Assembly (NCBI GenBank): GCA_963377175.1
Contig: CAUJNA010002890.1
Span: forward strand, 805,510 to 869,509
From: Effrenium voratum
Lineage: Eukaryota > Sar > Dinophyceae > Suessiales > Symbiodiniaceae
Direction: 5' to 3'
DNA length: 64,000 nucleotides
The notes under the pieces are model-generated. The model did no database searches and was not told the DNA's origin. It saw only the letters and a list, made by a program, of their open reading frames with translations. The number at the start of each line of letters is the position of its first letter. Within the stretch, counting starts at the first letter, position 1. Made by a program: the position numbers and the translations under genes. Shown piece after piece: positions 1 to 64,000 of the stretch.

Positions 1-199
1 TTGGACTTTTGTTCAGCATTGCTTGCTGGAAATGGACCCCCTTTGGAAGGTTGGCTTCACGCTGGCTCGCATTGATCATTCTCCAAAACGTGCCCAGTTT
101 TAGCACATGTCCAATTTTGCCTGCCATCAATCCAACTTGACTTGATTTTGATCCCTCTTTATGCACATGGGGGGTTGACTGATTTTGGAGGGCCCGATG

Positions 200-940
200 T
201 TGGTTGTTTACTGGACAACCAACAGGACGTCTACCATCTTAAGCAGCGCCCTAGGGACCCAAGTAGAGTTCGATGCGCTTGGCACAAGCCGCCCTTGGCT
301 CGAGCCAGTGGCCCAGAAAAGCGCAAGGCGCTGGCACCTCTAAACGGCCCGACGCAAGGTCAGTGGGTACATTGGAAGCCAAGGCTAGTTTTTGAGTGAC
401 AGCGAAGTCACGGCAAAGCTTACACACAGAAGTGGAGCATGTTCGAAGACCCCTGAGCAGCTGACTTTGTGTTGCTTGATTTCTTTGCTTCGGCTGCCTG
501 GCTTGGGATTTTTTGGACAACTTCAGAGGCGGTAAGCAGGCAACTGTCACGAGAAGATGTAATCTGACGGTTGCACCAACTTTTCTGACCTCCGCAGGGA
601 TTCTGCAAGACATCCCAGCAAGGGCTTTCTTGCATGAACTCACACTCACATATCCAGGCGTACCAGCCCCCTGCACTGCAACCTGTCGACTTGTTTGGAT
701 GGCATCTCTTATAGATGGCCAAAGGCCGCCGAGGGGCCATATGTGTTGCAGACTTTTAGTTTTCCTCACGCTCAAGTGGCAGTGCCCCAAAACAAAAACA
801 TGTGTTGAGCTTATGGCCGCGACATTTGCGCGTTCTGCGGGATGCTGCGCGGCTGCAAGCAAGATGAGCGGCTGGCAATTCACAAGTTCGGCTATGAGCC
901 TTCTAAAAATGTGGAAACGGTATCGGAGGTCCTTTGCTAG
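200..940 (+). pseudogene. Decayed coding region, frame-shifted, with in-frame stops
   Basis: Protein-like reading frames follow one another on the + strand but are broken. Frame 2 reads WTTNRTSTILSS near 216. Frame 1 reads AADFVLLDFFASAAWLG near 460 and ends at a good donor (GTAAGC at 532). A 66-bp intron-like gap ends in CCGCAG at 597, after which frame 1 continues with KTSQQGLSCMN. A shift near 697 moves to frame 2 (DGISYRWPKAAEGPY), which meets TGA at 806-808. It then continues as AYGRDICAFCGML, with a C-x2-C-x5-C pattern, and stops at 938-940. I do not recognise the protein. A decayed gene copy is likeliest. Selenocysteine at the 806 TGA is possible but unsupported. The opposite strand also has a long open frame here, so the strand is not certain. 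Confidence 0.4.
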
Positions 941-1130
941 CTAAGGATGTACAGAATGGGAGATCAAAACGGGCCAGCTAGTACATCAGAAAGTACCTTA
1001 GGACACGCTGCGGGTGTGAAGAAGACAGAGGGGTCACTATGGACTCTAAGAAGAACAAAGCAACTCCTGGGACCAGCTCGTTTTTTGTGGAAAATCTCCG
1101 TCTCCGACTTAGGTCCGGCAGAGGTGGCAG

Positions 1131-1247
1131 GGGTCGTCAACCAGGACAAGGCCGTGTGAGCGTGCGGAGCCCAGCGATTGGAGCCCGAGCCAGCGGCGTC
1201 AGGGATTTCGAGGCGAGTGCTGCTACCACTCCTTTTGACCTTTGGCA
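1131..1247 (+). CDS. Exon-like GC-rich segment, frame uncertain
   Basis: The segment follows an AG at 1129-1130 and stops where repeat L1 begins, and it is clearly more GC-rich than its surroundings. Two frames are open for most of it. One reads GRQPGQGRVSVRSP and the other SSTRTRPCERAEP with better third-position GC. I cannot choose between them, and no domain is visible. Confidence 0.3.
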
Positions 1248-1361
1248 GGGCTCCTTAAAAGATACATTTTGCCCAATTGAAACATGGCTTTTTCCACCAA
1301 AATAAAGGGACACCACCATTTACAAGGCAATGTTCAGGTGTATAATGTAAGGATCCCTGCA
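1248..1361 (+). repeat. Family L element, copy L1
   Basis: About 110 bp from GGGCTCCTTAAAAGATAC to TGTAAGGATCCCT. It is nearly identical to 18988-19092 and diverged from 34003-34105. Confidence 0.7.
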
Positions 1362-1542
1362 ATTTGGTCTCCCCATTTCGGGTTCCATTTTTGGAGGTCC
1401 CAAAAGGTAAGAATCCCTAAAGGGCAACTGAGACTAGAGTCTCCATGACACTTCAAAATTGGGGTGTACGGTATACCCATAAGTTTCGAGTCACCCCCAA
1501 TTTGTTGGGGTCATTGAAACCAGATGGTCTACGGGTTGATTC

Positions 1543-1626
1543 GATCGCTTTTTCCCCAGGGTTTTGGGTGGCTTTCTGGAAAGCAGGATGCCTGGAAAGA
1601 ATGGAAATGGAAGTGTCCCCTAGAGA
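1543..1626 (+). repeat. Family M element, copy M1
   Basis: Contains the shared core CTTTCTGGAAAG plus CCTGGAAAGAATGG, also found at 16281-16413 and 21728-21858. Confidence 0.5.
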
Positions 1627-2086
1627 TGGATATGTCTTCCGGGGCACCCTCTCAGCCTTGAATGCGACCGAGGTGCTTGCTTCAGACACTGCCCGGGGCC
1701 CTGATAGTGTACAACCAGTCCTCGACCCAATCAGCAGAACCCCTGGGTTCCTTCCTGAACCATTGACCGATTCCTTTGTTCTGCCTTTGACCCACAAAAA
1801 GAAATGTACAAAGGCAGAGAACTGCTTACCTCTCAAAAACACAACTTTTCAACTTTTTGGGTAACATGGGCTATATGTCTGTAAAAGATTAACTTCCCAG
1901 GGCTTAGAGTTTTAAGGGGTAAGACTTTTTTTTTTTCCAAGGGGGGTCCAGGTTGTTTGCTCTTTGGCTCGACAAGTCATCGTTCAACTTTTCAGACCTG
2001 CAGTTTCCCCACGAGTTGGCAGCAAGTGTTACGTACCTCCTTGTTTATTTCAGGGATTAAGGAGCAACCCAGTAAACTCTTTCTTA

Positions 2087-2205
2087 GTGGTTCCAGCTGT
2101 CCGGTCCCCGAGGGTTTTAGAGTATTAATTGGTTTAGTGGTTGGGTTTCCATTTCACCCACTAAAAATTAAACTTTTAGGAGGGGATCTGAGGACATTTC
2201 AGGTG
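2087..2205 (+). repeat. Family G hairpin element, copy G1
   Basis: Has the G-family order: CAGCTGTCCGG..., then TTTAGTGGTTGGGTTTCC, CCACTAAAA, AACTTTTAG and GGGGATCTGAGGAC. TTTAGTGG and CCACTAAA form a short hairpin. Confidence 0.6.
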
Positions 2206-2749
2206 ACCAGGTTCGTTTCGTGTGAGTGTCCTTTCAACGTGAAATCAGAAAGTGAGCTTGGATCTGGACATAGACACAACCCGTTGCTTTACATAGAGAT
2301 TCCAGGTACTTCCCTGTTTAGGGCTCTCGAATGTCCTTTTTCGGGGGTTCCATCCAAAGAAGCTCGCCGATCCAGGGTTTGGAATACTTGGATCCGATTC
2401 TCATTTTAGGGTTTGGAATCGTGGAATTACCCCAAACAGCATAGACACAGTTCAAACTAGACTGGATTTGCCCGATTCCCTTCTGCCAAGCAAGTGCCAT
2501 CTACTTTCACCCAGCTGTACCAGAAGCCAAGCAAGGACGACAAAGCCTGAATGGTGAGGTTCTGCCATCTACGTTCAAACGGATGTCCAAACTGTCTTGG
2601 GTCCTCCTCCTTTCAAAGAACTATTTTCATGTTCAGGTAGACTGGATTTCGGTTGTGGTTTTTTGTTGCGGTTTTTGGGTGGTGAAAAAGTGAAACCACA
2701 TAATATTTCCAGAGTTCCCCTAAGCGAAATCGTCCAATACCTGAAGTTT

Positions 2750-2836
2750 TTAGTTTGTTTAGTTGGTTTAGTGACGGGTTTCCGAATGTAACCCATACAA
2801 AAGATAAACTTCTAGCAGGGAATCTGAGGACATCCC
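2750..2836 (+). repeat. Family G hairpin element, copy G2
   Basis: TTTAGTTGGTTTAGTGACGG ... AACTTCTAGCAGG ... ATCTGAGGACA, a diverged G copy. Confidence 0.5.
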
Positions 2837-2914
2837 AGTTATTGATTTCCGGAATCTGAACTTCTAGATGTTTTCCCAAACTTGCGGTACCCCAACCAAA
2901 ACCTGGGCGACTGG

Positions 2915-3047
2915 GTACCTTGTAGGTGGTTAGTAAGCCTAGTTATAATCCACTGAACGGAGACTTGTAACCATGGCTTTTGTGGGATATAATGATATAG
3001 CCATAGTTCTTACCTACTTAGAGCCCGAAGCCGATCGCCCCTTCAAG
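2915..3047 (+). repeat. Family D palindromic element, copy D1
   Basis: Carries the D-family signatures GTGGTTAGTAAGCC, AACGGAGACTTGTAACC, TTTTGTGGGATATAA and a right end CCGATCGCCCCTTCAAG. Confidence 0.6.
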
Positions 3048-3159
3048 CACTCTGTAAGTTTTTGTTGGTTACTGGGAACAAATCACACGCATTTTCGCAA
3101 CAAGCCAAGTGCCCGATCGCCGCTTAAAAAACCCTTCCCCATATTTGCTGCTGCGTCAT

Positions 3160-3382
3160 GTGAGCCACAATCAAAACCCGGGTAGATGAAGGTTAGTAAG
3201 GCCAGAAACAGCGGATATCCGCCTTTGTATTTCCTGAAGCATGGTTCTGGGTGAACCATTTGAATATCGGGCTTTGATTGTGACTCTATATGTTCAGCTA
3301 ATATGAGGTCCACTGGGTTTTGAAGGACACTCATGTGGGTTTAATATTTCCTTTAATACCGGGGTTTTGATTGTCACTCATG
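3160..3382 (+). repeat. Family C element C1 plus a second 3' end
   Basis: Left terminus GTGAGCCACAATCAAAACC matches, inverted, the right terminus GGGCTTTGATTGTGACTC at about 3269-3286. A further C-type right end (TTTTGATTGTCACTCA) follows at 3352-3380. The interior carries GTAGATGAAGGTTAGTAAGG. Confidence 0.75.
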
Positions 3383-3397
3383 CGTCCCCATCTTCGA

Positions 3398-3556
3398 GGT
3401 CCCCCAGTAGGGCCCTTTTACCCTTTTTGGGGGAGGGCTTCCCCTGCTAAGAACTAAAATAGACCACAGAGGAAAAAATCGGGTACCAACTTCTTCTAAC
3501 CAAAATAAACCACAGAGAAAAATCGGGTACGAACTTCTTCTAAGCTCTCAACTCTG
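3398..3556 (+). repeat. Family B element, copy B1 (internally duplicated)
   Basis: AGGTCCCCCAGTAGGGCCC at the left and CTCAACTCTGGAG at the right. The segment with AAATCGGGTACCAAC occurs twice inside. The following exon-like segment begins directly after its right end. Confidence 0.7.
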
Positions 3557-3726
3557 GAGTTGACCTCAAATCGGCTGCGGGCGTCCTGAAACGCGCGGGG
3601 GGTTCCAACGAGGCCTGGCAGAAGGCAGAGCCCTTCAGCACCTTCGACGCCTTCCCGGTGCTGTCCCAGGCGTCGCCTTTCGGCGAAACGTCTCGCAGCG
3701 GGTCCCAGGCGAAATCTCCGGTTCTT
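3557..3726 (+). CDS. Exon of an unrecognised protein
   Basis: A GC-rich open frame reads DLKSAAGVLKRAGGSNEAW and then AEPFSTFDAFPVLSQASPFGE, with strong G/C at third positions. It directly follows element B1. The frame stops at TAG (3727-3729), but the same bases (AG|GTAGTG) also make a donor, so this may be an internal exon. No domain is recognised. The Ala/Ser/Gly-rich composition suggests a linker-like region. Confidence 0.55.
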
Positions 3727-4093
3727 AGGTAGTGACTGTAGTGAGGGTTGAGCGGTTTAATGGCTCCTGGGGCTTTTTGTTGGAGGAGTTTTTGTTGCGG
3801 GTGTCTTTTCTTGGGGCTTTATGTCTAATAATCCAGCAGGTTTGCTTTTGGGATGTGGTGGTCAGGACCCTCAGAGAGACTCCAGGCTCCCGTGAGTTCC
3901 CCATTAATACTTGGGTGGTCGATTCGCCAAGTGAGTAAGTTGCAAGTAACCTAAGCTATACCCCAAGTAGACTTCACCTGGAACTTCAGGTGGCCCTTTC
4001 CACTTAACTCGACAACAAGCATCCAAGTAGGATGACTACATGTCCCATTTGGTTTCAAAGGGAATTTATGTGCGACAACCCTGTTGACCCGAT

Positions 4094-4205
4094 ATTAACC
4101 AACCCCAGTTCATCAATAGGGGGGGTGTCCCTGGGTTTGGGGGGGACTCATCACTCTTGGAGGGGAACATCCCCCTATTCGTAAACTGGGGTTGATTAAT
4201 ATGGG
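4094..4205 (+). repeat. Family J hairpin element, copy J1
   Basis: AACCCCAGTTCATCAATAGG at the left and CGTAAACTGGGGTTGATTAA at the right form terminal inverted repeats around GGGTGTCCCTGGG. Confidence 0.7.
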
Positions 4206-4258
4206 AGGAACATTCAGGGGTACCTGAATAGCATGGTCACTCTAGGGTCGTTTCGCAG

Positions 4259-4336
4259 GCGAAGAGTGCGTACCAGTGGTTCTGCGGGGATGAAGCGGGA
4301 GCGGGGGGCCTCGGGCCCACAGGCAAGGCTGAAAGC
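4259..4336 (+). CDS. Exon of an unrecognised protein
   Basis: Begins after an acceptor (GTCGTTTCGCAG, AG at 4257-4258) with a frame reading AKSAYQWFCGDEAGAGGLGP and G/C-rich third positions. A second frame (SAGMKRERGASG) is also open, so the frame is provisional. It lies between J1 and a C-element cluster. No domain is recognised. Confidence 0.45.
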
Positions 4337-5180
4337 TGAAGAGAGAGGAGGGGGAGACTCGCAAAAGGCTGAACTTTGGATTCATCTGGACCCCACTAGT
4401 CAAGGAACTTAATTCCCCCTAAAATATGTCAGTGTTTTTTTCAAGGGGAGCCCCCCCGACTAGCCCACTACTTGCATATTCGTTGCCAATGTCAGGCGAA
4501 TAGATTGCAGTTACCCTAGGGCCCTTGCTTAGTAAATTGGTTGAACATCGAAGTAGTTAGGGAACCCCTCAAACATAGATCATTTTCCTAGAGGAGCCAC
4601 CATTGGACCATTGAAAGTCGTAGGGTCCTCCAGATGAATCTGAAGTTAACGGGTGGTTCGGGTTGCAGCTTTCAGGGAGGGCGGTTCAAAAGGATATTTT
4701 CTTTGCTAGTAAGTGGGGAAGATACCAGGACCCACCAATAGCCCGAGCTTTACGGGGTCACTGGACTTTCTCTTCACAAGTCGATCTGCTTCCATTGAAA
4801 CGATCGCCACTTTTGGTAGTTGAAATCCCCGTATAATTTTTGGTGCCAGCCATGTTTGACTTGGCCCTAGGTACCGGGACCCAAAACGCCCTGATTGTAA
4901 TCGTTGTTCTTTCTATAATTTATAATAATAAATATATATTTTTGGTTTGCCCATGGTTTTCGAGCCATGTCCTTTTGTGGAGCCCACATCCGATCGAGTG
5001 CGTTGGCCCAAAAAAGGGGCTAAGCTTCATGGATGCCACTTGAATGGTATTCCCAAAAAGTTCAAAGTCCAGGAGCTCAGGAGGTAAGTTTCCCATACGT
5101 GATCCTAGTGTTTGCGTGGGCAGGCGCTCATAATTTGCTCTCCAAAAAGCCGTTCCTGTCGGGGAACAAACTGTTTGCAC
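4337..5180. other. AT-richer intron-like stretch
   Basis: Low GC with short open frames only. I see no exon with flanking splice signals and only fragmentary repeat similarity. Confidence 0.4.
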
Positions 5181-5283
5181 TTGAGCCGCAATCAAAACCC
5201 GGGCAGACAAACGGGACAATCCCTGCCATAAACAGCTTCCGGCCCCCGACCATTTCAATACCGATGGGTTTTGAGTATGACTC
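5181..5283 (+). repeat. Family C element, copy C2
   Basis: TTGAGCCGCAATCAAAACCC at the left and GGTTTTGAGTATGACTCA at the right. The interior is shortened relative to C4. Confidence 0.75.
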
Positions 5284-5326
5284 AATGGTCGCCATAACAT
5301 TTAGATTTGAATCGAACAACCCCAGC

Positions 5327-5462
5327 TGAGTCACAATCAAAACCCGGGTAGGTGAAGGTTCGGAAGGGACAGTCCCAGCCACAAATTGATGCAGAGATCC
5401 GCCGAAAATTCTTGAAGCACCATCTTGGGTTTTGACCATCTTTGGTTTTGAGAAGGACTCAC
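5327..5462 (+). repeat. Family C element, copy C3
   Basis: TGAGTCACAATCAAAACCC ... TTTTGAGAAGGACTCA. It abuts C4 head to tail. Confidence 0.75.
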
Positions 5463-5602
5463 CTGAACCACGATCAAAACCCGGGTAGATGAAGGTTAGT
5501 AAGGGGCAGTCCCAACCAAAAATAGCTGCGGATCTCCGCTTCTTAAACATGATTTTGGGATTACGACCATTTTAATACCGGGTTTTGATTATGGCTCATG
5601 TG
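5463..5602 (+). repeat. Family C element, copy C4
   Basis: CTGAACCACGATCAAAACCC ... GGTTTTGATTATGGCTCA with the full interior (AGATGAAGGTTAGTAAGGG, GCTGCGGATCTCCGC). One of the best-preserved copies. Confidence 0.8.
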
Positions 5603-5810
5603 GCGTCCCCATATTCTAGGTCCCCCATATTGATAGTCGACCATCTTGGGTTTTGAGCCACACCTGGTGGGTCAAAAATGGGTACCCAAAATGGAGCCCA
5701 TGACTTAAACAGGTCCCCGAGTCGAGAAATTGACCGCACCTGAACCAAGTCCACCCCCGCACAAGAGCTCGAGGCTCGGGTCACCTGGGAACGCCCGGGC
5801 GCCCGACATG

Positions 5811-5962
5811 AGCCACGAGCAAAAAACCGGTTCGGGTAGATGATCCGGTTAGTAAGGGGAAATCCGCCAGAAATAGTTGCGGAGATCCGCCTTCCGACCT
5901 TATTGAAGCATGATTCTGGGAGTACGACCTTTTTAATACCGGGTTTTGAGTGTGACTCACAT
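5811..5962 (+). repeat. Family C element, copy C5
   Basis: ATGAGCCACGAGCAAAAAACC ... GGTTTTGAGTGTGACTCA. The fourth C copy within 800 bp. Confidence 0.7.
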
Positions 5963-6128
5963 GTCTTCCCAGCGAATTGTCAGGTCGAACTGAGGTTCTT
6001 GGATTTCAACTGGGTGAATTATAACGACCTCACACGCCCGAATTCAGCCCAAATGGTGATTTATGCAGCAAGTTTCAGGTTGGTGAAATATTATAATTCT
6101 AAGATGTTTGGGTTGTTAGATGTTTTGG

Positions 6129-6205
6129 TCTTGGGGAATTTAGTTGGGGGGGTCCATTTAACCCACTAAAAACTAAACTTGTAGCAGGGGATTTGAGGAC
6201 AGCCC
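6129..6205 (+). repeat. Family G element, copy G3
   Basis: TTAACCCACTAAAAACTAAA and GTAGCAGGGGATTTGAGGAC, as in other G copies. Confidence 0.6.
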
Positions 6206-6767
6206 GCATTTGAGACGGGGTCATACCATTATCGGCATGCAGATTTAGATGAATCAAGAAGTCATTTGTGCATGTTGAGCAAAGCCAGTGCTTCCAATTA
6301 CCATCAATTACCACGATAGTAACCAGTTTTTGTTGCCTTTTTTACATTACATGCTGGCTTCTGGTTACCATCTATAGGGTTGATTCCCTACTCTCGCCCA
6401 CCGTCCTCTTTAAGAACCACCCAACTTCGCCGGGGGGGGTTCCCATTGGAAGAGACGGGTCCCCGAGAGGGCTTGGCTTTTGAGAGGAAACGGTTTGAAT
6501 GCGTGTTTTGTGGATCCACCCCTGCAGGATGTTAAAAGAGTCCTAAATCTTTTAGTACAAAAAAGGACTGTGAAAAGGCAATCCTTTATCCTTACCTTGG
6601 GTTACGCAAGGGGTCCCCTTGGCAGTGGCTTCCCTATAGGGATTATGCATTCAGATTAGCCCACCCCATTTTGAACAGCTTGGGGCAGAACGGGTGAAAT
6701 CCACACAAGGCGCAAATCCCAACAGTTTCCTAGATTCTATTTGCTGAAATGAATGAGGCTGACCCCA
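6206..6767. other. Intron-like stretch without a visible exon
   Basis: Holds only short open frames and no recognised repeat. It contains a small C-rich/G-rich block near 6420-6460. Confidence 0.35.
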
Positions 6768-6892
6768 GATGAATCGACCCCTGTATATTGACATGGGCGT
6801 GGTTTTTGGCCCCTCCAAAAGTGACGATCCCTCACTAAACTTAGGGAGAAGCACCCCTCCTAGTAATAAACTGGGGTTGATTAATATGGGTC
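6768..6892 (+). repeat. Family J element, copy J2
   Basis: Right end AATAAACTGGGGTTGATTAA is near-identical to J1. The centre has CCTCCAAAAGTGACGATCCC. Confidence 0.65.
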
Positions 6893-7118
6893 AGCATGAT
6901 CTTTTATGGTCCCCTAGTCACTTTTGCGAGCTTTCTAGAGGGCTGGTCAGAAGCTTGCATTGAAGGCCCATGCTGCAAAGCCTTCCCCTTGGATGAAAGA
7001 AGGCCTCGAACCAAAGGGGACGCACATTGCAACTGCCACCATTTCTTGGGGACCCCGGGTTTTTTTCCACCCCAAACCTGTAGTTTGCCACTTCGATGTG
7101 GCTCACATCCCCTCGTCA

Positions 7119-7299
7119 GGTCACTCGCTCGCTGATTCTCGTCACGTCACCGGCCGAGGCTGCAAGACCTACGGCCTGGTGGTGTCGCAGGTCTGCTCCT
7201 GCGCGGACTACTTCCAGGGTTTCCCGGAGGAGGCGGCCAGGGCCCTCAAAAACGCCCTCAGGGGCGCCCAGCTTGGCTTCAACGAATTGGGCCGGACAG
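7119..7299 (+). CDS. Exon of an unrecognised, possibly membrane-associated protein
   Basis: Strongly GC-rich, with nearly all third positions G or C. The frame reads GCKTYGLVVSQVCSCADYF and then GFPEEAARALKNALRGAQLG. An acceptor-like AG lies just upstream (CCCCTCGTCAG) and the segment ends ACAG|GTTGAAG. The first part is hydrophobic with three cysteines and the second half is a charged, Ala-rich helix. I recall similar stretches near the start of the multi-pass dinoflagellate family seen at 23.7-30.6 kb, but cannot confirm a link. Confidence 0.6.
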
Positions 7300-7363
7300 G
7301 TTGAAGCTGAGTGCTCAAAACCCGGTCTTAAGATGGCCGTGCTTTTTTTGTTTTTTTTTAGGG

Positions 7364-7492
7364 GCCTTCCAGTTGCTGAAATGCAGATTTTGTTATTGGT
7401 ATGGTTCCTTGTTGGCTTTAAAGAGAACCTGCCACTACTGGACATATGTTTTTGTGTTTGTCCAGGGGGCATAAGCAGTAAGCACATGGAAG
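7364..7492 (+). repeat. Family E element, copy E1
   Basis: CCTTGTTGGCTTTAAAG, CACTACTGGACATATG and right end AGCACATGGAAG. Confidence 0.7.
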
Positions 7493-7514
7493 TTCCTTTT
7501 GGTCAGGTCACTCG

Positions 7515-7652
7515 AGTAATCAAAACCGATCGGTATTGAAGAATGGTCAGGACGCAGAACCATACAAGGAAGGCGGGTATCCGCTATTTGTGGTGGGGAG
7601 TAAGTACCCCTTGCAAACCTTCATCTTCCCTGGTTTTGATTGTGGCTCACCT
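7515..7652 (-). repeat. Family C element in reverse orientation, copy C6
   Basis: Reads GTAATCAAAACCGATCGGTA at the left and GGTTTTGATTGTGGCTCA at the right. The interior (AACCTTCATC, GCGGGTATCCGC) is the inverse of other C copies, so the family inserts in both orientations. Confidence 0.7.
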
Positions 7653-8409
7653 GAGTTCATAGAATTTTAGTCGCTGTTGGAATGGTTGGACCATGTGGCA
7701 AACGGAACAGCTCGGATCTTTTGCCAGCGTTTTGTTGGGGAGGTGTCATTGGGCTTCTGACGCCCTCCTAGCCTGGCCCTCCTTCTTCCTTACAGAAGAC
7801 ACCAAAAAGAACCCAGGCAAAGGCGTAGAGGCGTCGGGGCGTGTGTTCTCCTGGATCCCATTCCAAGCCACTGAACTTGGTGGCAAGCCCAGCGAATCGT
7901 CCGGTTCAATCTTAGGTTTTTTCAGTTGTTTCTATATTTTTCGTTGGTTCAGTGGGGGGTATTCCGACTTTCGCCGGCTAAAAGTTTTCGTCACTTTTGG
8001 CAGATGAGTTTGGACAGCCCTGTGAAGTCCTGTCATGGACACTGAATGGTCCAAGGCTGCTGATGGTTGTGAAATCCTCTTAGGCACCACCGTTCAGAAA
8101 CCCAAGGGTGTCTGACGTGATCTCTTAAAATAATACCGCGATCTCTAAGAAAAACCAACCAACGTTATGGTTTCAACCATGGATTGCAAGTGGAGTGGTC
8201 GGAGTTCGACACCATCCACAGTATGTTTGGCGTACCCGGAGTCATAAACCTTTCAGGCTTCATGGCCCTATTGTTTAGGAGGCCGCTGGTATTTCTTTGA
8301 ACTTCCATACAACACGACGCAAGGGAAAACCGCCACCCACTCGGGCAACGGTCTTAGTTTTGGGGATTGAACCATTTCGGGGTCCCCGAATAAAGGAAAC
8401 CACGAGTGA
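7653..8409. other. Intron-like stretch
   Basis: No exon with convincing borders. Only a GC-rich patch at 7735-7900 with competing frames. Confidence 0.3.
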
Positions 8410-8521
8410 CTTCCATTTGCTTAATAATGTGTTTTTTTAATTTTCCCGTGTTGGTTTGAAAGGGAATCTATCACTGCTGGAAATATTTGTGTTTTTTCCT
8501 TGGGTCTTAACCAAATGGAAG
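8410..8521 (+). repeat. Family E element, copy E2
   Basis: Terminal inverted repeats CTTCCATTTGCTTAATAA and GGTCTTAACCAAATGGAAG. The interior has GTTGGTTTGAAAGGGAATC. Flanks GTGA/GTGC are close to a 4-bp target duplication. Confidence 0.8.
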
Positions 8522-8768
8522 GTGCTGGCTTTTGCTCGGTGTCATTTCCGCACCAGCAAGTGGTTTGTGGACTTGACTTGGAAAAAAAAACACCAGCCGC
8601 CTGGCCCCCAAAACACCCCTTTTTGTTCTGCCGAAATGACCCGTAAAGACGGGGTACAAAGGCAGAAAGGAGTCTTTTGGGGGTCCAGGTAGCTATACCC
8701 TTGGCCCCATCCCAAGAAAATGTGGTTTGGATTGGTGTTTGGGCTTGAACCCCTTTGTGCTGTCCAAG

Positions 8769-8839
8769 TGGTTTGCGGACTTGAAAAGTTCCGAGGCCTC
8801 GCGACAGAAGGCCTTCGCAGAGAACTTCTCGAGGCGAGT
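8769..8839 (+). CDS. Exon of an unrecognised protein
   Basis: Starts after CCAAG (8764-8768) and reads WFADLKSSEASRQKAFAEN followed by FSRRVG, charged and helix-forming, with G/C-biased third positions. The end is set by a possible donor (CGA|GTTGGA). The exon start AAGTGGTTTGCGGACTTGA has a close copy at 8558-8576 that lacks the rest, suggesting a local duplication of the exon edge. No domain is recognised. Confidence 0.5.
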
Positions 8840-8888
8840 TGGATTCCCGAAACCCAAATTCCAATTGCTTCCATTTGCGTTTGGGAAT

Positions 8889-8981
8889 ACCTGGAGTCTC
8901 CATGACCCTCTAAAAATGGGTCAATGCCCCCGCTATTTTGGATCATGACCCCATTTTTTGCGGGTCATGGAGACTCCAGGT
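8889..8981 (+). repeat. Family A hairpin element, copy A1
   Basis: TA|CCTGGAGTCTCCATGACCC ... GGGTCATGGAGACTCCAGG|TA: perfect terminal inverted repeats flanked by TA on both sides. Confidence 0.85.
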
Positions 8982-8984
8982 ATG

Positions 8985-9078
8985 TGTCATGTTCCCCTGT
9001 TGGTTTTCAAGGGTCTCGAGTTCACTACTGGGAAAAAAGTATTTTGGTTGTTTTTCACGGGGGACCTAAGCAAATGGA
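8985..9078 (+). repeat. Family E element, copy E3 (diverged)
   Basis: CCCCTGTTGGTTTTCAAGGG ... GGGGGACCTAAGCAAATGGAGG. Adjacent to A1. Confidence 0.6.
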
Positions 9079-10278
9079 GGGTTGGGTCTGCTCACTTCCT
9101 GCCTTCGTAGACTTGATCGTCACCTTTCTTTTGGGTTTGGAGCAGTTGAGCGGCAAACGAAAAGGTTTTTTTTTTGCCAATCCAGGACACCCCTCCTGTT
9201 CCGGTTGGTTTAAAAGGAGCCAAACGTTCAACAACATTTTTTGAGTACCCCCCCCTTTTTTGGCACACCCAATTGCTGTTTGGGGGGGCTTCTTTGGGGG
9301 CCCGACAATTCCCTTTGGGATGATTTAAGAGGGGATCAACGGCTGATTGTATAGCTTCATGTATGAACGCATTTGGGATCCTTTGGGGGGAGGTTTCCCA
9401 TAACTCAGCCATAGACTGCAAACGAGGGGCGTGTACCAGGGGTTCATATAATATAGGGACATATACATTCAGCCTTTAAGGGGAAGTATAGGAAGCCCTG
9501 CTTGCCCTAAGGCGCTTCTCAAAATGGTGAACCCCCCTTTGGGTTGGTACGGCGGATGCCAACTCAATATGGTGAGCCAGTGGGACCATTCAGACACCGA
9601 TTCTCTTGTACCATAACTTGCCATGGTTATATGTCTTCTAAGTGGGTTATAGCCAAGCTTGCTACCCACTTATGGTTATCCAGGTACCCGCTCGCCCGTG
9701 TAAGTAACCTGGATGTCCGAAATCCTCTGAAGTCACTTCCGCTTCCGGCCAGGGTCTTTTTCGGGGCGACCGAGTCTTTGCCCGGAGCCCCAAATGTCGA
9801 AATGACCTGCGGGAGGCGTGAGATGTAGCCCAGGAATCCCAATTTGGGGCCCTGAAAACAAGAAATTCCCCAAGTTTTCCAGTTGGGGTGGTCTTTCAAC
9901 GTTAAAGTGAGCTTTCTTCAACTGGAGGTTTGGATGTGGAAGGAACGTTTGAGCAATTTTAGGGATGCCTGACGTTCGATTGTCGCTGGATGTGTACATG
10001 TGGATTGCTATGTGCACGTGGCGTGGATAAATTGACCAACGTTCCATTGCATAAGCCTTTGCCTTCCACCCATGCTAGGTGATAAACTGCTCATGATGTT
10101 GAATTAGATAGTTCTTCCTGAACAAGTACGTTCGAAGTCCACCTTAATCGTTATTCCAAATTTCAGTGTCTTTTTGTTGTATTGACACAGAACCCTGTCA
10201 GGTTCCGTGTTGCTTGGTGGGAGGGTGTCTCGGTTTGGTTGGTTTTGTTTTCTTTTGTTTTCCTCATGACCAGACTCG
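9079..10278. other. Intron-like stretch with one weak coding patch
   Basis: Mostly AT-rich. At 9703-9828 an open frame reads SLPLPARVFFGATESLPG and ends at TAG, but the opposite strand is equally open and GTAAGT at 9698 could be a donor. I therefore do not call it an exon. Confidence 0.3.
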
Positions 10279-10347
10279 CTGTTTGTCTCCCGCGCCAAGC
10301 TGACTCGCTGGAACCTGATGCGAGTGGGCGACCAGATATCCACTCTA
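10279..10347 (+). CDS. Exon of an unrecognised protein, interrupted by element B2
   Basis: The frame reads LFVSRAKLTRWNLMRVGDQ then ISTL, with strong G/C third positions. It runs straight into element B2. The last four bases, TCTA (10344-10347), are the target duplication and recur at 10418-10421. Past the empty site the frame continues only as DTI and then a stop, so the exon may end here naturally. Basic and amphipathic, with no domain recognised. Confidence 0.5.
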
Positions 10348-10417
10348 CTAGGTCCCCCAGTGCCCTTTGTCACCCCTGGAAAAAGGGTACCCAGATTCTC
10401 TCTACTGGAGGACCAAG
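10348..10417 (+). repeat. Family B element, copy B2, with TCTA duplication
   Basis: CTAGGTCCCCCAGTGCCC ... CTACTGGAGGACCAAG, flanked by TCTA at 10344-10347 and 10418-10421. Confidence 0.75.
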
Positions 10418-10427
10418 TCTAGACACA

Positions 10428-10622
10428 ATATAATGTCCCTTGTGAACGGACCATAATGTCCCTTGTGAACGGACCCTTAATTTGCCCCACTTCATAGCCT
10501 GTATACATACCCCTAAGTTTCGGCAATACTGTGAGTCTCAGCTTTGCCCATCGTGCCGATATGGGGGGTATGTAAGGGGTATCCAAGTGCGGCAAACTAA
10601 GGGTCCATTCACAAGGGCTCAT
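10428..10622 (+). repeat. MITE-like element with long terminal inverted repeats
   Basis: AATGTCCCTTGTGAACGGACC occurs twice at the left (10431 and 10452) and inverted at the right (GGGTCCATTCACAAGGGCTC, about 10600-10620). Only copy in the window. Confidence 0.7.
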
Positions 10623-10679
10623 CAGATTTTGCCTAGATCCATGCAAACTACCTAGAGCTATTCCACATGGGGCCTAGAG

Positions 10680-11035
10680 ATGCTCTTGTATCTGACATTA
10701 GGAACAACGGGGATCGCTTCCTGTCTGGCAGTGTCGTGTACATTGAGATTGGGATTCGGGCCGGAAGCGGCAGCGCTACTTGCTATCCAACAACAGGCCA
10801 TTGCGCGCCTATGCGAATTCAAGCGTCGCTGGTCATCCTATACCAGCCAACAACGCAATCCCAGATAATTGGTTGGACAGGAGGTGGCGAGGACCTGGTG
10901 TTGCGGCGAATGCACCTGCGGCAGGGCACGAGTACACGATGCTCTCTTCCACATTCACTGGCACGTTCAACGTGCAGCTCAGGCTCATGTGCACTGATGG
11001 ACCGGCAAACGGTCAGTCTTTTTGGCGGTGCCACG
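10680..11035 (+). pseudogene. Coding-like segment with a probable frameshift
   Basis: From about 10690 a frame reads GFGPEAAALLAIQQQAIARL and CEFKRRWSSYTSQQRNP, then hits a stop near 10867. The next frame continues as DNWLDRRWRGPGVAANAP and HEYTMLSSTFTGTFNVQLRL to about 11022. A single indel near 10866 would join them. A third frame is open for 187 codons over the same stretch, so reading is ambiguous. No family recognised. Confidence 0.35.
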
Positions 11036-11305
11036 CCTGGGGCTAACACTCTGCAAGACCCTTCCTTCCCATCGGCTCTGGAACCCAACAAGGCAATTTC
11101 CGAAAAGAAGACTCCTCTACTGGTTCCTCTACAAAATTGCGGAATGCTATTTGTTTCATGTTATAACGTAGACCACTGGATTTTATGTGAGATGAAACCA
11201 ACGACCTGCCAAGATCAAGCGGGCTATTAGAGTGTCGTCCCCAACCATGACTCGAGGTTGCGGTCCGCTCCGCGTGATGGGTATGTTCTTAAGCAAGTGG
11301 GCTTA

Positions 11306-11816
11306 ACCGCTGCCTGACAGCGGATATATATGCCAAGGCTGGGTATTCGCCTTTTGGAAAAGTGCTTCGAATATCACACTGTGCTTCGCAAAGATGATAG
11401 TTGTTGTCCTGCTTACGCTCATTGAACGCCTCGGCGCCCTCTTGTATTGGCTCTGCATTCCCTCTTATGCCCTCTTTGTATCTCCTTTCATTCCTCATTT
11501 ATTCCCACTTTGTTGTATTGTTTGTTTGCCTGGTTGCAAATTGCAATCGCTCTTTCCTTTCATATATCGAAAGGTTGGTCCTCGCATTATGTTGTTTTTG
11601 TTCTTTGGCAACACAAACAACCGGCATCCATTTCACAACGGCTTTCAAACTGTTTCTTCTTTGGCTATGCAGGCGCAGCCATTGGGACCATTGCAGCCGG
11701 TTGGATTCCTAGGCCCTCTCAACCAGTATCCCAGTTCTAAGGTTAGTTTGAGGGTGCAAGTACCCCGTTTCGAATGTTTTAATGTGGACTCAAGCTTACC
11801 TTTTGGTTTTCCTTAA
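11306..11816 (+). CDS. Possible hydrophobic ORF
   Basis: An uninterrupted frame of about 170 codons includes hydrophobic stretches (MIVVVLLTLIERLGALLYWL, then FIPHLFPLCCIVCLPGC). GC is low and third positions are not biased, unlike the convincing exons. Chance openness of T-rich sequence is a serious alternative. Confidence 0.25.
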
Positions 11817-12340
11817 CTAAACTGGGGGTACTCACGGGTACTCCTGAAATCACGGCACACCCATTTGGTTGTTGTTTTTGTTTTTACCAGGATCCTGTAT
11901 TCCCGTGTTGTTGTCAACAGCACCTTTTTGACCAATTTTTAAGTGAGTTTCCCTTGGGGGTGACATCTAGGGAACCCTGATTCATGTTGATGTTCCTTTC
12001 GCAGTTGCCGTTGAACAGAATACGACTTACAAAGTCCCAGTTTCCCGGCGCTCCCTTAGGGTTCCACGGGGCATCTGAGAAGTTCTGTCGACCGACACCC
12101 AAACGCTCAACCCCACATGAAAGGAATGGCAAGGCCCCAATTTGGACAGTCCTTAGGTCAAGGGTGGGTAATATCAACTTCCATTGATTTAATGGTGGTT
12201 TTGACCCCCAGGGTTTTAAGGGAAACCACAAGGAAACATTAAAGCCCCATTGATGATAGTCCTTAGGTCAACAATGGGGGTTAGATTAACCCCCATTGCT
12301 TTAACCGCGGATTGAATTCAGGGGGCATGCTTTTTTTCAG
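11817..12340. other. Intron-like stretch ending in a strong acceptor
   Basis: AT-rich. Ends GCTTTTTTTCAG at 12340, the acceptor of the next exon. Confidence 0.5.
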
Positions 12341-12437
12341 GCCGCTCACCGCGCCCTTCGTCGCCTCGGCGCACTACTGCGCGGGCGACCGCCAGAGGCG
12401 ATACGTCGCACGCGAAAGCGTTTTGCCGGATCCATAA
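12341..12437 (+). CDS. Exon of an unrecognised protein
   Basis: A textbook acceptor (polypyrimidine tract then CAG at 12338-12340) is followed by a very GC-rich frame reading PLTAPFVASAHYCAGDRQ and RRYVARES. Nearly every third position in this part is G or C, the strongest bias in the first 15 kb. The frame closes at TAA near 12435. As base composition falls after about 12420, the true end is probably an internal donor before that. No domain recognised. Confidence 0.6.
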
Positions 12438-13789
12438 AGTCGAGAAGGAACTTTTGGAGGTTCCTCCATGCCCCCTTTTGGAACCTAAAGTGGCGATTGT
12501 TTCAAGGCAAACCACCAGCCAAGTGCGACTTTTGAAAAACTCCAGTGACCCCTGGTCGGAGGAACGAGCCCCTGGGATTCAGTTGCCAAAACAGTGGTTG
12601 GGTTAATATTTCGCCGCCATTGTACTTGTCATCATCTAAATTGGGTCCTTGCCATTCTTGTAACGGGAATTGGTTCAACCCTAGGGTGAGGGATTGGACC
12701 TCCCCTTAAATCCAGTTGATAGTGCGTCACTTGGCAGGCCTTTCTATCACAACCCGGAACCCGTTCTTCATGAACCTGCCACCTACTACTCATACCCCCT
12801 TGTTTTGGTTTCCCTTGCGCAAACCAAAAGGCAACCAAGTTCCAATGGTCACCTTGAAGGAATGGCTCACAACCCTTCAAGTCCTGTCTGGTGCGAAAGG
12901 GGTAAGACTTGTTTTTGCTGCGTGTGAACAGGCTCCTCCTACTTCAAATGCCCACTGTTTTGAGTTGGTACATTTGGAAAGCCCAATGAGTCGACAAACA
13001 GTTTTTGTTTTTTGGTACCCCCTACTCCAAATACCAGGTTTGTTTTGTATTTTTGGAAACACCAGGTTTCCCATGGTGCGTACATCTTTTTTAGTCAGGG
13101 CTCAGCATGAAACCAGAGAAACACATTGGTAAATTGTGAATAATATGGGTGTTCCTATAACGGCAAGGTTTGCTTCTAGGATGCTGAAATCGCGGAAATC
13201 CCACATACAGTTGGAGGTCGGTGCTCCCTTAGTTCAAAGGAACAACGCATATGCGGCACCTGCCCTTGGCCACGTGCCTCGCTGTTTTCTTTGATTTGGG
13301 TCTCTAATTATTGACACTCCAAAAAACCACAGCAGCGGTGTTTTATTTTCCTGATCATGGGCCTTTTTCATCACATGAAGTAGGCTGAGACACCGTCTTG
13401 CATCTTGCATATCATCTTGCATCTCATCTTGCATGCTCTTGACACTCTCATGCATTTGTTTTAAATATATTTTTGCTTGTTGTGGTTTAGTGGGGAATCC
13501 CCCGGAATTGGCTCATAGGAGCACACGGGCTGCCAGCAAACCAGAGAACCTCAGCCAAAAAAATGGGAACACATTGCTTATGAGCTTTGGAACGTGAAGA
13601 ATCACTTTTACACAGTTTTGGCTTCTGAACTGGGTTGACAAACCATGCTTGCTGATTTGCCCAAAGGAAACAATCGGGGAATGTACCAAAGTATTTTGTT
13701 CAGAGCAAGTATGATTGAAAGTATGACACGTAGATCGTGATTGGCATTCACTTGCTTGACTGCTATTGGGTTGGATCTTTAGACTTCAA
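12438..13789. other. Intron-like stretch
   Basis: Contains one possible donor-ended segment (…GCGAAAGG|GTAAGA at about 12901) with two competing frames, and short CATCTTGCAT repeats at 13397-13432. No confident exon. Confidence 0.35.
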
Positions 13790-13851
13790 CTTTTTGGTTG
13801 AAATCAAGGGGTTTCCGCTAAACCCCCCAAAAGTTGTCCACTTTTTGCAGG
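13790..13851 (+). repeat. Family G-like element supplying an acceptor
   Basis: TTTTTGGTTGAAATCAAGGGG ... AAAAGTTGTCCACTTTTTGCAG. The G-family right end reads as a splice acceptor. Confidence 0.5.
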
Positions 13852-13893
13852 GGGCTCCTCGCAGCAACCAAGCTTGACTGCGGGTGTCCCTGG
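13852..13893 (+). CDS. Short exon-like segment
   Basis: Follows CACTTTTTGCAG and reads GSSQQPSLTAGVPG before a stop. Too short to identify. Confidence 0.3.
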
Positions 13894-13914
13894 AGTTTGA
13901 AAGTCATCTTTACC

Positions 13915-14035
13915 CTCCCACCAATTCACATGGAACCTGACGTTCTTTCGGGGTCTTTAAAGGGAAAATGGTTCAGGAAAAAAAAAAAACATGCTGTCAG
14001 GTTCCCTGTTTTAATTGGTGGGAGGGTACTCCCCT
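13915..14035 (+). repeat. Family I element, copy I2
   Basis: CCCTCCCACCAATTCACATGG at the left and TTAATTGGTGGGAGGG at the right are inverted repeats. The interior has GGAACCTGACGTTC and, inverted, CTGTCAGGTTCC. Confidence 0.75.
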
Positions 14036-14039
14036 TCAG

Positions 14040-14142
14040 AAAACCCATTGAACCCGAAGGACTATCCCGGCGCTGCCAGTTACTATCGCAGGCAACCAGG
14101 GGAACCATCATGAAAAACCTGGAGGCCAGGATGCCTGGTTGC
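14040..14142 (+). CDS. Exon-like segment
   Basis: Follows ACTCCCCTTCAG (AG at 14038-14039) directly after element I2. The frame reads KPIEPEGLSRRCQLLSQ then ATRGTIMKNLEARMPGCL and stops at TAG. It could be an internal exon with an earlier donor. No domain recognised. Confidence 0.35.
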
Positions 14143-14397
14143 CTATAGAGGTGACTGGAAGCGCTTGGCCTGGCGCCGGGTATCATTTATCGACGAAGCA
14201 AAATTCTGGGTGCCCTCCTCTCTGTTGGGTCCCATCTGAGGATTTGCAGAACACATCCTAGGGTCGATTCCTACGGGGCGCCGCAATGAGAAATCCTTCG
14301 CTGGTTGGAGAGAAACATGAGGAAACCCACAAAAGACTCTGCGAGCATGTCCAGGGTCATTATATACTTGATGGTTCCCAGCCGTCCAACAAAGCTT

Positions 14398-14462
14398 TGT
14401 AGGGTTTAGTGGTGGCTTCCATTTAACCCACAAGTTAAACTTTTAGCAGGGGATCTGAGACC
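14398..14462 (+). repeat. Family G element, copy G4
   Basis: GTAGGGTTTAGTGGTGGC ... AACCCACAAGTTAAAC ... TTAGCAGGGGATCTGAGACC. Confidence 0.6.
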
Positions 14463-14802
14463 ACTCCAGATACTCTCTGGATAATCATGATGGAACCCAA
14501 ATGATATTATACCTTGGTAGAGGAGGCTCATCTACGGCCACAGGGAAAGTCTAGCTGTGAAGTGACGCGTCATGTTTCGAACATAGCTCCGAGACCCCCT
14601 GAACACGAACATGGTGGCAAGATCTCGGAATGAATGCTCCAGCTCAATCAGTTCGTATATGTCCCCCGAGTGGTGTGATGGTTGCAGAGGATATAGTATG
14701 GCCATGATTTTGTCGTAGGGAACCACCTGGATTGTGGTTGGTGAGAATCCCCACTTAATTCATGTCCACCAAAGGTTCCCAAATTCCGATGCATACCCAT
14801 TT

Positions 14803-14940
14803 GAGTCGCAATAAAAACCTAATTGGAGGGTAGTAAGGGATATTCCAAGCCATATGTGAGTGCGGGCGCCGTTTAAATCTTTGCATAGTTCTGGGTAGAC
14901 CATTTCAATACCGATCGGTCTTGATTATGACTCCTATGAC
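14803..14940 (+). repeat. Family C element, copy C7
   Basis: TGAGTCGCAATAAAAACCTA ... ACCGATCGGTCTTGATTATGACTCC. Confidence 0.7.
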
Positions 14941-14950
14941 TCATATGAGA

Positions 14951-15053
14951 TGAGCTTCCTCCCACTAACATAGCACCTGTGGGAGGGTACCTGGAAGATC
15001 AGGGTCCTCTTGCAGGGACCCCCTTTTAGGTGCCATGTTAGTGGAAGGGGGGG
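14951..15053 (+). repeat. Family K element, copy K1
   Basis: CTTCCTCCCACTAACATAGC inverted at the right as GCCATGTTAGTGGAAGGGGG. The centre has GTACCTGGAAGATCA. Second copy at 42584. Confidence 0.75.
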
Positions 15054-15109
15054 TAGTCTTTCTTTTGAGGGTAACCCTTTGCATGACGGCTTTCAATGCA
15101 ACCAGTCCA

Positions 15110-15290
15110 TCCATTTGCTCAAGAACATGCTTTATTTTCCCCTGTTGGTTTTAAAGGGAAAAACCACGGAGGGTTTCGCGGGTGCTCGACGCAGGTCCAG
15201 CTGGGTGGCGAAGAAGGCCCGCTGCGCCCTGTTGGGGCTTAAATTCGTCCATTTGCTCAAGGATATGTTTCATTTTCCCAACGGCTTAAA
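15110..15290 (+). repeat. Family E fragments split by an exon
   Basis: TCCATTTGCTCAAGAACATG and CCTGTTGGTTTTAAAGGG precede the GC-rich segment at 15167. A second E left end (TCCATTTGCTCAAGGATATG) follows it. Confidence 0.5.
15167..15237 (+). CDS. Short exon-like GC-rich segment between E fragments
   Basis: Reads GFAGARRRSSWVAKKARCAL then LGLKF, basic, with G/C third positions. It is flanked on both sides by E-family sequence. Frame choice is supported by composition only. Confidence 0.4.
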
Positions 15291-15299
15291 GCTAAAGTT

Positions 15300-15385
15300 G
15301 ACCCCGGATTAATAAACCCCGGTTTATGAAATACGGGGGTGTCCCTGGTTTTAGTGGGGATTTATCACTTTTGGAGGGGAACAAA
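15300..15385 (+). repeat. Family J element, copy J3
   Basis: AATAAACCCCGGTTTATGAA and GGGGGTGTCCCTGG ... TTTATCACTTTTGGAGGGGAAC. Confidence 0.55.
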
Positions 15386-15397
15386 CCGGGTTCCTTA

Positions 15398-15508
15398 GCC
15401 ATCCGGTTCCTTTGGCTTTTTGGACATTTTTAGTGTTTAGTGGTTGGGTTTCCAAATTTGACCCACTAAAAGTTGGTCACTTTTAGCGGGAGATCTGAGG
15501 GCAGCCCG
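15398..15508 (+). repeat. Family G element, copy G5 (full length)
   Basis: AGCCATCCGGTTCC, TTTAGTGGTTGGGTTTCC, GACCCACTAAAAGTTGG and CGGGAGATCTGAGGGCAGCC in the standard order. Confidence 0.7.
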
Positions 15509-15579
15509 GGTTTTATTTCCCCAAGTTGCTGAAAGCTATGGGGCCTCTGCCCAGGTAGGCTGTGGGATACCACCTGACC

Positions 15580-15690
15580 TGATTTAAGTTTCCCCTGCCT
15601 GTTTCAAAGGGAATCAATTTCACGACTGGAAATATGTTTATTTTGTCCAGGGGACAAGAGCGCCAATGGAGGCATGGAACTTGCCTTTTG
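15580..15690 (+). repeat. Family E element, copy E5
   Basis: CCCTGCCTGTTTCAAAGGGAA, CGACTGGAAATATGTTTATT, TCCAGGGGAC. Confidence 0.6.
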
Positions 15691-16280
15691 GAGGGTCCAT
15701 TTGCTTGAGAGTACTGTTGATTTCTTCTGTTTGTTTGAAAGGGGATCAATTTGAACATCCTCGGTTGATTAGGCGGCTCAAGCAAAATGGAGCGTACCCA
15801 TTTCAGGTTGACTTGAAAGGAAATCAAAAAAGAACCAGTTGGGGTTGGGGATATTCGCGGGGGGTTCCCTCATTTTGAGACATACCGAAATGAGCAACTG
15901 ATAAAACTGCTGGTGGTCTAGTTGTAGTTTCGAGAGCAGCGCCTTAAGCCTTTGTTTGCAGTTTTTGTGACTGGTTCTACTTCCTTGTTTAGCGTGGACG
16001 ATAGTAAAGGCAGAATCAACCGTTACATATTTCTGATAACGTTGGTAGAGCCAAGAGTCTTTCATGTGAGGTCAGTTGTCAGATAGACGTCATTGTTTGC
16101 CCATACTTTAAGGGGTCCAGCAATGCAGTGCGTCAAAAAATTGACCACCGCCCACGGGTCAATGACTCACCACTCGGGCTTTAGCTAGGTTTTTCCAGCA
16201 CGAGGGTCGCAAAGTAAGTTCCAGACAGGCTGGTTCAAGGGTGTCCGCAGAAAGGCTCCATGAAGTTCTGATGAAAGGGG

Positions 16281-16413
16281 TTGAGTCCTTTTCCATTCTT
16301 TTCAACCATCGTTCTTTTCAGAAACCAGCTGTTTCCCCTGGGGTTCTTGTTGTTTTCTGGAAAGAAGGATCCCTGGAAAGAATGGGGAAGTGGGGAAGTG
16401 CCCCCTAGAATGA
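16281..16413 (+). repeat. Family M element, copy M2
   Basis: CCATTCTTTTCAACCATCG at the left is inverted as CCTGGAAAGAATGGGG at the right. GTTTTCTGGAAAGAAGGATCC lies at the centre. Confidence 0.65.
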
Positions 16414-16423
16414 ATCTATGTTG

Positions 16424-16566
16424 GCAGATGTTACGGTCGTTCACCAGTGCTTGCTCTTCGGAAAGCACGAGTCGACTGTTCTCTCGGACGCTTTCGCGCA
16501 GCTTTCTCGCTCACCCCAAATCCAATGTCGAAGGAAGACACATGTCGAGTATGGGCGGCTGCTCTT
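16424..16566 (+). CDS. Exon-like segment, frame ambiguous
   Basis: Follows GTTGGCAG. One frame reads DVTVVHQCLLFGKHESTVLS and DAFAQLSRSPQIQ, another is open as SFTSACSSESTSRLFSRTLS. Third-position bias does not separate them. The first looks more protein-like. Confidence 0.35.
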
Positions 16567-16589
16567 GTGAGGGGCTGCATACTTACTAA

Positions 16590-17349
16590 CATGTGTTCAT
16601 CTCCGATGACTTGAAATGTGTTTGTAGTACCCCCACCACATTGAAATTGTTGGTGCCCTTATGTGACCTATAGAATACGTAGCTTTTGAACACTTCGAGC
16701 AATTACTCGACTGTGTTACTCGCCTAGCCGTTGAGCTTTGGGCAACCTGCCACTTGATGCCCATGCCGGCTCTTCAGCCATCCGGAGATGAGGCGTGAAA
16801 CGCAAGTTTGACGTGGTGTTCAACTAAGGCGCCCTGTCTCCTTTGTCATGGTTTAATTATCGACGCCAATTGAAAGGGCGTTCCTCTTTGGTGGCGTGTT
16901 GGTTTTAAGGTTTAAAATCAATCCTGCCGAGCAACAAACGAAACGAGGTGACTGATGTGGAGTAGAAACGAGCGAAAGCCCAGGATGAATGTGCCTACTT
17001 GGGGATCCCTTATTTGCAGTCGGTTTGCCGGGGTGGACTTAGGATACATTTACATGTTCCACTCTGACTCAAAGTGAAGCAACTGAATATTCATTCTATA
17101 CCTGGGCCGATCTCTAATCTGAATGCTTGTTGCTCATGGTTGAATAAGAATGAATTTGCCTGAAGCACTGTGCCTCACACATGCAAGGGCGTTGATTTCG
17201 GCGTTGAACAAGGGGTCGGGCCCGCCAATACCAAGTTTGATCAAGTCGGCCAAGTGGAGAAAGCGCAACACGGATGCGTGCAAAGGGTGCCTGGACCCTA
17301 GCCTTAAATTAGCTAAATACAGAGCAGCTTCAGAACATGTATTGTTGCC
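16590..17349. other. Stretch without a confident exon
   Basis: A + strand open frame at 17150-17360 (SGPPIPSLIKSAKWRKRN) has average composition and no clear splice borders. Confidence 0.3.
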
Positions 17350-17464
17350 TCCATGTGCTTAAGATGTGTTTATTATTGTTATTATTATTATCCCTTGTTG
17401 GTTTGTAACAGAATTCATCACTACCATATATATATATTATTCCTGGGGCCTTAACCAAATGGAA
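17350..17464 (+). repeat. Family E element, copy E6
   Basis: TCCATGTGCTTAAGATGTG, TTATTATTATTATTATC, CCTTGTTGGTTTGTAACAG and right end CCTTAACCAAATGGAAG. Confidence 0.75.
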
Positions 17465-18314
17465 GGTTGTCAACTAGTCAGAGGTAACAACAAAGGTTCT
17501 CCCGGGACCTAACACGAGGGCACTACAGCTACAAATGAACCATCCTAGGTGCTGGTAGACCCCTATTTTGTGTGAGAACGTATACAGAGGAGATTCATCG
17601 CTGTCCTTTTTAGGTTAGTTTGGCTGGAAATAGATGTTTTATTCCATACCAGGGCCATGTATTTGACCAAAAGGACACCTGGATTTTGGAGAGGACCTTT
17701 TATTCTTCGTTTGCAGCACTTTCTTATGGGTCATTTCGGCAGAAAAAAGAAAGACTCGGTCCATTGTGTGTCCAGGTAGACTACGCGAATACTTAACATG
17801 CAAAAGTAACACACAGAATCGTGAAAAACAGAAAAGACCATCTGTTCCGTGCTACACCCCAGGGGCCAAGTATTTTTGTTTTCTTTTGGTGGGTCCTGGG
17901 TTGCTCGCGGTTCCCGGTGACATCTTGAAGTTGGGGTTGATCCAAATTCCCTTCGGCCCCCAAATGACCATGGGTAACTTTTCCCATGTGGTTGACATGC
18001 CAAATCTGTTTAATCGTTTTTCCAACCACAAGGGCCATCCAATTTTTGTAGGACCCAGCCCCCATGTACTTAGGGAGTCAAAATGGGTGAAAGTACATGA
18101 TCGTGATGTTAGAGACCCCATATCCAACAGCAACCCCCTTTTGAGGGTCACCCAGATTTTGGTGGTTTCAAGGGGAAACCACGAAGGGAAATGGGTACCC
18201 TAAAGTAATAAGGAGCTTTTTTGATCTGCTTTTGGTGGAATCAAACAAAAACCACGAGGAAGATGGATCTCCTCGGTCATGTCAAAGGAGCTTTTCTGAT
18301 CGATCCAGCGCTAG

Positions 18315-18413
18315 GGCAACATGGTGGAGGCGGGCTTGGCCGTCACGGTGCAGGCCCAAGGGCGGCAATTGATCGAGCAGGAGCCGTGCCTTTTGCCGTG
18401 CCTTTGTGCGGCG
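18315..18413 (+). CDS. Exon of an unrecognised protein
   Basis: Follows GCGCTAG (AG at 18313-18314) and reads GNMVEAGLAVTVQAQGRQ then LIEQEPCLLPCLCAA, with very high third-position GC. The donor side is GCG|GTCGGGG, and the intron begins at once with a run of more than 100 nearly pure G/T bases. No domain recognised. The C-terminal part is Leu/Cys-rich. Confidence 0.6.
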
Positions 18414-18535
18414 GTCGGGGGGGGTGGGGGGGGTGGGGAGGGGGGGGGGGGGGGGGGTGGTGGGGGTGGGAGGAGGGGAGGGGTTGGGAGGAGGGGGGTG
18501 GTGGGGGTTGGGAGGAGGGGGGTGGGGGGGTGAGT
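18414..18535 (+). repeat. G-run tract at the 5' end of an intron
   Basis: About 120 bp of runs of G broken by T or A, with many GGGG tracts able to form G-quadruplexes in DNA or in the transcript. Confidence 0.85.
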
Positions 18536-18892
18536 TGATTGAGGTTTGGGGGTTGGCGGCTTGGCGGAGGGTTTGGCGGTTCTTGCCTATTTAGGGAGTC
18601 TCTGGATTAGGAGTTGGCGAGACACCGTTTTGAACAGCACAGTTTGAACATCACAGCTGCAGCACCGGCTGGTTGCTTGGTTGATAGTGTCTCTTTCTCA
18701 GGGTACCCCTTTAAAGGGAAACAAGGGGGGGTCCCGCAAACAGAACACCCCCATTTAGTTTCCACAGGGTCCTGAGACGATTCTGTCACTCCCAGAAAAC
18801 CCAGAGGGTCCCGAGAGGTACCTTGTAATGTACCAACCTGCCTCTCGCGTTTTTCGCTGGGTAAGGTCGGTTGTATGGCAGGTCTTTCATGG

Positions 18893-18975
18893 TGTTAACC
18901 CCGGATCTAAGTAGAGCCCGTCTAATTAATAGGGGGTGTTCCTCCAACAGCGATGACCCACAGGGAACACCCAAA
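18893..18975 (+). repeat. Family J element, copy J4 (diverged)
   Basis: TTAACCCCGGATCTAAG ... TTAATAGGGGGTGTTCC. Confidence 0.4.
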
Positions 18976-18987
18976 AAAAGTCAACAG

Positions 18988-19092
18988 GGCTCCTTAAAAG
19001 ATACATTTTGCCCATGGCTTTTTCCACCAACATAAAGGGAAACCACCATCTACACGGCAATGTTCAGGTGTGTAATGTAAGGATCCCTGATC
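18988..19092 (+). repeat. Family L element, copy L2
   Basis: GGCTCCTTAAAAGATACATT ... TGTAAGGATCCCT, close match to L1. Confidence 0.75.
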
Positions 19093-19261
19093 AACATGGG
19101 GTTCTGCTTAGATCCGAGGTGCCCAGTATTCAGTATTGCTCGGATGCTCAGCCAACGTCAGGTGAGTAGATCAGAGCCATGTTTTTTTCAGGGGACCAAC
19201 CCCAGTTCCCCTAGTTATAACCACGGTTATAGCATCACTGTTGTTGATGGTTCCCAGTAAT

Positions 19262-19385
19262 ATTAACCCCATATGGATCACCTTCGGTTTATTCATTGGG
19301 GGTGTCCCTTCCAAAGTGATGATCCCCCACAACTTCATCCAGAGACACCCCCCCATCAAGTAGCTGGTGGGTTGATGAATGGGGT
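19262..19385 (+). repeat. Family J element, copy J5
   Basis: TTCATTGGGGGTGTCCCTTCC and, inverted, ACACCCCCCCATCAAG. Centre AAAGTGATGATCCC. Confidence 0.6.
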
Positions 19386-19551
19386 CAAGATGACCAACAT
19401 GATCCTCACAACCCCCTCAACCGCTTACTCACTTGCCCAAGCCCACCCTTTCGACCTTTGTTTTCCCATGTTTGGTCCATTTTTAGTAACGGTCCCAAAA
19501 GGTGATCACCTTTGATTTCTGAGTCCCTAAGGGGCAACTGAGCTCAACTAT

Positions 19552-19671
19552 GTCCTCCAGTAGGGCCCTTTTACCGTTTCTTTTTTGGGGGAGGGTTCAC
19601 CTACTAAAATGGACTACAGAAAAAAAAAAGTCGGGCACCAACTTATTCTAACGTCTCTACTGGAGGACCTA
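19552..19671 (+). repeat. Family B element, copy B3
   Basis: TCCTCCAGTAGGGCCC ... CTCTACTGGAGGACCTAG, with interior ACTAAAATGGACTACAGA. Confidence 0.8.
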
Positions 19672-19927
19672 GCAGTTGTTTTTGTTTGGCAAAACGTGAT
19701 TGAAAAAAGAGACCCTTTGCATCAGGCGTTTGGAAAAAGCGTGTTGCTTGTTGAAGCTTACTTCAGACTCAAGCTGTTTGTTTTGGGGCAACTAGTTAAC
19801 CTTACCTCTTAAAAACACAACTTTTCAACTTTTTGGGGGTAACATGGGCTATATGTCTGTAAAAGATGAAAACTTCCCCAAGGCTTGGAGTTTTCAGGGG
19901 TAAGTACCGTGAGTGTGTTCCCTTCAG

Positions 19928-20022
19928 GAGAAGCGGATCAAGCAGCTGGAGAGGCTCCTGGAGGAGCTCGCAGGCACCTTGGCAAAACCGGGCCTGGCGA
20001 GGCAGAACCGCTGGAAAAAATA
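19928..20022 (+). CDS. Exon encoding a coiled-coil-like helix
   Basis: A strong acceptor (GTGTTCCCTTCAG, AG at 19926-19927) is followed by EKRIKQLERLLEELAGTLAK then PGLARQNRW, with almost every third position G or C. Leucines and charged residues are spaced as in a coiled coil. The 3' edge is unclear because composition changes at the run of A near 20014. It lies only about 50 bp upstream of the telomere-type repeat block. Function unknown. Confidence 0.6.
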
Positions 20023-20073
20023 TGTGCGATCTCAACGTGGGGCGGCGCGTTGTTTTTGGCTTTGTGTTTTTTT

Positions 20074-20161
20074 GCCCTAAACCCTAAGCCCCAAGCCCTA
20101 AACCCTAAGCCCTAAACCCTAAGCCCTAAACCCTAAGCCCTAAACCCTAAACCCTAAACCC
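20074..20161 (+). repeat. Interstitial telomere-type repeats
   Basis: About twelve units of CCCTAAA alternating with the variant CCCTAAG. The complement is TTTAGGG, the plant/dinoflagellate-type telomere motif. The block sits between exons. Confidence 0.85.
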
Positions 20162-20538
20162 ACTGTTTGCTTGTTTTCGTTTGGATTTGAGTTGGCACTT
20201 GTGCTGCTAAAAAGGGAACCAACATCCATTTGTTCTGTTCTATTTCTGAGTTGGTACTTGTGCTGCTAAAAGGGAAAGGGAACCGAAATCCACGTGTTTT
20301 GTTTTTGTTGTTGAGTTGGTTGTGTGGTTTTGCAGGAAAGGAACACCGAATCCATTTTGGGGTCCCCTGGATTAAACTGGCACACCCACATAGAATTTGG
20401 AACCCCCCACAAATGCCAACTGTGTCCCTTCGTTTTCCCGAAATCCTGGACCGGGCCCCTTTGACCCCTTTCAAAAAGCCTTGGACCCACACAAAGTGGC
20501 ACAAACAGAAGAAAGGAATCGGTCAAGAGGGGGTCCAG

Positions 20539-20638
20539 GACGGCTATGGACGGTCCCTCGGAAGTGTCCCTCGACCAAAACGGGGCTCCCAAGAAACAGA
20601 GACCGTATGCGTCCCCTGCCCGTTGGTTTGAAGATCAG
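20539..20638 (+). CDS. Exon of an unrecognised protein
   Basis: Begins after GGGGGTCCAG and reads TAMDGPSEVSLDQNGAPKK then QRPYASPARWFEDQ, ending CAG|GTGATG. Both borders fit splice signals. The third-position bias is moderate and another frame is open, so this is a working call. Hydrophilic, with no domain recognised. Confidence 0.45.
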
Positions 20639-20877
20639 GTGATGTGAAAAGCGGAAAGTGTCGGGAACCATAGGTGAAATGAGCAAGGCGCGAGCGTTGT
20701 GGGTGGTTCTACCTAGTTTGACAAGGATCTTTCAAATCTTCTTACAACCATATTCATAAAACCAACAGAACAGTTTTGTTTGCTGCTCAAAAGAAAGCCG
20801 AAGTTTTTCCGGCTTTTCCTTCTGGCCCTTTGGGGGGATCTCTTTCGATAAATTGGTTTGCATTTTAAGCAGCACCC

Positions 20878-21002
20878 TACTGTGGATGGACGAAATCCAT
20901 TTCGCACCACTTTGAATCCATGGGAAACCATATTTTACAGGGGAATCATCATTCCAGGGTTTCTTAGGTGGTACGAAATGGATTTTGTCCATCCACAGTA
21001 TG
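20878..21002 (+). repeat. Family F element, copy F1
   Basis: TA|CTGTGGATGGACGAAATCC and, inverted, GGATTTTGTCCATCCACAG|TA: about 30-bp terminal inverted repeats with TA flanks. The interior has CAGGGGAATCATCATTCC. Confidence 0.85.
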
Positions 21003-21240
21003 GACAGCTTTTCCATGTTCCCCACATTTGCACTTTGACTGGCAGTTGTGCATGTCTCCAGGTCTGCAGAACGCTCTGGGTCCGCTTTTTCTGGGTTTCA
21101 CCGGTTCTTCCGACTTCCCCCGGTTTGCCCTTCGTAACCTTTTAGTACTCGTTGAATATTCTATAGGGGTGGATCCACAAAAGCCACATCCAAGCCACAT
21201 TCTGTAGGTTCACGTGAGCGGCTTTTTTGGTTGGGGCAAC

Positions 21241-21417
21241 GCAGCAACAGGCTTGGCACGAGCAAAAATGCGCAGTCACCAAACTCGAAGGCTAGACTCG
21301 CTAGACGCGACGAACGATCTGTGGTCAGAAGATTGAAACACCGGACCACGCAGTGTACAGCAAAAGCAAGACACGAAAACAGCAACATCAGCACAAACAA
21401 AATATATACGTATACAT
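21241..21417 (+). CDS. Exon-like segment rich in basic residues
   Basis: Reads SNRLGTSKNAQSPNSKARLA and RRDERSVVRRLKHRTTQ. The opposite strand is open across the same region and beyond (to 21670), so the strand is uncertain. Confidence 0.3.
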
Positions 21418-21519
21418 AACATATGCACATATATATATATATATATGCACATGAAATTAACACAGAAAACAAATGAACTAACAACGCAACCGCAAACTGG
21501 TGTGAAAGCCAAGGAAAGA

Positions 21520-21657
21520 AGGTTTCATCGACATTGGAGGCGGAGGTGCTGACCGGGGAGCCGAATGATGCAACGATTGTTCCGGTGGTTTCAAGCACCA
21601 GCAACTTGGCTCCAGCAGCAACTCCAGGGTTCAACAGGGTTGCTCCGCAGTGACCCC
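21520..21657 (+). CDS. Exon-like segment ending in a stop
   Basis: Reads EAEVLTGEPNDATIVPVV then SSTSNLAPAATPGF and ends at TGA near 21655. It could be the C-terminus of the upstream gene. The minus strand reads an equally plausible GAKLLVLETTGTIVASFGS, so the assignment is tentative. Confidence 0.35.
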
Positions 21658-21727
21658 TGCACAATTTCATTTATCGTCAATTTTCGCGTTTGTGGGAACC
21701 CCGCCTTTCTCCTGAAAAACCAATTGT

Positions 21728-21858
21728 TCTGGGGGTACCATCCATTTCCATTTTTTGCAGGGATCCTTCTTTCTAGAAAACCTCCGGAAACCCAGGGAAA
21801 ACGGATCCGGTTTTTGGAAAGAACGATGGTGAAAATAATGGAAAAGGAATCAACCCCT
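21728..21858 (+). repeat. Family M element, copy M3
   Basis: GGTACCATCCATTTCCATT ... GGGATCCTTCTTTCTAGAAAA, sharing the M core inverted relative to M2. Confidence 0.5.
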
Positions 21859-22611
21859 AGAATTCTCTACGTCTTCAACTTTGGAGCAACCCTCGACTTT
21901 GGGCATGCCCCATGTTTGCTTTGACACAGCTGTGCTATGTGTTTTTTTAGGAACATCTGGATCTTTGAACATAGCTGCGTTGTCCTCAACCCCATTTCCG
22001 GCTATATGACACTTGTTTTCTCAGTTTTTTCGTGGATGAACCTGAGGATGGAAGTACGTACCCCTTGTGTTTCCTGGTTACCAACCCACCTCAAGGGGTA
22101 CATACTACATACCCTTTAGGGAGAAGGGGTATTATCATCAGCAAGCCTTAGGCAGTTATTTACCCAAGGTATGTAAAAGGGCTATGTACAACCTTAATTG
22201 CAATGAACATTGGATTCCATTGGTTTCAGTTCCAAGTAGTTCCAAGCATTCGCCAAGTTGGACGGTCTATCCCTTCTTCATTTGTGAAAGGGGCAGATGT
22301 GCCCGTCAAAACCAGCCATTCAAACAAGGCGTCCAAAACCAACCCGACCTCGAAAGATGATCATTCTTCCACGACAGGAAAGTGCATATGTTCACTATAC
22401 TGGTCAGTTGGTTTGAATGCCCTCGAGTGAATCGCAATAGCTCTGGTCTCCAAAGCGATTTTTGTGTCTCTCCTTTCTGGGGTCTGAATATGAATCAGAG
22501 CATGAGCATGTTGTTTCCTCACTTCCGTTTCGGACTTTGGTCACTTTTAGGGTTTGGAAGTTTGGACCATTTAAGTGGTAAACAAGCAGCTCCTGGACGT
22601 TTTTCTTTGCG

Positions 22612-22824
22612 AATCCACTCGGCCAAGGCAAGGGCAACAACAACAATCGCGGCAGAAACACCATCATGGCAATGGCGGACTCAGCTACCTATGAGTTCGC
22701 TGCATCCATGTGGGACGCAGCGCTGCTGCTGTTCTTTCAGCATTCCAACCCTTTGGACAAGCTGCGCGACCGAAGCACGTTTTGTTTTCCGACTGAGTGC
22801 CAACAACAACTTGCCCGTGTCTAA
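22612..22824 (+). CDS. Exon of an unrecognised protein
   Basis: Open frame reading GQGKGNNNNRGRNTIMAMAD then SATYEFAASMWDAALLLFF and QHSNPLDKLRDRSTFCFP, closing at TAA (22822-22824). The middle is hydrophobic and the start is an Asn/Gly-rich linker. The exon may end earlier, at GA|GTGCC or C|GTGTCT. It precedes the membrane-protein exons on the same strand and may be an N-terminal part of that gene. Confidence 0.45.
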   Translation, partial: NPLGQGKGNNNNRGRNTIMAMADSATYEFAASMWDAALLLFFQHSNPLDKLRDRSTFCFPTECQQQLARV

Positions 22825-23604
22825 TTGCACGCAAGGAAGCCAGAAGAGCATAAATGTGTGCAATGTGTCTTGGAGGGTGCCTGTTCTGCCTTTGGAGGAT
22901 TCCCTCAGTTCTCACCCATGTCTCTCGGCTTGCGGGTTCTCCGGGAATCCATTTCGGGGTTTGAACGGCTCCCAGCATAGGCATCCTTGGGTGAATTAGA
23001 AATAGATCAGTATTCTGAGAGTCCAGGTAGACCAAATATGAGACAGAATCGAACATGCCTGATTTAGGGAGTAATTTCCCCTATCACTCCCCAGCATAAA
23101 ACCCACACTACACTGACTTTGTAGAGGAATGTTAAATGATTTTAGGGCACCCGTTTTGGACGCATCTTGTTTTTGCAGGGGAGTGATCAACCCTTGGTTG
23201 GGTTCAACCCATTTGACGACACCCTTCAGCAGGAGAAACCTCAAAGACTCTGCTAGGGCTAGTCTGCCTTTTCTTTTGCGAGTTCCGGGAATAATACGAG
23301 CTCACCAAGTAGGTCCTTCACTCGGGGATCTCTTGATTTAGGATTTGGCATTATCGTACATTTTTCAGATTCATTGATCATGCCCTGATCAACGAGGACG
23401 GGAGCACCCCCAATTTTAGATGAGTCCTTCACCTTTGGCGGAAACGTTTACCCCCCCCCCTTGCAAGAATCTGCTAGGGTCATTCACCCGGACTCTTCCA
23501 TGTGAATTTGCAGGGGACGAAGTTAATCCATTTGTTGGACATGATAACAACCCTCACTCTCTGAGTTCCTGGACTGTATTATTCTGTTTGGAAGTACATG
23601 TTTA

Positions 23605-23698
23605 CACTTGGAGTCTCCATGACCCTTGAAAAATGGGGTCATTACCCAAAATGTTGGGGTCATTGACCCATTTTTAAAGGGTCATGGAGACTCCAGGT
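23605..23698 (+). repeat. Family A hairpin element, copy A2
   Basis: CTTGGAGTCTCCATGACCC ... GGGTCATGGAGACTCCAGG. Confidence 0.85.
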
Positions 23699-23780
23699 TG
23701 TGGCAAACAACACGTTTGGGCCTCTTTTGGCCATCCACTCAAAGTGTGATGTGCCGTTTCCCGGTTTCCCTTGATCTCAG

Positions 23781-23934
23781 TGAGGTTGATCCTTCTGATC
23801 GGGTGCCTCACGAATTTGACCCTGCAGCTCTTTATGCTGCTCACCATGTACCTGGACACTTGGCTCGCGCTTGTGTTTTTCTCACAAGACAAGCGGCTCG
23901 GGGTAGTCCTGCTCAGAGACTGCTTTTCATGGTT
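23781..23934 (+). CDS. Exon of a multi-pass membrane protein (two helices)
   Basis: Begins after CCCTTGATCTCAG (AG at 23779-23780). The frame reads RLILLIGCLTNLTLQLFML then LTMYLDTWLALVFFSQDKRL, with high third-position GC. Together they encode a long hydrophobic stretch followed by a charged segment (GVVLLRDCFSW). Another frame is open over the same bases but lacks codon bias. From memory, such a helix pair precedes the W-R...H motif exon in an unnamed multi-pass dinoflagellate family, which fits the next exon at 25186. The 3' edge is approximate. Confidence 0.6.
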
Positions 23935-24172
23935 GTCGTTGGGACACATTTCACATTTTTGCTTATTGTGGTTTAGTGGTTGAAATTCAAATCCACTGAA
24001 CTGCTAATATTTAAGTTTTTGCCCCCCAAACCCAACATCAACATTTTGGAGTGTCTCCTGGTTCTTTGAGTTCCGGGGCTTGAGGCATTTTAAATTTGGA
24101 TCAATTCAGGAGGCCAAGTCAGGAAGGAATGTCGACCCCATATGAATCAACCAGTTTATTAAAGGTTCATGA

Positions 24173-24670
24173 AAATCTGGGCTCAACATTGCTCCTCAGC
24201 ACCCGGGAGCTCCCTGTAAGATGATTCATGATGGTCAGATTGATCAGATCAACAAATTTCTGCCTATGACGCGAACACACCGATTCGGGAGTACGAGCGA
24301 AAGCCATGATATGGCACTTTACTTGGATCCGATTTTTAATTCAGCTTCTGGAAGTATAGCAACATTTGCAGATCATTTGTGTAAATCCTTAGCTCCTTAG
24401 TTTATCGCTCAAAAGAAGGTCTGGCAACAGGATGTGATCAACGTCTATGCTTTGCCGATCTTCGGAAGAGAACTGGATGATCAGGGGAGGGTCCGTGCAC
24501 GTATCCCTCATGGGGATAGCGATAGAATACAGAACTTCCTAAATATTGGTTGTACATGTTTCGCTTCGTTTTTCGGTTCGTTTGGGATCGGTTCACTTCG
24601 AAACCAGCCAACCATCCAACTGTCTGACCGACCAACCAACAGCAACAACGCTAGGGTTGCTCACCCACTT
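24173..24670 (+). pseudogene. AT-richer ORF broken by one stop, possible retrocopy
   Basis: A single frame is open from about 24173, reads MIHDGQIDQINKFLPMTRTH and MALYLDPIFNSASGSIATFA, meets TAG at 24398-24400, then continues in frame as KVWQQDVINVYALPIFGREL and DDQGRVRARIPHGDSDR to 24670. Unlike the spliced exons it has no internal splice signals and little GC bias, as expected of an inserted, decaying copy. Alternatively the second part is an exon starting after GGCAACAG (24431). I do not recognise the family. Confidence 0.4.
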
Positions 24671-24836
24671 TAGAAGAAGGCCAAGAGTAGACCGAGTTGC
24701 CCCCCCTCGGTGTCAGCAATCCTGAGGGGTGACCTCAAGCATTCATTGAAGGCACACCCCATTTGAGTGGGTCCTGTGGGTCTGGATCGATCCATGTCTG
24801 GGAAGAAGCATGGAAGTGCGGGGGGGGTGTGATCAA

Positions 24837-25010
24837 TACTTAAAGGGGGAAGGGTACTCAGTATGCGATTAGCAGCTCTGGCTATAGCCCAACTACTTAT
24901 AATAGGAGACTTATAACCATGATAAGTGGTTATAAGCATGGTTTTTACCCGCTTACTAAGTACTTGCCTGACGTACCGAATCGATCACCCCTTTAAGCAG
25001 GTGATAGCCC
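24837..25010 (+). repeat. Family D element, copy D2
   Basis: GGAGACTTATAACCATG, AAGTGGTTATAAGC, CGCTTACTAAGTAC and right end CTGACGTACCGAATCGATC. Confidence 0.7.
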
Positions 25011-25185
25011 CTCCCCCTTTTTGCTCACAGGGGTCCATGTGCCGTTCCTAGTGATGGTCCCCATCGCCCCACGCCTTCTGCAGCCGAGTATATGTTGGAA
25101 AATCCTGCCTTTTTCAGGGTGTTTTTGGCGCCTGTTTCGGTGTTTCTGTGGTCAGGAGTGCTTTTCGGGATGGTTTCTTTGTCAG

Positions 25186-25328
25186 CTGAGGATATGTTGG
25201 AAAATCCTTACACCGACAAGAAGGTCCAAGAGATGATCGCTTGGCGGGTCTCCGACGGCCATCATACCGACAGGTTCGATGCCATCTCTGGGGCTAGCCT
25301 CGCGAGCAAGCTGCTTACCGCCAAATGG
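25186..25328 (+). CDS. Exon of the multi-pass membrane protein
   Basis: Follows GGTTTCTTTGTCAG (AG at 25184-25185) and ends AAATGG|GTGTGC. It reads NPYTDKKVQEMIAWRVSDGH then HTDRFDAISGASLASKLL, with strong third-position GC. The W-R-V-S-x-G-H followed by D-A-x-S-G-x-S-L-A spacing is what I recall between the first helices and the W-x-L-T-x-x-x-E helix of the unnamed dinoflagellate family. DAISGAS also resembles the covalent-FMN motif of RnfG/NqrC proteins. With no other flavoprotein feature nearby, I think that is coincidence. Confidence 0.65.
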
Positions 25329-25582
25329 GTGTGCTCCTGTTTTTGCTCTTTTTTTTTCATGGACCACTAAGAGGGGGGTGGGTGGGCTGTCCCCGGCTAA
25401 GCCTAGGATAAGCCAAGGATAAGGTTTTATTAAGAGGTCAAATGTGGGATGGGCCCCCTTCCGAAAAAGGGCATGATAGGAAACCACCATTCTGGAGGGT
25501 CCCCAAAGGACAGACCCAACTGTTTTGCTTCTTGTTTTCTATGGCAACCCCTTTTACGGTTGGCTTAAATGGAAATCAATGC

Positions 25583-25732
25583 ATGAATGAATGAATGAAA
25601 TGAAATGAAATGAAATGAAATGAAATGAAATGAATGAATGAATGGAATGAAATGGAATGGAATGGAATGGAATGGAATGGAATGAATGAATGAATGAATG
25701 AAGAAATGAATACATGCATGCATGAATGAATG
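25583..25732 (+). repeat. ATGAA / GGAAT microsatellite
   Basis: About 150 bp of mixed ATGA, AAATG and GGAATG units. Confidence 0.9.
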
Positions 25733-25979
25733 GTATCACCATGCTGTAGATGGACGAAAGCCACAAAGCAGACAAGTGATGAACGTAACCAGATTTCAAC
25801 CCTGGCTAAACAACCACCAATGCCTGGAGGATTTTGTCCACATCCAAGAGTACCTTCTGAGGATGTACCACGGATAACGACCCGCATCAAAGCAGGTAAG
25901 ACGTAATGGTACTGGAAAGAAAACTGGGTCACGGCTGTGGAAATTTAATCGGAGTCTGGTTGAACATGGGAGGATTCTA

Positions 25980-26085
25980 GATAAAGGGGCAGATTAACTT
26001 AGGAGACTTATAACCATGGTAAGTGGGTTATAACCGGGCTTACTAACCACTTACTAAGCACCCGATCACCCCTTTTTAGTAGGCA
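25980..26085 (+). repeat. Family D element, copy D3
   Basis: GGAGACTTATAACCATGG, AAGTGGGTTATAACC, CCACTTACTAAGCACCC. Confidence 0.7.
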
Positions 26086-27145
26086 CAGTCACCAATACAA
26101 GCGCTGTCGAGGCTTTGCTCCAAGAATCTTTGGTCCTATGAGCAGGAGGACAGGGCAGGTCCAAGGAAAAGTCTTGATCTGCATTTGGCTGTTTCCGTGT
26201 TATATGTTCAGGTCTAAATATGGACCGGAACCAGAACATGACTTTTTGCGTAGCCCGTTTTACTCAATAACCTGGGCCTTACCCCCCAACCCCCGGTCTC
26301 CAAACAACCCTCGCTGAAAAGCCCAAGCGATCAGCATTGGAGGTGTGTTTGGGGGGGTAGTTGCGGGGTTTGTTTGGAAAAGTTCTACGGATTGTCCCCA
26401 TCAATGGGGGAACTTACAAAGCAACCCCAAACCTACCTTCAATAAAAGGCACATCCATCCATTGACAGGAGTACGACAAGATATTCGACTACCTCTACAA
26501 GCCCATGCCAGGCGTCATTCTCAGCTCTTTAGACGCTTGGCTGTCGATGCATTTTTTATGCATGTTCTGAGATTTTACTGGGACGCACACTTACAAGTCA
26601 TTCCCCCTACTCCAAATACCCACCTTTACAACGGTATGTTTTGGAAAGCCTGGGGCATTTCAGGGTAAATACCTCCGTTTTTGGCAAAGGGTCGACATCA
26701 TACCCCAAAAAAGTGGGTTTTGTGTTTAGGGGTAAATGATGTCCACCAAAGGCTCTCCAACAAAAAAAAAATCCCCTGTTGTGTGCAACAGTGAATACTT
26801 TTCACCACAATACCATATATGGGCAACTCGCCAAAGTCCAATGTCGTTCGGGCCGGGGCTTCTGTGCTTTGACATTTGCACAGCTCCAAAGCAGCTGAAA
26901 TCAGAGAATCAGTGGGGTCAGTGGGGTCCAACCCAATAGTGCCCGGCTTCTTGGTGCTGAAGTGCTACTCGGATGTTTGATTTGACGCGTCGTCATGTTG
27001 GATCGGACTCCCACTCTGGCACTGGTTCCGGTGGCTAAGTCCCCACCCCGTTTTCTCCAAACCACCCAGCTTGATCTTCGAAGCCAACATCAGGGAAGTA
27101 GGGTATAGTCGTGTTTGCGATGAGGGTGAGTTTGTTTGACCTGAT
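26086..27145. other. Intron stretch between membrane-protein exons
   Basis: No exon with convincing borders. A + strand patch at 26470-26530 (TACGACAAGATATTC...) has ordinary composition. Confidence 0.35.
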
Positions 27146-27248
27146 CTTCCATTTGCTTGAGATTGTTTTCCCTTGTTGGTTTCAAACGGAATTTATCACT
27201 ACTGGACAATATATTTGATTCTTTCCCGGGGTCTTAACCAAATGGAAG
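27146..27248 (+). repeat. Family E element, copy E7, with TGAT flanks
   Basis: CTTCCATTTGCTTGAG ... GTCTTAACCAAATGGAAG. TGAT lies immediately on both sides, a likely 4-bp target duplication. Confidence 0.85.
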
Positions 27249-27270
27249 TGATGTTGGTTAAGCCTCCAAG

Positions 27271-27372
27271 AATCAGAGCTATTCTCAGGCCATCGTCATG
27301 TGGGTGCTCACCATTATGGTGGAGTACCGGCGCTGCATAGAGCAGGCCCTGGCGGTGGCCCATTTGCCCTCC
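27271..27372 (+). CDS. Exon of the multi-pass membrane protein (W-x-L-T helix)
   Basis: Follows GCCTCCAAG and reads NQSYSQAIVMWVLTIMVEYR then RCIEQALAVAHLP, with nearly all third positions G or C. A hydrophobic helix with W-V-L-T-I-M-x-E-Y-R, then a short amphipathic stretch ending H-L-P, is the pattern I recall in the unnamed dinoflagellate family (W-x-L-T-x-x-x-E). It lies just after E7. The 3' edge is uncertain because the sequence passes into a GC-rich minisatellite. Confidence 0.65.
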
Positions 27373-27377
27373 CTCTC

Positions 27378-27710
27378 GGCTTCTCGCCGATTTTTTCAAC
27401 TGCTCTGCCACGAGTTGGGGTGGTGTTCGCTGATTTTGAGGCGGCCGTCCACGATTGGGGTGGATTTTGAGGAGGGCCGGAAATCGCCGATTTTGGGTGA
27501 TTTGGGGTGATTTTGGGTTTTCGCTGATTTTGAGGCGGCCGTCCATTCCTGACATGGGCTTGGGGCTTCTTTCGCTCATTTTGAGGCGGCCGTCCAAGAT
27601 TGGGGTGGACTTTGAGGCCGTCCACAACTGTTTTTCCACGAGTTGGGGTGGTTTTCGCTGATTTTGAGGCGGCCGTCCATTCCTGAAATGGGCTTGGGGC
27701 TTTTTGGTGC
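27378..27710 (+). repeat. Degenerate GC-rich minisatellite
   Basis: TTTTGAGGCGGCCGTCCA recurs four times with partners GATTGGGGTGGA and TTCCTGACATGGGCTTGGGG. It starts immediately after an exon. The minus strand is open by chance over much of it. Confidence 0.75.
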
Positions 27711-28234
27711 AAGGGGTGCTGCGAAACTCAGAATAGCCTGACTTTGGGGTGAGCAAGGGGAGCGCGGAAGTGGTTACCAAGTCCTCGCGTTGGCACCTCG
27801 GGAATCAGGTGGATTCTGCGACCTGAAACGATATCCAGTGATTCCATATAGTAGAGGAAGCGCCCTGAACCCAGATGGGCATGGGTCAAAATCAAGCCAG
27901 GGGACTGCAGGATTTCCATGTACCAAGGGTTCTATTTGGGGTACCTATATATTGTTGACCCGCAGCAAACGGAGTGTGGGCCTGCCGTTTTCCCCAAGCA
28001 ACAAGCCCCTATTTGCAGGGCCAGTTTTGAGGTACCTTGCAGGGGGGTTGCTCACTTTGTGGGGTAAGGCCGCCTGTGGATGTGTCTTGTTTTGAGGGTG
28101 CAATGGTTTGGTGGGTTTGCCGGGAAACACAAGGCAAACCACCGTGTTTGGGGTGCCTCCGAAAAAGACACCCGTAAGAGCTGCTTGGGTGTTCGGACAT
28201 GTTAGTAATTTGTTGGCAACCTGGGCTTTTACTT

Positions 28235-28415
28235 TATAACCCGCTAATAAGTCCCCGGTTCAGTGGAGATATTCTTGTTAGTGGTAGCACAGGTGGCCTT
28301 TTCCACCGACTGGCTTGGCCACTTTGGGTTATATCCCACAAAAGCCATGGTCATAAGTACCCTAAGTGGATTACCAGGCCTACTAACCACCACTTAGGTC
28401 GATCGAACGCCCAAG
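28235..28415 (+). repeat. Family D element, copy D4 (long)
   Basis: CACAAAAGCCATGGTCATAAG, CTAACCACCACTTAGG, GATCGAACGCCCAAG. Confidence 0.55.
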
Positions 28416-28437
28416 TGGAAAAAAATGAATTCCCGAG

Positions 28438-28543
28438 GTCAACGATGAGTTTGTGCAGACGGACGAGGAGGGAAGCATGCGGCTGAAAGGTATCCGCCCG
28501 GTATCACGGACCTTGGCGCTGGTCTTCTTGAGTCTCCCCCGCG
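28438..28543 (+). CDS. Exon of the multi-pass membrane protein
   Basis: Follows ATTCCCGAG and reads VNDEFVQTDEEGSMRLKGI then RPVSRTLALVFLSLPR: an acidic loop, then the start of a helix ending L-P-R. The best end is CGC G|GCCCGA (GC donor, 28544). It leaves one base in phase with the two bases (TG) that open the next exon at 29695. The R-x-V-S-R...L-P-R pattern leading into the next helix matches my recollection of the family. An earlier donor (AAAG|GTATCC, 28485) is the alternative. Confidence 0.6.
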
Positions 28544-28857
28544 GCCCGACATGCTTATGGCCTATGTCCCAAGTGGACGAAGATCGGGGTGGGCCTTTCT
28601 GGGTTTGTGTTGGTACGTTTTGTGGGGTGGATGTGAAGGGAGTTTAAAGGGAAACCACCGCTTCCCTCAAAACGGGACAAAACCCACACCTGTCTCCTTC
28701 CGACCCTTCAAAACTGCACGTACCCAAAATGAGTCGACTGACACCTCCTTTTTTTCTGGTTTAGGCACCTCAAACATGGTATTCGCTCATACGCTTGAGG
28801 CATCCTGATGACCATCCCAAAAGGGAACTGGTTCCCTCGGGACAAGATGGATCAGGG

Positions 28858-28985
28858 GCAAGACAGGGTACCTGGTAACTGGATAGTAAGCCTGGTTATT
28901 TCCAAGTTAGGAGACGTATAACTACCATGGGAAGTGGGTTATAACAATGGTTATGGCCCACTTACTAAGTACCTTGCCCCTTTAA
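28858..28985 (+). repeat. Family D element, copy D5
   Basis: GGTACCTGGTAACTGG, GGAGACGTATAACTACC, AAGTGGGTTATAAC, CCCACTTACTAAGTACC. Confidence 0.75.
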
Positions 28986-29694
28986 CTTGGGACAAACTGG
29001 ATCGGGGGCATTGGGCGATTCAACTTGTTTCAGGCTAAAACTATAGGTGTTCAGACATCCCTCAAGTGGTGCGTGTGTTTTCCTACTCTTGGCGGAGGTT
29101 TCTATTCCCAGCACTTCCAATTACAGGGGGCCCTGCTCCAGCGCAAAAGCCTAAAGGGTGCGCCAGGAAGCGGAATCTGGGCGAGGATTGGCTGCGGCTT
29201 TTGATTTTCGGGGTCAGTTATCAGGATGAAGGAGGTCTAATTCTATTGCCCAGTGGGCCAGTGGTGCCCTTTTTTCTTTTTTTTGGGTAAGGCTTCCCTT
29301 TTAATCTCAACCAACAAAAAAAATGCTCTCGTTTTCCCATGGCCACTGCGCATCTGAGTTACTGATGATTGGATGGCGGATTCCTTTCTTTTCCCCTACT
29401 CGGGCCTTACTCGGGTCCCGAGTAGTATCTTCCGATGCACGTCAGGAGGTATGTCCAAACACATCGTCACCAGGTGCTTTTCCGCTTGCTCGCACGAGAG
29501 TTCGCAGGTGTGGTGATGAGGAAACAGGCCCCGGTCTTTAGTGTGTCTAGTTCGCCCCAAAAGGACCGATTTGTTGGCAACCAAGGGCCATTTTCGCTAC
29601 AAGGACCCCTTGAAAAGCAACAAAATCAAGGCGCGCTTGCGCCTTGTCTTTTTATGGAAATGAAAGGGCGAAGCCCACGCTTGCTGAGGCTTAG
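28986..29694. other. Intron, ends at acceptor 29693-29694
   Basis: If the GC donor at 28544 is right, the intron is 28544-29694 and contains D5. No other exon is seen in it. Confidence 0.45.
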
Positions 29695-29783
29695 TGGTGC
29701 TGGGTTGGCTCGCCATCATCGGCTGCATCTACTTGGCGCAGACTGTGAACCTGCAGGACATCGTGCTGAACGCGGTCGCCTTG
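29695..29783 (+). CDS. Exon of the multi-pass membrane protein (helix before DVDEL)
   Basis: Follows GCTGAGGCTTAG (AG 29693-29694). After two bases completing a split codon it reads VLGWLAIIGCIYLAQTVNLQ then DIVLNAVAL, almost all third positions G/C. Ending at TTG (29783) and joining to 30518 gives NAVAL-AFVMDVDEL in one frame. The intron then starts GCCCTGCAG, a GC donor of the kind known in dinoflagellates. The helix plus N-A-x-A-L-x-F-x-x-D-x-D-E motif is the hallmark I recall for this unnamed family. Confidence 0.75.
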
Positions 29784-30517
29784 GCCCTGCAGCCGCAGAC
29801 AGTTCGATTCCGATGCGAGGGACTGAAGAAATGGGCGACGCGTTCCTCCCTGAACCTTCGATGGTGGAGCCCCTTTCGGTTGTTTTGTTTCTTTTTCTTT
29901 GCCGGAAAACGACATGGACACTGTCGAAGGGGACACCCGCCTTTCCTTTCCTTAGGTTTCCCATAGCATACGCCACACACACACAGCAGCGGATGCCAAC
30001 TCAATTTTACAACTAAGGGAACAAGGAAATTGCCTAATTTACAACTCACTTGCTGAGTTCCTCGACTTTGCATACTTTTTGGCAAGACCATTTTAGTGGT
30101 AGACACAAAAAGTCAGACTTGTTCCGGCCAATCCACTCGGGAAGTGAGACAATAGTTTATTGTATTTTGTAATATCGAGTTGGCCGCGCCGGCCCTCCAT
30201 CCAGATTGCCATAAAGTTAACCCGCTTTAGACGAATCCAACGAGGGGTTCCCTCGTGAACCCCAATGAACCATTGGTTCAGCTATACTGACATAAACCAG
30301 CGCTTCGGCAGAAAGGCTCACAAAGAAGTGGAAGGGCACGGGATACATGCACTTACAAATCACTATGTGGATCTGTCTCAAAATAGGGGCAATTACTCCG
30401 AAAAATAGCTTGCTTCCTTGAGTTCCCCTGATTTAAACCCCCAAGAAAGTTGCTTGCTTCCTTCAGCTTCCCCTTATTTAAACCAAACCCCAGAAGAAAG
30501 GAATGGGTGAAGCAAAG

Positions 30518-30604
30518 GCCTTCGTCATGGACGTGGACGAGCTCGTGGCGGACGTGCTGCTCACCGAGCGGCTCAGGTCTTTGCTGCCGAAGATCGCGGC
30601 TCGG
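30518..30604 (+). CDS. Exon of the multi-pass membrane protein (DVDEL motif)
   Basis: Follows GAAGCAAAG (AG 30516-30517), begins with GCC, and reads AFVMDVDELVADVLLTERL then RSLLPKIAAR. Over 90% of third positions are G or C. It continues exactly in phase from the exon ending at 29783. The acidic D-V-D-E-L followed by a Leu/Arg helix is the conserved core of the family as I remember it. The end is CGGA|GTTACAG or one base either side. Confidence 0.75.
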
Positions 30605-30673
30605 AGTTACAGTTGCTTGAAGCGCGGGCGAAATCAGCTTGGTGCGAAATGCTGTGGATGGGGGTTGAACCCT

Positions 30674-30768
30674 ACCTGGAGTCTCCATGACCCCTAAAAA
30701 ATGGGGTCATTACCCAAAATAATGGGGTCATTGACCCATTTTTAAAAGGTCAGAAGGAGACTCCAGGT
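30674..30768 (+). repeat. Family A hairpin element, copy A3
   Basis: TA|CCTGGAGTCTCCATGACCC ... GGAGACTCCAGG|TA. Confidence 0.85.
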
Positions 30769-30782
30769 AGGAGCATGGTGAT

Positions 30783-30868
30783 ACCGGATGAATAAAATGC
30801 GTCTTATTGATGCATTGGGGGGGTGTTCCAAGGTCCAAAAGTGAGGAACCCCCATTTAGAGGGGGGGG
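30783..30868 (+). repeat. Family J-like element, copy J6
   Basis: GCATTGGGGGGGTGTTCC ... AAAAGTGAGGAACCCCC. Confidence 0.5.
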
Positions 30869-30870
30869 CC

Positions 30871-31001
30871 CTCGGTGGATGGTTGCGGAATCCGTTTCGC
30901 ACCACTTGGAAACCATGGTTCAAACCATGGTTGGTATTTGCAGGGGAATCGAATCGTTCCAATGTTTCTGAGGTGGTGCGAAATGGATTTCGTCCACAGT
31001 A
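30871..31001 (+). repeat. Family F element, copy F2
   Basis: GGTGGATGGTTGCGGAATCC ... CGAAATGGATTTCGTCCACAG|TA, with interior GGTATTTGCAGGGGAATC. Confidence 0.8.
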
Positions 31002-32219
31002 GGGATTGTGGGAGTGAACCCAGAGGTGACACTGGTTGGATGGTTTTTCTCGGGCTCATTCCATGTCTCATTCAGCGCCTAGAGCACCAGTAATGGGCAA
31101 TTGATTCACGCAGGTCAAGAGAAGCTCCTGCTTTCTCCGCTCCGGCCATTTTCGAATCTGGCTCTCAAAGTAAGAAGAGGACGGGTCTAAAAGTTGGTCA
31201 ATACTCCGTTTGGCCCCCCCCATTTTCGAGGGTCTCGACCCCATCCCAGAGCCTTCCCCAAATTACCATGCCTTCTCAAAGCAATGGGAAAAGTGAGAGG
31301 GCACGATGGCCCTGGGAGGGACGGTGCCTCATTTTACTGAGAGGTATCTGCTTTTCGGTCTCAATTTGTTGACAAGGCACGCTGTTCTGGAGAAGCCCGT
31401 AAAATCCAGAGGACGCGTATCCAGAGTCCCGACAATTAGTGGGACATATCATCTGTTTAATGGTTGTCCCCAATGGTAAAGGACCTGTTTGTTGGCCTCT
31501 AAGCAATGTTACAACCCCAGCTTATTAACAGGGAGGTGTCCCTGGGTAAGGAATCATTACTTTTTGGCGAAGGGGGCCCGCATCAATAGGACGGGTTTAT
31601 GAATTTGGGGTTGGCATCAATTGGGTTTGAAATTCAATTTGGCTTTTGGTGGACATGATTCGAATGGGGCTGTGGACCCGTGGAATTTCATTGTTGGTTG
31701 CATTTTCCAGGTTATATATGGGGAAAATGGAATTAGGGATCCCCCTTAAGGTAGGGCTGATATTCGGGGATTCATGTCCACCACCCGTGAGATGCTGCCA
31801 ACTCTTAAAACAAATAGCCAACTGGACTTTGTGACTTCCCCCCTAGACTTAAACCCAGGGGTGTCCCTATTCAGGACATCAAACCACCCCTGCGTATTTG
31901 GGCCAGACTTGACTCACCTTTTGAAGCGCTTGCCTTTGTTGCGGATCTACCCTCTCATATTTTTCCTGTCATGAAGCCTGACAGGGGGGGCTCTGGTTTG
32001 GACCATTTCCTTTTAAAGGGACTTCCATGTTAATTGGCAGGGTAAGTCTGGCCCAGATTGACTCGAATGTTTCCCTCGAGGCCAACCTGGACCGCCTGAA
32101 TCATACCTGGACCCTTCAGCCTCTCTGAAAGTTCCAGCGGGCACCTTTCTCGTAAGTGGGGTTCCTGACTATCCGGTAGCCCTGTATTAGTGATTTGGGG
32201 TTTGAACCCCCGCTTAACC
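31002..32219. other. Intron-like stretch
   Basis: Contains a family J-like piece (31513-31615: CCAGCTTATTAACAGGGAGG ... GACGGGTTTATGAATTTGGGG) and no convincing exon. Confidence 0.4.
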
Positions 32220-32615
32220 TCCACAGGACCAATCCAAATCACCAACCCCGCTCCAAAATACCAAGTCACCAAAGCAAACCTAAACCTCCAAATTGCCAAT
32301 CCACGTCACCAACGAAACCTCCAAAGTAACAGGTCACCAAAGCAATCCTAAAGCTCCAAACTGCCAAACCACATCATCAACAAAACCTCCAAAGTACCAG
32401 GTCACCAAAGCAATCCTAAAGCTCCAAACTGCCAAACCACATCACCAACGAAACCTCCAAAGTACCAGGTCACCACAGCAATCCTAAAGCTCCAAACTGC
32501 CAAACCACATCACCAACGAAACCTCCAAAGTACCAGGTACCAGGTCACCACAGCAATCCTAAAGCTCCAAACTGCCAAACCACATCACCAACGAAACCTT
32601 CAAAGTACCAGGTCA
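32220..32615 (+). repeat. 68-bp minisatellite
   Basis: About five to six tandem units of about 68 bp containing CCAAAGTACCAGGTCACC and CTCCAAACTGCCAAACC. The last units carry an extra TACCAGG duplication. Confidence 0.9.
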
Positions 32616-32678
32616 CCAAAATCTACACCTCCACCGCACTGGTTTCGAGTGGTGGCCTGCCTGCATGGTTTCCCTCAG

Positions 32679-32775
32679 ATTGGTGGACGCTCGGATCGAT
32701 TGCATCGATTTGAGCCGATCCGAGGAGCCTTTGAGCTGCGGGAAGAGCTTCAAGACCAACATCCCGGTCAAGGAT
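32679..32775 (+). CDS. Exon of an unrecognised segment, probably of the same gene
   Basis: Follows GGTTTCCCTCAG (AG 32677-32678) and reads LVDARIDCIDLSRSEEPLSC then GKSFKTNIPVKD. It is GC-rich and bordered downstream by a D-type terminus (TCGATTCGGTACGTCAGG). The frame could run to a GTACGT donor at 32787, but those last bases belong to the repeat. Acidic, with two cysteines and no domain recognised. Confidence 0.55.
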
Positions 32776-32925
32776 CTGTCGATTCGGTACGTCAGGCAAG
32801 TGGTTAATGACCAACCAACTTTTTTGGGTATTGACCAACCATTTTTGATTCGGGTCCTTAGGGAGTCTCCAGGTACGTCAGGTAAGTGGTTAGTGGATCT
32901 GCTATCGATTCGGTGCCTCCAAAAA
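32776..32925 (+). repeat. Family D termini enclosing a decayed A element
   Basis: TCGATTCGGTACGTCAGGCA at the left, then ATGACCAACCAAC... and GGGAGTCTCCAGG (A-type), then GTACGTCAGGTAAGTGG and ATCGATTCGGTG. Confidence 0.5.
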
Positions 32926-33109
32926 AGAGTGGGTTTCATTTCGCGCAGGCCACCTGAATGGGGGGAGGGGAGGGTTGGGTTGGGGGGGGAGGTATTTGCT
33001 GAAATGGCGGTGGCTCAAAAAACCAGAATTCCAAAATGGGTTGCCCTGGTAAGTGGAAACATGGACCAAAACCTGCGGTTTGCCCTTCCTGTTGAATTTT
33101 GAGCCACAC

Positions 33110-33208
33110 GCACATGAACATGTTTTATTTACCCTTGCTGGTTTTAAAGGGAATCTATCACTACTGGAAATATGTTTATTTGTTCCAGGGGGCTTAAGCA
33201 AATGGAAG
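33110..33208 (+). repeat. Family E element, copy E8
   Basis: CCCTTGCTGGTTTTAAAGGG, ATCACTACTGGAAATATG, GGCTTAAGCAAATGGAAG. Confidence 0.8.
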
Positions 33209-33221
33209 GGTAAGTGGGGAT

Positions 33222-33430
33222 CGGGCGAGACAACCCACTGAACGGAGACTTACAACCATGGCTTTTGTGGGCTATAACTCCGGGTATTACCCACTTACGA
33301 AGTACCCTGGCCTTTTAGGTACTTTTAATGTTCGTTTCCAACTCGAGTAGGTCAAAACCATGGTTATAACTAGGGTAGCTAGGCTTAGTCCCCTTATATA
33401 TCCATGGTTGTGACCTACTTACTAAGTTGT
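33222..33430 (+). repeat. Family D element, copy D6 (double)
   Basis: ACCCACTGAACGGAGACTTA, CATGGCTTTTGTGGGCTAT, CCCACTTACGAAGTACC, then a second set ending CGACCTACTTACTAAG-like. Confidence 0.65.
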
Positions 33431-34002
33431 TTGAATATGCAAGTGGCTCTATTTGCCCGGTGGCCGGAAAACAAGCACGTCACGAGTTTGGGTTGCCACT
33501 TAGATGAGTCTCCTCTTGGTTGATGCAAACAAACAGGTTGGTTTGTCGCAAAATTGGGGGGTACCCCCAAAATGTGTTGTTTAGACATCACCTTTTGGGT
33601 TTTGGTGATTTTCAAAGAGGAAATTTGGGGAATACCACTAAAATGAGGACCAATCACATGATGTGCTCAGTTGCGTATTTCTCAAAACAAACCCTTGTTG
33701 GGTGTTTTTGTTTTCTTTTGGGAAACCAACAGGAAACCCACCACCTGCAAAAAAGCGTCTCCTCACTTGTTCAGTGGCTCCCTTTTTCCTTCTTTTTTGG
33801 TTGCTGCCCCACTAAAATGGTCTTCCCAAAAAGGGTTCCCTTGTTTCCCAGGGTCACTGAACAACTGAGTCTCTACTTGTGAGACGCGGAGACGCTGTGA
33901 TTTCTTCCGGGTCCGATGGCAGCCACCACTAAACCCAAAGCTAAAGGGGCGGCTGGGAACCATCAAGTATATGATGACCCTGGATATGGCAGGGCTCAAA
34001 AG

Positions 34003-34105
34003 AAAATCACATTTTGCAACCATTTGAAACATGTGGCTTTTTCCGGCAAAACAAAGGGAAACCACCATTTACAAGTTGCAATGTTCAGGACAATGTAAGG
34101 ATCTT
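34003..34105 (+). repeat. Family L element, copy L3 (diverged)
   Basis: GAAAATCACATTTTGC ... GCTTTTTCCGGCAAAACAAAG ... AATGTAAGGATCTT. Confidence 0.6.
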
Positions 34106-34201
34106 CTGGATATGGATCTGTGCCAAAATAAGGTGCTCTAACTAACCGGGACGTTTGGATGCCGAAATTCAAGACTTCGTTTCGGTCCTCGGTCGCGGCA
34201 G

Positions 34202-34279
34202 GACCTGGTGCGATATTTCATCACGGCAGGCGGGCGTGGGGCTTTTTTGCCTTCGAGCGAAGCCTTTGAAGCGGGACAG
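34202..34279 (+). CDS. Short exon of an unrecognised segment
   Basis: Follows CTCGGTCGCGGCAG (AG 34200-34201) and reads DLVRYFITAGGRGAFLPSS then EAFEAGQ, exactly 26 codons, before composition drops. The other two frames are less protein-like. It lies between membrane-protein exons on the same strand and is probably part of that gene. Confidence 0.5.
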
Positions 34280-34402
34280 GGGAAGCTTCCATTTGCCATG
34301 GTTTCACAAGTCTCCTGAGTAGGTAACCAGGCTTACTAACCAGGCTACCAATAAAAATGGGCTTTAACTTGAAAACTGATGGCATCCACTTGCAATTGAG
34401 GC

Positions 34403-34503
34403 ATCCATTTGCTGAAATGAATATGTTGTATTGTCCCCTGTTGGTTTTAAAGGGAATCTATCACTACTGGACGTATTTTCCCCAGGAAACACCAAAGCAA
34501 ATG
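34403..34503 (+). repeat. Family E element, copy E9
   Basis: TCCATTTGCTGAAATGAATATG, CCTGTTGGTTTTAAAGGG, right end CAAAGCAAATG. It abuts C8. Confidence 0.75.
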
Positions 34504-34640
34504 AGTCACGTGCTCAAAACCGATTCGGGTAGATGAAGGTTAGTAAGGGACGATCCCAGCCATAAATAGCTGCGGATCTCCGCCTTAGTTCTTTAGTTCT
34601 GGGTCGAGCATTTTTGTACCGGGCTTTGATTGTGACTCAA
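34503..34640 (+). repeat. Family C element, copy C8
   Basis: TGAGTCACGTGCTCAAAACC ... GGGCTTTGATTGTGACTCA. Confidence 0.8.
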
Positions 34641-34690
34641 TTGCGTTTTCATCTGGATGTTCCCCTGGTTTCTGACAGGATCTATCACCT

Positions 34691-34737
34691 GGTGGGGTCA
34701 TGGACCTATCTTTAACGGGTCATGGAGACTCTAGGTA
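34691..34737 (+). repeat. Family A 3' fragment (A4)
   Basis: GGGGTCATGGACCTATC ... GGGTCATGGAGACTCTAGG|TA. The left half is missing. Confidence 0.6.
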
Positions 34738-34879
34738 CTGTGTTTGTTTGTTTTTCTCCAGGGGACTTAAACCAAGGGGGGGGTCCAGCTGACTGGACTT
34801 TTGCTGCCCCCTTAGGACTCGGATTCTCGACGCACATGCCAAGGAGCCGGACCCAAAGTTGATGCGATACTCCGGGAGA

Positions 34880-34975
34880 AACACTCTTGGTGGCAAGCCC
34901 AGCCATCCGGTTCCTTAGCCTTGTACTTCACCCACTAAAAGTCAAACACTTTTCGCGGGGGATCTGAGGGCTGGT
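34880..34975 (+). repeat. Family G element, copy G7
   Basis: CCCAGCCATCCGGTTCCTTAG, ACCCACTAAAAGTCAAAC, GCGGGGGATCTGAGGGC. Confidence 0.65.
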
Positions 34976-35026
34976 GAAGATTTGACCCAACCATATGGTT
35001 TTAATGGTGGCCCGCCGAACCCCAAG

Positions 35027-35095
35027 GCCTCCTTTCAAAAACTGAAATGGGTCGACGTGGGTGGCTTCACGGGAGACCAAACGGTCACCGAGTTT
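35027..35095 (+). CDS. Exon-like segment
   Basis: Follows AACCCCAAG (AG 35025-35026) with AG|GCC and reads ASFQKLKWVDVGGFTGDQ then TVTEF. Third positions are moderately GC-rich. The frame stays open to 35172, so the 3' edge is a guess. No domain recognised. Confidence 0.45.
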
Positions 35096-35460
35096 AGGGG
35101 CTCCCCGGCTATTTTGAGACATAGCTATATTTTAGGGGATAGGCTGATTATGGAACATGGTTCAAGGATATGACGTTCATTGTGAAAGGGAGTTTGAGGG
35201 CATGTTATATATATATATATATGTTTCTATTGTGAATGTTATTGTGATTCATTATGTTGCGAAAGAGAATCACAATAAAGTGAGATCATTATGAACCAGA
35301 ATGTCGTGGTTCATTGAATGTTGCTAAACCAGATTGTCATTGTGATTTATTATGAACATCACCTGAAGCTGGTTTTTTACGAACCACTGTCATTGTGAAC
35401 ATTCATTGTCAGAAAAGAACCAGATTGCTAAACCAGGTTTTTGTGAGAGTGAGCTGTGAG

Positions 35461-35597
35461 CTTCTCTTTCGAGGCCTCATCACCTTGGCCATCGTGCAGT
35501 GGCTGGTGCCCTTTAACTCCACCATCACAGCCGCGGGCATCGCCTTGTGTGGTGGCTATCAGGACACGATCCGAAGCCGATACGAATCCCTACCAAG
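35461..35597 (+). CDS. Exon with a membrane helix and LCGG motif
   Basis: Reads LLFRGLITLAIVQWLVPFNS then TITAAGIALCGGYQDTIR, with a hydrophobic helix and strong third-position GC. In the unnamed dinoflagellate family I recall a F-x-G-L...P...L-C-G-G helix some distance after the D-x-D-E motif, so this is probably the next membrane segment of the gene at 23.7-30.6 kb. The start could be a few codons earlier (AG at 35449). The end is uncertain because the same frame stays open through element E10. Confidence 0.6.
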
Positions 35598-35615
35598 GAA
35601 AACAAAAAGAACAGA

Positions 35616-35722
35616 CTTCCATTTGCTTAAGAATGTTTCTTGTTATTTTCCCTTGTTGGTTTTAACAGGAATTATCACTACCAGGAAAAAATATGAATCC
35701 AGGAGTCTTAACCAAATGGAAG
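35616..35722 (+). repeat. Family E element, copy E10
   Basis: Terminal inverted repeats CTTCCATTTGCTTAAG and AGTCTTAACCAAATGGAAG. The interior is CCTTGTTGGTTTTAACAGG. The reading frame of the preceding exon is open through it. Confidence 0.85.
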
Positions 35723-35820
35723 AAGACAACAGAGGCAACCGGTGGCGTAACCGTGTTTTTGTTGTCCCACGTCTTCAGCAACTCTACAAAGAAATGCCCT
35801 CAATTGCAAAGTTTGCCTGA
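35723..35820 (+). CDS. Possible continuation of the 35461 exon after E10, with stop
   Basis: If E10 is removed, the frame from 35461 can continue as EDNRGNRWRNRVFVVPRLQ then QLYKEMPSIAKFA to TGA at 35818-35820. Third-position bias is weaker than in the exon, so this may be intronic. Confidence 0.3.
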
Positions 35821-36021
35821 TCCAAAGGAATAATCGATAGATAGATCATCAATGTCTATCAATAGTCCATGTTCTTTTTCTTTTGCCCTGGGTCTGCAAC
35901 TTGGGTTTTCCGCTTGGGTGGCCGATTCAGGCACGCGGTGGTTTTGAAACGGCCCCATCTTGCAGGAATTTGGGTCCAGGATGCCTTGCTTGGGTGAGAA
36001 ATACGCCCTACTCAACTATAT

Positions 36022-36140
36022 AGGTCCCCCAGTAGTGCCCTTTTACCGTTTCTTTTTTGGTTGGGAGGGTTCCCCTACTAAAGTAGACTACAGAAAGAAG
36101 GGCACTCTTATTAAAACCTCTCTACTGGAGGACCTAGTTA
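36022..36140 (+). repeat. Family B element, copy B4
   Basis: ATAGGTCCCCCAGTAGTGCCC ... CTCTACTGGAGGACCTAG. Confidence 0.85.
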
Positions 36141-36494
36141 AAGGGGCACGGTACGTCAGATAAGTGGGTAAAAACCATGGTTAGCGAAAGGCAGCCTTAG
36201 TCAGGCAACCCCCAATTGGTGGTTTTGGATTCGGATTTGAACGGGTCACTGGTTCTTGTAGAGGGTAAATGGGAAACCCCTCAAGAAGACCACCAAACCA
36301 CCAATCCAAACCTTGGAGGGAAGCTGACTCAGGGTTGACTTCAAGGGCAAGCAACAGGAACATCAAACCCATGTTGGTTCGCATTTGACGCATACCAAAC
36401 CACCATTGGCAGAAATAACCTCCTTGCAACTGCCCTAGGACTGAATCGGATCTGGTTGCCAATCAAATTGTATCCAGCCTGCAGTACACGGTGA

Positions 36495-36571
36495 ACCTGG
36501 AGTCATGACCCTACAACACTAAGGGAGTTCTGAGCATGATCTTCGGGTCATGGAGCATGGAGACTCCAGGT
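36495..36571 (+). repeat. Family A element, copy A5 (internally deleted)
   Basis: AACCTGGAGTCATGACCC ... GGTCATGGAGCATGGAGACTCCAGG|TA. Confidence 0.7.
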
Positions 36572-36857
36572 ACATTTGGCGTCAAGAACTTGCTGGTGCT
36601 CAGTGGGGAATCTGGGAATGAACCCAGGGATTCCCTTAACTCACCTTTCCAAAGCCGACCTTTTAACCTTTTGGTTTCCCTGATTTGGTCCATTTTGGGT
36701 AAAGGTCCCAAAAGGTCAACCTTTTATTTCAAGGTCCTTTGGGCAAGTGAGTTAAAGGAAACCACAAGGGATGGTTATTACATGGGTCATTCCATTGCTC
36801 ATTCCCTGCCTATTGCACCAGCAAGGGAAGGCCAGGTGGTAGCAACCTCTGCCTGTG
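36570..36857 (+). repeat. Direct duplication, copy 1 (contains an H element)
   Basis: About 288 bp from GTACATTTGGCGTCAAG to ACCTCTGCCTGT, nearly identical to 37854-38142. It contains an H element with termini TTAACTCACCTTTCC and GGGCAAGTGAGTTAA (36637-36756). Confidence 0.9.
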
Positions 36858-36959
36858 GACCCTCAGAGCTTTTTGGCGTCTCTGGAGCTTGCTTGCTCCA
36901 AAGCTTTCAGCTGACAAAATACCTGTGCCTTTGCTTCCCTTTGCTATCCAACAGAAAAG

Positions 36960-37165
36960 GTATCAATCTCCACAAAAAAGAAGAAGAAGCAAAAACACCT
37001 TTGGCGCAATCAAACAAACCCAGCGGGTGCAAGTATGAGGACGTCTCAAAAGGACAAGAAGGTGTCAAAGTACATCCTCACAAGGTACAAAGTGACTCTT
37101 AAGGGAATGGAAATGCTGGTAGACTCTTACGATTCGCCGACCTGGGCATTGGGGGGCCTAAGAAA
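36960..37165 (+). CDS. Lys-rich exon-like segment
   Basis: One frame reads STKKKKKQKHLWRNQTNPAG then MRTSQKDKKVSKYILTRYK and MEMLVDSYDSPTWAL. A competing frame ends at a GTACAA donor (37088). GC bias is weak. Confidence 0.3.
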
Positions 37166-37331
37166 TGACGGCTTTCCCTTTGGTTTCCCTTTCAACCCAC
37201 CCCAAAAAGAGTACCTGGAGTCTTCATGGCCCTTCCAAAATGGCACACCCAAAATTAACAGTCCCGATCTGTTTCTTGTTTTTCTCTCTTTTTGTTAATT
37301 GTAGGGTCATGGAGATTGTACCTGCAGTTCT

Positions 37332-37427
37332 ACCTGGAGTCTCCATGACCCGTTAAAACATGGGTCATTACCAAAAATGTTGGGGTCATTGACCCCATTT
37401 TTCAAGGGTCAGAAGGAGACTCCAGGT
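37332..37427 (+). repeat. Family A hairpin element, copy A6
   Basis: TA|CCTGGAGTCTCCATGACCC ... GGAGACTCCAGG|TA. Directly followed by B5. A degraded A copy lies upstream at 37207-37316. Confidence 0.85.
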
Positions 37428-37540
37428 AGGTGCCCTTTCACCCTTGTTTGGGGGAGGCTTCCCCTACTAAAATAGACTACATAACAAAAACCGGGTACCA
37501 ACTTATTCTAACCTCTCATATCTGGAGGACCTAGTCTAAA
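37428..37540 (+). repeat. Family B element, copy B5 (left end lost at A6)
   Basis: AGGTGCCCTTTCACCC ... ATATCTGGAGGACCTAG, with the left terminus missing where A6 ends. Confidence 0.75.
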
Positions 37541-37674
37541 TTCCAATGGCTTTTTTTGGTTATGAGGTTAACCCCTGGACAACCAGGTTTCCTTAAAGAA
37601 ATGCCTGGAGTCCCTCCCCTGTGTTTGTTTCTTTTCATGAACGACTAAGGGCTATGGGGGGTTGGGCTGTCCCC

Positions 37675-37853
37675 CATTTTCAAGGGTCAGAAGGAGACTC
37701 CAGGTGAACCACAATCAAAACCTAGGTAGATGAAGGTTAGTAAAGGACAATCCCCTTGCCATAAAAATCGCTGCGGATCTCCGCCTTATTAATTCTTGAA
37801 GCATGGTTCTGGGTTCACCATTTTTATACCGATCGGTTTTGATTATGACTCCA
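37675..37853 (+). repeat. Family A 3' end fused to family C element C9
   Basis: CCCATTTTCAAGGGTCAG and GGAGACTCCAGG, then GTGAACCACAATCAAAACC ... ACCGATCGGTTTTGATTATGACTCC (C9, 37706-37852). Confidence 0.75.
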
Positions 37854-38142
37854 GGTACATTTGGCGTCAAGAACTTGCTGGTGCTCAGTGGGGAATCTGG
37901 GAATGAACCCAGGGATTCCCTTAACTCACCTTTCCAAAGCCGACCTTTTAACCTTTTGGTTTCCCTGATTTGGTCCATTTTGGGTAAAGGTCCCAAAAGG
38001 TCAACCTTTTATTTCCAGGTCCCAAAAGGTCAAGTGAGTTAAAGGAAACCACCAGCGATGGTTATGACATGGGTCATTCCATTTCTCATTCCCTGCCTAT
38101 TGCACCAGCAAGGGAAGGCCAGGTGGTAGCAACCTCTGCCTG
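37854..38142 (+). repeat. Direct duplication, copy 2 (contains an H element)
   Basis: Near-identical to 36570-36857. It differs at the centre (CAGGTCCCAAAAGGTCAAG replacing the H right arm) and by a few substitutions. Confidence 0.9.
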
Positions 38143-38264
38143 TTTAGGAAACCACCGCAAGGAAACCACAAGGGAAAGCCCACCTTTTAACTCCAGGTGC
38201 CCCGGAGAAAAAAAAAAAAAAACTAGACGACGAGTGGCCCGGAAGCATAGAGGCAAGTTGATGC

Positions 38265-39180
38265 AGGTGAGGTAACTCTCGCAAAGTTAGCATGAGGAGT
38301 TGGCAGGCGAAGCAATTCTCAAAAAGTTGGCATGAGAAGCTGGCAGGTTAAGTAACTCTCGAATAGTTGGCTGGCAAAGTTGGCGGGTGAAGTAATTCTC
38401 GCAAAGTTGACATGAGAAGTTGGCAGGCGAAGTAACTCAAGAGAAAAGTTGGCATGAGAAGTTGGCAGGTGAAATAACTCTCAAAGAGTTGGCATGAGAA
38501 GTTGGCAGGTGAAGTAACTCTCGAAAAGTTGGCGTGAGAAGCTGGCAGGTGAAGTAATTCTCGAAAAGTTGGCACGAGAAGATGGCGCGTGAAGTAACTC
38601 TCGAAAAGTTGGCGTGAGAAGCCGGCAGGTGAAGTAACTTTCGAAAAGTTAGCATGAGAAGTTGGCAGGCGAAGTAATTCTCGAAAAGTTGGCGCGAGAA
38701 GTTGGCAGGCGAAGTAACTCTCGAAAAGTTGGCAGGCGATGTTGGCAGGTGAAGTACCTCTCGAAAAGTTGGCATGAGAAGCTGGCAGGTGAAGTAATTT
38801 TTCGAAAAGTTGCCACGAGAGGTTGGCAGATAAAGTATTTCTCGAAAAGTTGGCATGAGAAGTTGGCAGGTGAAGTAATTCTCGAAAAGTTGGCAGGTGA
38901 AGTTGCCACGAGAGGTTGGCAGGTAAAGTATTTCTCGAAAAGTTGGCATGAGAAGTTGGCAGGTAAAGTAATTCTCGAAAAGTTGGCATGAGAAGCTCGC
39001 AGGTGTAGTAACTCTCGAAAAGTTGGCATGATAAGCTCGCAGGTGAAGTAACTCCTCGAAAAGTTGGCACGAGAAGTTGGCAGGTGAAGTAACTCTCGAA
39101 AAGGTGGCATGAGAAGCTGGCAGGTGAAGTAATTCTCGAAGTTTCGGCATGAGAAACTGGCAGGTGAAGTAATTAACCCT
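38265..39180 (+). repeat. 40-bp satellite array 1
   Basis: About 23 tandem units of 40 bp, consensus containing GGCAGGTGAAGTAACTCTCG and AAAAGTTGGCATGAGAAGTT. Each unit carries CAG|GTGAAGT, a donor-like hexamer. Long minus-strand open frames here only reflect the repeat. Confidence 0.95.
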
Positions 39181-39184
39181 CAAA

Positions 39185-39475
39185 AAGCTGGAGCGGCGGA
39201 GGCGCTCCGCGTGCTACATTTGCAATTTACAGTTGCGATTTTCCAGCCATTTGTATCTAAAAGTTGCGATTTTCCAGCCGGAGCTGCGGGAGCACGCTCC
39301 GCGTACTACGTCTGTACTTAAAAAGTGCGATTTTCCAGCCGGAGCTGCAGCAGCACGCTCCGCGTACTGCGTTTGTGCTTAAAAGTTGCGATTTTCCAGC
39401 CGGAGCTGCGGGGGTGTGCTCCGCGTACTACGTTTGTACTTAAAAGCTGTGATTTTCAAGCCGGAGCTGCCGCGG
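39185..39475 (+). repeat. 61-bp satellite
   Basis: Four to five units of 61-62 bp containing GCGATTTTCCAGCCGGAGCT and GCACGCTCCGCGTACTACG. Confidence 0.9.
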
Positions 39476-39545
39476 ACCAGGGGGGAATCGAGCCCGGGAC
39501 CGCGGGATTGCGAAAGCAGGCGCGCACACCACGAGACAACTTCCA
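39474..39545 (-). ncRNA. Degenerate tRNA-like relic (tRNA-Glu-like promoter boxes)
   Basis: On the minus strand the order GTTGTCTCGTGGTGTG, CCTGCTTTCGC and CCCGGGCTCGATTCCC resembles a tRNA D-arm/A box, a Glu-type (TTC) anticodon region and a T-arm/B box at normal spacing. The acceptor and anticodon stems do not pair, so it is a relic or a tRNA-derived SINE piece, not a working tRNA. It sits between the 61-bp and 73-bp satellites. Confidence 0.45.
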
Positions 39546-39570
39546 AAAGCCGTTTCGCGAGCAAGAAAAT

Positions 39571-40290
39571 CGCACGGCGCCACAGCGAGAGCGCTTCGAC
39601 ACGCACGATCTCCGCAGAGGGTTCATCGGGCTCAAGACAATCGCACGGCGCCACAGCGAGAGCGCTTCGACACGCACGATCCCCGCAGAGGGTTCATCGG
39701 GCTCAAGACAAATTCGCACGGCGCCACAGCGAGAGCGCTTCGACACGCACGATCTCCGCAGAGGGTTCGCCAAGGTCAAGACAAATTCGCACGGCGCCAC
39801 AGCGAGAGCGCTTCGACACGCACGATCTCCGCAGAGGGTTCGCCAAGGTCAAGACAATTCGCACGGCGCCACAGCGAGAGCGCTTCGACACGCACGATCT
39901 CCGCAGAGGGTTCGCCGGTCAAGACAAATTCGCACGGCGCCACAGCGAGAGCGCTTCGACACGCACGATCTCCGCAGAGGGTTCGCCAAGGTCAAGACAA
40001 ATTCGCACGGCGCCACAGCGAGAGCGCTTCGACACGCACGATCTCCGCAGAGGGTTCGCCAAGGTCAAGACAAATTCGCACGGCGCCACAGCGAGAGCGC
40101 TTCGACACGCACGATCTCCGCAGAGGGTTCGCCGCGCTCAAGACAAATTCGCACGGCGCCACAGCGAGAGCGCTTCGACACGCACGATCTCCGCAGAGGG
40201 TTCGCCAAGGTCAAGACAAATTCGCACGGCGCCACAGCGAGAGCGCTTCGACACGCACGATCTCCGCAGAGGGGTGCGTTTCGTAAGCTC
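39571..40290 (+). repeat. 73-bp GC-rich satellite
   Basis: Ten units of 71-73 bp (unit starts at 39571, 39642, 39715, 39788, 39860, 39931, 40004, 40077, 40150 and 40223) containing CGCACGGCGCCACAGCGAGA and GACACGCACGATCTCCGCAG. All frames are open for long distances because the unit lacks stops. I regard it as non-coding. Confidence 0.95.
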
Positions 40291-40424
40291 CCGTCGGGCC
40301 TACCCCCGCCATAAAAAGAAGAAGAATTAAGAGTCGAGATGTGAAGGTAGAACAGAAAAGTTAGCTTGTGTTTTTAGGATAGTGAAGTAACACCCGACAA
40401 ATTAGCTTGTGCTTTTAGTAGAAT

Positions 40425-40675
40425 GAGATAACAGCCGAAAAGTTGACATGAGAAGTTGGCAGGTGAAGTAACTCTCAAAAAGTTGACATGAGAAGTAGGC
40501 AGGTGAAGTAACTCTCGACAAGTTGGCATGAGAAGTTGGCAGGTGAAGTAACTCTCGACAAGTTGGCATGAGAAGTTGGCAGGTGAAGTAACTCTCGACA
40601 AGTTGGCATGAGAAGTTGGCAGGTGAAGTAACTCTCGACAAGTTGGCATGAGAAGTTGGCAGGTGAAGTTGGCAG
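40425..40675 (+). repeat. 40-bp satellite array 2
   Basis: About six more units of the 40-bp repeat, more homogeneous than array 1, running up to GTTGGCAG, which serves as a possible acceptor for the next exon. Confidence 0.95.
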
Positions 40676-40900
40676 CCGCTTTTAGAAGAAGAACCCTTCG
40701 CAATGCTTCCGGGAAAAACGCACACCGAGCGCCGGATCGGGAGGACTTCAGTTTCTCCGGGGGAGCCCCGAACAACGTGGCGGTGGTCATCGAGCCCACC
40801 AGCTGGGGGGGAGACCCCTGGTATGACAGCTGCGCCTTTGCCCCACTGGCGGACATGTTTTTTTTTCATCAGGGAAGAGGTGATAGTCGTTACGATGAGG
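40676..40900 (+). CDS. Exon of an unrecognised (extracellular-type) protein
   Basis: Open from the acceptor-like GGCAG of the last satellite unit (AG 40674-40675) to a strong donor, GAGG|GTAAGT at 40901. It reads REDFSFSGGAPNNVAVVIEP then TSWGGDPWYDSCAFAPLADM, followed by GRGDSRYDEG. The first two thirds have high third-position GC. The T-run at 40859 may instead mark an internal acceptor (CATCAG, 40872). It may belong to the same gene as the cysteine-bearing exons downstream. Confidence 0.6.
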
Positions 40901-41026
40901 GTAAGTTTGTTTCACTTGATCTTCAATTTTCTTCAGAATACTTTATGTTTGCCCTTGTTGGTTTGAACGGGCAATTATCACTACTGGACAGATTACTATT
41001 TTTTCCAGGGGACTTAACCAAATTTA
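40901..41026 (+). repeat. Family E element E11, forming the start of an intron
   Basis: The intron begins GTAAGTTTGTTTCACTTGATC and runs into CAATTTTCTTCAG, CCTTGTTGGTTTGAACGGG and GGACTTAACCAAATTTAG. The right end reads as an acceptor. Confidence 0.8.
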
Positions 41027-41235
41027 GGTTTGCCTCCAAAAGTCGGTTGAACCACATCTCACTTTGGCGCCCAGGGGCGAGCTGTTTTTGTTGCCCTGTG
41101 GAAGCAACCTCATCTTTTTTGGGGGGGGGGGCGAAAGCACTTGTCTTCCCCAAAGCGCCGAAGAGGCCTGTCTTCAGATTGGCCTAAGAACCCAGCAAGT
41201 TTACTGGGAATCGGCTTTTCACCCATTCGGATCAA

Positions 41236-41355
41236 ATAGGTCCCCCAGCTAGGTGCGCTGTCTCACCAACTTTTTTGGTTGGGAGGGTTTCCCTACTGAA
41301 ATAGGCTACAGAAAAAAGTTGGTAGCCTTATTCTAACCTCTGAACTGGAACCTAG
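41236..41355 (+). repeat. Family B element, copy B6, with TCAA duplication
   Basis: ATAGGTCCCCCAGCTAGG ... TCTGAACTGGAACCTAG, flanked by TCAA at 41232-41235 and 41356-41359. Confidence 0.8.
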
Positions 41356-41899
41356 TCAAGGCCAGACGGTGGGTAATCTGCTAGTTTCCATTTGAAATCG
41401 GTGGTTTCCGAATGGTTCCCTACTATACAGGTAAATGGGTCCACTGGGCTCGGGGTGATGTTTTTTTGTTTTCGGTGGGAACTATTGGGAACCCCAGTTT
41501 TGCAGGTGGGAAAAAACATAAGGCTTGTTGGAGGGGTTGTGGCTCTTCGGGCAATGCGTAGCGTCTTAGATGCGTCGGCTGTTTGGTGCAACTTAGCCCC
41601 ACCGGGTTGTTATTCCAAAAACTCTAGATGGTTTTTGTGGATCCATCCGTGTAGCACATTTAAAAGAGTACTAAAATGTGACAAACAACGAACTAACACA
41701 AGGAAGAACAGGTGAAATCCAAGCCGTTTTCCAGAACAAACAACGGGTACCCCCAAGAACACGAGGTGGGTTCAAACAACACGGAACCTGACGTTCGTGT
41801 CCTGGTTTGGACCATGTTTATTTAAAGCAGACCATTTACCGAACGCTTAAACAAAACGATACACGAGCATAGACCCCCAGATAGCGGAAAACTGCCAAA

Positions 41900-42540
41900 G
41901 TTTGTGCACCAGCGCCTCCACCAGCACCCCGAACAGCGGCCCAAACAGCTCCCTCGCCGTCCCCACACCAAACAACCCCCACATCCCAAAACACGACCTG
42001 CGCCACGTCAAACTGGCCGCACCCCACCCGCTCCAGCACCTCAAACAGCGCCTGAAACAGCACCCCAAAACACGAAAACAGCGCCTGAAACAGCACCCCA
42101 AAACAGCACCTACATCAGCACGCCCGCCCAGCAATCTCGCAAATCGCTGTCCCCTCGTTACCAAAACACCACCTGCACCAGCCCCTCAAACTGCATGCCC
42201 CCTTGCACCCTACCATCAAGATACAAACACGCTCGATAGCACGCGTTCTTCAATATCGCGAAAGTGCGCCCGCGCCGTCACCAGCACCTCAAACAGCTCC
42301 CCGCAAAAAGCTTCCCCGCAAACAGTATTCCACAGCACCATCAGCACCAGCACCCCAAGCTGCATTCCCCCCTGCACCCTACAGTCCCCCAAAACAGCAC
42401 CTGCGCCAGCACCCCAAACTGCATGCCCCCTAGCGCCCTTCCGTCAATCTTGAAAAGATGCGCCCGCACTGCCATCAGCACCTCAAACTGCACGCCCCCC
42501 CAGCACCAGCTTTCAGCTATCGGGGGAATAACGACGCCCA
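41900..42540 (+). repeat. C-rich degenerate minisatellite
   Basis: Repeats of CACCCCAAACTGCATGCCCC-like and CAGCGCCTGAAACAGCACC units. Frames on both strands stay open because of the repeats. No splice borders fit. Confidence 0.7.
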
Positions 42541-42583
42541 GCGAATACCGCACGAGGTGAGTTCCCAGCAGCCAAAAACAGGT

Positions 42584-42682
42584 ACCCTCCCTCCCACTAA
42601 CATGGCACCTGAGGAAGCGTACCTGGAAGATCAAGTTCCTCTTTGAGGGACCAAAAGTCCGGTGCCATGTGAAAAGGGGAGG
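42584..42682 (+). repeat. Family K element, copy K2
   Basis: CCTCCCTCCCACTAACATGG ... GGTGCCATGTGAAAAGGGG. Centre GTACCTGGAAGATCAAG, as in K1. Confidence 0.7.
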
Positions 42683-42721
42683 GCTTACCTTACCGCCTGG
42701 TTACAACAACCACCGAGACTA

Positions 42722-42822
42722 AACAAATGCAATTGTGTGGGCTTTTTTACCAAAACATCATGGCTGTTGTGCTTCTACTGGTGATATTTTCAATCTTTCC
42801 AGGGTTCTTAACCAAATGGAAG
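42722..42822 (+). repeat. Family E element, copy E12, supplying an acceptor
   Basis: TACTGGTGATATTTTC, TTCCAGGGTTCTTAACC and right terminus CAAATGGAAG. The next exon starts directly after this AG. Confidence 0.7.
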
Positions 42823-42875
42823 TGTAGATTATGTTCACCAAAACCGGGACTGCGACTGCTCCAGCTCGTTTCCAG
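42823..42875 (+). CDS. Short cysteine-bearing exon
   Basis: Begins right after the E12 terminus (AG 42821-42822) and ends CCAG|GTGGGT. It reads VDYVHQNRDCDCSSSFP and leaves one base. The exon at 43018 opens with two bases that complete a Gly codon, so the two join in phase across a 144-bp GT-AG intron (42876-43017). Cys-x-Cys and Ser-rich, likely extracellular or lumenal. Confidence 0.6.
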
Positions 42876-43017
42876 GTGGGTATGGGTCAAAAGCCAAATC
42901 GTACCCCCAGTACCCCCAGTGAACATCCCAATCCCCACTAAAATAGGTTCTAAAATGGGCGGTGAATTGACCTACCAACCAAAATGGGATCCCATTGGTC
43001 TTGACAACCACAGCCAG

Positions 43018-43132
43018 GTGGCTCCACCGTAGAGGACTGGTACCTGCAGAAGTACTACGGCGCCCGCTTCAACTCATCCGTGCACGGCGGGACCTCTCAG
43101 AACTCCTCCTACTACACCACCTTGAAGAAAAA
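43018..43132 (+). CDS. Exon of an extracellular-type region
   Basis: Follows CCACAGCCAG (AG 43016-43017) and reads GSTVEDWYLQKYYGARFN then SSVHGGTSQNSSYYTTL. More than 90% of third positions are G or C. Rich in Tyr, Ser and Asn with a potential N-glycosylation site (N-S-S), it fits a lumenal or extracellular loop. The 3' edge lies near TTGAAG. The following AAACACGTCTTGAGCC recurs at 43455 and 43987 and is therefore repeat. Confidence 0.7.
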
Positions 43133-43154
43133 ACACGTCTTGAGCCTTGGCTCT

Positions 43155-43271
43155 AAACTCACTTTCCCAAAGCCGACCTTTTAACCTTTTGGTTTCCCTG
43201 ATTTGGTCCATTTTTGGTAAAGGTCCCAAAAGGTCAACCTTTTATTTCCAGGTCCTTTGGGCAAGTGAGTA
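43155..43271 (+). repeat. Family H element, copy H3
   Basis: AAACTCACTTTCCCAAAG and, inverted, CTTTGGGCAAGTGAGT. Interior CCTTTTAACCTTTTGG and CCAAAAGGTCAACC. Confidence 0.85.
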
Positions 43272-43478
43272 AACGCGTCTCGAGGCATGGGCGTCCTTTT
43301 TGTTGGGCATGCTCGGTGTTTGTTTTCAGTTCTTTTGTTTTATAGAACAAAACAGAACGTGCTCGGGGTCGTCTTTGTTGGTTTGTTGAAGGGGGTACCT
43401 TGATTGTTAATATATGATTGCTTGTGATGGGGAATTTGGTGGGCTCTTTTGAAAAACACGTCTTGAGCCTGGCCCGAT

Positions 43479-43570
43479 CGATTAGGTACGTCAGGAAAGT
43501 GGGTAAAAGCCATGATAGTAAGTCTCCGAAGGAAACTATGAGTTTATGAGCCTTACTCAGGTCCATTCAC
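43479..43570 (+). repeat. Family D element, copy D9 (partial)
   Basis: CGATCGATTAGGTACGTCAGG, AAGTGGGTAAAAGCCATG. Confidence 0.6.
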
Positions 43571-43599
43571 CTGTACAGTTCAACCAATTCCCATGAAAC

Positions 43600-43690
43600 T
43601 TGGTTGTTCCCAGCTGTCCAGTCCATGTAGCTTCTAGAAGTTTAGGGGGGGTCCATTTAACCCACTAAACCTTCAACTTTTAGCAGATCG
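43600..43690 (+). repeat. Family G element, copy G8
   Basis: TTCCCAGCTGTCCAGTCC, TTTAACCCACTAAACC, AACTTTTAGCAGATCGGAGG. Confidence 0.6.
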
Positions 43691-44754
43691 GAGGCCCCAG
43701 TAGAATGGTCGTGGGGCCGGTTTAGCTGACCCATAGGCAAACAGCGCCACTTCCCAGTGGAACCCATAGTTTCAATCGTTTCAAGCCCGGGGGTATATTT
43801 CGGTTCCTTTGGTCTGCCTTGACATGAAACCCACCCGAAAGTCCCTTGTTAAAAAGAAAGTCCGCCAGGGACCCTCCGCGCGGTTCCATGTTTGGGTGGG
43901 AGGTACCTGTGTAGTAGGTTTAGACATCACCTGACACGGGTCCTAGTTTCCACATTTAGGGTTGCTTTTGGTGGGATGGGTTCCTAGAAAAGCCGCGTCT
44001 TGAGCCTTGGCTTGCTTTGAGGCTTGGTTTCCTTTTTTTCTTCTCCAAATGGGGGGACGGTCGTTGCCTCGCTGGGGTGCTACTACTAAAAAACAAAAAC
44101 CGCCTCGTTGCCTCACTGGAGTGCTGCTTCACTGGGGCTCGCTGCCTCAAAGATTTCAATAACACCTTTGCTTTTTCTTTTCTTTAATATAATAAAAAAA
44201 AGCACACACACAACAAAAACACATGTATATATATATATATATAAGGGGGTCGATGCTTGTGTGTTTAGTTGTTTGTTCGTTTAGGATTCTGCTTGGGGCT
44301 TCGGTGGGCTCCCTGGAGAAGAAAGCACACAGCTTGAGATCATTTGCCTCGCACCCTCCCGCTTTGTCGGGGGACCAAGATATATCAAACCACCTTGAGG
44401 GAAGACTAGAAGATATCAAACTCTTTGTTTGGTGGGATTTGGTGAGATTTGGTTAGATTTTGAGGGAAGACTAGAAGATATCAAGCTCTTTGTTTGGTGG
44501 GATTTGGTGAGTTACTTGAATCTTTGCCCGAAACAGTGGTGCCCTTACTTGATTTTTCAGCTTTGGTGTGCGGTGTTCTCGGTCCTGATGCTTTGCACAG
44601 TTCAGAGGTGACCCTTAGTGAGCCCCTAAATGTTAAAGGTAATGGTTTGGGGGTACACTTGAATGTTATTGGGTTGAATCTTGAACTTTGAATGATTCTG
44701 GAACATGTGTGGTTCCGCATACACCAGCAGACATTAGCAGTTTAGCCTTTTAGT
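43691..44754. other. Intron-like stretch
   Basis: Contains an (AT)n run at 44226-44243 and two tandem copies of GGGAAGACTAGAAGATATCAA with their flank (44399 and 44463). No convincing exon. Confidence 0.4.
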
Positions 44755-44815
44755 CTTTAGTGATACTTTCCATTTAACCCACTAAAAGTTAGTCACTTTC
44801 AGCGGGGGATCAGAA
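44755..44815 (+). repeat. Family G element, copy G9
   Basis: TTTAGTGATACTTTCCATTT, AACCCACTAAAAGTTAG, TCAGCGGGGGATCAG. Confidence 0.6.
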
Positions 44816-44967
44816 AACGGGCAGCCCAGATATCAAGGCGCATTCAAGCGCTTGAACAAATCAAGGGCGCAACGCAATTGACATGCCATCCCGAAAGCTG
44901 AAGTGTGGGTTGAGCTTCGATGTGTTCATTTCGACGTACCAAAAATTAGGGATCCCTTATCTGGTAC

Positions 44968-45061
44968 TCATGGGGTGCCGGGAGGGAGCCCAAATAACCC
45001 CTATAGGGCTTATTTGGGCTCCCTCCCGCCTCTCCTTCCCCCCAAGCCCCCATGATGGTAC
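44968..45061 (+). repeat. Family N hairpin element, copy N1
   Basis: GGGAGGGAGCCCAAATAA is perfectly inverted as TTATTTGGGCTCCCTCCC around 12 bp (44980-45029). Outer arms CTCATGGGG and CCCCCATGA extend it. Confidence 0.85.
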
Positions 45062-45073
45062 CTACCATCACTT

Positions 45074-45355
45074 TTGCTCGGTGTTCCTTGCACCGCGATC
45101 TTGGAGTTCCGCTCTCTGGCTGAAGTCGCTTTATTCTCGGCATCTTTACGCCCTCTGACTGGGGCTGAGCGCCTTCCTTTGGATTGTACCCAAAAAGATA
45201 AAAAATCAGGTTTGGCCAAGGACTCCAAGTCCAGGGTTTCCTGTCTCGACCTTACTTCCCTCATGGGACTAAGGTATTTGATTCTTCTTGACAAGTACTG
45301 TACATGCGCCAATGGCACCACATATCTACCCACTTACCTCTTCCTGTCTTGACAC
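45074..45355. other. Open on both strands, unresolved coding potential
   Basis: The + strand reads FRSLAEVALFSASLRPLTGA and LTSLMGLRYLILLDKY. The - strand reads SRQETLDLESLAKPDFLSFW. Both are protein-like, and neither has codon bias or splice borders good enough to decide. Confidence 0.3.
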
Positions 45356-45465
45356 CCCCCCATCCTTCTGCATAATGAGTTGCTTTGTCCTGGCGGCTTG
45401 ATTTAATGCGCGATGCGGCTGCGGGCTTGTGGCTTTTGTGCCTGGAGCTTGGCACTGTCTTTAGT

Positions 45466-45565
45466 ACCTGGAGTCTCCATGACCCCTAGAAAAAGGGGTC
45501 ATCACCCAACCATAATTTTGGGTAATGACCAACCATTGTTAAAGGGTCAGAGGGAGACTCTAGCT
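45466..45565 (+). repeat. Family A hairpin element, copy A7
   Basis: TA|CCTGGAGTCTCCATGACCC ... GGGAGACTCTAGC|TA. Confidence 0.85.
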
Positions 45566-45689
45566 AAGGACACGGGGGGGGTGGTATCCCTTGGTTTTCC
45601 TGTGATTTTAGAAGGAAACCAACAAGTCGAAGGGTTGATTCCCCATTCTTTTCAACCATCGTCTTTAGTTTCTCTTTTTGCTCCTTGTG

Positions 45690-45800
45690 AAGCCACCGCT
45701 CGGGCATCGTCCATCTTCTCACTTCCTGAAGCTCGTAGTTCGCTTTTAGCTGGCTGCGGTTGCGATGCGGGAAGCAGACAGTATACTTTTGCGCAGGGGG
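45690..45800 (+). CDS. Exon-like segment
   Basis: Reads EATARASSIFSLPEARSSL then LAGCGCDAGSRQ, GC-rich compared with its flanks. The borders are weak. Confidence 0.3.
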
Positions 45801-46274
45801 CAATAGCCACATGGCTGTGGCTCAAAAAGAAACGGTACCAAAATGGAACCCTGGTAAGTGGAAACATGGACCAAAGCCTGCGTAACCCCTCCTGTTTAAT
45901 TTTGAGCCACACCCACATAGTCTTCGAGCAATTTGGGCTAGAAGAATAGTGGGCCAGTGCTTAAAGACCTGTCTGCGCTACAGCTGGCAAATCTGTTGGA
46001 ATGTGGCTCAGAGTGTTTCACCCTCATCCTTTTGACGTCCGGCGGCTTGATTTGTTTTTGAACTTGGGAAGGGTTTTTTGGTGGATATTCGGGCCTACAG
46101 AATTAGAATCGGGAGTTGGGGGGGTACTTCAAAACCAAACTTAATCATGATTACAGGAATAATTCACTGGCTTGTCCATACAAGAGGTCGACCAGGAGCT
46201 TTTGCTCGCCAAAAGCGGAGGGAGCAAGCAAACAAAACAACGCGCGCGCACGGCGCTTGTTGAGTCTTGCTCAG

Positions 46275-46402
46275 GAACTTCGCCTGGGCATCCATGGCAA
46301 ACGGGAACTACGACGTTTGCTCTGAGGGGCAGGTCCTGTCACCCCAGCACTCCGGCATCGCATTTCAGGCGAAGGATCTGTTCAGAGGCTCACTTGTCCT
46401 AC
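46275..46402 (+). CDS. Exon of an extracellular-type region
   Basis: Both borders are strong: TTGCTCAG|G at 46274 and CTAC|GTAAGC at 46403. It reads NFAWASMANGNYDVCSEGQ then VLSPQHSGIAFQAKDLFRG. N-F-A-W-A recalls the N/D-F-V-W segment that follows the L-C-G-G helix in the unnamed dinoflagellate family, so it probably belongs to the same gene as 35461 or to a tandem paralogue. The intron after it starts inside an H-type element. Confidence 0.7.
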
Positions 46403-46500
46403 GTAAGCGAAGCGACCTTTTGACCTTTTGGTGTTCCTGCAATTTTTAGTGGCCCCATAAGGTTGACCATTTATTTCAGGGTCCTTTCGGCATCTGTGGC
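46403..46500 (+). repeat. Family H element, copy H4, at an exon border
   Basis: The exon donor GTAAGCGAAGCG leads directly into CCTTTTGACCTTTTGG, GTTGACC, TTATTTCAGG and GTCCTTTCGG, the H order with decayed ends. Confidence 0.65.
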
Positions 46501-47089
46501 ATCTTAAATGGTGATGTTTGAGACCACCAACAAGGTAAATCGGGACCCTTGGCTTGGTGATTTCGGGAAACCTTGCAGAGGCAAAAACGGGCCAAAAGCT
46601 TACTTGAGAGCCTGGAGGGTGGGTTGTGTCACATCTTTGGGCTTGCTTTCTTGGCTTCAAGATGGAATTCGGAGTGGGATGTCAACTTCGGATTAATCCG
46701 AGGACAGCACGAATCAGGGGTGGTTTTTCTCAGGGACTAGGGCGCTTGTTCAAATCCGAAATCAACCTTGAGCTTCCCTTGGTAGGGTTAATGTTTAAGG
46801 AGAAATGCGGGAGGCGCTGCAAGTTGTTAATTTTGGGGAAGTTTCACCCAGCGAGATTCCTTTCTTACCCTTTTAAGCAGCAACGCCTGGTCACTTTTTG
46901 CAGGTGCTTTGCTTTTTTTTTGCGGCAAACTGTGTATGCGTGTGCCTCCTTTCAGGAGAGACCCCTTGTTGATCAGGCTGTGGGTCAAAACCCCGAGGCC
47001 TGGAAAACATCAACGCCTGGTGGCAAATGGATGTTCATCCACCCCAAAATGGGATCGCCATAGGTTATGCAACCCATGGCCATTTGTCA

Positions 47090-47216
47090 TGGCTGAAAGG
47101 GAGGGGGGAGGGAGGGAGCCCAAATATTTCCTGAAGGCCTTGTTAAGGGCTGAATAAGGGCTTAATTTGTCTCCCTCCCCCTCCCCTCCCTCCCCCCAGC
47201 CCCCATGAATTTAGGG
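47090..47216 (+). repeat. Family N element, copy N2 (decayed)
   Basis: GGAGGGAGGGAGCCCAAAT ... AATTTGTCTCCCTCCCCC ... CCCCAGCCCCCATGAA. Confidence 0.7.
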
Positions 47217-47378
47217 GGACCATTTCACGTTCTTTTGGGGGTATGACCCGAGGAACGAGGACGGCGCTCGTACCTGCATCACCGCCCCGACGGCTCTTAC
47301 CCGGAACCTTCCCAAGGAGGACCGGATCGGGATGCAAGAAAACGTCGGATCGATGTGTACACAGGCTTCCCTACTTAG

Positions 47379-47441
47379 CTAGGTCCCCAGGTATTGCCCT
47401 TCTCTCCCCTTTTTTGGGGGAGGGTTACCCTACTGACCTAG
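47379..47441 (+). repeat. Family B element, copy B7 (short), with TTAG duplication
   Basis: CTAGGTCCCCAGGTATTGCCC ... CTACTGACCTAG, flanked by TTAG at 47375-47378 and 47442-47445. Confidence 0.8.
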
Positions 47442-47740
47442 TTAGAGGGGCAAGGTACTTTGTAAGTGAAACCCACTTAGGAGTTCAGTGGGGTGCTGAG
47501 TAGCCTACATGTTCAAAGCACATCCCACATAGAAACCAGCATGTAACTATGGGTATTATTGTTGTTGTTTTTCTCTCTTTCTGTGTGTGTGTGTTGTGTT
47601 TTGTTTGTTTGTTTGGGGTTAATGCAGTCCACCTATCCAATTTATTCCTGCCACTCCCTGTAGAGGCTTTTGCGGCATTTTCCTCTAGAAGTTCTCAACT
47701 TTTAAGGGATCAAAGAAGCACCAAGTCAACGATTGGTTTC

Positions 47741-47835
47741 CACCTACAGTCTTCATGACCCTTAAAAAGCAGTTGGTCATTGCTCAAATAATGGGGTCAT
47801 TCACCCATGTTTGAAGGGTCATGGAAACTCCAGGC
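47741..47835 (+). repeat. Family A hairpin element, copy A8
   Basis: ACCTACAGTCTTCATGACCC ... GGGTCATGGAAACTCCAGG. Confidence 0.8.
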
Positions 47836-47989
47836 AGAAGGTTATTGTGAGACCCTCGGACTTTTGAAGATGAGGAGCCTAAGGTATTGTTCCCCCCCCA
47901 CATAGGGGCGCCCTTTAGGGGTTTACAATTTGAGGGGCAACCCCTGCTATTCTGCCAGGTTTAGTCTGGGTTCAAGATGATTAGATTGG

Positions 47990-48083
47990 TACTGTGGATG
48001 GTTGCGAACTCAATTTGGCACCACTTTGAAATCATGGTTGAACCCTTGTTTGTTGGTATTTGCAGGGGAATCATCACTTCCAG
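47990..48083 (+). repeat. Family F element F3, left half, ending at an exon
   Basis: TACTGTGGATGGTTGCGAAC ... GGTATTTGCAGGGGAATC, then ACTTCCAG at 48083, which acts as the acceptor. The right arm is absent. Confidence 0.7.
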
Positions 48084-48219
48084 GGCTTCTCAACCCGCGA
48101 AAGCAACGCAGAAACGATTCCCTTATCACAACCTCTCGCGAACGGAACTTGTCGCGATTGCGCTCCGCGGAAGCCTTCGCGAAAGGGATGCCGCAGCTGG
48201 GCTTAGAACACTCAACTGA
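48084..48219 (+). CDS. Exon beginning at a truncated F element
   Basis: Starts after TCATCACTTCCAG (AG 48082-48083) and reads ASQPAKATQKRFPYHNLSR then TELVAIALRGSLRERDAAAG. It closes at TGA (about 48217) unless an earlier donor is used. Charged and helical. A second frame is open but has less third-position GC. The acceptor bases are those seen in the middle of every intact F element, so F appears to provide the splice site here. Confidence 0.5.
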
Positions 48220-48867
48220 GCGACTGGGGTGTGCTTATCATACGGAATAGAGTCAGACAAGAAACGCATAGAAACGCATAGCCCTTGTTGTGTAGGCCAA
48301 GTGCTGGGGTAGTTTCCGCCAGAAAGAAACCACAAGGACAATTTGTTTGGCCCCCCTGTTTTGACGCTTGGGAGTTGATTCAAGCGTCCGTGTACTTACA
48401 CTGTGGAGGACCAGAGCACTCTAGGCGGTTGTGCCCACAAGAGATCCGCGCAGTCTGCAGAATAGAAGTGTTTTGGCCGCGAAAAATGTAGCGATGGAGG
48501 TGAGAGGTTTCCCATGCGTCATGAGCCGGTTCAAGTCAATCCGCCAATCCAGACGGCCGACTTAGGTTGGCACTCATTTTGGTCTGCCCAGTTTGAGCCG
48601 ACCCCATGCCCAAAGCGAACCAACATTTTAACCCGTTGGTTTTCCTTGATTTGCTCCGTACGAAATCAAATGGAAACTCAGTTTGACTGGATCTCAATTC
48701 CCGGCCTAGGGGGGTTTACTACCCCCAGTCAAGGTTCCGAAAGTTTAACCAGTTGTTTGCCCGCATTCTAAGGCAAGTGACCAGTCCCCCATGAAATTGG
48801 GACCCTCCAAATCGCAGAAGAGTCCTCCCCCTTTCTCCGGGGGCGCCATGCCGGCCATGCCCGACAG

Positions 48868-48990
48868 GTGAAAGCAGGCAGCACCGTGAGCGTAGCCAAT
48901 TGCCCTCGCTTCAGCGCCACCGTGGGTTGCAACTACTCGGAGGTGGAGCTTCCGGCCACCTGCATTTGGACCTGGGCAGCCCACCAGCTG
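48868..48990 (+). CDS. Cysteine-bearing exon
   Basis: Follows GCCCGACAG (AG 48866-48867) and reads KAGSTVSVANCPRFSATVG then CNYSEVELPATCIWTWAAH. High third-position GC. Three cysteines and N-Y-S suggest an extracellular or lumenal domain. The frame stays open through a Gly/Ser-rich tail (SEGPESGGSGGAQ) to 49089, so the exon may extend to about 49056 (GTCCACGG donor). Confidence 0.6.
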
Positions 48991-49084
48991 GGAAGCTCGG
49001 AGGGGCCAGAGTCCGGAGGGTCCGGAGGGGCCCAAGCAACCGGCGATGAATCGGTCCACGGGATCGACTTGGATGTTCAACCAA

Positions 49085-49195
49085 CTTAGCAAGTAGGTGG
49101 CAAACATGGTTCTAACTTGGGCTGGGGTTGGTCCCCTCACAATAACCGGGCTATAGCCAGGCTTACGAACCACTTACTAAGCACCCTGCTCCTTC
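49085..49195 (+). repeat. Family D element, copy D10
   Basis: AAGTAGGTGGCAAACATGG, GCTATAGCCAGGCTTACG, CCACTTACTAAGCACCC. Confidence 0.65.
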
Positions 49196-49375
49196 AAGTG
49201 GGTTCTCCTCCAATGATATTGTTCATTCTTAACTAGGCTAAATGTGAAGCAGAACAGAACCAGACTGTTTTGTTTGAACCTTTTTTTGTTTTTGCGGGCC
49301 AAACTTATACATTGCCATTCTATAAGGGAGTTGATCATATACTGTCGAGGACCGTAGCACGACAGGCGTTTGTGT

Positions 49376-49600
49376 CCGCGAAAGGTAAGCTTTGTTTGTT
49401 TGTTTTGTTTGATTGCTTGTTGTTTTTCCTTGTTTTTGTTTCCATGTTTTGTTCTTTTTATTTCTTTGTGTTTGCTTGTTTGCTTGGTTTGTTTTCTTGT
49501 GTTTTTGGTTGGTTGGCTGGTTGGCTGGCTGGCTGACTGGTTGGTTGGTTGGTTTGTTGGTTTTGTGGTTTTGTTTGTTTTGTTGGTTCGCTCGCTTGCT
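49376..49600 (+). repeat. TTTG / GGTTGGCTGG-rich simple sequence
   Basis: Polypyrimidine/T-G-rich, with runs of GTTTGTTT and GGTTGGTTGG. Open frames through it are compositional. Confidence 0.75.
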
Positions 49601-49772
49601 TGCGCCAGGGAACCATGTTTGTTGTGCTGCTCAGACTCGGTGTTGATGGGGCTTACCTTTGTAATTGTTCGAGCCGGGAGTCAAACGTGGAACTAACCAA
49701 CAACACGTATTTTTTCTTGCGCTGGGGGTAATAGCCACAGAGTATACCTGACCTTGGTTTGGCTTGACCTAG

Positions 49773-49819
49773 CTGGGATGTTGACCTGCACGCTGGTCAA
49801 CGGCTATTGCACGAGCAAC
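49773..49819 (+). CDS. Short cysteine-bearing exon
   Basis: Follows GGCTTGACCTAG (AG 49771-49772) and ends at a canonical donor AAC|GTGAGC. It reads GMLTCTLVNGYCTSN, with good third-position GC. Cys spacing resembles the other exons of this gene. Confidence 0.6.
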
Positions 49820-50384
49820 GTGAGCTCCAGCACATAACAGAGGATGTCTTATAGTCAACCACTGAAGTTCTGCAGAGGATCTCCGATGGCCGCTTCAAAG
49901 TTCGCGGCTTGCAACGGCGAATTGAACAATACACAACATGTGTTTGTTGGCGGCTATCCGCCTGAAAGACTTGGAATCCCGTCTCTGCTCTCAGCCTGGT
50001 GGTCTGATAGGGAGGGTTTGGTGGTTCTCAGCCATCCGGTTCCTGAAGTGTTTCTCGTTTGGCTTGATCGCAAAAAGGGCTAGCGGATCTGTAGACTTTA
50101 ACTTTTTGCTTCCAGAACAAAACATGTTCAACTTTTGCAGAAGAGTCCACAGCAACCAAATTTAGGGTCTAGTGGTAGTTGTAGTTTTCCAACTAAGTTA
50201 CTAGAAGTTGACATGCATACATTTATATATATATATATATATGTACACATCTATATTACCACATAGATATATCCGTGTATATATCTACATATGTACACTG
50301 AATCCCCCCCAGAAAACCAACACATCCATCTTCGTTGCCGCATGTTGGCTCCGAGGTGCGACGACCTTCCGCCCGGGAAGGCAG

Positions 50385-50467
50385 GAGAGGTTTCTCGAAA
50401 CCCAAAAGGCCGCGCGAGTGGAACCGAAAGATTTTTTGGCCCAGTGGACTCCGCCCGTTCTGCTGGG
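50385..50467 (+). CDS. Exon of an unrecognised segment
   Basis: Follows GGGAAGGCAG (AG 50383-50384) and reads ERFLETQKAARVEPKDFLAQ then WTPPVLLG, ending near GG|GTCATG. GC-rich with fair codon bias. Other frames are open but less convincing. Confidence 0.45.
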
Positions 50468-51054
50468 GTCATGCTTTTTTTTTTTTTATGGGTTCTGGGG
50501 GTTATCCAAGTGAGAACATGGGAGCGGTGGTTTTTTTCCCTTTGACTCATCTCATTTGGGGGGTTGACTTTGATGGTAACACCATGAGGCCAGTTTTTCG
50601 TTGTTTTTTTTGGGAAGGGTTGGCCTTTCAACCGACCAAAACAGATGCCGTCTTCTTTTTTTCCCGGTGGAAATCCATGGGGGGCATCTGAGCTGGTTAG
50701 TTGTTGTGCGGCTTGCCCGTTCCTAAAAGCGGCCACACCAAAGGTGGGGGAATCAGACCACGTTTGGGAGGAGCCTACTTTCTTAATGCAATGGGGCAGC
50801 TCAACCTTGGCAAGCAGTTCCCTTCATTCTGATTGTGTAGTCATCATGGCCCTCTTTGGTATCACAGAGAAGGCAATATCAACAATTCACCCACGGCGTG
50901 ATCTTGCGTGGGTCGCTACCTGGACTTTGGCCTCTAAGTTTGAACTCATGGTGTCATCCGGCTACCTACTGGGTAGCCCGTTTTTTGTTTCGGTGTCATG
51001 TTCGCGAAGTTCCCGGGGGTTCCCGGATGAGCCCATATGCTTCTTTTTCCCCAG

Positions 51055-51126
51055 ACCCAATGGCGATGAGTTCTGGTGTCGAATTTTCCAGACCCAGCAC
51101 CAAGATTTTCCTGTTCAGGTTACCCA
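51055..51126 (+). CDS. Exon interrupted by element B8 (5' part)
   Basis: A strong acceptor (CTTCTTTTTCCCCAG, AG 51053-51054) is followed by PNGDEFWCRIFQTQHQDFPV, then Q-V-T and the first two bases of a His codon (CA, 51125-51126). Element B8 begins at the next base. After B8 and its CCCA duplication, the T at 51250 completes CAT and the frame runs on as VCGSVRCQ. The conventional alternative, CAG|GTTACC as donor (51119) with CCTAG at 51245 as acceptor, puts the following exon in another frame. Confidence 0.65.
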
Positions 51127-51245
51127 CTAGGTCCCCCAGTGCCCTTTTGCCCCTTTTTTGGTTGGGAGGGTTCCCCTTCTAAAACAGAAGTCCACAAAAA
51201 AAATCGGGTAACCTTATTCTAACCTCTCAAATCTGGAGGACCTAG
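51127..51245 (+). repeat. Family B element B8 inside a codon, with CCCA duplication
   Basis: CTAGGTCCCCCAGTGCCC ... CTGGAGGACCTAG, 119 bp, flanked by CCCA at 51123-51126 and 51246-51249. Removing the element plus one CCCA restores an open frame. Confidence 0.85.
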
Positions 51246-51249
51246 CCCA

Positions 51250-51345
51250 TGTTTGTGGCTCGGTTCGGTGCCAGGTGTATTCGGATGCCTGTTCGCCGAG
51301 CACGGACTTCACCAAGTCCTGTGACACCTGGGAGCCCCGTGGCCG
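51250..51345 (+). CDS. Exon interrupted by element B8 (3' part), cysteine-rich
   Basis: Continues the frame from 51055-51126 and reads VCGSVRCQVYSDACSPSTD then FTKSCDTWEP. Third positions are G/C-richer than in the alternative frame that begins with ATG at 51249. Five cysteines match the cysteine-bearing style of neighbouring exons and suggest a disulphide-rich lumenal or extracellular region. A donor may lie at CCCC|GTGGCC. Confidence 0.6.
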
Positions 51346-51584
51346 GAAAAAATCGGACCCAAAGCGGCCTGAGATGCGGAGGTGTTGTTTTTTTCCTCGG
51401 GGGCGGGGGGGGTGGATGTTTGTTTCCTTTGTTTTTTTTTGGGGGGGGGGATGGATGTTTTTGATTGTTTTTTTTTGGGGGGAGGGGGTGTGGGAGAACC
51501 CTTGTTGCAATAGTTGTTCAAAGGGAAGCGCCTTGGCTGTGGATGTTTCTTTTCTCTTTGTGGGGGGGGAACCCTTGTTGGGAT

Positions 51585-51677
51585 ACCTGGAGTCGCCATG
51601 ACGCCTAAAAAATAAGATCATTACCCAAAACAATGAGGTCATGAACCCATTTTTAAGCGGTCATGGAGACTCCAGTT
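51585..51677 (+). repeat. Family A hairpin element, copy A9
   Basis: TA|CCTGGAGTCGCCATGACG ... GGTCATGGAGACTCCAG. Confidence 0.8.
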
Positions 51678-52015
51678 AGTTTTTAAAGGGAAGCCAAAAG
51701 GAGAACCACAACTTTGAGGCTCCCCGAAGAAGAGACACATGTCATCCTGGACCTTGTTGTTGACCGCTTTCTTCTGCCGGAATGGCCCACAAAAATCGAA
51801 CAAACACATAACATGGGTTTGTTGGGGCCCAGAATTGTCCAACAAGGGGCCTGCTCCTAGGCTTCCATTGGCTGAAATTAATCTTGCCTAGATAGCCCAG
51901 TTTTTTTTTTTTCGCCGTCACTGCGGGTTTTTGGGGTAAAGTGCATGGGGAAAAAAAGCAACTGGCAATCCGATCGATGTTGATTTTCCTCGGTTGGTTG
52001 AGGGAATCCATAACT

Positions 52016-52111
52016 GCCTGCAGTCTCCATGACCCTTAAAAAAGGGTGAATGACCCCATTATTTTGGATAATGACCTACCATTTTTTAAGGGTCAGAAGG
52101 AGGCTTCAGGT
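52016..52111 (+). repeat. Family A hairpin element, copy A10
   Basis: GCCTGCAGTCTCCATGACCC ... GGGTCAGAAGGAGGCTTCAGG. Confidence 0.75.
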
Positions 52112-52929
52112 GGACCTCTCTCTGCCCTCCTTTTTGTCCGCCGGGGCGTGAGGGTGTCCAATGCCCGGAGAATTCCAATCGATGGGAGGTTTCGGAGGTA
52201 CCAAATGACGACCGCGAGGAAACCATCCATCCAAAAGGTACCCGTGGACTTATGGAAACCGTTGGGGTCAAATGCAGAGGATCTCTCAGGAATCAGGTTG
52301 TACATCCTTAGGTACTTCAGGGGGAAATGGGATATAACCCAACATCATGGCTGGTGGATTCCCTTTCAGGGTAGATGGGGTCCATAATTTTGTCATTTGA
52401 ATTAGACAATCAATGGATTTCAGTTTCGATTACTTCGGCTTGGGCCTCCTTTACATGGCAAAAAAGAAAAAGAAACTGTTTTTTTGGTAGCCCCTACTAA
52501 AATGAACAGAACCATTGTTGGAAAACACACAAACAAAAACAAACACATGCCAACGACAGTGAAGCGTCCCATTGGTTTTCTCGGGGTGGGCAAGCCTTAG
52601 TTGGTGGTTTGGATTGGTGGTTTGGGGATTTGATTTGAACTCCTGGTTCTCGTGGGAATTAAAGGGGACACCACCCCCAAACCTTCGAACCACAAATCCA
52701 AGCCACCAAGCAGAGGGAATCCAAGCCACCACGTTTGCTGGGTCCGCCGATTTTATCACACACCCAAGTCCAAATAATTTGGATCGACGTGTTCCGTGCA
52801 CGGGGTACTCTTGGCGTGCCAGGCTGTTTGGTCCCAACCGCCAGGTTTCGAGGAACCTCCAAAATTGTCATTTTCACTCTTTGGTGCATTTTGCCAAGGG
52901 ATGTTAGGACTGAATCACTTGTTGCCAAC
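52112..52929. other. Intron-like stretch with weak coding patches
   Basis: The frame after A10 (LSALLFVRRGVRVSNARRIP) is open to 52386 but lacks splice borders. The rest is AT-rich. Confidence 0.3.
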
Positions 52930-52989
52930 TAATTTAAGTTGTCCTCATTAAACCACTAAAAGCTAAAAAAAAAAAACTACTTTTTTCAG
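52930..52989 (+). repeat. Family G element G10, supplying an acceptor
   Basis: TTAAACCACTAAAAGC then a run of A and ACTACTTTTTTCAG: the G right end reads as a splice acceptor. Confidence 0.6.
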
Positions 52990-53235
52990 GGCTTCGCAAA
53001 TTTCGCAACCCAGCAATGGACTCCACGTGAATTCTCTTCAAGGGAATCTCAGGCCTGCGCCTGGCGCCTGCCTTTTGTCTCGAAATTATTCCAGCGCCGC
53101 ATCCGTTGGCCGTCCGGTTGTCCGGCAAATTTCAGGACCAACAAATCCAGGTTTCGGATCCGTCCGTTTTGTTTCCCGGATAAATCAGGACAGGTCAGAA
53201 ACCACATCTCCTGCAAGCATCCCAGCACATGCGGC
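52990..53235 (+). CDS. Exon with two competing frames
   Basis: Begins after a strong acceptor (CTACTTTTTTCAG, AG 52988-52989). One frame (82 codons) reads TQQWTPREFSSRESQACAWR and ends RNHISCKHPSTCG before TGA at 53236. The C-x-x-P-x-T-C-G end resembles the C-P-x-T-C-G-C terminus I recall for the unnamed family. The other frame is open to a good donor, GAG|GTATGT at 53322, and includes LAVLTVLTLPAMVFVYLDSG. Codon bias is weak for both. Confidence 0.45.
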
Positions 53236-53447
53236 TGAAGCACTGGCTGTTTTGACAGTTTTAACACTTCCGGCGATGGTTTTCGTCTATTTGGACTCTG
53301 GTGTATTTCTGATTGCCCGAGGTATGTCTTCAACCTGGCTCATCCAGAATATAACTGCAGGGCCAGGCATCTTGGCTTTGGATCTTCCTCGAGCTTTTGG
53401 TTGGAGTCATGTTGAACATGACTCCCCGCCCCCCCTTTGTAAACCGT

Positions 53448-53543
53448 AGCTAGAGTCTCCATGACCCTTTACAAATGGTTGGTCATTGCCTAAAATAATG
53501 GGGCCATGGACCTATGTTTAAAGGGTCAGACGGACACTCCGGG
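53448..53543 (+). repeat. Family A hairpin element, copy A11
   Basis: GTAGCTAGAGTCTCCATGACCC ... GGGTCAGACGGACACTCCGGGTAGCT. Confidence 0.8.
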
Positions 53544-53714
53544 TAGCTACCCCTGGGCATTCCGAATAAATGTTTTGCGCCTTCCCACTCAAGGAGTTGC
53601 CCACTTGAAGACCCGAAGCCTTTGGCTTGCTGCAAGAACCTGACCGAAAAGCGGGCCTTGCTTCGTGAGCTTCCCAGTGATGGCTTCTCAAAAAGACATG
53701 CCCTCCCAGCCATG

Positions 53715-53778
53715 AAGAGGGAACCTGACGTTCGGGGAATGGTCCCTTTGAAAGGAAAATGTTAATTGGTGGGAGGGT
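53715..53778 (+). repeat. Family I element, copy I3
   Basis: GGGAACCTGACGTTCGGGG ... GTTAATTGGTGGGAGGG. Confidence 0.7.
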
Positions 53779-53809
53779 GTAATGATCCTGTGGACCCCTT
53801 GCTGAACAG

Positions 53810-53912
53810 GAATTACTGCACTACCAACAACCTGAACTGCTTGGCGCTGACGGCCGACTTGGAAGTCCGCGTCAGCCAAATCGAGAAGTTCCAGCCTCGT
53901 TGCTGCAAGTGA
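53810..53912 (+). CDS. Terminal exon, cysteine-rich C-terminus
   Basis: Follows GCTGAACAG (AG 53808-53809) and reads NYCTTNNLNCLALTADLEV then RVSQIEKFQPRCCK, ending at TGA (53910-53912). The frame also runs upstream to about 53781 (NDPVDPLLNR). Third positions are strongly G/C. Four cysteines in a short tail and the stop mark this as the 3' end of the cysteine-bearing gene. After it composition falls and repeats resume. Confidence 0.7.
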
Positions 53913-53959
53913 ACTTGTCGAGTGTATACTGCAAATGAGGAAGCTGTTTTTTGGAGGGT

Positions 53960-54053
53960 ACCTAGAGTCTCCATGACCCTTACAAAAATGAGGTCATTAC
54001 CCCAACTTATGGGGTCATGACGCCTTTTTCTAGGGGTCATGGAGACTCCTGGT
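53960..54053 (+). repeat. Family A hairpin element, copy A12
   Basis: GGTA|CCTAGAGTCTCCATGACCC ... GGGTCATGGAGACTCCTGG|TACC. Confidence 0.85.
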
Positions 54054-57000
54054 ACCTGTTTTCTCAGACACCCAGTGGTGCCCCCTGTGCTTTTCTTGGA
54101 AGGGGGGCTCCCTTTAATATCGACTACCACAAAGAAGAGGGCCGTTTTTTTTTTTTTTGCCATGGCCACTTGGGGCTGGGTTTTGGGGTTGATTTCAAGG
54201 GAAGCGGAAAGGGACACCAACCTTCTCTGGCACCCGTGTTTTACTACACACTCATATGAGATTCGTTCAACATGTTCATTAGTGTATAGTGCAGTTGGGA
54301 GGCACATGGGGGAACTCACTAACTGTTCCATTTCCCGTTGAGACAAGTGGCAGGTATGGCTAAAATTTGGGTGGAGCTGGCAGAAAACATCCCCAAATGG
54401 TTCAAGGTTGCTCTGACCCTCGCAAGAACCGACACATGACCCATGAGCTATGATCTTATTTGGTCTATTTTCATCGGATCCAGTCGTCGGGGGTGGGAGT
54501 CGGGGAGGGCAGAAAAGTTGGTTTAGCTTGTCAGCCCTGATCAGCTAAACCAACTGATGAGCTTAAAGGACATCAGGAAAAGTTGGTTTAGCTTATCAGA
54601 AAAGGTTGGTTTAGCTTATCAAAATAGGGAGACCTCAAACATAGCGGTTGTCCTTGTTGATGTCCCTTTGCACGCAACCCCGCCAAAAAAAGACACACAG
54701 ACACAGATGTGGGTGATTCTGAAACCATCCGAAAAAGGGATTCTGCAAGACCCGCGAAGCTAAGCGAAGATCAAACATCTCAGAATCCCAAAGGTGGGAA
54801 AACGGAGAGTCGGTGCAGGGCTGTGGGGAATGACCACTTCTGTGATACAACAGTAATTTGATCATAGAAACGGGGATTCCCTTGCATCACAGAAGTGGGG
54901 ATAATCCCCTTGATCCCACAACCCCGTTCAGTTATGTTGGTTGCTTTGAAAAGGATCCCTCCAAGAAAAATCATGTTGACACTGTGCCACTGGATTTGTA
55001 ACACAACTCCAAACCAGAACCCTTGGAGAAACGTCATGCAACCGCCTGCTTCGATAGCAGTGTGTCACCGCTGCACCATGCTCCTTGCTTAACATGGGAT
55101 AAAGGCAACTCAGAAGACAACCAACCACTTGAGGCCTTCATTGTTTTTAAAAGGCAAACCAAAAGGAAACCAGCTACTGGCAGGGTTCCCAATTTTGAGA
55201 AGCACCCAATATAGACCAGAGTCAGGCATCTTCTGTTGGAGGGTGATTTGCCGGAGTTCTTTAGTGAGGCCTTACTGCAGCCTTCCATGATGTGAGATGT
55301 CATCGCAAGCTCCGTGCGTCCGCGCGTGCGTGAGTGCGTGCGCGTGGACATGGGCGTGGGCGTGTACGTGTGGGTGTGTGAGATGGTGTGTGTGTGTGTG
55401 TGAAGTGAAGTGAAGTTAAGTCAAGTGAAGTGAAGTGAAGTGACGTGAGGAGAGGTGAGGCGAGTGAGTAAATGAGTGTGTGTGTGTGTGTGTCTGTGTT
55501 CTGTGTCTGTCGCATGACTGAGTTCTAAGTTCATGCATTTGGCTCAGCTGAAGGGACAATTTGATTCTTCCCCTAGCCCAATCCTGCAGACAGTGCTACA
55601 TCTGCCCTGGAACGCCGATGAAATTCGGGTTCCCCTGAAGCACTGAGCATCCGAGTGGTTGTTAAACAACCAGATCCAAGAATGGGGTTCAACTATTGAC
55701 AACTTTCATGTGTTTGTATGTTTTTGCTGGTTCTGTTCATTTTTGTTAGGCTGCAAAAAGCAACAATAATGCTGCGACCAAGGGTTGTAAAGCTAACTTT
55801 TCGGTTGTTTTTGTTGTGTTGCTGGAGGTTTATCCAGGTTTCCCTAGGTTTCCCTCAGCTTTCCACGTGAGTGTTTCTTAGGCTGCCAGGCGTCCAGTCC
55901 AAGCTGGAGGACTGTCGGGGAAAAAACACAAAGTCCAGCAGGATTTTTGTTGTAGGCTCGTTTCCCCTTGTGCTGGTTGTTTATGCCCAGGCTTGGTTAG
56001 CGGCGCCCCCTTTTTTTTTCTTCGTTTTGTTTGGAAGGGTTCGCCTTGAACCTCGATCAACCAAAACAGAATGCCCCCTTTTCTTCCCATGGCCACTGGG
56101 CACTTGAGAAGATCAGTCGAACACCATCGTTCCCCCGTGAAAAGAATGGCTTCGCCAATTTGAATGATGACAATCCTTGGGCAAACAAGGATGGTTATAT
56201 TTTATATGCACCCCCATTGTCTTTCTGGTGGTTTGAACCTCTTGGTTTTGAGGGAAGCCAAAAGGCAACATTTTGCTTGTCGGCTCCCCCTATTTGGAGA
56301 CAACACCACGTTGACAGGGTTCCCTATTTGCCCCGGGGGGGGGGGTTAAACATCACCTGTTCGCCCAATTTACGGTGAGTTTCCTTTTGGCGAATGTTCA
56401 AATGGAACTGTGACAAGCTAAGGCCGGATGCACTTTGCTTTGAAACTGTAGAGGGTGAGAATCAATCCTTCATCCTACGTCCAGCAAAGGAGGTTTCCCT
56501 TTTTGTCGAGTCGCGCTACAGATGAACTACAAGGGTGTTCGGCCAAGTTGGAAAGTGGTTAGCAACATAAGTTAAATTTCGCGTATTTGCTCCCTCAGTG
56601 GAGTTAGCCTTGTTTGTCGGTTTTAGCTTAGGCTAGTATCAACTTACTTGCTTGACCGAACATCCAAGGGTCGTCTCGCAGTAATTAGGACCCCTTCCCC
56701 CGACCCCATTTTAGCAACCCAGGGGTCCGCAAATACACACTTGTTTTCATCGAACCCTTAGACCCACTCCGTGTTTTTGTGGTTTTGAGGGCACCTTTCT
56801 CACCTGTGTTTCAGGGTATAGTTCCCACATGTAGAGTGTGGAGAGGTGATGACCCTCGGATATAACGTGATTTCCCTAGACCCGCTATCCCGCTTCCAGA
56901 TTTAGCTTACCTCTTGGCCCGTCTGCCCTTTTGGACTTTCGTCCTTTTCCAGCTGTCGGATCCGTCGGTGGTTTGCCACAGTCCTGGCACTGTCGACATG

Positions 57001-57342
57001 AATTTTGCAGGCAATCAGTGTTAACTTAAATTGGTTGCTCGATATCTTTCACAAGAATGGTCAGCTTGGGGGATTGTAAGTATCAGGCTTCAACCGCTTC
57101 CCGTGAACAAAATGGCATGGCAATCAAAGGGACCCAAATGGATGATGGCACTGGTGAAGAGTAAACAATGGATTGGTGAAGTCTGAACCCAACCATTGTC
57201 TTAATGGTTGTCACTGAACCCCAGTCGTAGCTCCCTAGTTCAGAGCTTTCGGGTCGTTGTGTTTTGTTTTGAGTTTTTTCCACGGCCGGGGGTAGCCTCG
57301 AGCGCAATGAGCCCCGATTGGCCGTTTTGTAGGCGGTTTTAT
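54054..57342. other. Mostly non-coding stretch, possible intergenic region
   Basis: No exon with good borders and codon bias. It includes three copies of AAGTTGGTTTAGCTTATC-like sequence (54515-54620), microsatellites at 55370-55500 and T/G-rich segments. It follows a terminal exon, so a gene boundary is plausible here. Confidence 0.4.
55369..55495 (+). repeat. GTGTG and GAAGT microsatellites
   Basis: Runs of TGTGTGTG, GTGAAGTGAAGTGAAG and again TGTGTGTGTG. Confidence 0.9.
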
Positions 57343-57490
57343 TACTGTGGATGGTTGAAACCGAAACCCAGAAATCGCACGACAAAATGCAAGCATTGTT
57401 GAAACTAACGTTGGTTGGTATGTACAAGGGAATCGAATCATTCCAGGGTGCTTCGGTGGTGCGAAATGGAGTTTGTCCATCCATAGTATC
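57343..57490 (+). repeat. Family F element, copy F4
   Basis: TA|CTGTGGATGGTTGAAACC ... GAAATGGAGTTTGTCCATCC ... TAG|TA. Interior GGTATGTACAAGGGAATCG. Confidence 0.8.
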
Positions 57491-57694
57491 ATCGGGGTTG
57501 CAAGGCCTAAACCTTGAGAACCATCATGGAATCAGAAGTCAACGGAAGTCTTGTTTTTGTTTTTTGTTCTTTCCTCTTTTTTTTTGTTTCCGGGGCAGCC
57601 CTTGTCCGGATGTTCGATTCAATACCAAAGGAAGGGGCGCTGTTTGGTTCCGTATTCCATTTTGATTTGACACGGCTGGCAAGTTTTTGACTGA

Positions 57695-57810
57695 AAGGGG
57701 CAGGGTACTTAGTACGTGGGTAATAACCATGGTTATGTGCCACAAAAGCCATGGTTCTAAGTCTCTTAAGTAGCTTGTAACCAGGCTTCGGTACCCGATC
57801 CCCTAAGATT
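57695..57810 (+). repeat. Family D element, copy D11
   Basis: AAAGGGGCAGGGTACTTAG, GGTAATAACCATGGTTATG, CACAAAAGCCATGGTTCTAAG, GTACCCGATCCCC. Confidence 0.75.
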
Positions 57811-58337
57811 GGCCCTTCCAAAGACAGGATCCTAAGATGGGTCACCTACCCACAGCTAAGTGTCAGGAATTGTCAGAGGGTCCCAAGCGGAACCTCATAT
57901 TGGTTTTCGGTTTGGTTCTTTCAAATCCGCAAGTATGAGGTACCGAGACTGTTTTTCAGGGTCATTGTTGAGGGGTCACGTCGACTCCCATAATGCCTGA
58001 GACGTCTTTTTGGTTTCCCTTTGGGAGAAACATGGTACCCTCCAAAATCAGACATACACGCACTCACTTTTCTGGTGTCTCCGCTACAACCATTCTCAAT
58101 TTTAGGATAGACTAGTGGAAGTATGCTTTCTCTGCATCCCGGCGGGCCAAGAAAAGGGGTTCCCTGAAACAACACACACACAGACACATGGAGTGTAAGG
58201 TAAGGCTTGGAGAGAAGTCTCTTACTTGATTGCCTGGCATGTTTTAAATTAAGAGGGGTGATCCAAATCCATAGTTGGATGGATTTTGGCGGGGAGGCTC
58301 ATATACCACAAACACAAGCTGGTAGGCCAGTATATTC

Positions 58338-58472
58338 TACTGTGGATGGACGCAATTCTGCAGCACCCAACAAACCCTGGAATGATTCGATTCCCCAAGG
58401 TAAATACCAACGTGATGGTTTGAGCCATGGTTTCATCGACCGTGGTGCGAACGGATTTCGATTTCCATCCAC
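58338..58472 (+). repeat. Family F element, copy F5
   Basis: TA|CTGTGGATGGACGCAATTC ... GGTGCGAACGGATTTCG. Its right end abuts A13. Confidence 0.8.
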
Positions 58473-58566
58473 CTGAAGGTCTCCATGACCCTTAAAGAAT
58501 GGGGTCATGATCCAAAATAGCGGGGGCATTGACCCATTTTTTTTCAGGGTCATGAAGACTCCAGGT
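58471..58566 (+). repeat. Family A hairpin element, copy A13
   Basis: CACCTGAAGGTCTCCATGACCC ... GGGTCATGAAGACTCCAGG|TA. The right flank reads CCAG|GTAAGC, a perfect donor. Confidence 0.85.
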
Positions 58567-58655
58567 AAGCACAATCCTTGCTTGGTGGTTTGGATTGGTG
58601 GGGTAAGTGGGTACCCACAGTCCTCCATTTGCTTAAGCCCCCTGAAAACAAACAG

Positions 58656-58743
58656 CGTTTCGTTCACTCGCGAGGAGAGTATCAAGAACGCCTTGTCCTG
58701 GGCGTGGCAAATGCCCGTCACGAGCCTGGAGATCCTCGGACTT
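58656..58743 (+). CDS. Exon of an unrecognised protein
   Basis: Follows CTGAAAACAAACAG (AG 58654-58655) and ends CTT|GTTTAT. It reads VSFTREESIKNALSWAWQMP then VTSLEILGL, with high third-position GC, and includes an amphipathic helix. A decayed E left end (TCCATTTGCTTAAGCCCCC) lies just upstream. It belongs to a gene downstream of the terminal exon at 53.9 kb. Confidence 0.6.
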
Positions 58744-58917
58744 GTTTATTTTAGGTTTTTTTTAAATGATGTTTTTGTGTTGTTGCTGGTTTTCAGTGTT
58801 TATGTGTTCCAGCATATTTCTAGTGCCCTTCAATGAAGGGCACTTCACGTGTTTTTGAATCGAGGGCACTGAAAAGAAGCTGGTTGTTTGCTATTTGTGT
58901 TGTTTGTATGTTTGTCT

Positions 58918-59030
58918 TCATTCGCTGAATTGTTTTTTTGGTGTGTTTTCCCTTGTTGGCTTTAAAGAGAGTCGATGTTACTGCTGGACATAGCTTTATT
59001 TTTTCCAGGGGGGGTAAAGGCACATGGAAG
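58918..59030 (+). repeat. Family E element, copy E13
   Basis: CCCTTGTTGGCTTTAAAGAG, TACTGCTGGACATAGC, TTTTCCAGGGGGGG, right end GCACATGGAAG. Confidence 0.75.
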
Positions 59031-59258
59031 TTTGTGTTGTTGAATGGTTCCTTGTGTTGGTGTTTATTTTGCACGTCGAATTCGGTATTTTGAAAGATGT
59101 CTTGATTGGTTGTGCCCTTGTTTGTTTGCTTCAGCGGGGTTGCTCAGTTTTATTTGTTGTTTATTTGCTTGTTTGTTAGTTTGTTTAAGTTCGTTTGGTT
59201 GGATTTGCTTATTTCGTTCGGCTTATGAAACCCGACGTTCGGGGGGTCCCTTTACTTG

Positions 59259-59400
59259 AAGGGGCGATCGGATACTTAGTACGTGGTTATAAATCCTGGA
59301 TATAACCCACTGAACAGAGACTTATAACCATGACTTTGTGCGTTATTTCACCAGGCTTATGATCACGTACCTCGCGTACCGAATAGATTGGCCCTGTCTG
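59259..59400 (+). repeat. Family D element, copy D12
   Basis: GAAGGGGCGATCGGATAC, AACAGAGACTTATAACCATG, CGTACCGAATAGATTGGCCC. Confidence 0.75.
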
Positions 59401-59879
59401 GTCCGAAACAATGTTCTTCTCAAACTTGCTGGTGCTCAGGGAATTTGGGACTGTTCCCAGAGGTCCCCTAGGAAAACACCAGGAGTGTGTTTTTAGGGGT
59501 CCTATGTCTTATTCCCTGCTTATCGCACCGCAAGAAGGGCCATTTCCCTGGACCTCCGAAGGTCAGTACCTGGGTGTGTTCCCCCGGCCCGAAAAAACGG
59601 GGGCACCCTCTAGTAGGAACCCTTACTGACATATGTTGATCGCGGGGCGCCCCAGTTAAGGGTGGGTATGGGTCAAAGCAAACAACCCGCAAACCGCATA
59701 TTTGTGTGTCCATGTGTCCATTTACGAGGACAAGCCGTTTTGGGGTTACCCGTTTTTGACTCCCATTTCAGTAGATAAGTAGAGATGTCCTCCCATCAAA
59801 TTATCATGGAACCGGTTTCGGGGTTTCGGGGTTTCGGCGGGGGAGGCCATTTCCTTTCAAAGGGACCTGGACCCGGAAG

Positions 59880-59966
59880 TCGGTGGCTTAAAGGGTCATT
59901 GTACTTAGTGGGTAATAACCACGGTTCTAACCCACAGAAGCCACAGGTACCGAATCGATCGCCCCT
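59880..59966 (+). repeat. Family D element, copy D13 (short)
   Basis: GTACTTAGTGGGTAATAACC ... GTACCGAATCGATCGCCCC. Confidence 0.75.
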
Positions 59967-60017
59967 TTAAGTACTCGTTTTGGGGTGGTGCTTTGAACCC
60001 TACGGATGTTCGTTACC

Positions 60018-60510
60018 AACTTGGATGGTCCAAAAGGTTTCCCTGGTTGGTCCATATTTTGTCAAGGGTCCAACAGGTGAACCCTGTATTTTCACGTCCT
60101 TTGGCTAAGTGGCTTGCTTGAATGTTCGACCAACGTGCTAACCAACGTGGGGTACAACCCGTGGGCTACAAATAGGGTAATTGGGGTTGGTTGGGGTTGG
60201 TCCCCCTATAAATATCTTCATAGTTTTGGTAACTTGGATGGTCCATATGGTTTTCTTGGTTGGTCCCATATGTTGTCAAATGTTTCCATCAGGTGAACCC
60301 TAGATTTTTCACGTCCTTTGGCTAAGTGGCTTACTTGAATGTTCAACCAACGTGCTAACCAACGTGGGGTACAACCCGTAGTTGCAACTAGGGCAGTTGG
60401 GGTTGGTTGGGGTTGGTCCCCCTATAGACTATAGATATCTTTGTATCTTTCGTAACTTGGAGTCCATATGGTTTCCCTCGTTGGTCCCATATTTTGTCAA
60501 TAATTGTCCA
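60018..60510 (+). repeat. Tandem repeat of about 215 bp containing an H-like element
   Basis: AACTTGGATGGTCCA recurs at 60018 and 60231 and, diverged, at 60454 (periods 213 and 223 bp). Each unit has TTGGTCCATATTTTGTCAA, CACGTCCTTTGGCTAAGTGG and CCAACGTGGGGTACAACCC. Confidence 0.85.
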
Positions 60511-60616
60511 ACAGCTAAGAAAATGGAACATCCGAGTTGGCCTGAAAATGGCCTTCCCAGAACCATGCCAACTCATTTGTCACCTATCGCAAGTAAGCAA
60601 ATGGAAGGAGAGATCT

Positions 60617-60782
60617 ACCTGGAGTCTCCACGACCCATTAAACATGGGTCAATGACCCCAAAATGTTGGGGTAATGACTTATTCGCTTTGCGTGGATTCG
60701 CTATGACCCATGAAAAATGGGGTCATTCTCCAAATAATGGGGTCATGGGCCCCATGGTTCAAGGGTCAGAAGGAGACTCCAA
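60617..60782 (+). repeat. Composite of two family A elements, A14
   Basis: CCTGGAGTCTCCACGACCC ... then a second inner block GACCCATGAAAAATGGGGTC ... GGTCAGAAGGAGACTCC. Confidence 0.75.
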
Positions 60783-60800
60783 CGGCTCACCGAATCTTAG

Positions 60801-60898
60801 GCTCACCTCAGAAGCTCCAGATCCCGCCGAGTCGGGGGAGGGCCTGGCCTGGATCGCGCTGGTGTCCAAGAACATGCCCCACCTCGCCCCTTTGAAGC
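60801..60898 (+). CDS. Exon of an unrecognised protein
   Basis: Follows CCGAATCTTAG (AG 60799-60800) and ends AAGC|GTTTGACG. It reads LTSEAPDPAESGEGLAWIAL then VSKNMPHLAPLK, with strong third-position GC. It is bracketed by the A14 composite upstream and element F6 nine bases downstream. Acidic start, then a hydrophobic helix, with no domain recognised. Confidence 0.6.
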
Positions 60899-60907
60899 GT
60901 TTGACGC

Positions 60908-61030
60908 TACTTTGGATGGTTGCGAAATCCATTTCGCACGCAAGAAACCATGGAATGATTCGATTTCCCTAATACCAACAATGGGTTCCCATCGTTTCAA
61001 ACTGGTGCAGGATTTCGTCCATCCAGAGTA
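60908..61030 (+). repeat. Family F element, copy F6
   Basis: TA|CTTTGGATGGTTGCGAAATCC ... GGATTTCGTCCATCCAGAG|TA, starting nine bases after an exon end. Confidence 0.8.
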
Positions 61031-61409
61031 TGTGTCCTCTTTTCAGGGCAACCCCAGGGACCCCGGCTTCCCCCAAAGAAAACACTTTGTTTTGTTTAAA
61101 GAAAGTTGTTTTGTTTGTTGATTTGATGTCCCTTTGTTGTTTTGGATAGGGGACCTTCATGTTTGTTTCTTCCCAATAAGTTGTTTTGTCTGTTGTGTTG
61201 ATGCCTCTTGGTGGTTTTTTGGATGGGGGACCTCCAAAAAAAGGTTGGATGTGTGTGTGTGTGTTTGGCTAATGTATCTTTGATCGGGCGTATCTTTTTG
61301 AGGTTACCCTACCTCCCGGCTACGTCCGGGCACTGGGAACCTTTCTTTAGAAAGTTGTTTGAGCGGATGAGGGTACCTGCCGCTGTTTTCCCATTTTGAA
61401 GGTCAGGGT

Positions 61410-61500
61410 TCTTCTGGTAAGTGGTTAGCAAACCTGGTGATAACCCACTTAGCAGACTCATAGCTACTACACCGCTCGCCTGACGCACCCTTTTGTGCGT
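61410..61500 (+). repeat. Family D element, copy D14 (partial)
   Basis: GGTAAGTGGTTAGCAAACC, GATAACCCACTTAGCAGACTC, CTGACGCACCC. Confidence 0.55.
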
Positions 61501-61944
61501 ATCCTTCTTTGGGGTTTATTCCATGGTTTGTGCGGACGCCAACGCACCAAAAAGGAAAACATGGCTTTGGGGTTGACTCCGGGTCGGGGTAGCTATTAGG
61601 TACATCGTCTTGGTGGACTTGAATGCAAACCAAAAGGAAAGCAGATTGTTTGTTGGGAAAGCACCAAGCAGATTCAGCAATTGTGGGGTGCCTTTTGAAT
61701 TGGAGACCCCTCAGTGTTGAGAAACACTATGTCAAGCCAGGCACTTACACCCCCCAACATGGTTTCGCCTATGCGTAGGAATTCACCTCCGTTTTTTTTT
61801 GGTTTGCACTTGCCAAGCCAATTGCCCCCCAAGAATGTTCGGCATGCCAAGGCTTGGACATGGTGCATAGGTTCGAGGGGGAGGGCCCGACAATGGGTGG
61901 TTTCCTTTCAGCTATCCTTTTCACCCATTAGCTCCTTGGTGGCT
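61501..61944. other. Intron-like stretch
   Basis: No convincing exon. Both strands are moderately open at 61674-61870. Confidence 0.35.
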
Positions 61945-62150
61945 CCCAGCCATCCGGTTCCTTCGCCTTTTAGCCTTTGACCTGGAGTCTCCATGACCCG
62001 AATCAAAAATGGGTCAATGACCCCAACATTTTGGGGAATGACCAACCTTTTTTCAAGGATCAGAAGGAGCCTCCAGGTAGATCTTAGTGTTTTGTGGTAG
62101 TTTCCAAGTTTAAGCCACTCCAAGTCAGACACTTTTAGCGGGGGATCAGC
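61945..62150 (+). repeat. Family G element G11, split by A15
   Basis: CCCAGCCATCCGGTTCC and TTTTAGCC lie before A15. TTTTGTGGTAGTTTCC, AAGCCACTCC and CTTTTAGCGGGGGATCAG lie after it, the normal G order. Confidence 0.7.
61980..62078 (+). repeat. Family A hairpin element A15, nested in G11
   Basis: GA|CCTGGAGTCTCCATGACCC ... CAGAAGGAGCCTCCAGG|TA. Confidence 0.85.
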
Positions 62151-62309
62151 CCAGTAACATGAAACCCTTAGAATTATCCTCTAGGACTCCCCGAAGGTCG
62201 AAGGGGTGCCATGAGAATTGCCAGGATCATGGTGTGCTTAGGTTTTGTCCTTTCGGTTGTCCTTAAAACAAAACAACCCAATGTTCGCAAGAGCAGCCTT
62301 TTTAAATCA

Positions 62310-62406
62310 TCCGGGAGTCTCCATAAGCCTTGAAACATGGAGTCGTGACCGCTAGATATTTTGGGTCATGACCCCATTGTCTTATTTTGTCGTGACAACT
62401 CCTGGT
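62310..62406 (+). repeat. Family A element, copy A16 (decayed)
   Basis: CCGGGAGTCTCCATAAGCC ... TTGGGTCATGACCCC ... GACAACTCCTGG. Confidence 0.6.
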
Positions 62407-62550
62407 TTTTTTGTGTTTGTCTTTCTCCGGTGTGTTCCTTCCGGTTTTGCAGGAAAAAGCAAAACACACACTCACCCGAGCTCCCAGCCCAAATCCAGCG
62501 CTTCGCGCGGCCGTGCTCGCCGGGCCGGGCCGGAACCAATGCGTACGTAG

Positions 62551-62655
62551 GTGAAGCCCAGCTTCGACTTCGAGACGAGGGCGGGCCTGGCCTGGGAGAT
62601 CGACATGCACTTGGACGCCTTGACCAGCGTCACCATCGACGGCAAGCCTTTCCAG
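62551..62655 (+). CDS. Exon of an unrecognised protein
   Basis: Begins after GCGTACGTAG (AG 62549-62550) and reads VKPSFDFETRAGLAWEIDMH then LDALTSVTIDGKPFQ. All but a couple of third positions are G or C, the clearest coding signature in the last 10 kb. The end at CAG|GCGCGA (GC donor) is a guess, and the frame stays open to 62761. The GC-rich 60 bp upstream is open in other frames. No domain recognised, though the alternating pattern suggests beta strands. Confidence 0.6.
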
Positions 62656-62824
62656 GCGCGAAGCCGGGGAGAGTTTCGAGAGCGGAGCGCGAGAGCGGAG
62701 ATTCTCGAAGTCACTCGAGTTGATGGACTACAAAACTGGTTGGAAAGACAAAATGCTACATGATAAGTAAAAGTTCAAGCTGTTTTTGGGCAGTCTACTC
62801 AAGAAGTGAGGCCCAGTGAAGAAC

Positions 62825-62938
62825 TTCCATTGTCCGAAATGAATCTTGGTTGTAGTTTCTGCTGGTTGTAAAGGGAATCGAGCTCACATATGGAAACGAT
62901 GTTCGTTCTTTGAAGGTTCGAACACGCAAATGGAGAAG
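62825..62938 (+). repeat. Family E element, copy E14 (decayed)
   Basis: ACTTCCATTGTCCGAAATG, CTGCTGGTTGTAAAGGG, CGCAAATGGAGAAG. Confidence 0.6.
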
Positions 62939-62959
62939 GGGACTGGCAGCAAAGTCACT

Positions 62960-63052
62960 TCCCGGAGCCTCCCTGCCCCTTTAAAAAATGGGTCAGTGAC
63001 CCCTATTTTGGTAATGACCCCATTTTTCAAGGGTCAGAAGGAGACTCCAGGT
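62960..63052 (+). repeat. Family A hairpin element, copy A17
   Basis: TTCCCGGAGCCTCCCTGCCCC ... GGTCAGAAGGAGACTCCAGG. Confidence 0.8.
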
Positions 63053-64000
63053 TGAGTGAAGTTCACCTTTCTGGGGAAAGGCGAAGATGTGGAGGCTCAT
63101 AGACCCTGGCGGTTCTAGGAGTTTGCTCACGGATTTTTGGACTGTAGCGTTTGGTTGAAACTAGTGGAATTGTTCGTTGGACCTGGTTTTTGGGGCTCCT
63201 GAATATCACAAATTATTTGGACCTTCCAAAGTGGCAGTTTTAGTCAGCCCCACTAGTAAATTGCAACCTTTCGACAACGAAGCCGAGTGGTTCTTCAGTT
63301 TTTTTTCCCGGAGATTTCTCTCCCTCTTCGAATATTGATTGGATTCTCTTGTGTTCAAGGCAAATACGCGAGCAAGCAAGCAAGCAAGCAAGCAAGCAGC
63401 TCACCAAGCAATCAGCTCGAAGGAAATTGTATTCCAAAACCACAAGCCCCAGGTCCGCCCAAGAGGCCCAATCTCCCACATTGGGGTGCACCGAACATAA
63501 TATGTTCTGATTATGTTCATGTTGTGTCTACCCCACAAAAATCGAATATCTTTGGAGGAGACCCATATGTGAGCCCCAGATTTCGACCATATCAACCCAT
63601 GAACTAAGTTATGGTTGATTAGAATGTCGGTCTGTTATTTTTTGGTGGGGGGGGGGTAAAGGCAACCAAGAGGAAAACCAAGGCCATTGTGGAGGGTCAG
63701 ATTCCTAAAGAAAGGACGTGCCACGTGATTCTCCCAAGTTCATCGCCTGAAAAGTAAGACTCACTCAGTCCAAGTTCATTCTGGGTTCCCACAACCCAAT
63801 TCCTTCCGTGCAACAAACTGAATCAGCCAGCCCCTGGTGTCCTGTGGGAAACCAGCCATTTTGCTTTTGTCTCTAAAAAATGGTCCCTTGGTCGCACTTC
63901 AACAATGTCTTACGACTAAACTTGTCTGCCAAAAAAAGCAGCGGTCCTGGAACTTAGGGCGTGAGCTATCTATACTATTCCGAATGGAACAGTTTGATTC
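63053..64000. other. AT-richer stretch to the end of the window
   Basis: No convincing exon. A short AAGC/AGCA microsatellite lies at about 63368-63400, and a run of G at 63646-63656. Confidence 0.4.

Follow-up and report, generated by a model that had tools for sequence, protein, structure and literature searches.

Introners, including those of dinoflagellates, are short non-autonomous elements, some of which bear terminal inverted repeats (TIRs) and 4-bp duplications, as set out in the accessible text of one report (PNAS 2022, PMC9860276); according to the same text, a Symbiodinium introner carries its own 3′ splice site. For the introner elements of Amoebophrya, the available sections of another report give inverted repeats (IR) of 8-20 nt, direct repeats (DR) of 3-5 nt and no internal transposase (BMC Biol 2021, PMC7789003). 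Dinoflagellate gene arrays and dinoTADs form, according to the accessible portions of two further papers, long domains that run one way and meet at convergent boundaries (Nat Genet 2021, PMC8110477; Genome Biol 2024, PMC11071213). No mention of orientation across whole domains was found in the available parts of the introner literature, and the accessible text of PMC8110477 does not mention transposons or their orientation as an array marker; the open literature, as far as its text was available, yielded no account of transposon orientation following dinoflagellate arrays, although Roy et al. 2023 (Curr Biol), on introners, might contain one.

We analysed a 119-bp element, B8, within the window, the whole 64,000-nucleotide stretch under study (C2888:805510-869509), in a genome of 1,155,904,702 bases and 3699 contigs. 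B8 resembles introners in its repeat structure, with an IR of 13 bp and a DR of 4 bp that lie inside the Amoebophrya ranges. The Amoebophrya introners, however, are introns confirmed by RNA, most of which lack GT-AG borders, whereas B8 is known from DNA alone. Introners are defined as introns, and the B family differs from them in having flanks no more open than controls. With MITEs, B8 shares a length of about 120 bp, TIRs, a fixed-length duplication, a high copy number and the absence of a long ORF; the B family is unlike MITEs in its one-way orientation, while other short families of this genome are mixed. To our knowledge, MITEs are not characterized by pointing in a single direction across megabases. 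Since the defining trait of an introner, a coding position, is missing at the family level, we file B8 as MITE-like and orientation-locked. Quite probably, B8 inserted as a MITE-like element into the non-coding DNA of a long, unidirectional array of dinoflagellate type, in which several families occur in the sense orientation only.

The B8 element and its family

B8 occupies window positions 51127-51245 on the + strand, in the sense orientation of the B family. Its TIRs, CTAGGTCCCCCAG on the left and CTAGGTCCTCCAG read from the other end, have 12 of 13 bases in common, and the element is surrounded by an exact 4-bp duplication of CCCA (Table 1). Stop codons in all three + frames leave it without coding capacity. 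The + strand folds better against shuffles (z -2.66) than the - strand (z -1.23). B8 also contains TTCTAACCTCTC...CTGGAG, a putative branch-point/acceptor-like stretch.

A genome search with a 401-base query around B8 returned 3474 first-look candidates; 40 of these were scored and all 40 matched. Among these scored matches, one of which is B8 itself, 39 cover the element, and the best relatives of B8 lie on other contigs (82-90% identity), with window neighbours at 76-83%. Used alone as a genome query, the downstream flank of B8 found no match beyond itself. In all, the window and other contigs supplied 36 near-full B copies of 111-132 bp. Exact 4-bp duplications border 13 of these 36 copies against 0.14 expected (binomial p 1e-22), four of the 13 being CCCA, and a comparison with mismatched flank pairs gave 13 of 43 observed against 0.5 expected. 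Copies and duplications thus exceed chance, so that both the mobile element and the target duplication at B8 are genuine. The proposal of the initial annotation, a 119-bp B element between two CCCA copies, is upheld by the letters, the family matches and the 13/36 duplications, and B8 is confirmed as a mobile DNA copy whose insertion at this site duplicated 4 bp of the target. B8 and its family are short and non-coding, with TIRs, duplications of fixed length and a high, dispersed copy number, as in MITEs.

The window holds further repeats. At 20075-20161, in the interior of the contig, the telomere-type repeat CCCTAAA occurs about 12 times. In the tandem arrays at 38263-40675, 40-bp units around AGTTGGCAGGTGAAGTAACTC flank a 73-bp unit on both sides; the latter is present in about 10 copies with 96% matches and creates long repetitive ORFs. 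B, F10b, Lk33759 and L055:1855-1976, which are otherwise unrelated and include locked (one-way) and free families, have in common the word CACTAAAA or TACTAAAA.

Table 1. Features of B8 and copies of the element families in the window (window positions)
Feature	Position	Strand	Basis
target-site duplication, left copy CCCA	51123-51126	+	letters
target-site duplication, right copy CCCA	51246-51249	+	letters
left terminal inverted repeat CTAGGTCCCCCAG	51127-51139	+	12/13 with right end
right terminal inverted repeat	51233-51245	-	12/13 with left end
putative branch-point/acceptor-like stretch TTCTAACCTCTC...CTGGAG	51217-51238	+	sequence, family divergence
possible conventional GT-AG intron, keeps the annotated frame, hypothetical	51119-51238	+	splice-pair reading
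B copy, two abutting matches	3397-3565	+	profile
B copy	19548-19672	+	profile
B copy	36020-36137	+	profile
B copy, left end replaced beside A19 element	37422-37534	+	profile
B copy, duplication TCAA	41236-41355	+	profile
B copy, shortened, duplication TTAG	47379-47441	+	profile
B-like match, weak, 25 bits	29257-29324	+	profile
B-like match, weak, 24 bits	33772-33845	+	profile
B-like match, weak, 22 bits	54068-54141	+	profile
F12 copy	7366-7492	+	profile
F12 copy	8410-8521	+	profile
F12 copy	8980-9080	+	profile
F12 copy	15109-15160	+	profile
F12 copy	15583-15671	+	profile
F12 copy	17348-17465	+	profile
F12 copy	27146-27248	+	profile
F12 copy	33113-33208	+	profile
F12 copy	34403-34503	+	profile
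F12 copy	35616-35722	+	profile
F12 copy	40921-41023	+	profile
F12 copy	42775-42822	+	profile
F12 copy	58918-59030	+	profile
F12 copy, weak	62824-62934	+	profile
F12-like match, weak partial, 18 bits, below counting threshold	58622-58659	-	loose-threshold profile
F10b copy	2132-2195	+	profile
F10b copy	2761-2831	+	profile
F10b copy	6139-6200	+	profile
F10b copy, weak	13807-13853	+	profile
F10b copy	14400-14462	+	profile
F10b copy	15431-15502	+	profile
F10b copy	34921-34971	+	profile
F10b copy	43628-43696	+	profile
F10b copy	44751-44817	+	profile
F10b copy	62085-62149	+	profile
F6 copy	1363-1415	+	profile
F6 copy	19428-19534	+	profile
F6 copy	36640-36744	+	profile
F6 copy	37925-38029	+	profile
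F6 copy	43158-43262	+	profile
F6 copy	46389-46492	+	profile
F6 copy	60036-60104	+	profile
F6 copy, weak	60243-60321	+	profile
F10a copy	3157-3286	+	profile
F10a copy	5178-5283	+	profile
F10a copy	5323-5460	+	profile
F10a copy	5460-5597	+	profile
F10a copy	5806-5958	+	profile
F10a copy	14797-14933	+	profile
F10a copy	34498-34639	+	profile
F10a copy	37701-37851	+	profile
F10a copy, single antisense exception among nine in window, 90 bits	7517-7653	-	profile

Coding and splicing signals around B8

Removal of the element and one CCCA copy (123 nt) joins the flanks into an open frame, ...QDFPVQVT-CA/T-HVCGSV... (slashes mark junctions here and below). The arithmetic of the initial annotation, which read Q-V-T-CA and then T across B8, is correct, and the openness of this frame is not above chance. 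Two different downstream frames are open at the junction. Among the 36 B copies, joined flanks were open in some frame in 26 over ±45 nt (0.79 of control positions), in 21 over ±60 nt (0.64) and in 11 over ±90 nt (0.41 of controls, same loci). Compared with these controls, the 36 copies gave no sign of the family-level interruption of coding sequence that characterizes introners, a comparison that addresses the family and cannot decide for B8 singly. A tidy duplication together with an open frame says little in favour of an exon, as about four in ten control positions match over ±90 nt.

A codon score was trained on 3184 codons of HSP70-type exons of the same genome. The joined frame reached -0.128 per codon and the alternative frame -0.313, which bears out the annotated preference for the former; the 5th percentile of the HSP70-type exons, scored on their own training set, was +0.17. 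Within the window, the joined frame nevertheless ranks in the top 9% of all 66-codon stretches that are open. No convincing Pfam domain was detected in the six frames of the window or in 120 of 285 ORFs (at least 75 aa, outside tandem arrays); matches to low-complexity PT (7.6e-06), Phasin_2 (5.5e-05), PsaN (0.0024) and weaker ones were taken as chance or repeats. A search for homologues of the joined protein, in which only proteins of similar length were compared, returned five candidates and none at E<=10. On the sense frames of 27 B loci the strongest Pfam matches were Yae1_N (0.0019, in 3 of 39 members) and PPR (0.0034), followed by weaker ones. Rfam and ARAGORN gave no matches, and neither did phages and viral contigs. 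Thus, of the claim that a DNA element had inserted into an exon, the insertion with its 4-bp duplication stands, and the exon finds no backing in Pfam, homologues, codon score or controls. The codon apparently split by B8 is best explained as a chance reading, and we infer that the flanks of B8 itself are non-coding.

Two readings would nevertheless make B8 an intron. In one, B8 lies in an exon and is removed together with one duplication copy, as an unconventional intron, by way of the direct repeats; such removal has been proposed for the introners of Amoebophrya and for the nonconventional introns of euglenids, the latter being marked by RNA pairing of their ends and by variable borders. 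Its repeat lengths suit the published Amoebophrya values as far as these are given in the accessible text, the 123-nt removal leaves the frame open and the sense strand is the better-folding one. Yet the flanks of the family are no more open than controls, a second frame is also open at B8, the codon score lies below that of exons (for all its rank among the open stretches of the window) and the search among similar-length proteins found no homologue. The initial annotation had offered either unconventional splicing or a compensating choice of sites, having noted that the nearest GT-AG pair shifts the frame. That is so for 51119/51245; a second pair, donor 51119 (CAG/GTTACC) with acceptor 51238 (CTGGAG/G), keeps it, a reading that concerns the existence of candidate sites and not their use. 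With this compensating pair at hand unconventional splicing is not required, and excision at the duplication was dropped, since it is superfluous and no coding signal backs it (splice pair, open-frame controls, codon score). Two HSP70-type genes, read by eye, have GT, GC or GA donors with AG/G acceptors (GA and GC donors in that of L045), for which the ordinary spliceosome suffices; these sites differ from the borders of Amoebophrya introners. GC and GA donors with AG/G acceptors are also tabulated in the available part of a dinoflagellate paper. Removal as an unconventional intron is accordingly very improbable. In the other reading, B8 is a conventional introner that uses the host donor at 51119 and the acceptor at 51238 in its right end, as in Symbiodinium. 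The frame-keeping GT-AG/G pair speaks for it, as do the dinoflagellate introners with 4-bp duplications, TIRs and their own 3′ splice site in the accessible published text, and an intron-making element would need the sense orientation only. Against this, the 27 B loci give little coding signal and the flanks are no more open than controls, so that intron creation fails to explain the orientation of the family; moreover, the F12 copy in an HSP70-type gene (L045) sits inside a longer intron, away from its borders, and GAG is a poor splice acceptor. We therefore regard a conventional introner as unlikely, and retain the insertion into non-coding DNA.

Orientation of the element families and its extent

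At E<=1e-4, every B match in the window is on the + strand, and comparison of the window with itself revealed several unrelated one-way families beside families present in both orientations. Profile counts (+/-) were 11/0 for B (6 above 60 bits, and two abutting pieces of one place counted among the 11), 14/0 for F12, 10/0 for F10b, 8/0 for F6 and 8/1 for F10a. The mixed families gave 13/9 (A19), 4/3 (F6m) and 7/6 (F14); A19 and F6m are weak orientation controls because they are largely palindromic, and F14, although intended as an asymmetric mixed control, is partly self-complementary (6 opposite-strand overlaps). No overlapping opposite-strand matches occurred for B, F12, F10b or F6, and F10a has 8. 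A19 is a palindromic element, TACCTGGAGTCTCCATGACCC..., found in both orientations at window 51578-51681, 52012-52117 and 17 more places. Slightly inward of its ends, 2-bp duplications are in excess (16, with 10 expected), which may reflect a TA-type duplication.

At B loci on other contigs the B copy itself set the strand, so that independent evidence comes solely from the remaining families. These agreed with the local B copy in 9/9 (F12), 6/6 (F10b), 4/4 (F6) and 2/2 (F10a) cases, and B-B pairs had the same orientation in 9/9; among the mixed families, agreement was 2/9 for F6m, 0/1 for F14 and 1/1 for A19. Taken together, B, F12, F10b and F6 contribute 111 copies in 20 domains of at least two copies each, with none in the minority orientation, and the addition of F10a brings the minority to 1 of 129. 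Applied with looser thresholds to 52 orientable loci, these four profiles found 123/0 copies at E<=1e-4 and 136/3 at E<=0.01, the three being partial, weak matches of 13-18 bits; at E<=1 noise appeared on both strands.

Profile-free clustering of the same 281 kb yielded more locked-type families and also asymmetric free-type families. Exceptions arose in the clusters of F12 (15/1), F6-containing (18/3), F10b-type (6/1), TGAG (8/1) and F10a (17/1). With trimmed single seeds F12 (13/0), F6 (9/0), F10b (10/0) and TGAG (19/0) were free of them, and only F10a repeated its exception (14/1). Other locked seeds gave 9/0 (Lk1240), 9/0 (LkL030) and 4/1 (Lk33759). The cleaner free families were FrL038 (11/10), FrL059 (3/4), FrL026 (2/3) and Fr45804 (4/2), with FrL049 (6/1) and FrL056 (9/3) lopsided. 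Ends resembling CTCACTTG are common to F6, LkTGAG and Lk33759 despite different middles (window 36640 and 33759; L059:2370). At least four unrelated families are thus shown to occur in only one orientation per sampled domain, the sample being one genome, with two contigs taken at several points and the rest mostly 3-kb pieces picked by similarity to B8.

On the contig of the window (C2888), eight 5-kb segments chosen by position between 100 kb and 1.8 Mb carried 17 copies (one of them F10a), all on the + strand, and the one-way orientation spans 1.7 Mb. On C3075, represented by twelve pieces, ten chosen by position and two via B8, the copies with F10a included were 13/13 + at 280-374 kb and 4/4 - at 430-584 kb, giving one flip between; six pieces held no copy and the split was set post hoc. 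This switch is of convergent type and resembles a convergent boundary of dinoflagellate arrays. With repeats masked, the B sense strand carried more T than A at 26 of 27 B loci (Wilcoxon 1e-7; mean AT skew -0.064) and more G than C at 18 of 27 (p 0.014); unmasked, 24 of 26 loci were T-rich on that strand. Along C3075 the AT skew was negative at 280-414 kb and positive from 430 kb, with +0.051 at 60 kb and about 0 at 180 kb, and the 410-kb piece (L063, assigned to the right side) resembled the left side in AT skew and the right side in GC skew. The orientation flip on C3075 goes roughly with base skew.

Genes provided a further comparison. At HSP70-type loci identified by profile, all nine locked or F10a copies were sense to the gene (L043, L045, L047, L048), and L010-L021, L042, L044 and L046 had none; L067 and L068, beside kinase genes, held no copy of the tested families. 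For the C2888 and C3075 segments, Pfam matches in frames of the strand predicted to be sense, extrapolated for segments without an element copy, were DUF4326 (2.4e-8), dynein light chain (5.3e-6), DSPc (0.0012) and PT, and the opposite strand gave only low-complexity PT (6.1e-07). The dynein motif, the only domain match that was placed, lies on the - strand of L064, in the direction predicted to the right of the C3075 switch. No spliced leader sequence was found in the window within 3 mismatches. The orientation domains agree with the few genes found, and the element direction appears to be the direction of transcription.

Other features of the HSP70-type loci were also recorded. Tandem HSP70 arrays are present on C15, C538, C515 and C862, and several tandem copies share an intron of about 105-125 bp near profile position 107 (by eye, AA/GTTCCC...CTCAG/G). 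L010 (C3134:1865874-1867661) and L011 (C2223:2226288-2228081) contain intact, intronless, bacterial-looking DnaK frames that appear alphaproteobacterial by eye and may represent contamination, a chimeric contig or transfer; C3134 also bears B copies about 100 kb from the DnaK frame (L003).

Causes and meaning of the fixed orientation

Cut-and-paste elements are expected to insert in either orientation. For B8 the probable course of events is that a short, coding-free TIR element (about 120 bp, 4-bp duplication) inserted into non-coding DNA of a stretch transcribed one way, like the unidirectional gene arrays of dinoflagellates, to which the host probably belongs, and that B and at least three unrelated families are inserted, or kept, only in the sense orientation.

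Exact 4-bp duplications were found at the ends of B (13/43), F12 (6/18) and the CTCACTTG group, which includes F6 (9/15). Neither F10a (11 copies) nor LkL062 (3 copies), two families at or close to full locking, had any, and A19, F6m and FrL002 showed no clear excess; small excesses at shifted positions appeared in FrL055 (4/26) and Fr45804 (up to 5/15), and the patterns of FrL038 (268 pairs) and Lk1240 (108 pairs) were disregarded as too loose. Duplications in three locked groups and their unclear state in mixed families give a hint of shared insertion machinery, and the tie between duplication and locking is suggestive only.

The cause of the locking may lie in insertion or in selection. Strand-selective insertion would be slightly favoured, with selection nearly as likely, a slight lean that comes from the three locked groups with exact 4-bp duplications and from the mixed families sharing the same DNA. 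We suggest tentatively that several unrelated TIR families integrate strand-specifically according to the direction in which the DNA is transcribed, perhaps at the exposed strand of an R-loop or in a supercoiled array, which would make nearly all copies face one way over megabases. Selection would lock orientation if an antisense copy brought a signal, such as a premature 3′ end or a splice or trans-splice site, that harms the array transcript while sense copies are harmless. This possibility deserves serious weight, though short of an even chance: orientation matches gene direction where genes were found and holds over the sampled non-coding stretches, but 0/111 would demand near-absolute selection in non-coding DNA, and AG/G acceptors, the single signal scored, fail to separate locked from free families. 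A shared acceptor signal (pyrimidines followed by AG/G) was rejected as the locking cause on this comparison of 11 locked or nearly locked with 9 freer families; the B family itself scored 8.0 in sense and 10.0 in antisense. The concordance could also be an artefact of local duplication, locus choice or ambiguous palindromes, since the B loci were picked for their resemblance to B8 and took their orientation from the B copy that each contains. The C2888 segments and 10 of the 12 C3075 pieces, however, were selected by position, the four strictly one-way families are free of opposite-strand overlaps, and the mixed families in the same DNA act as a control; local duplication is rejected because the closest relatives of B8 sit on other contigs and not beside it in the window. 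An artefact can be discounted almost entirely.

Families strand-locked over megabases, side by side with others that are mixed, would need strand-sensing insertion or strong selection on array-long transcripts, and either cause bears on intron gain and array transcription in dinoflagellate-type genomes. If several families do integrate in step with transcription, element orientation could serve as a strand compass that reveals arrays and their convergent boundaries from DNA alone, in unannotated genomes.
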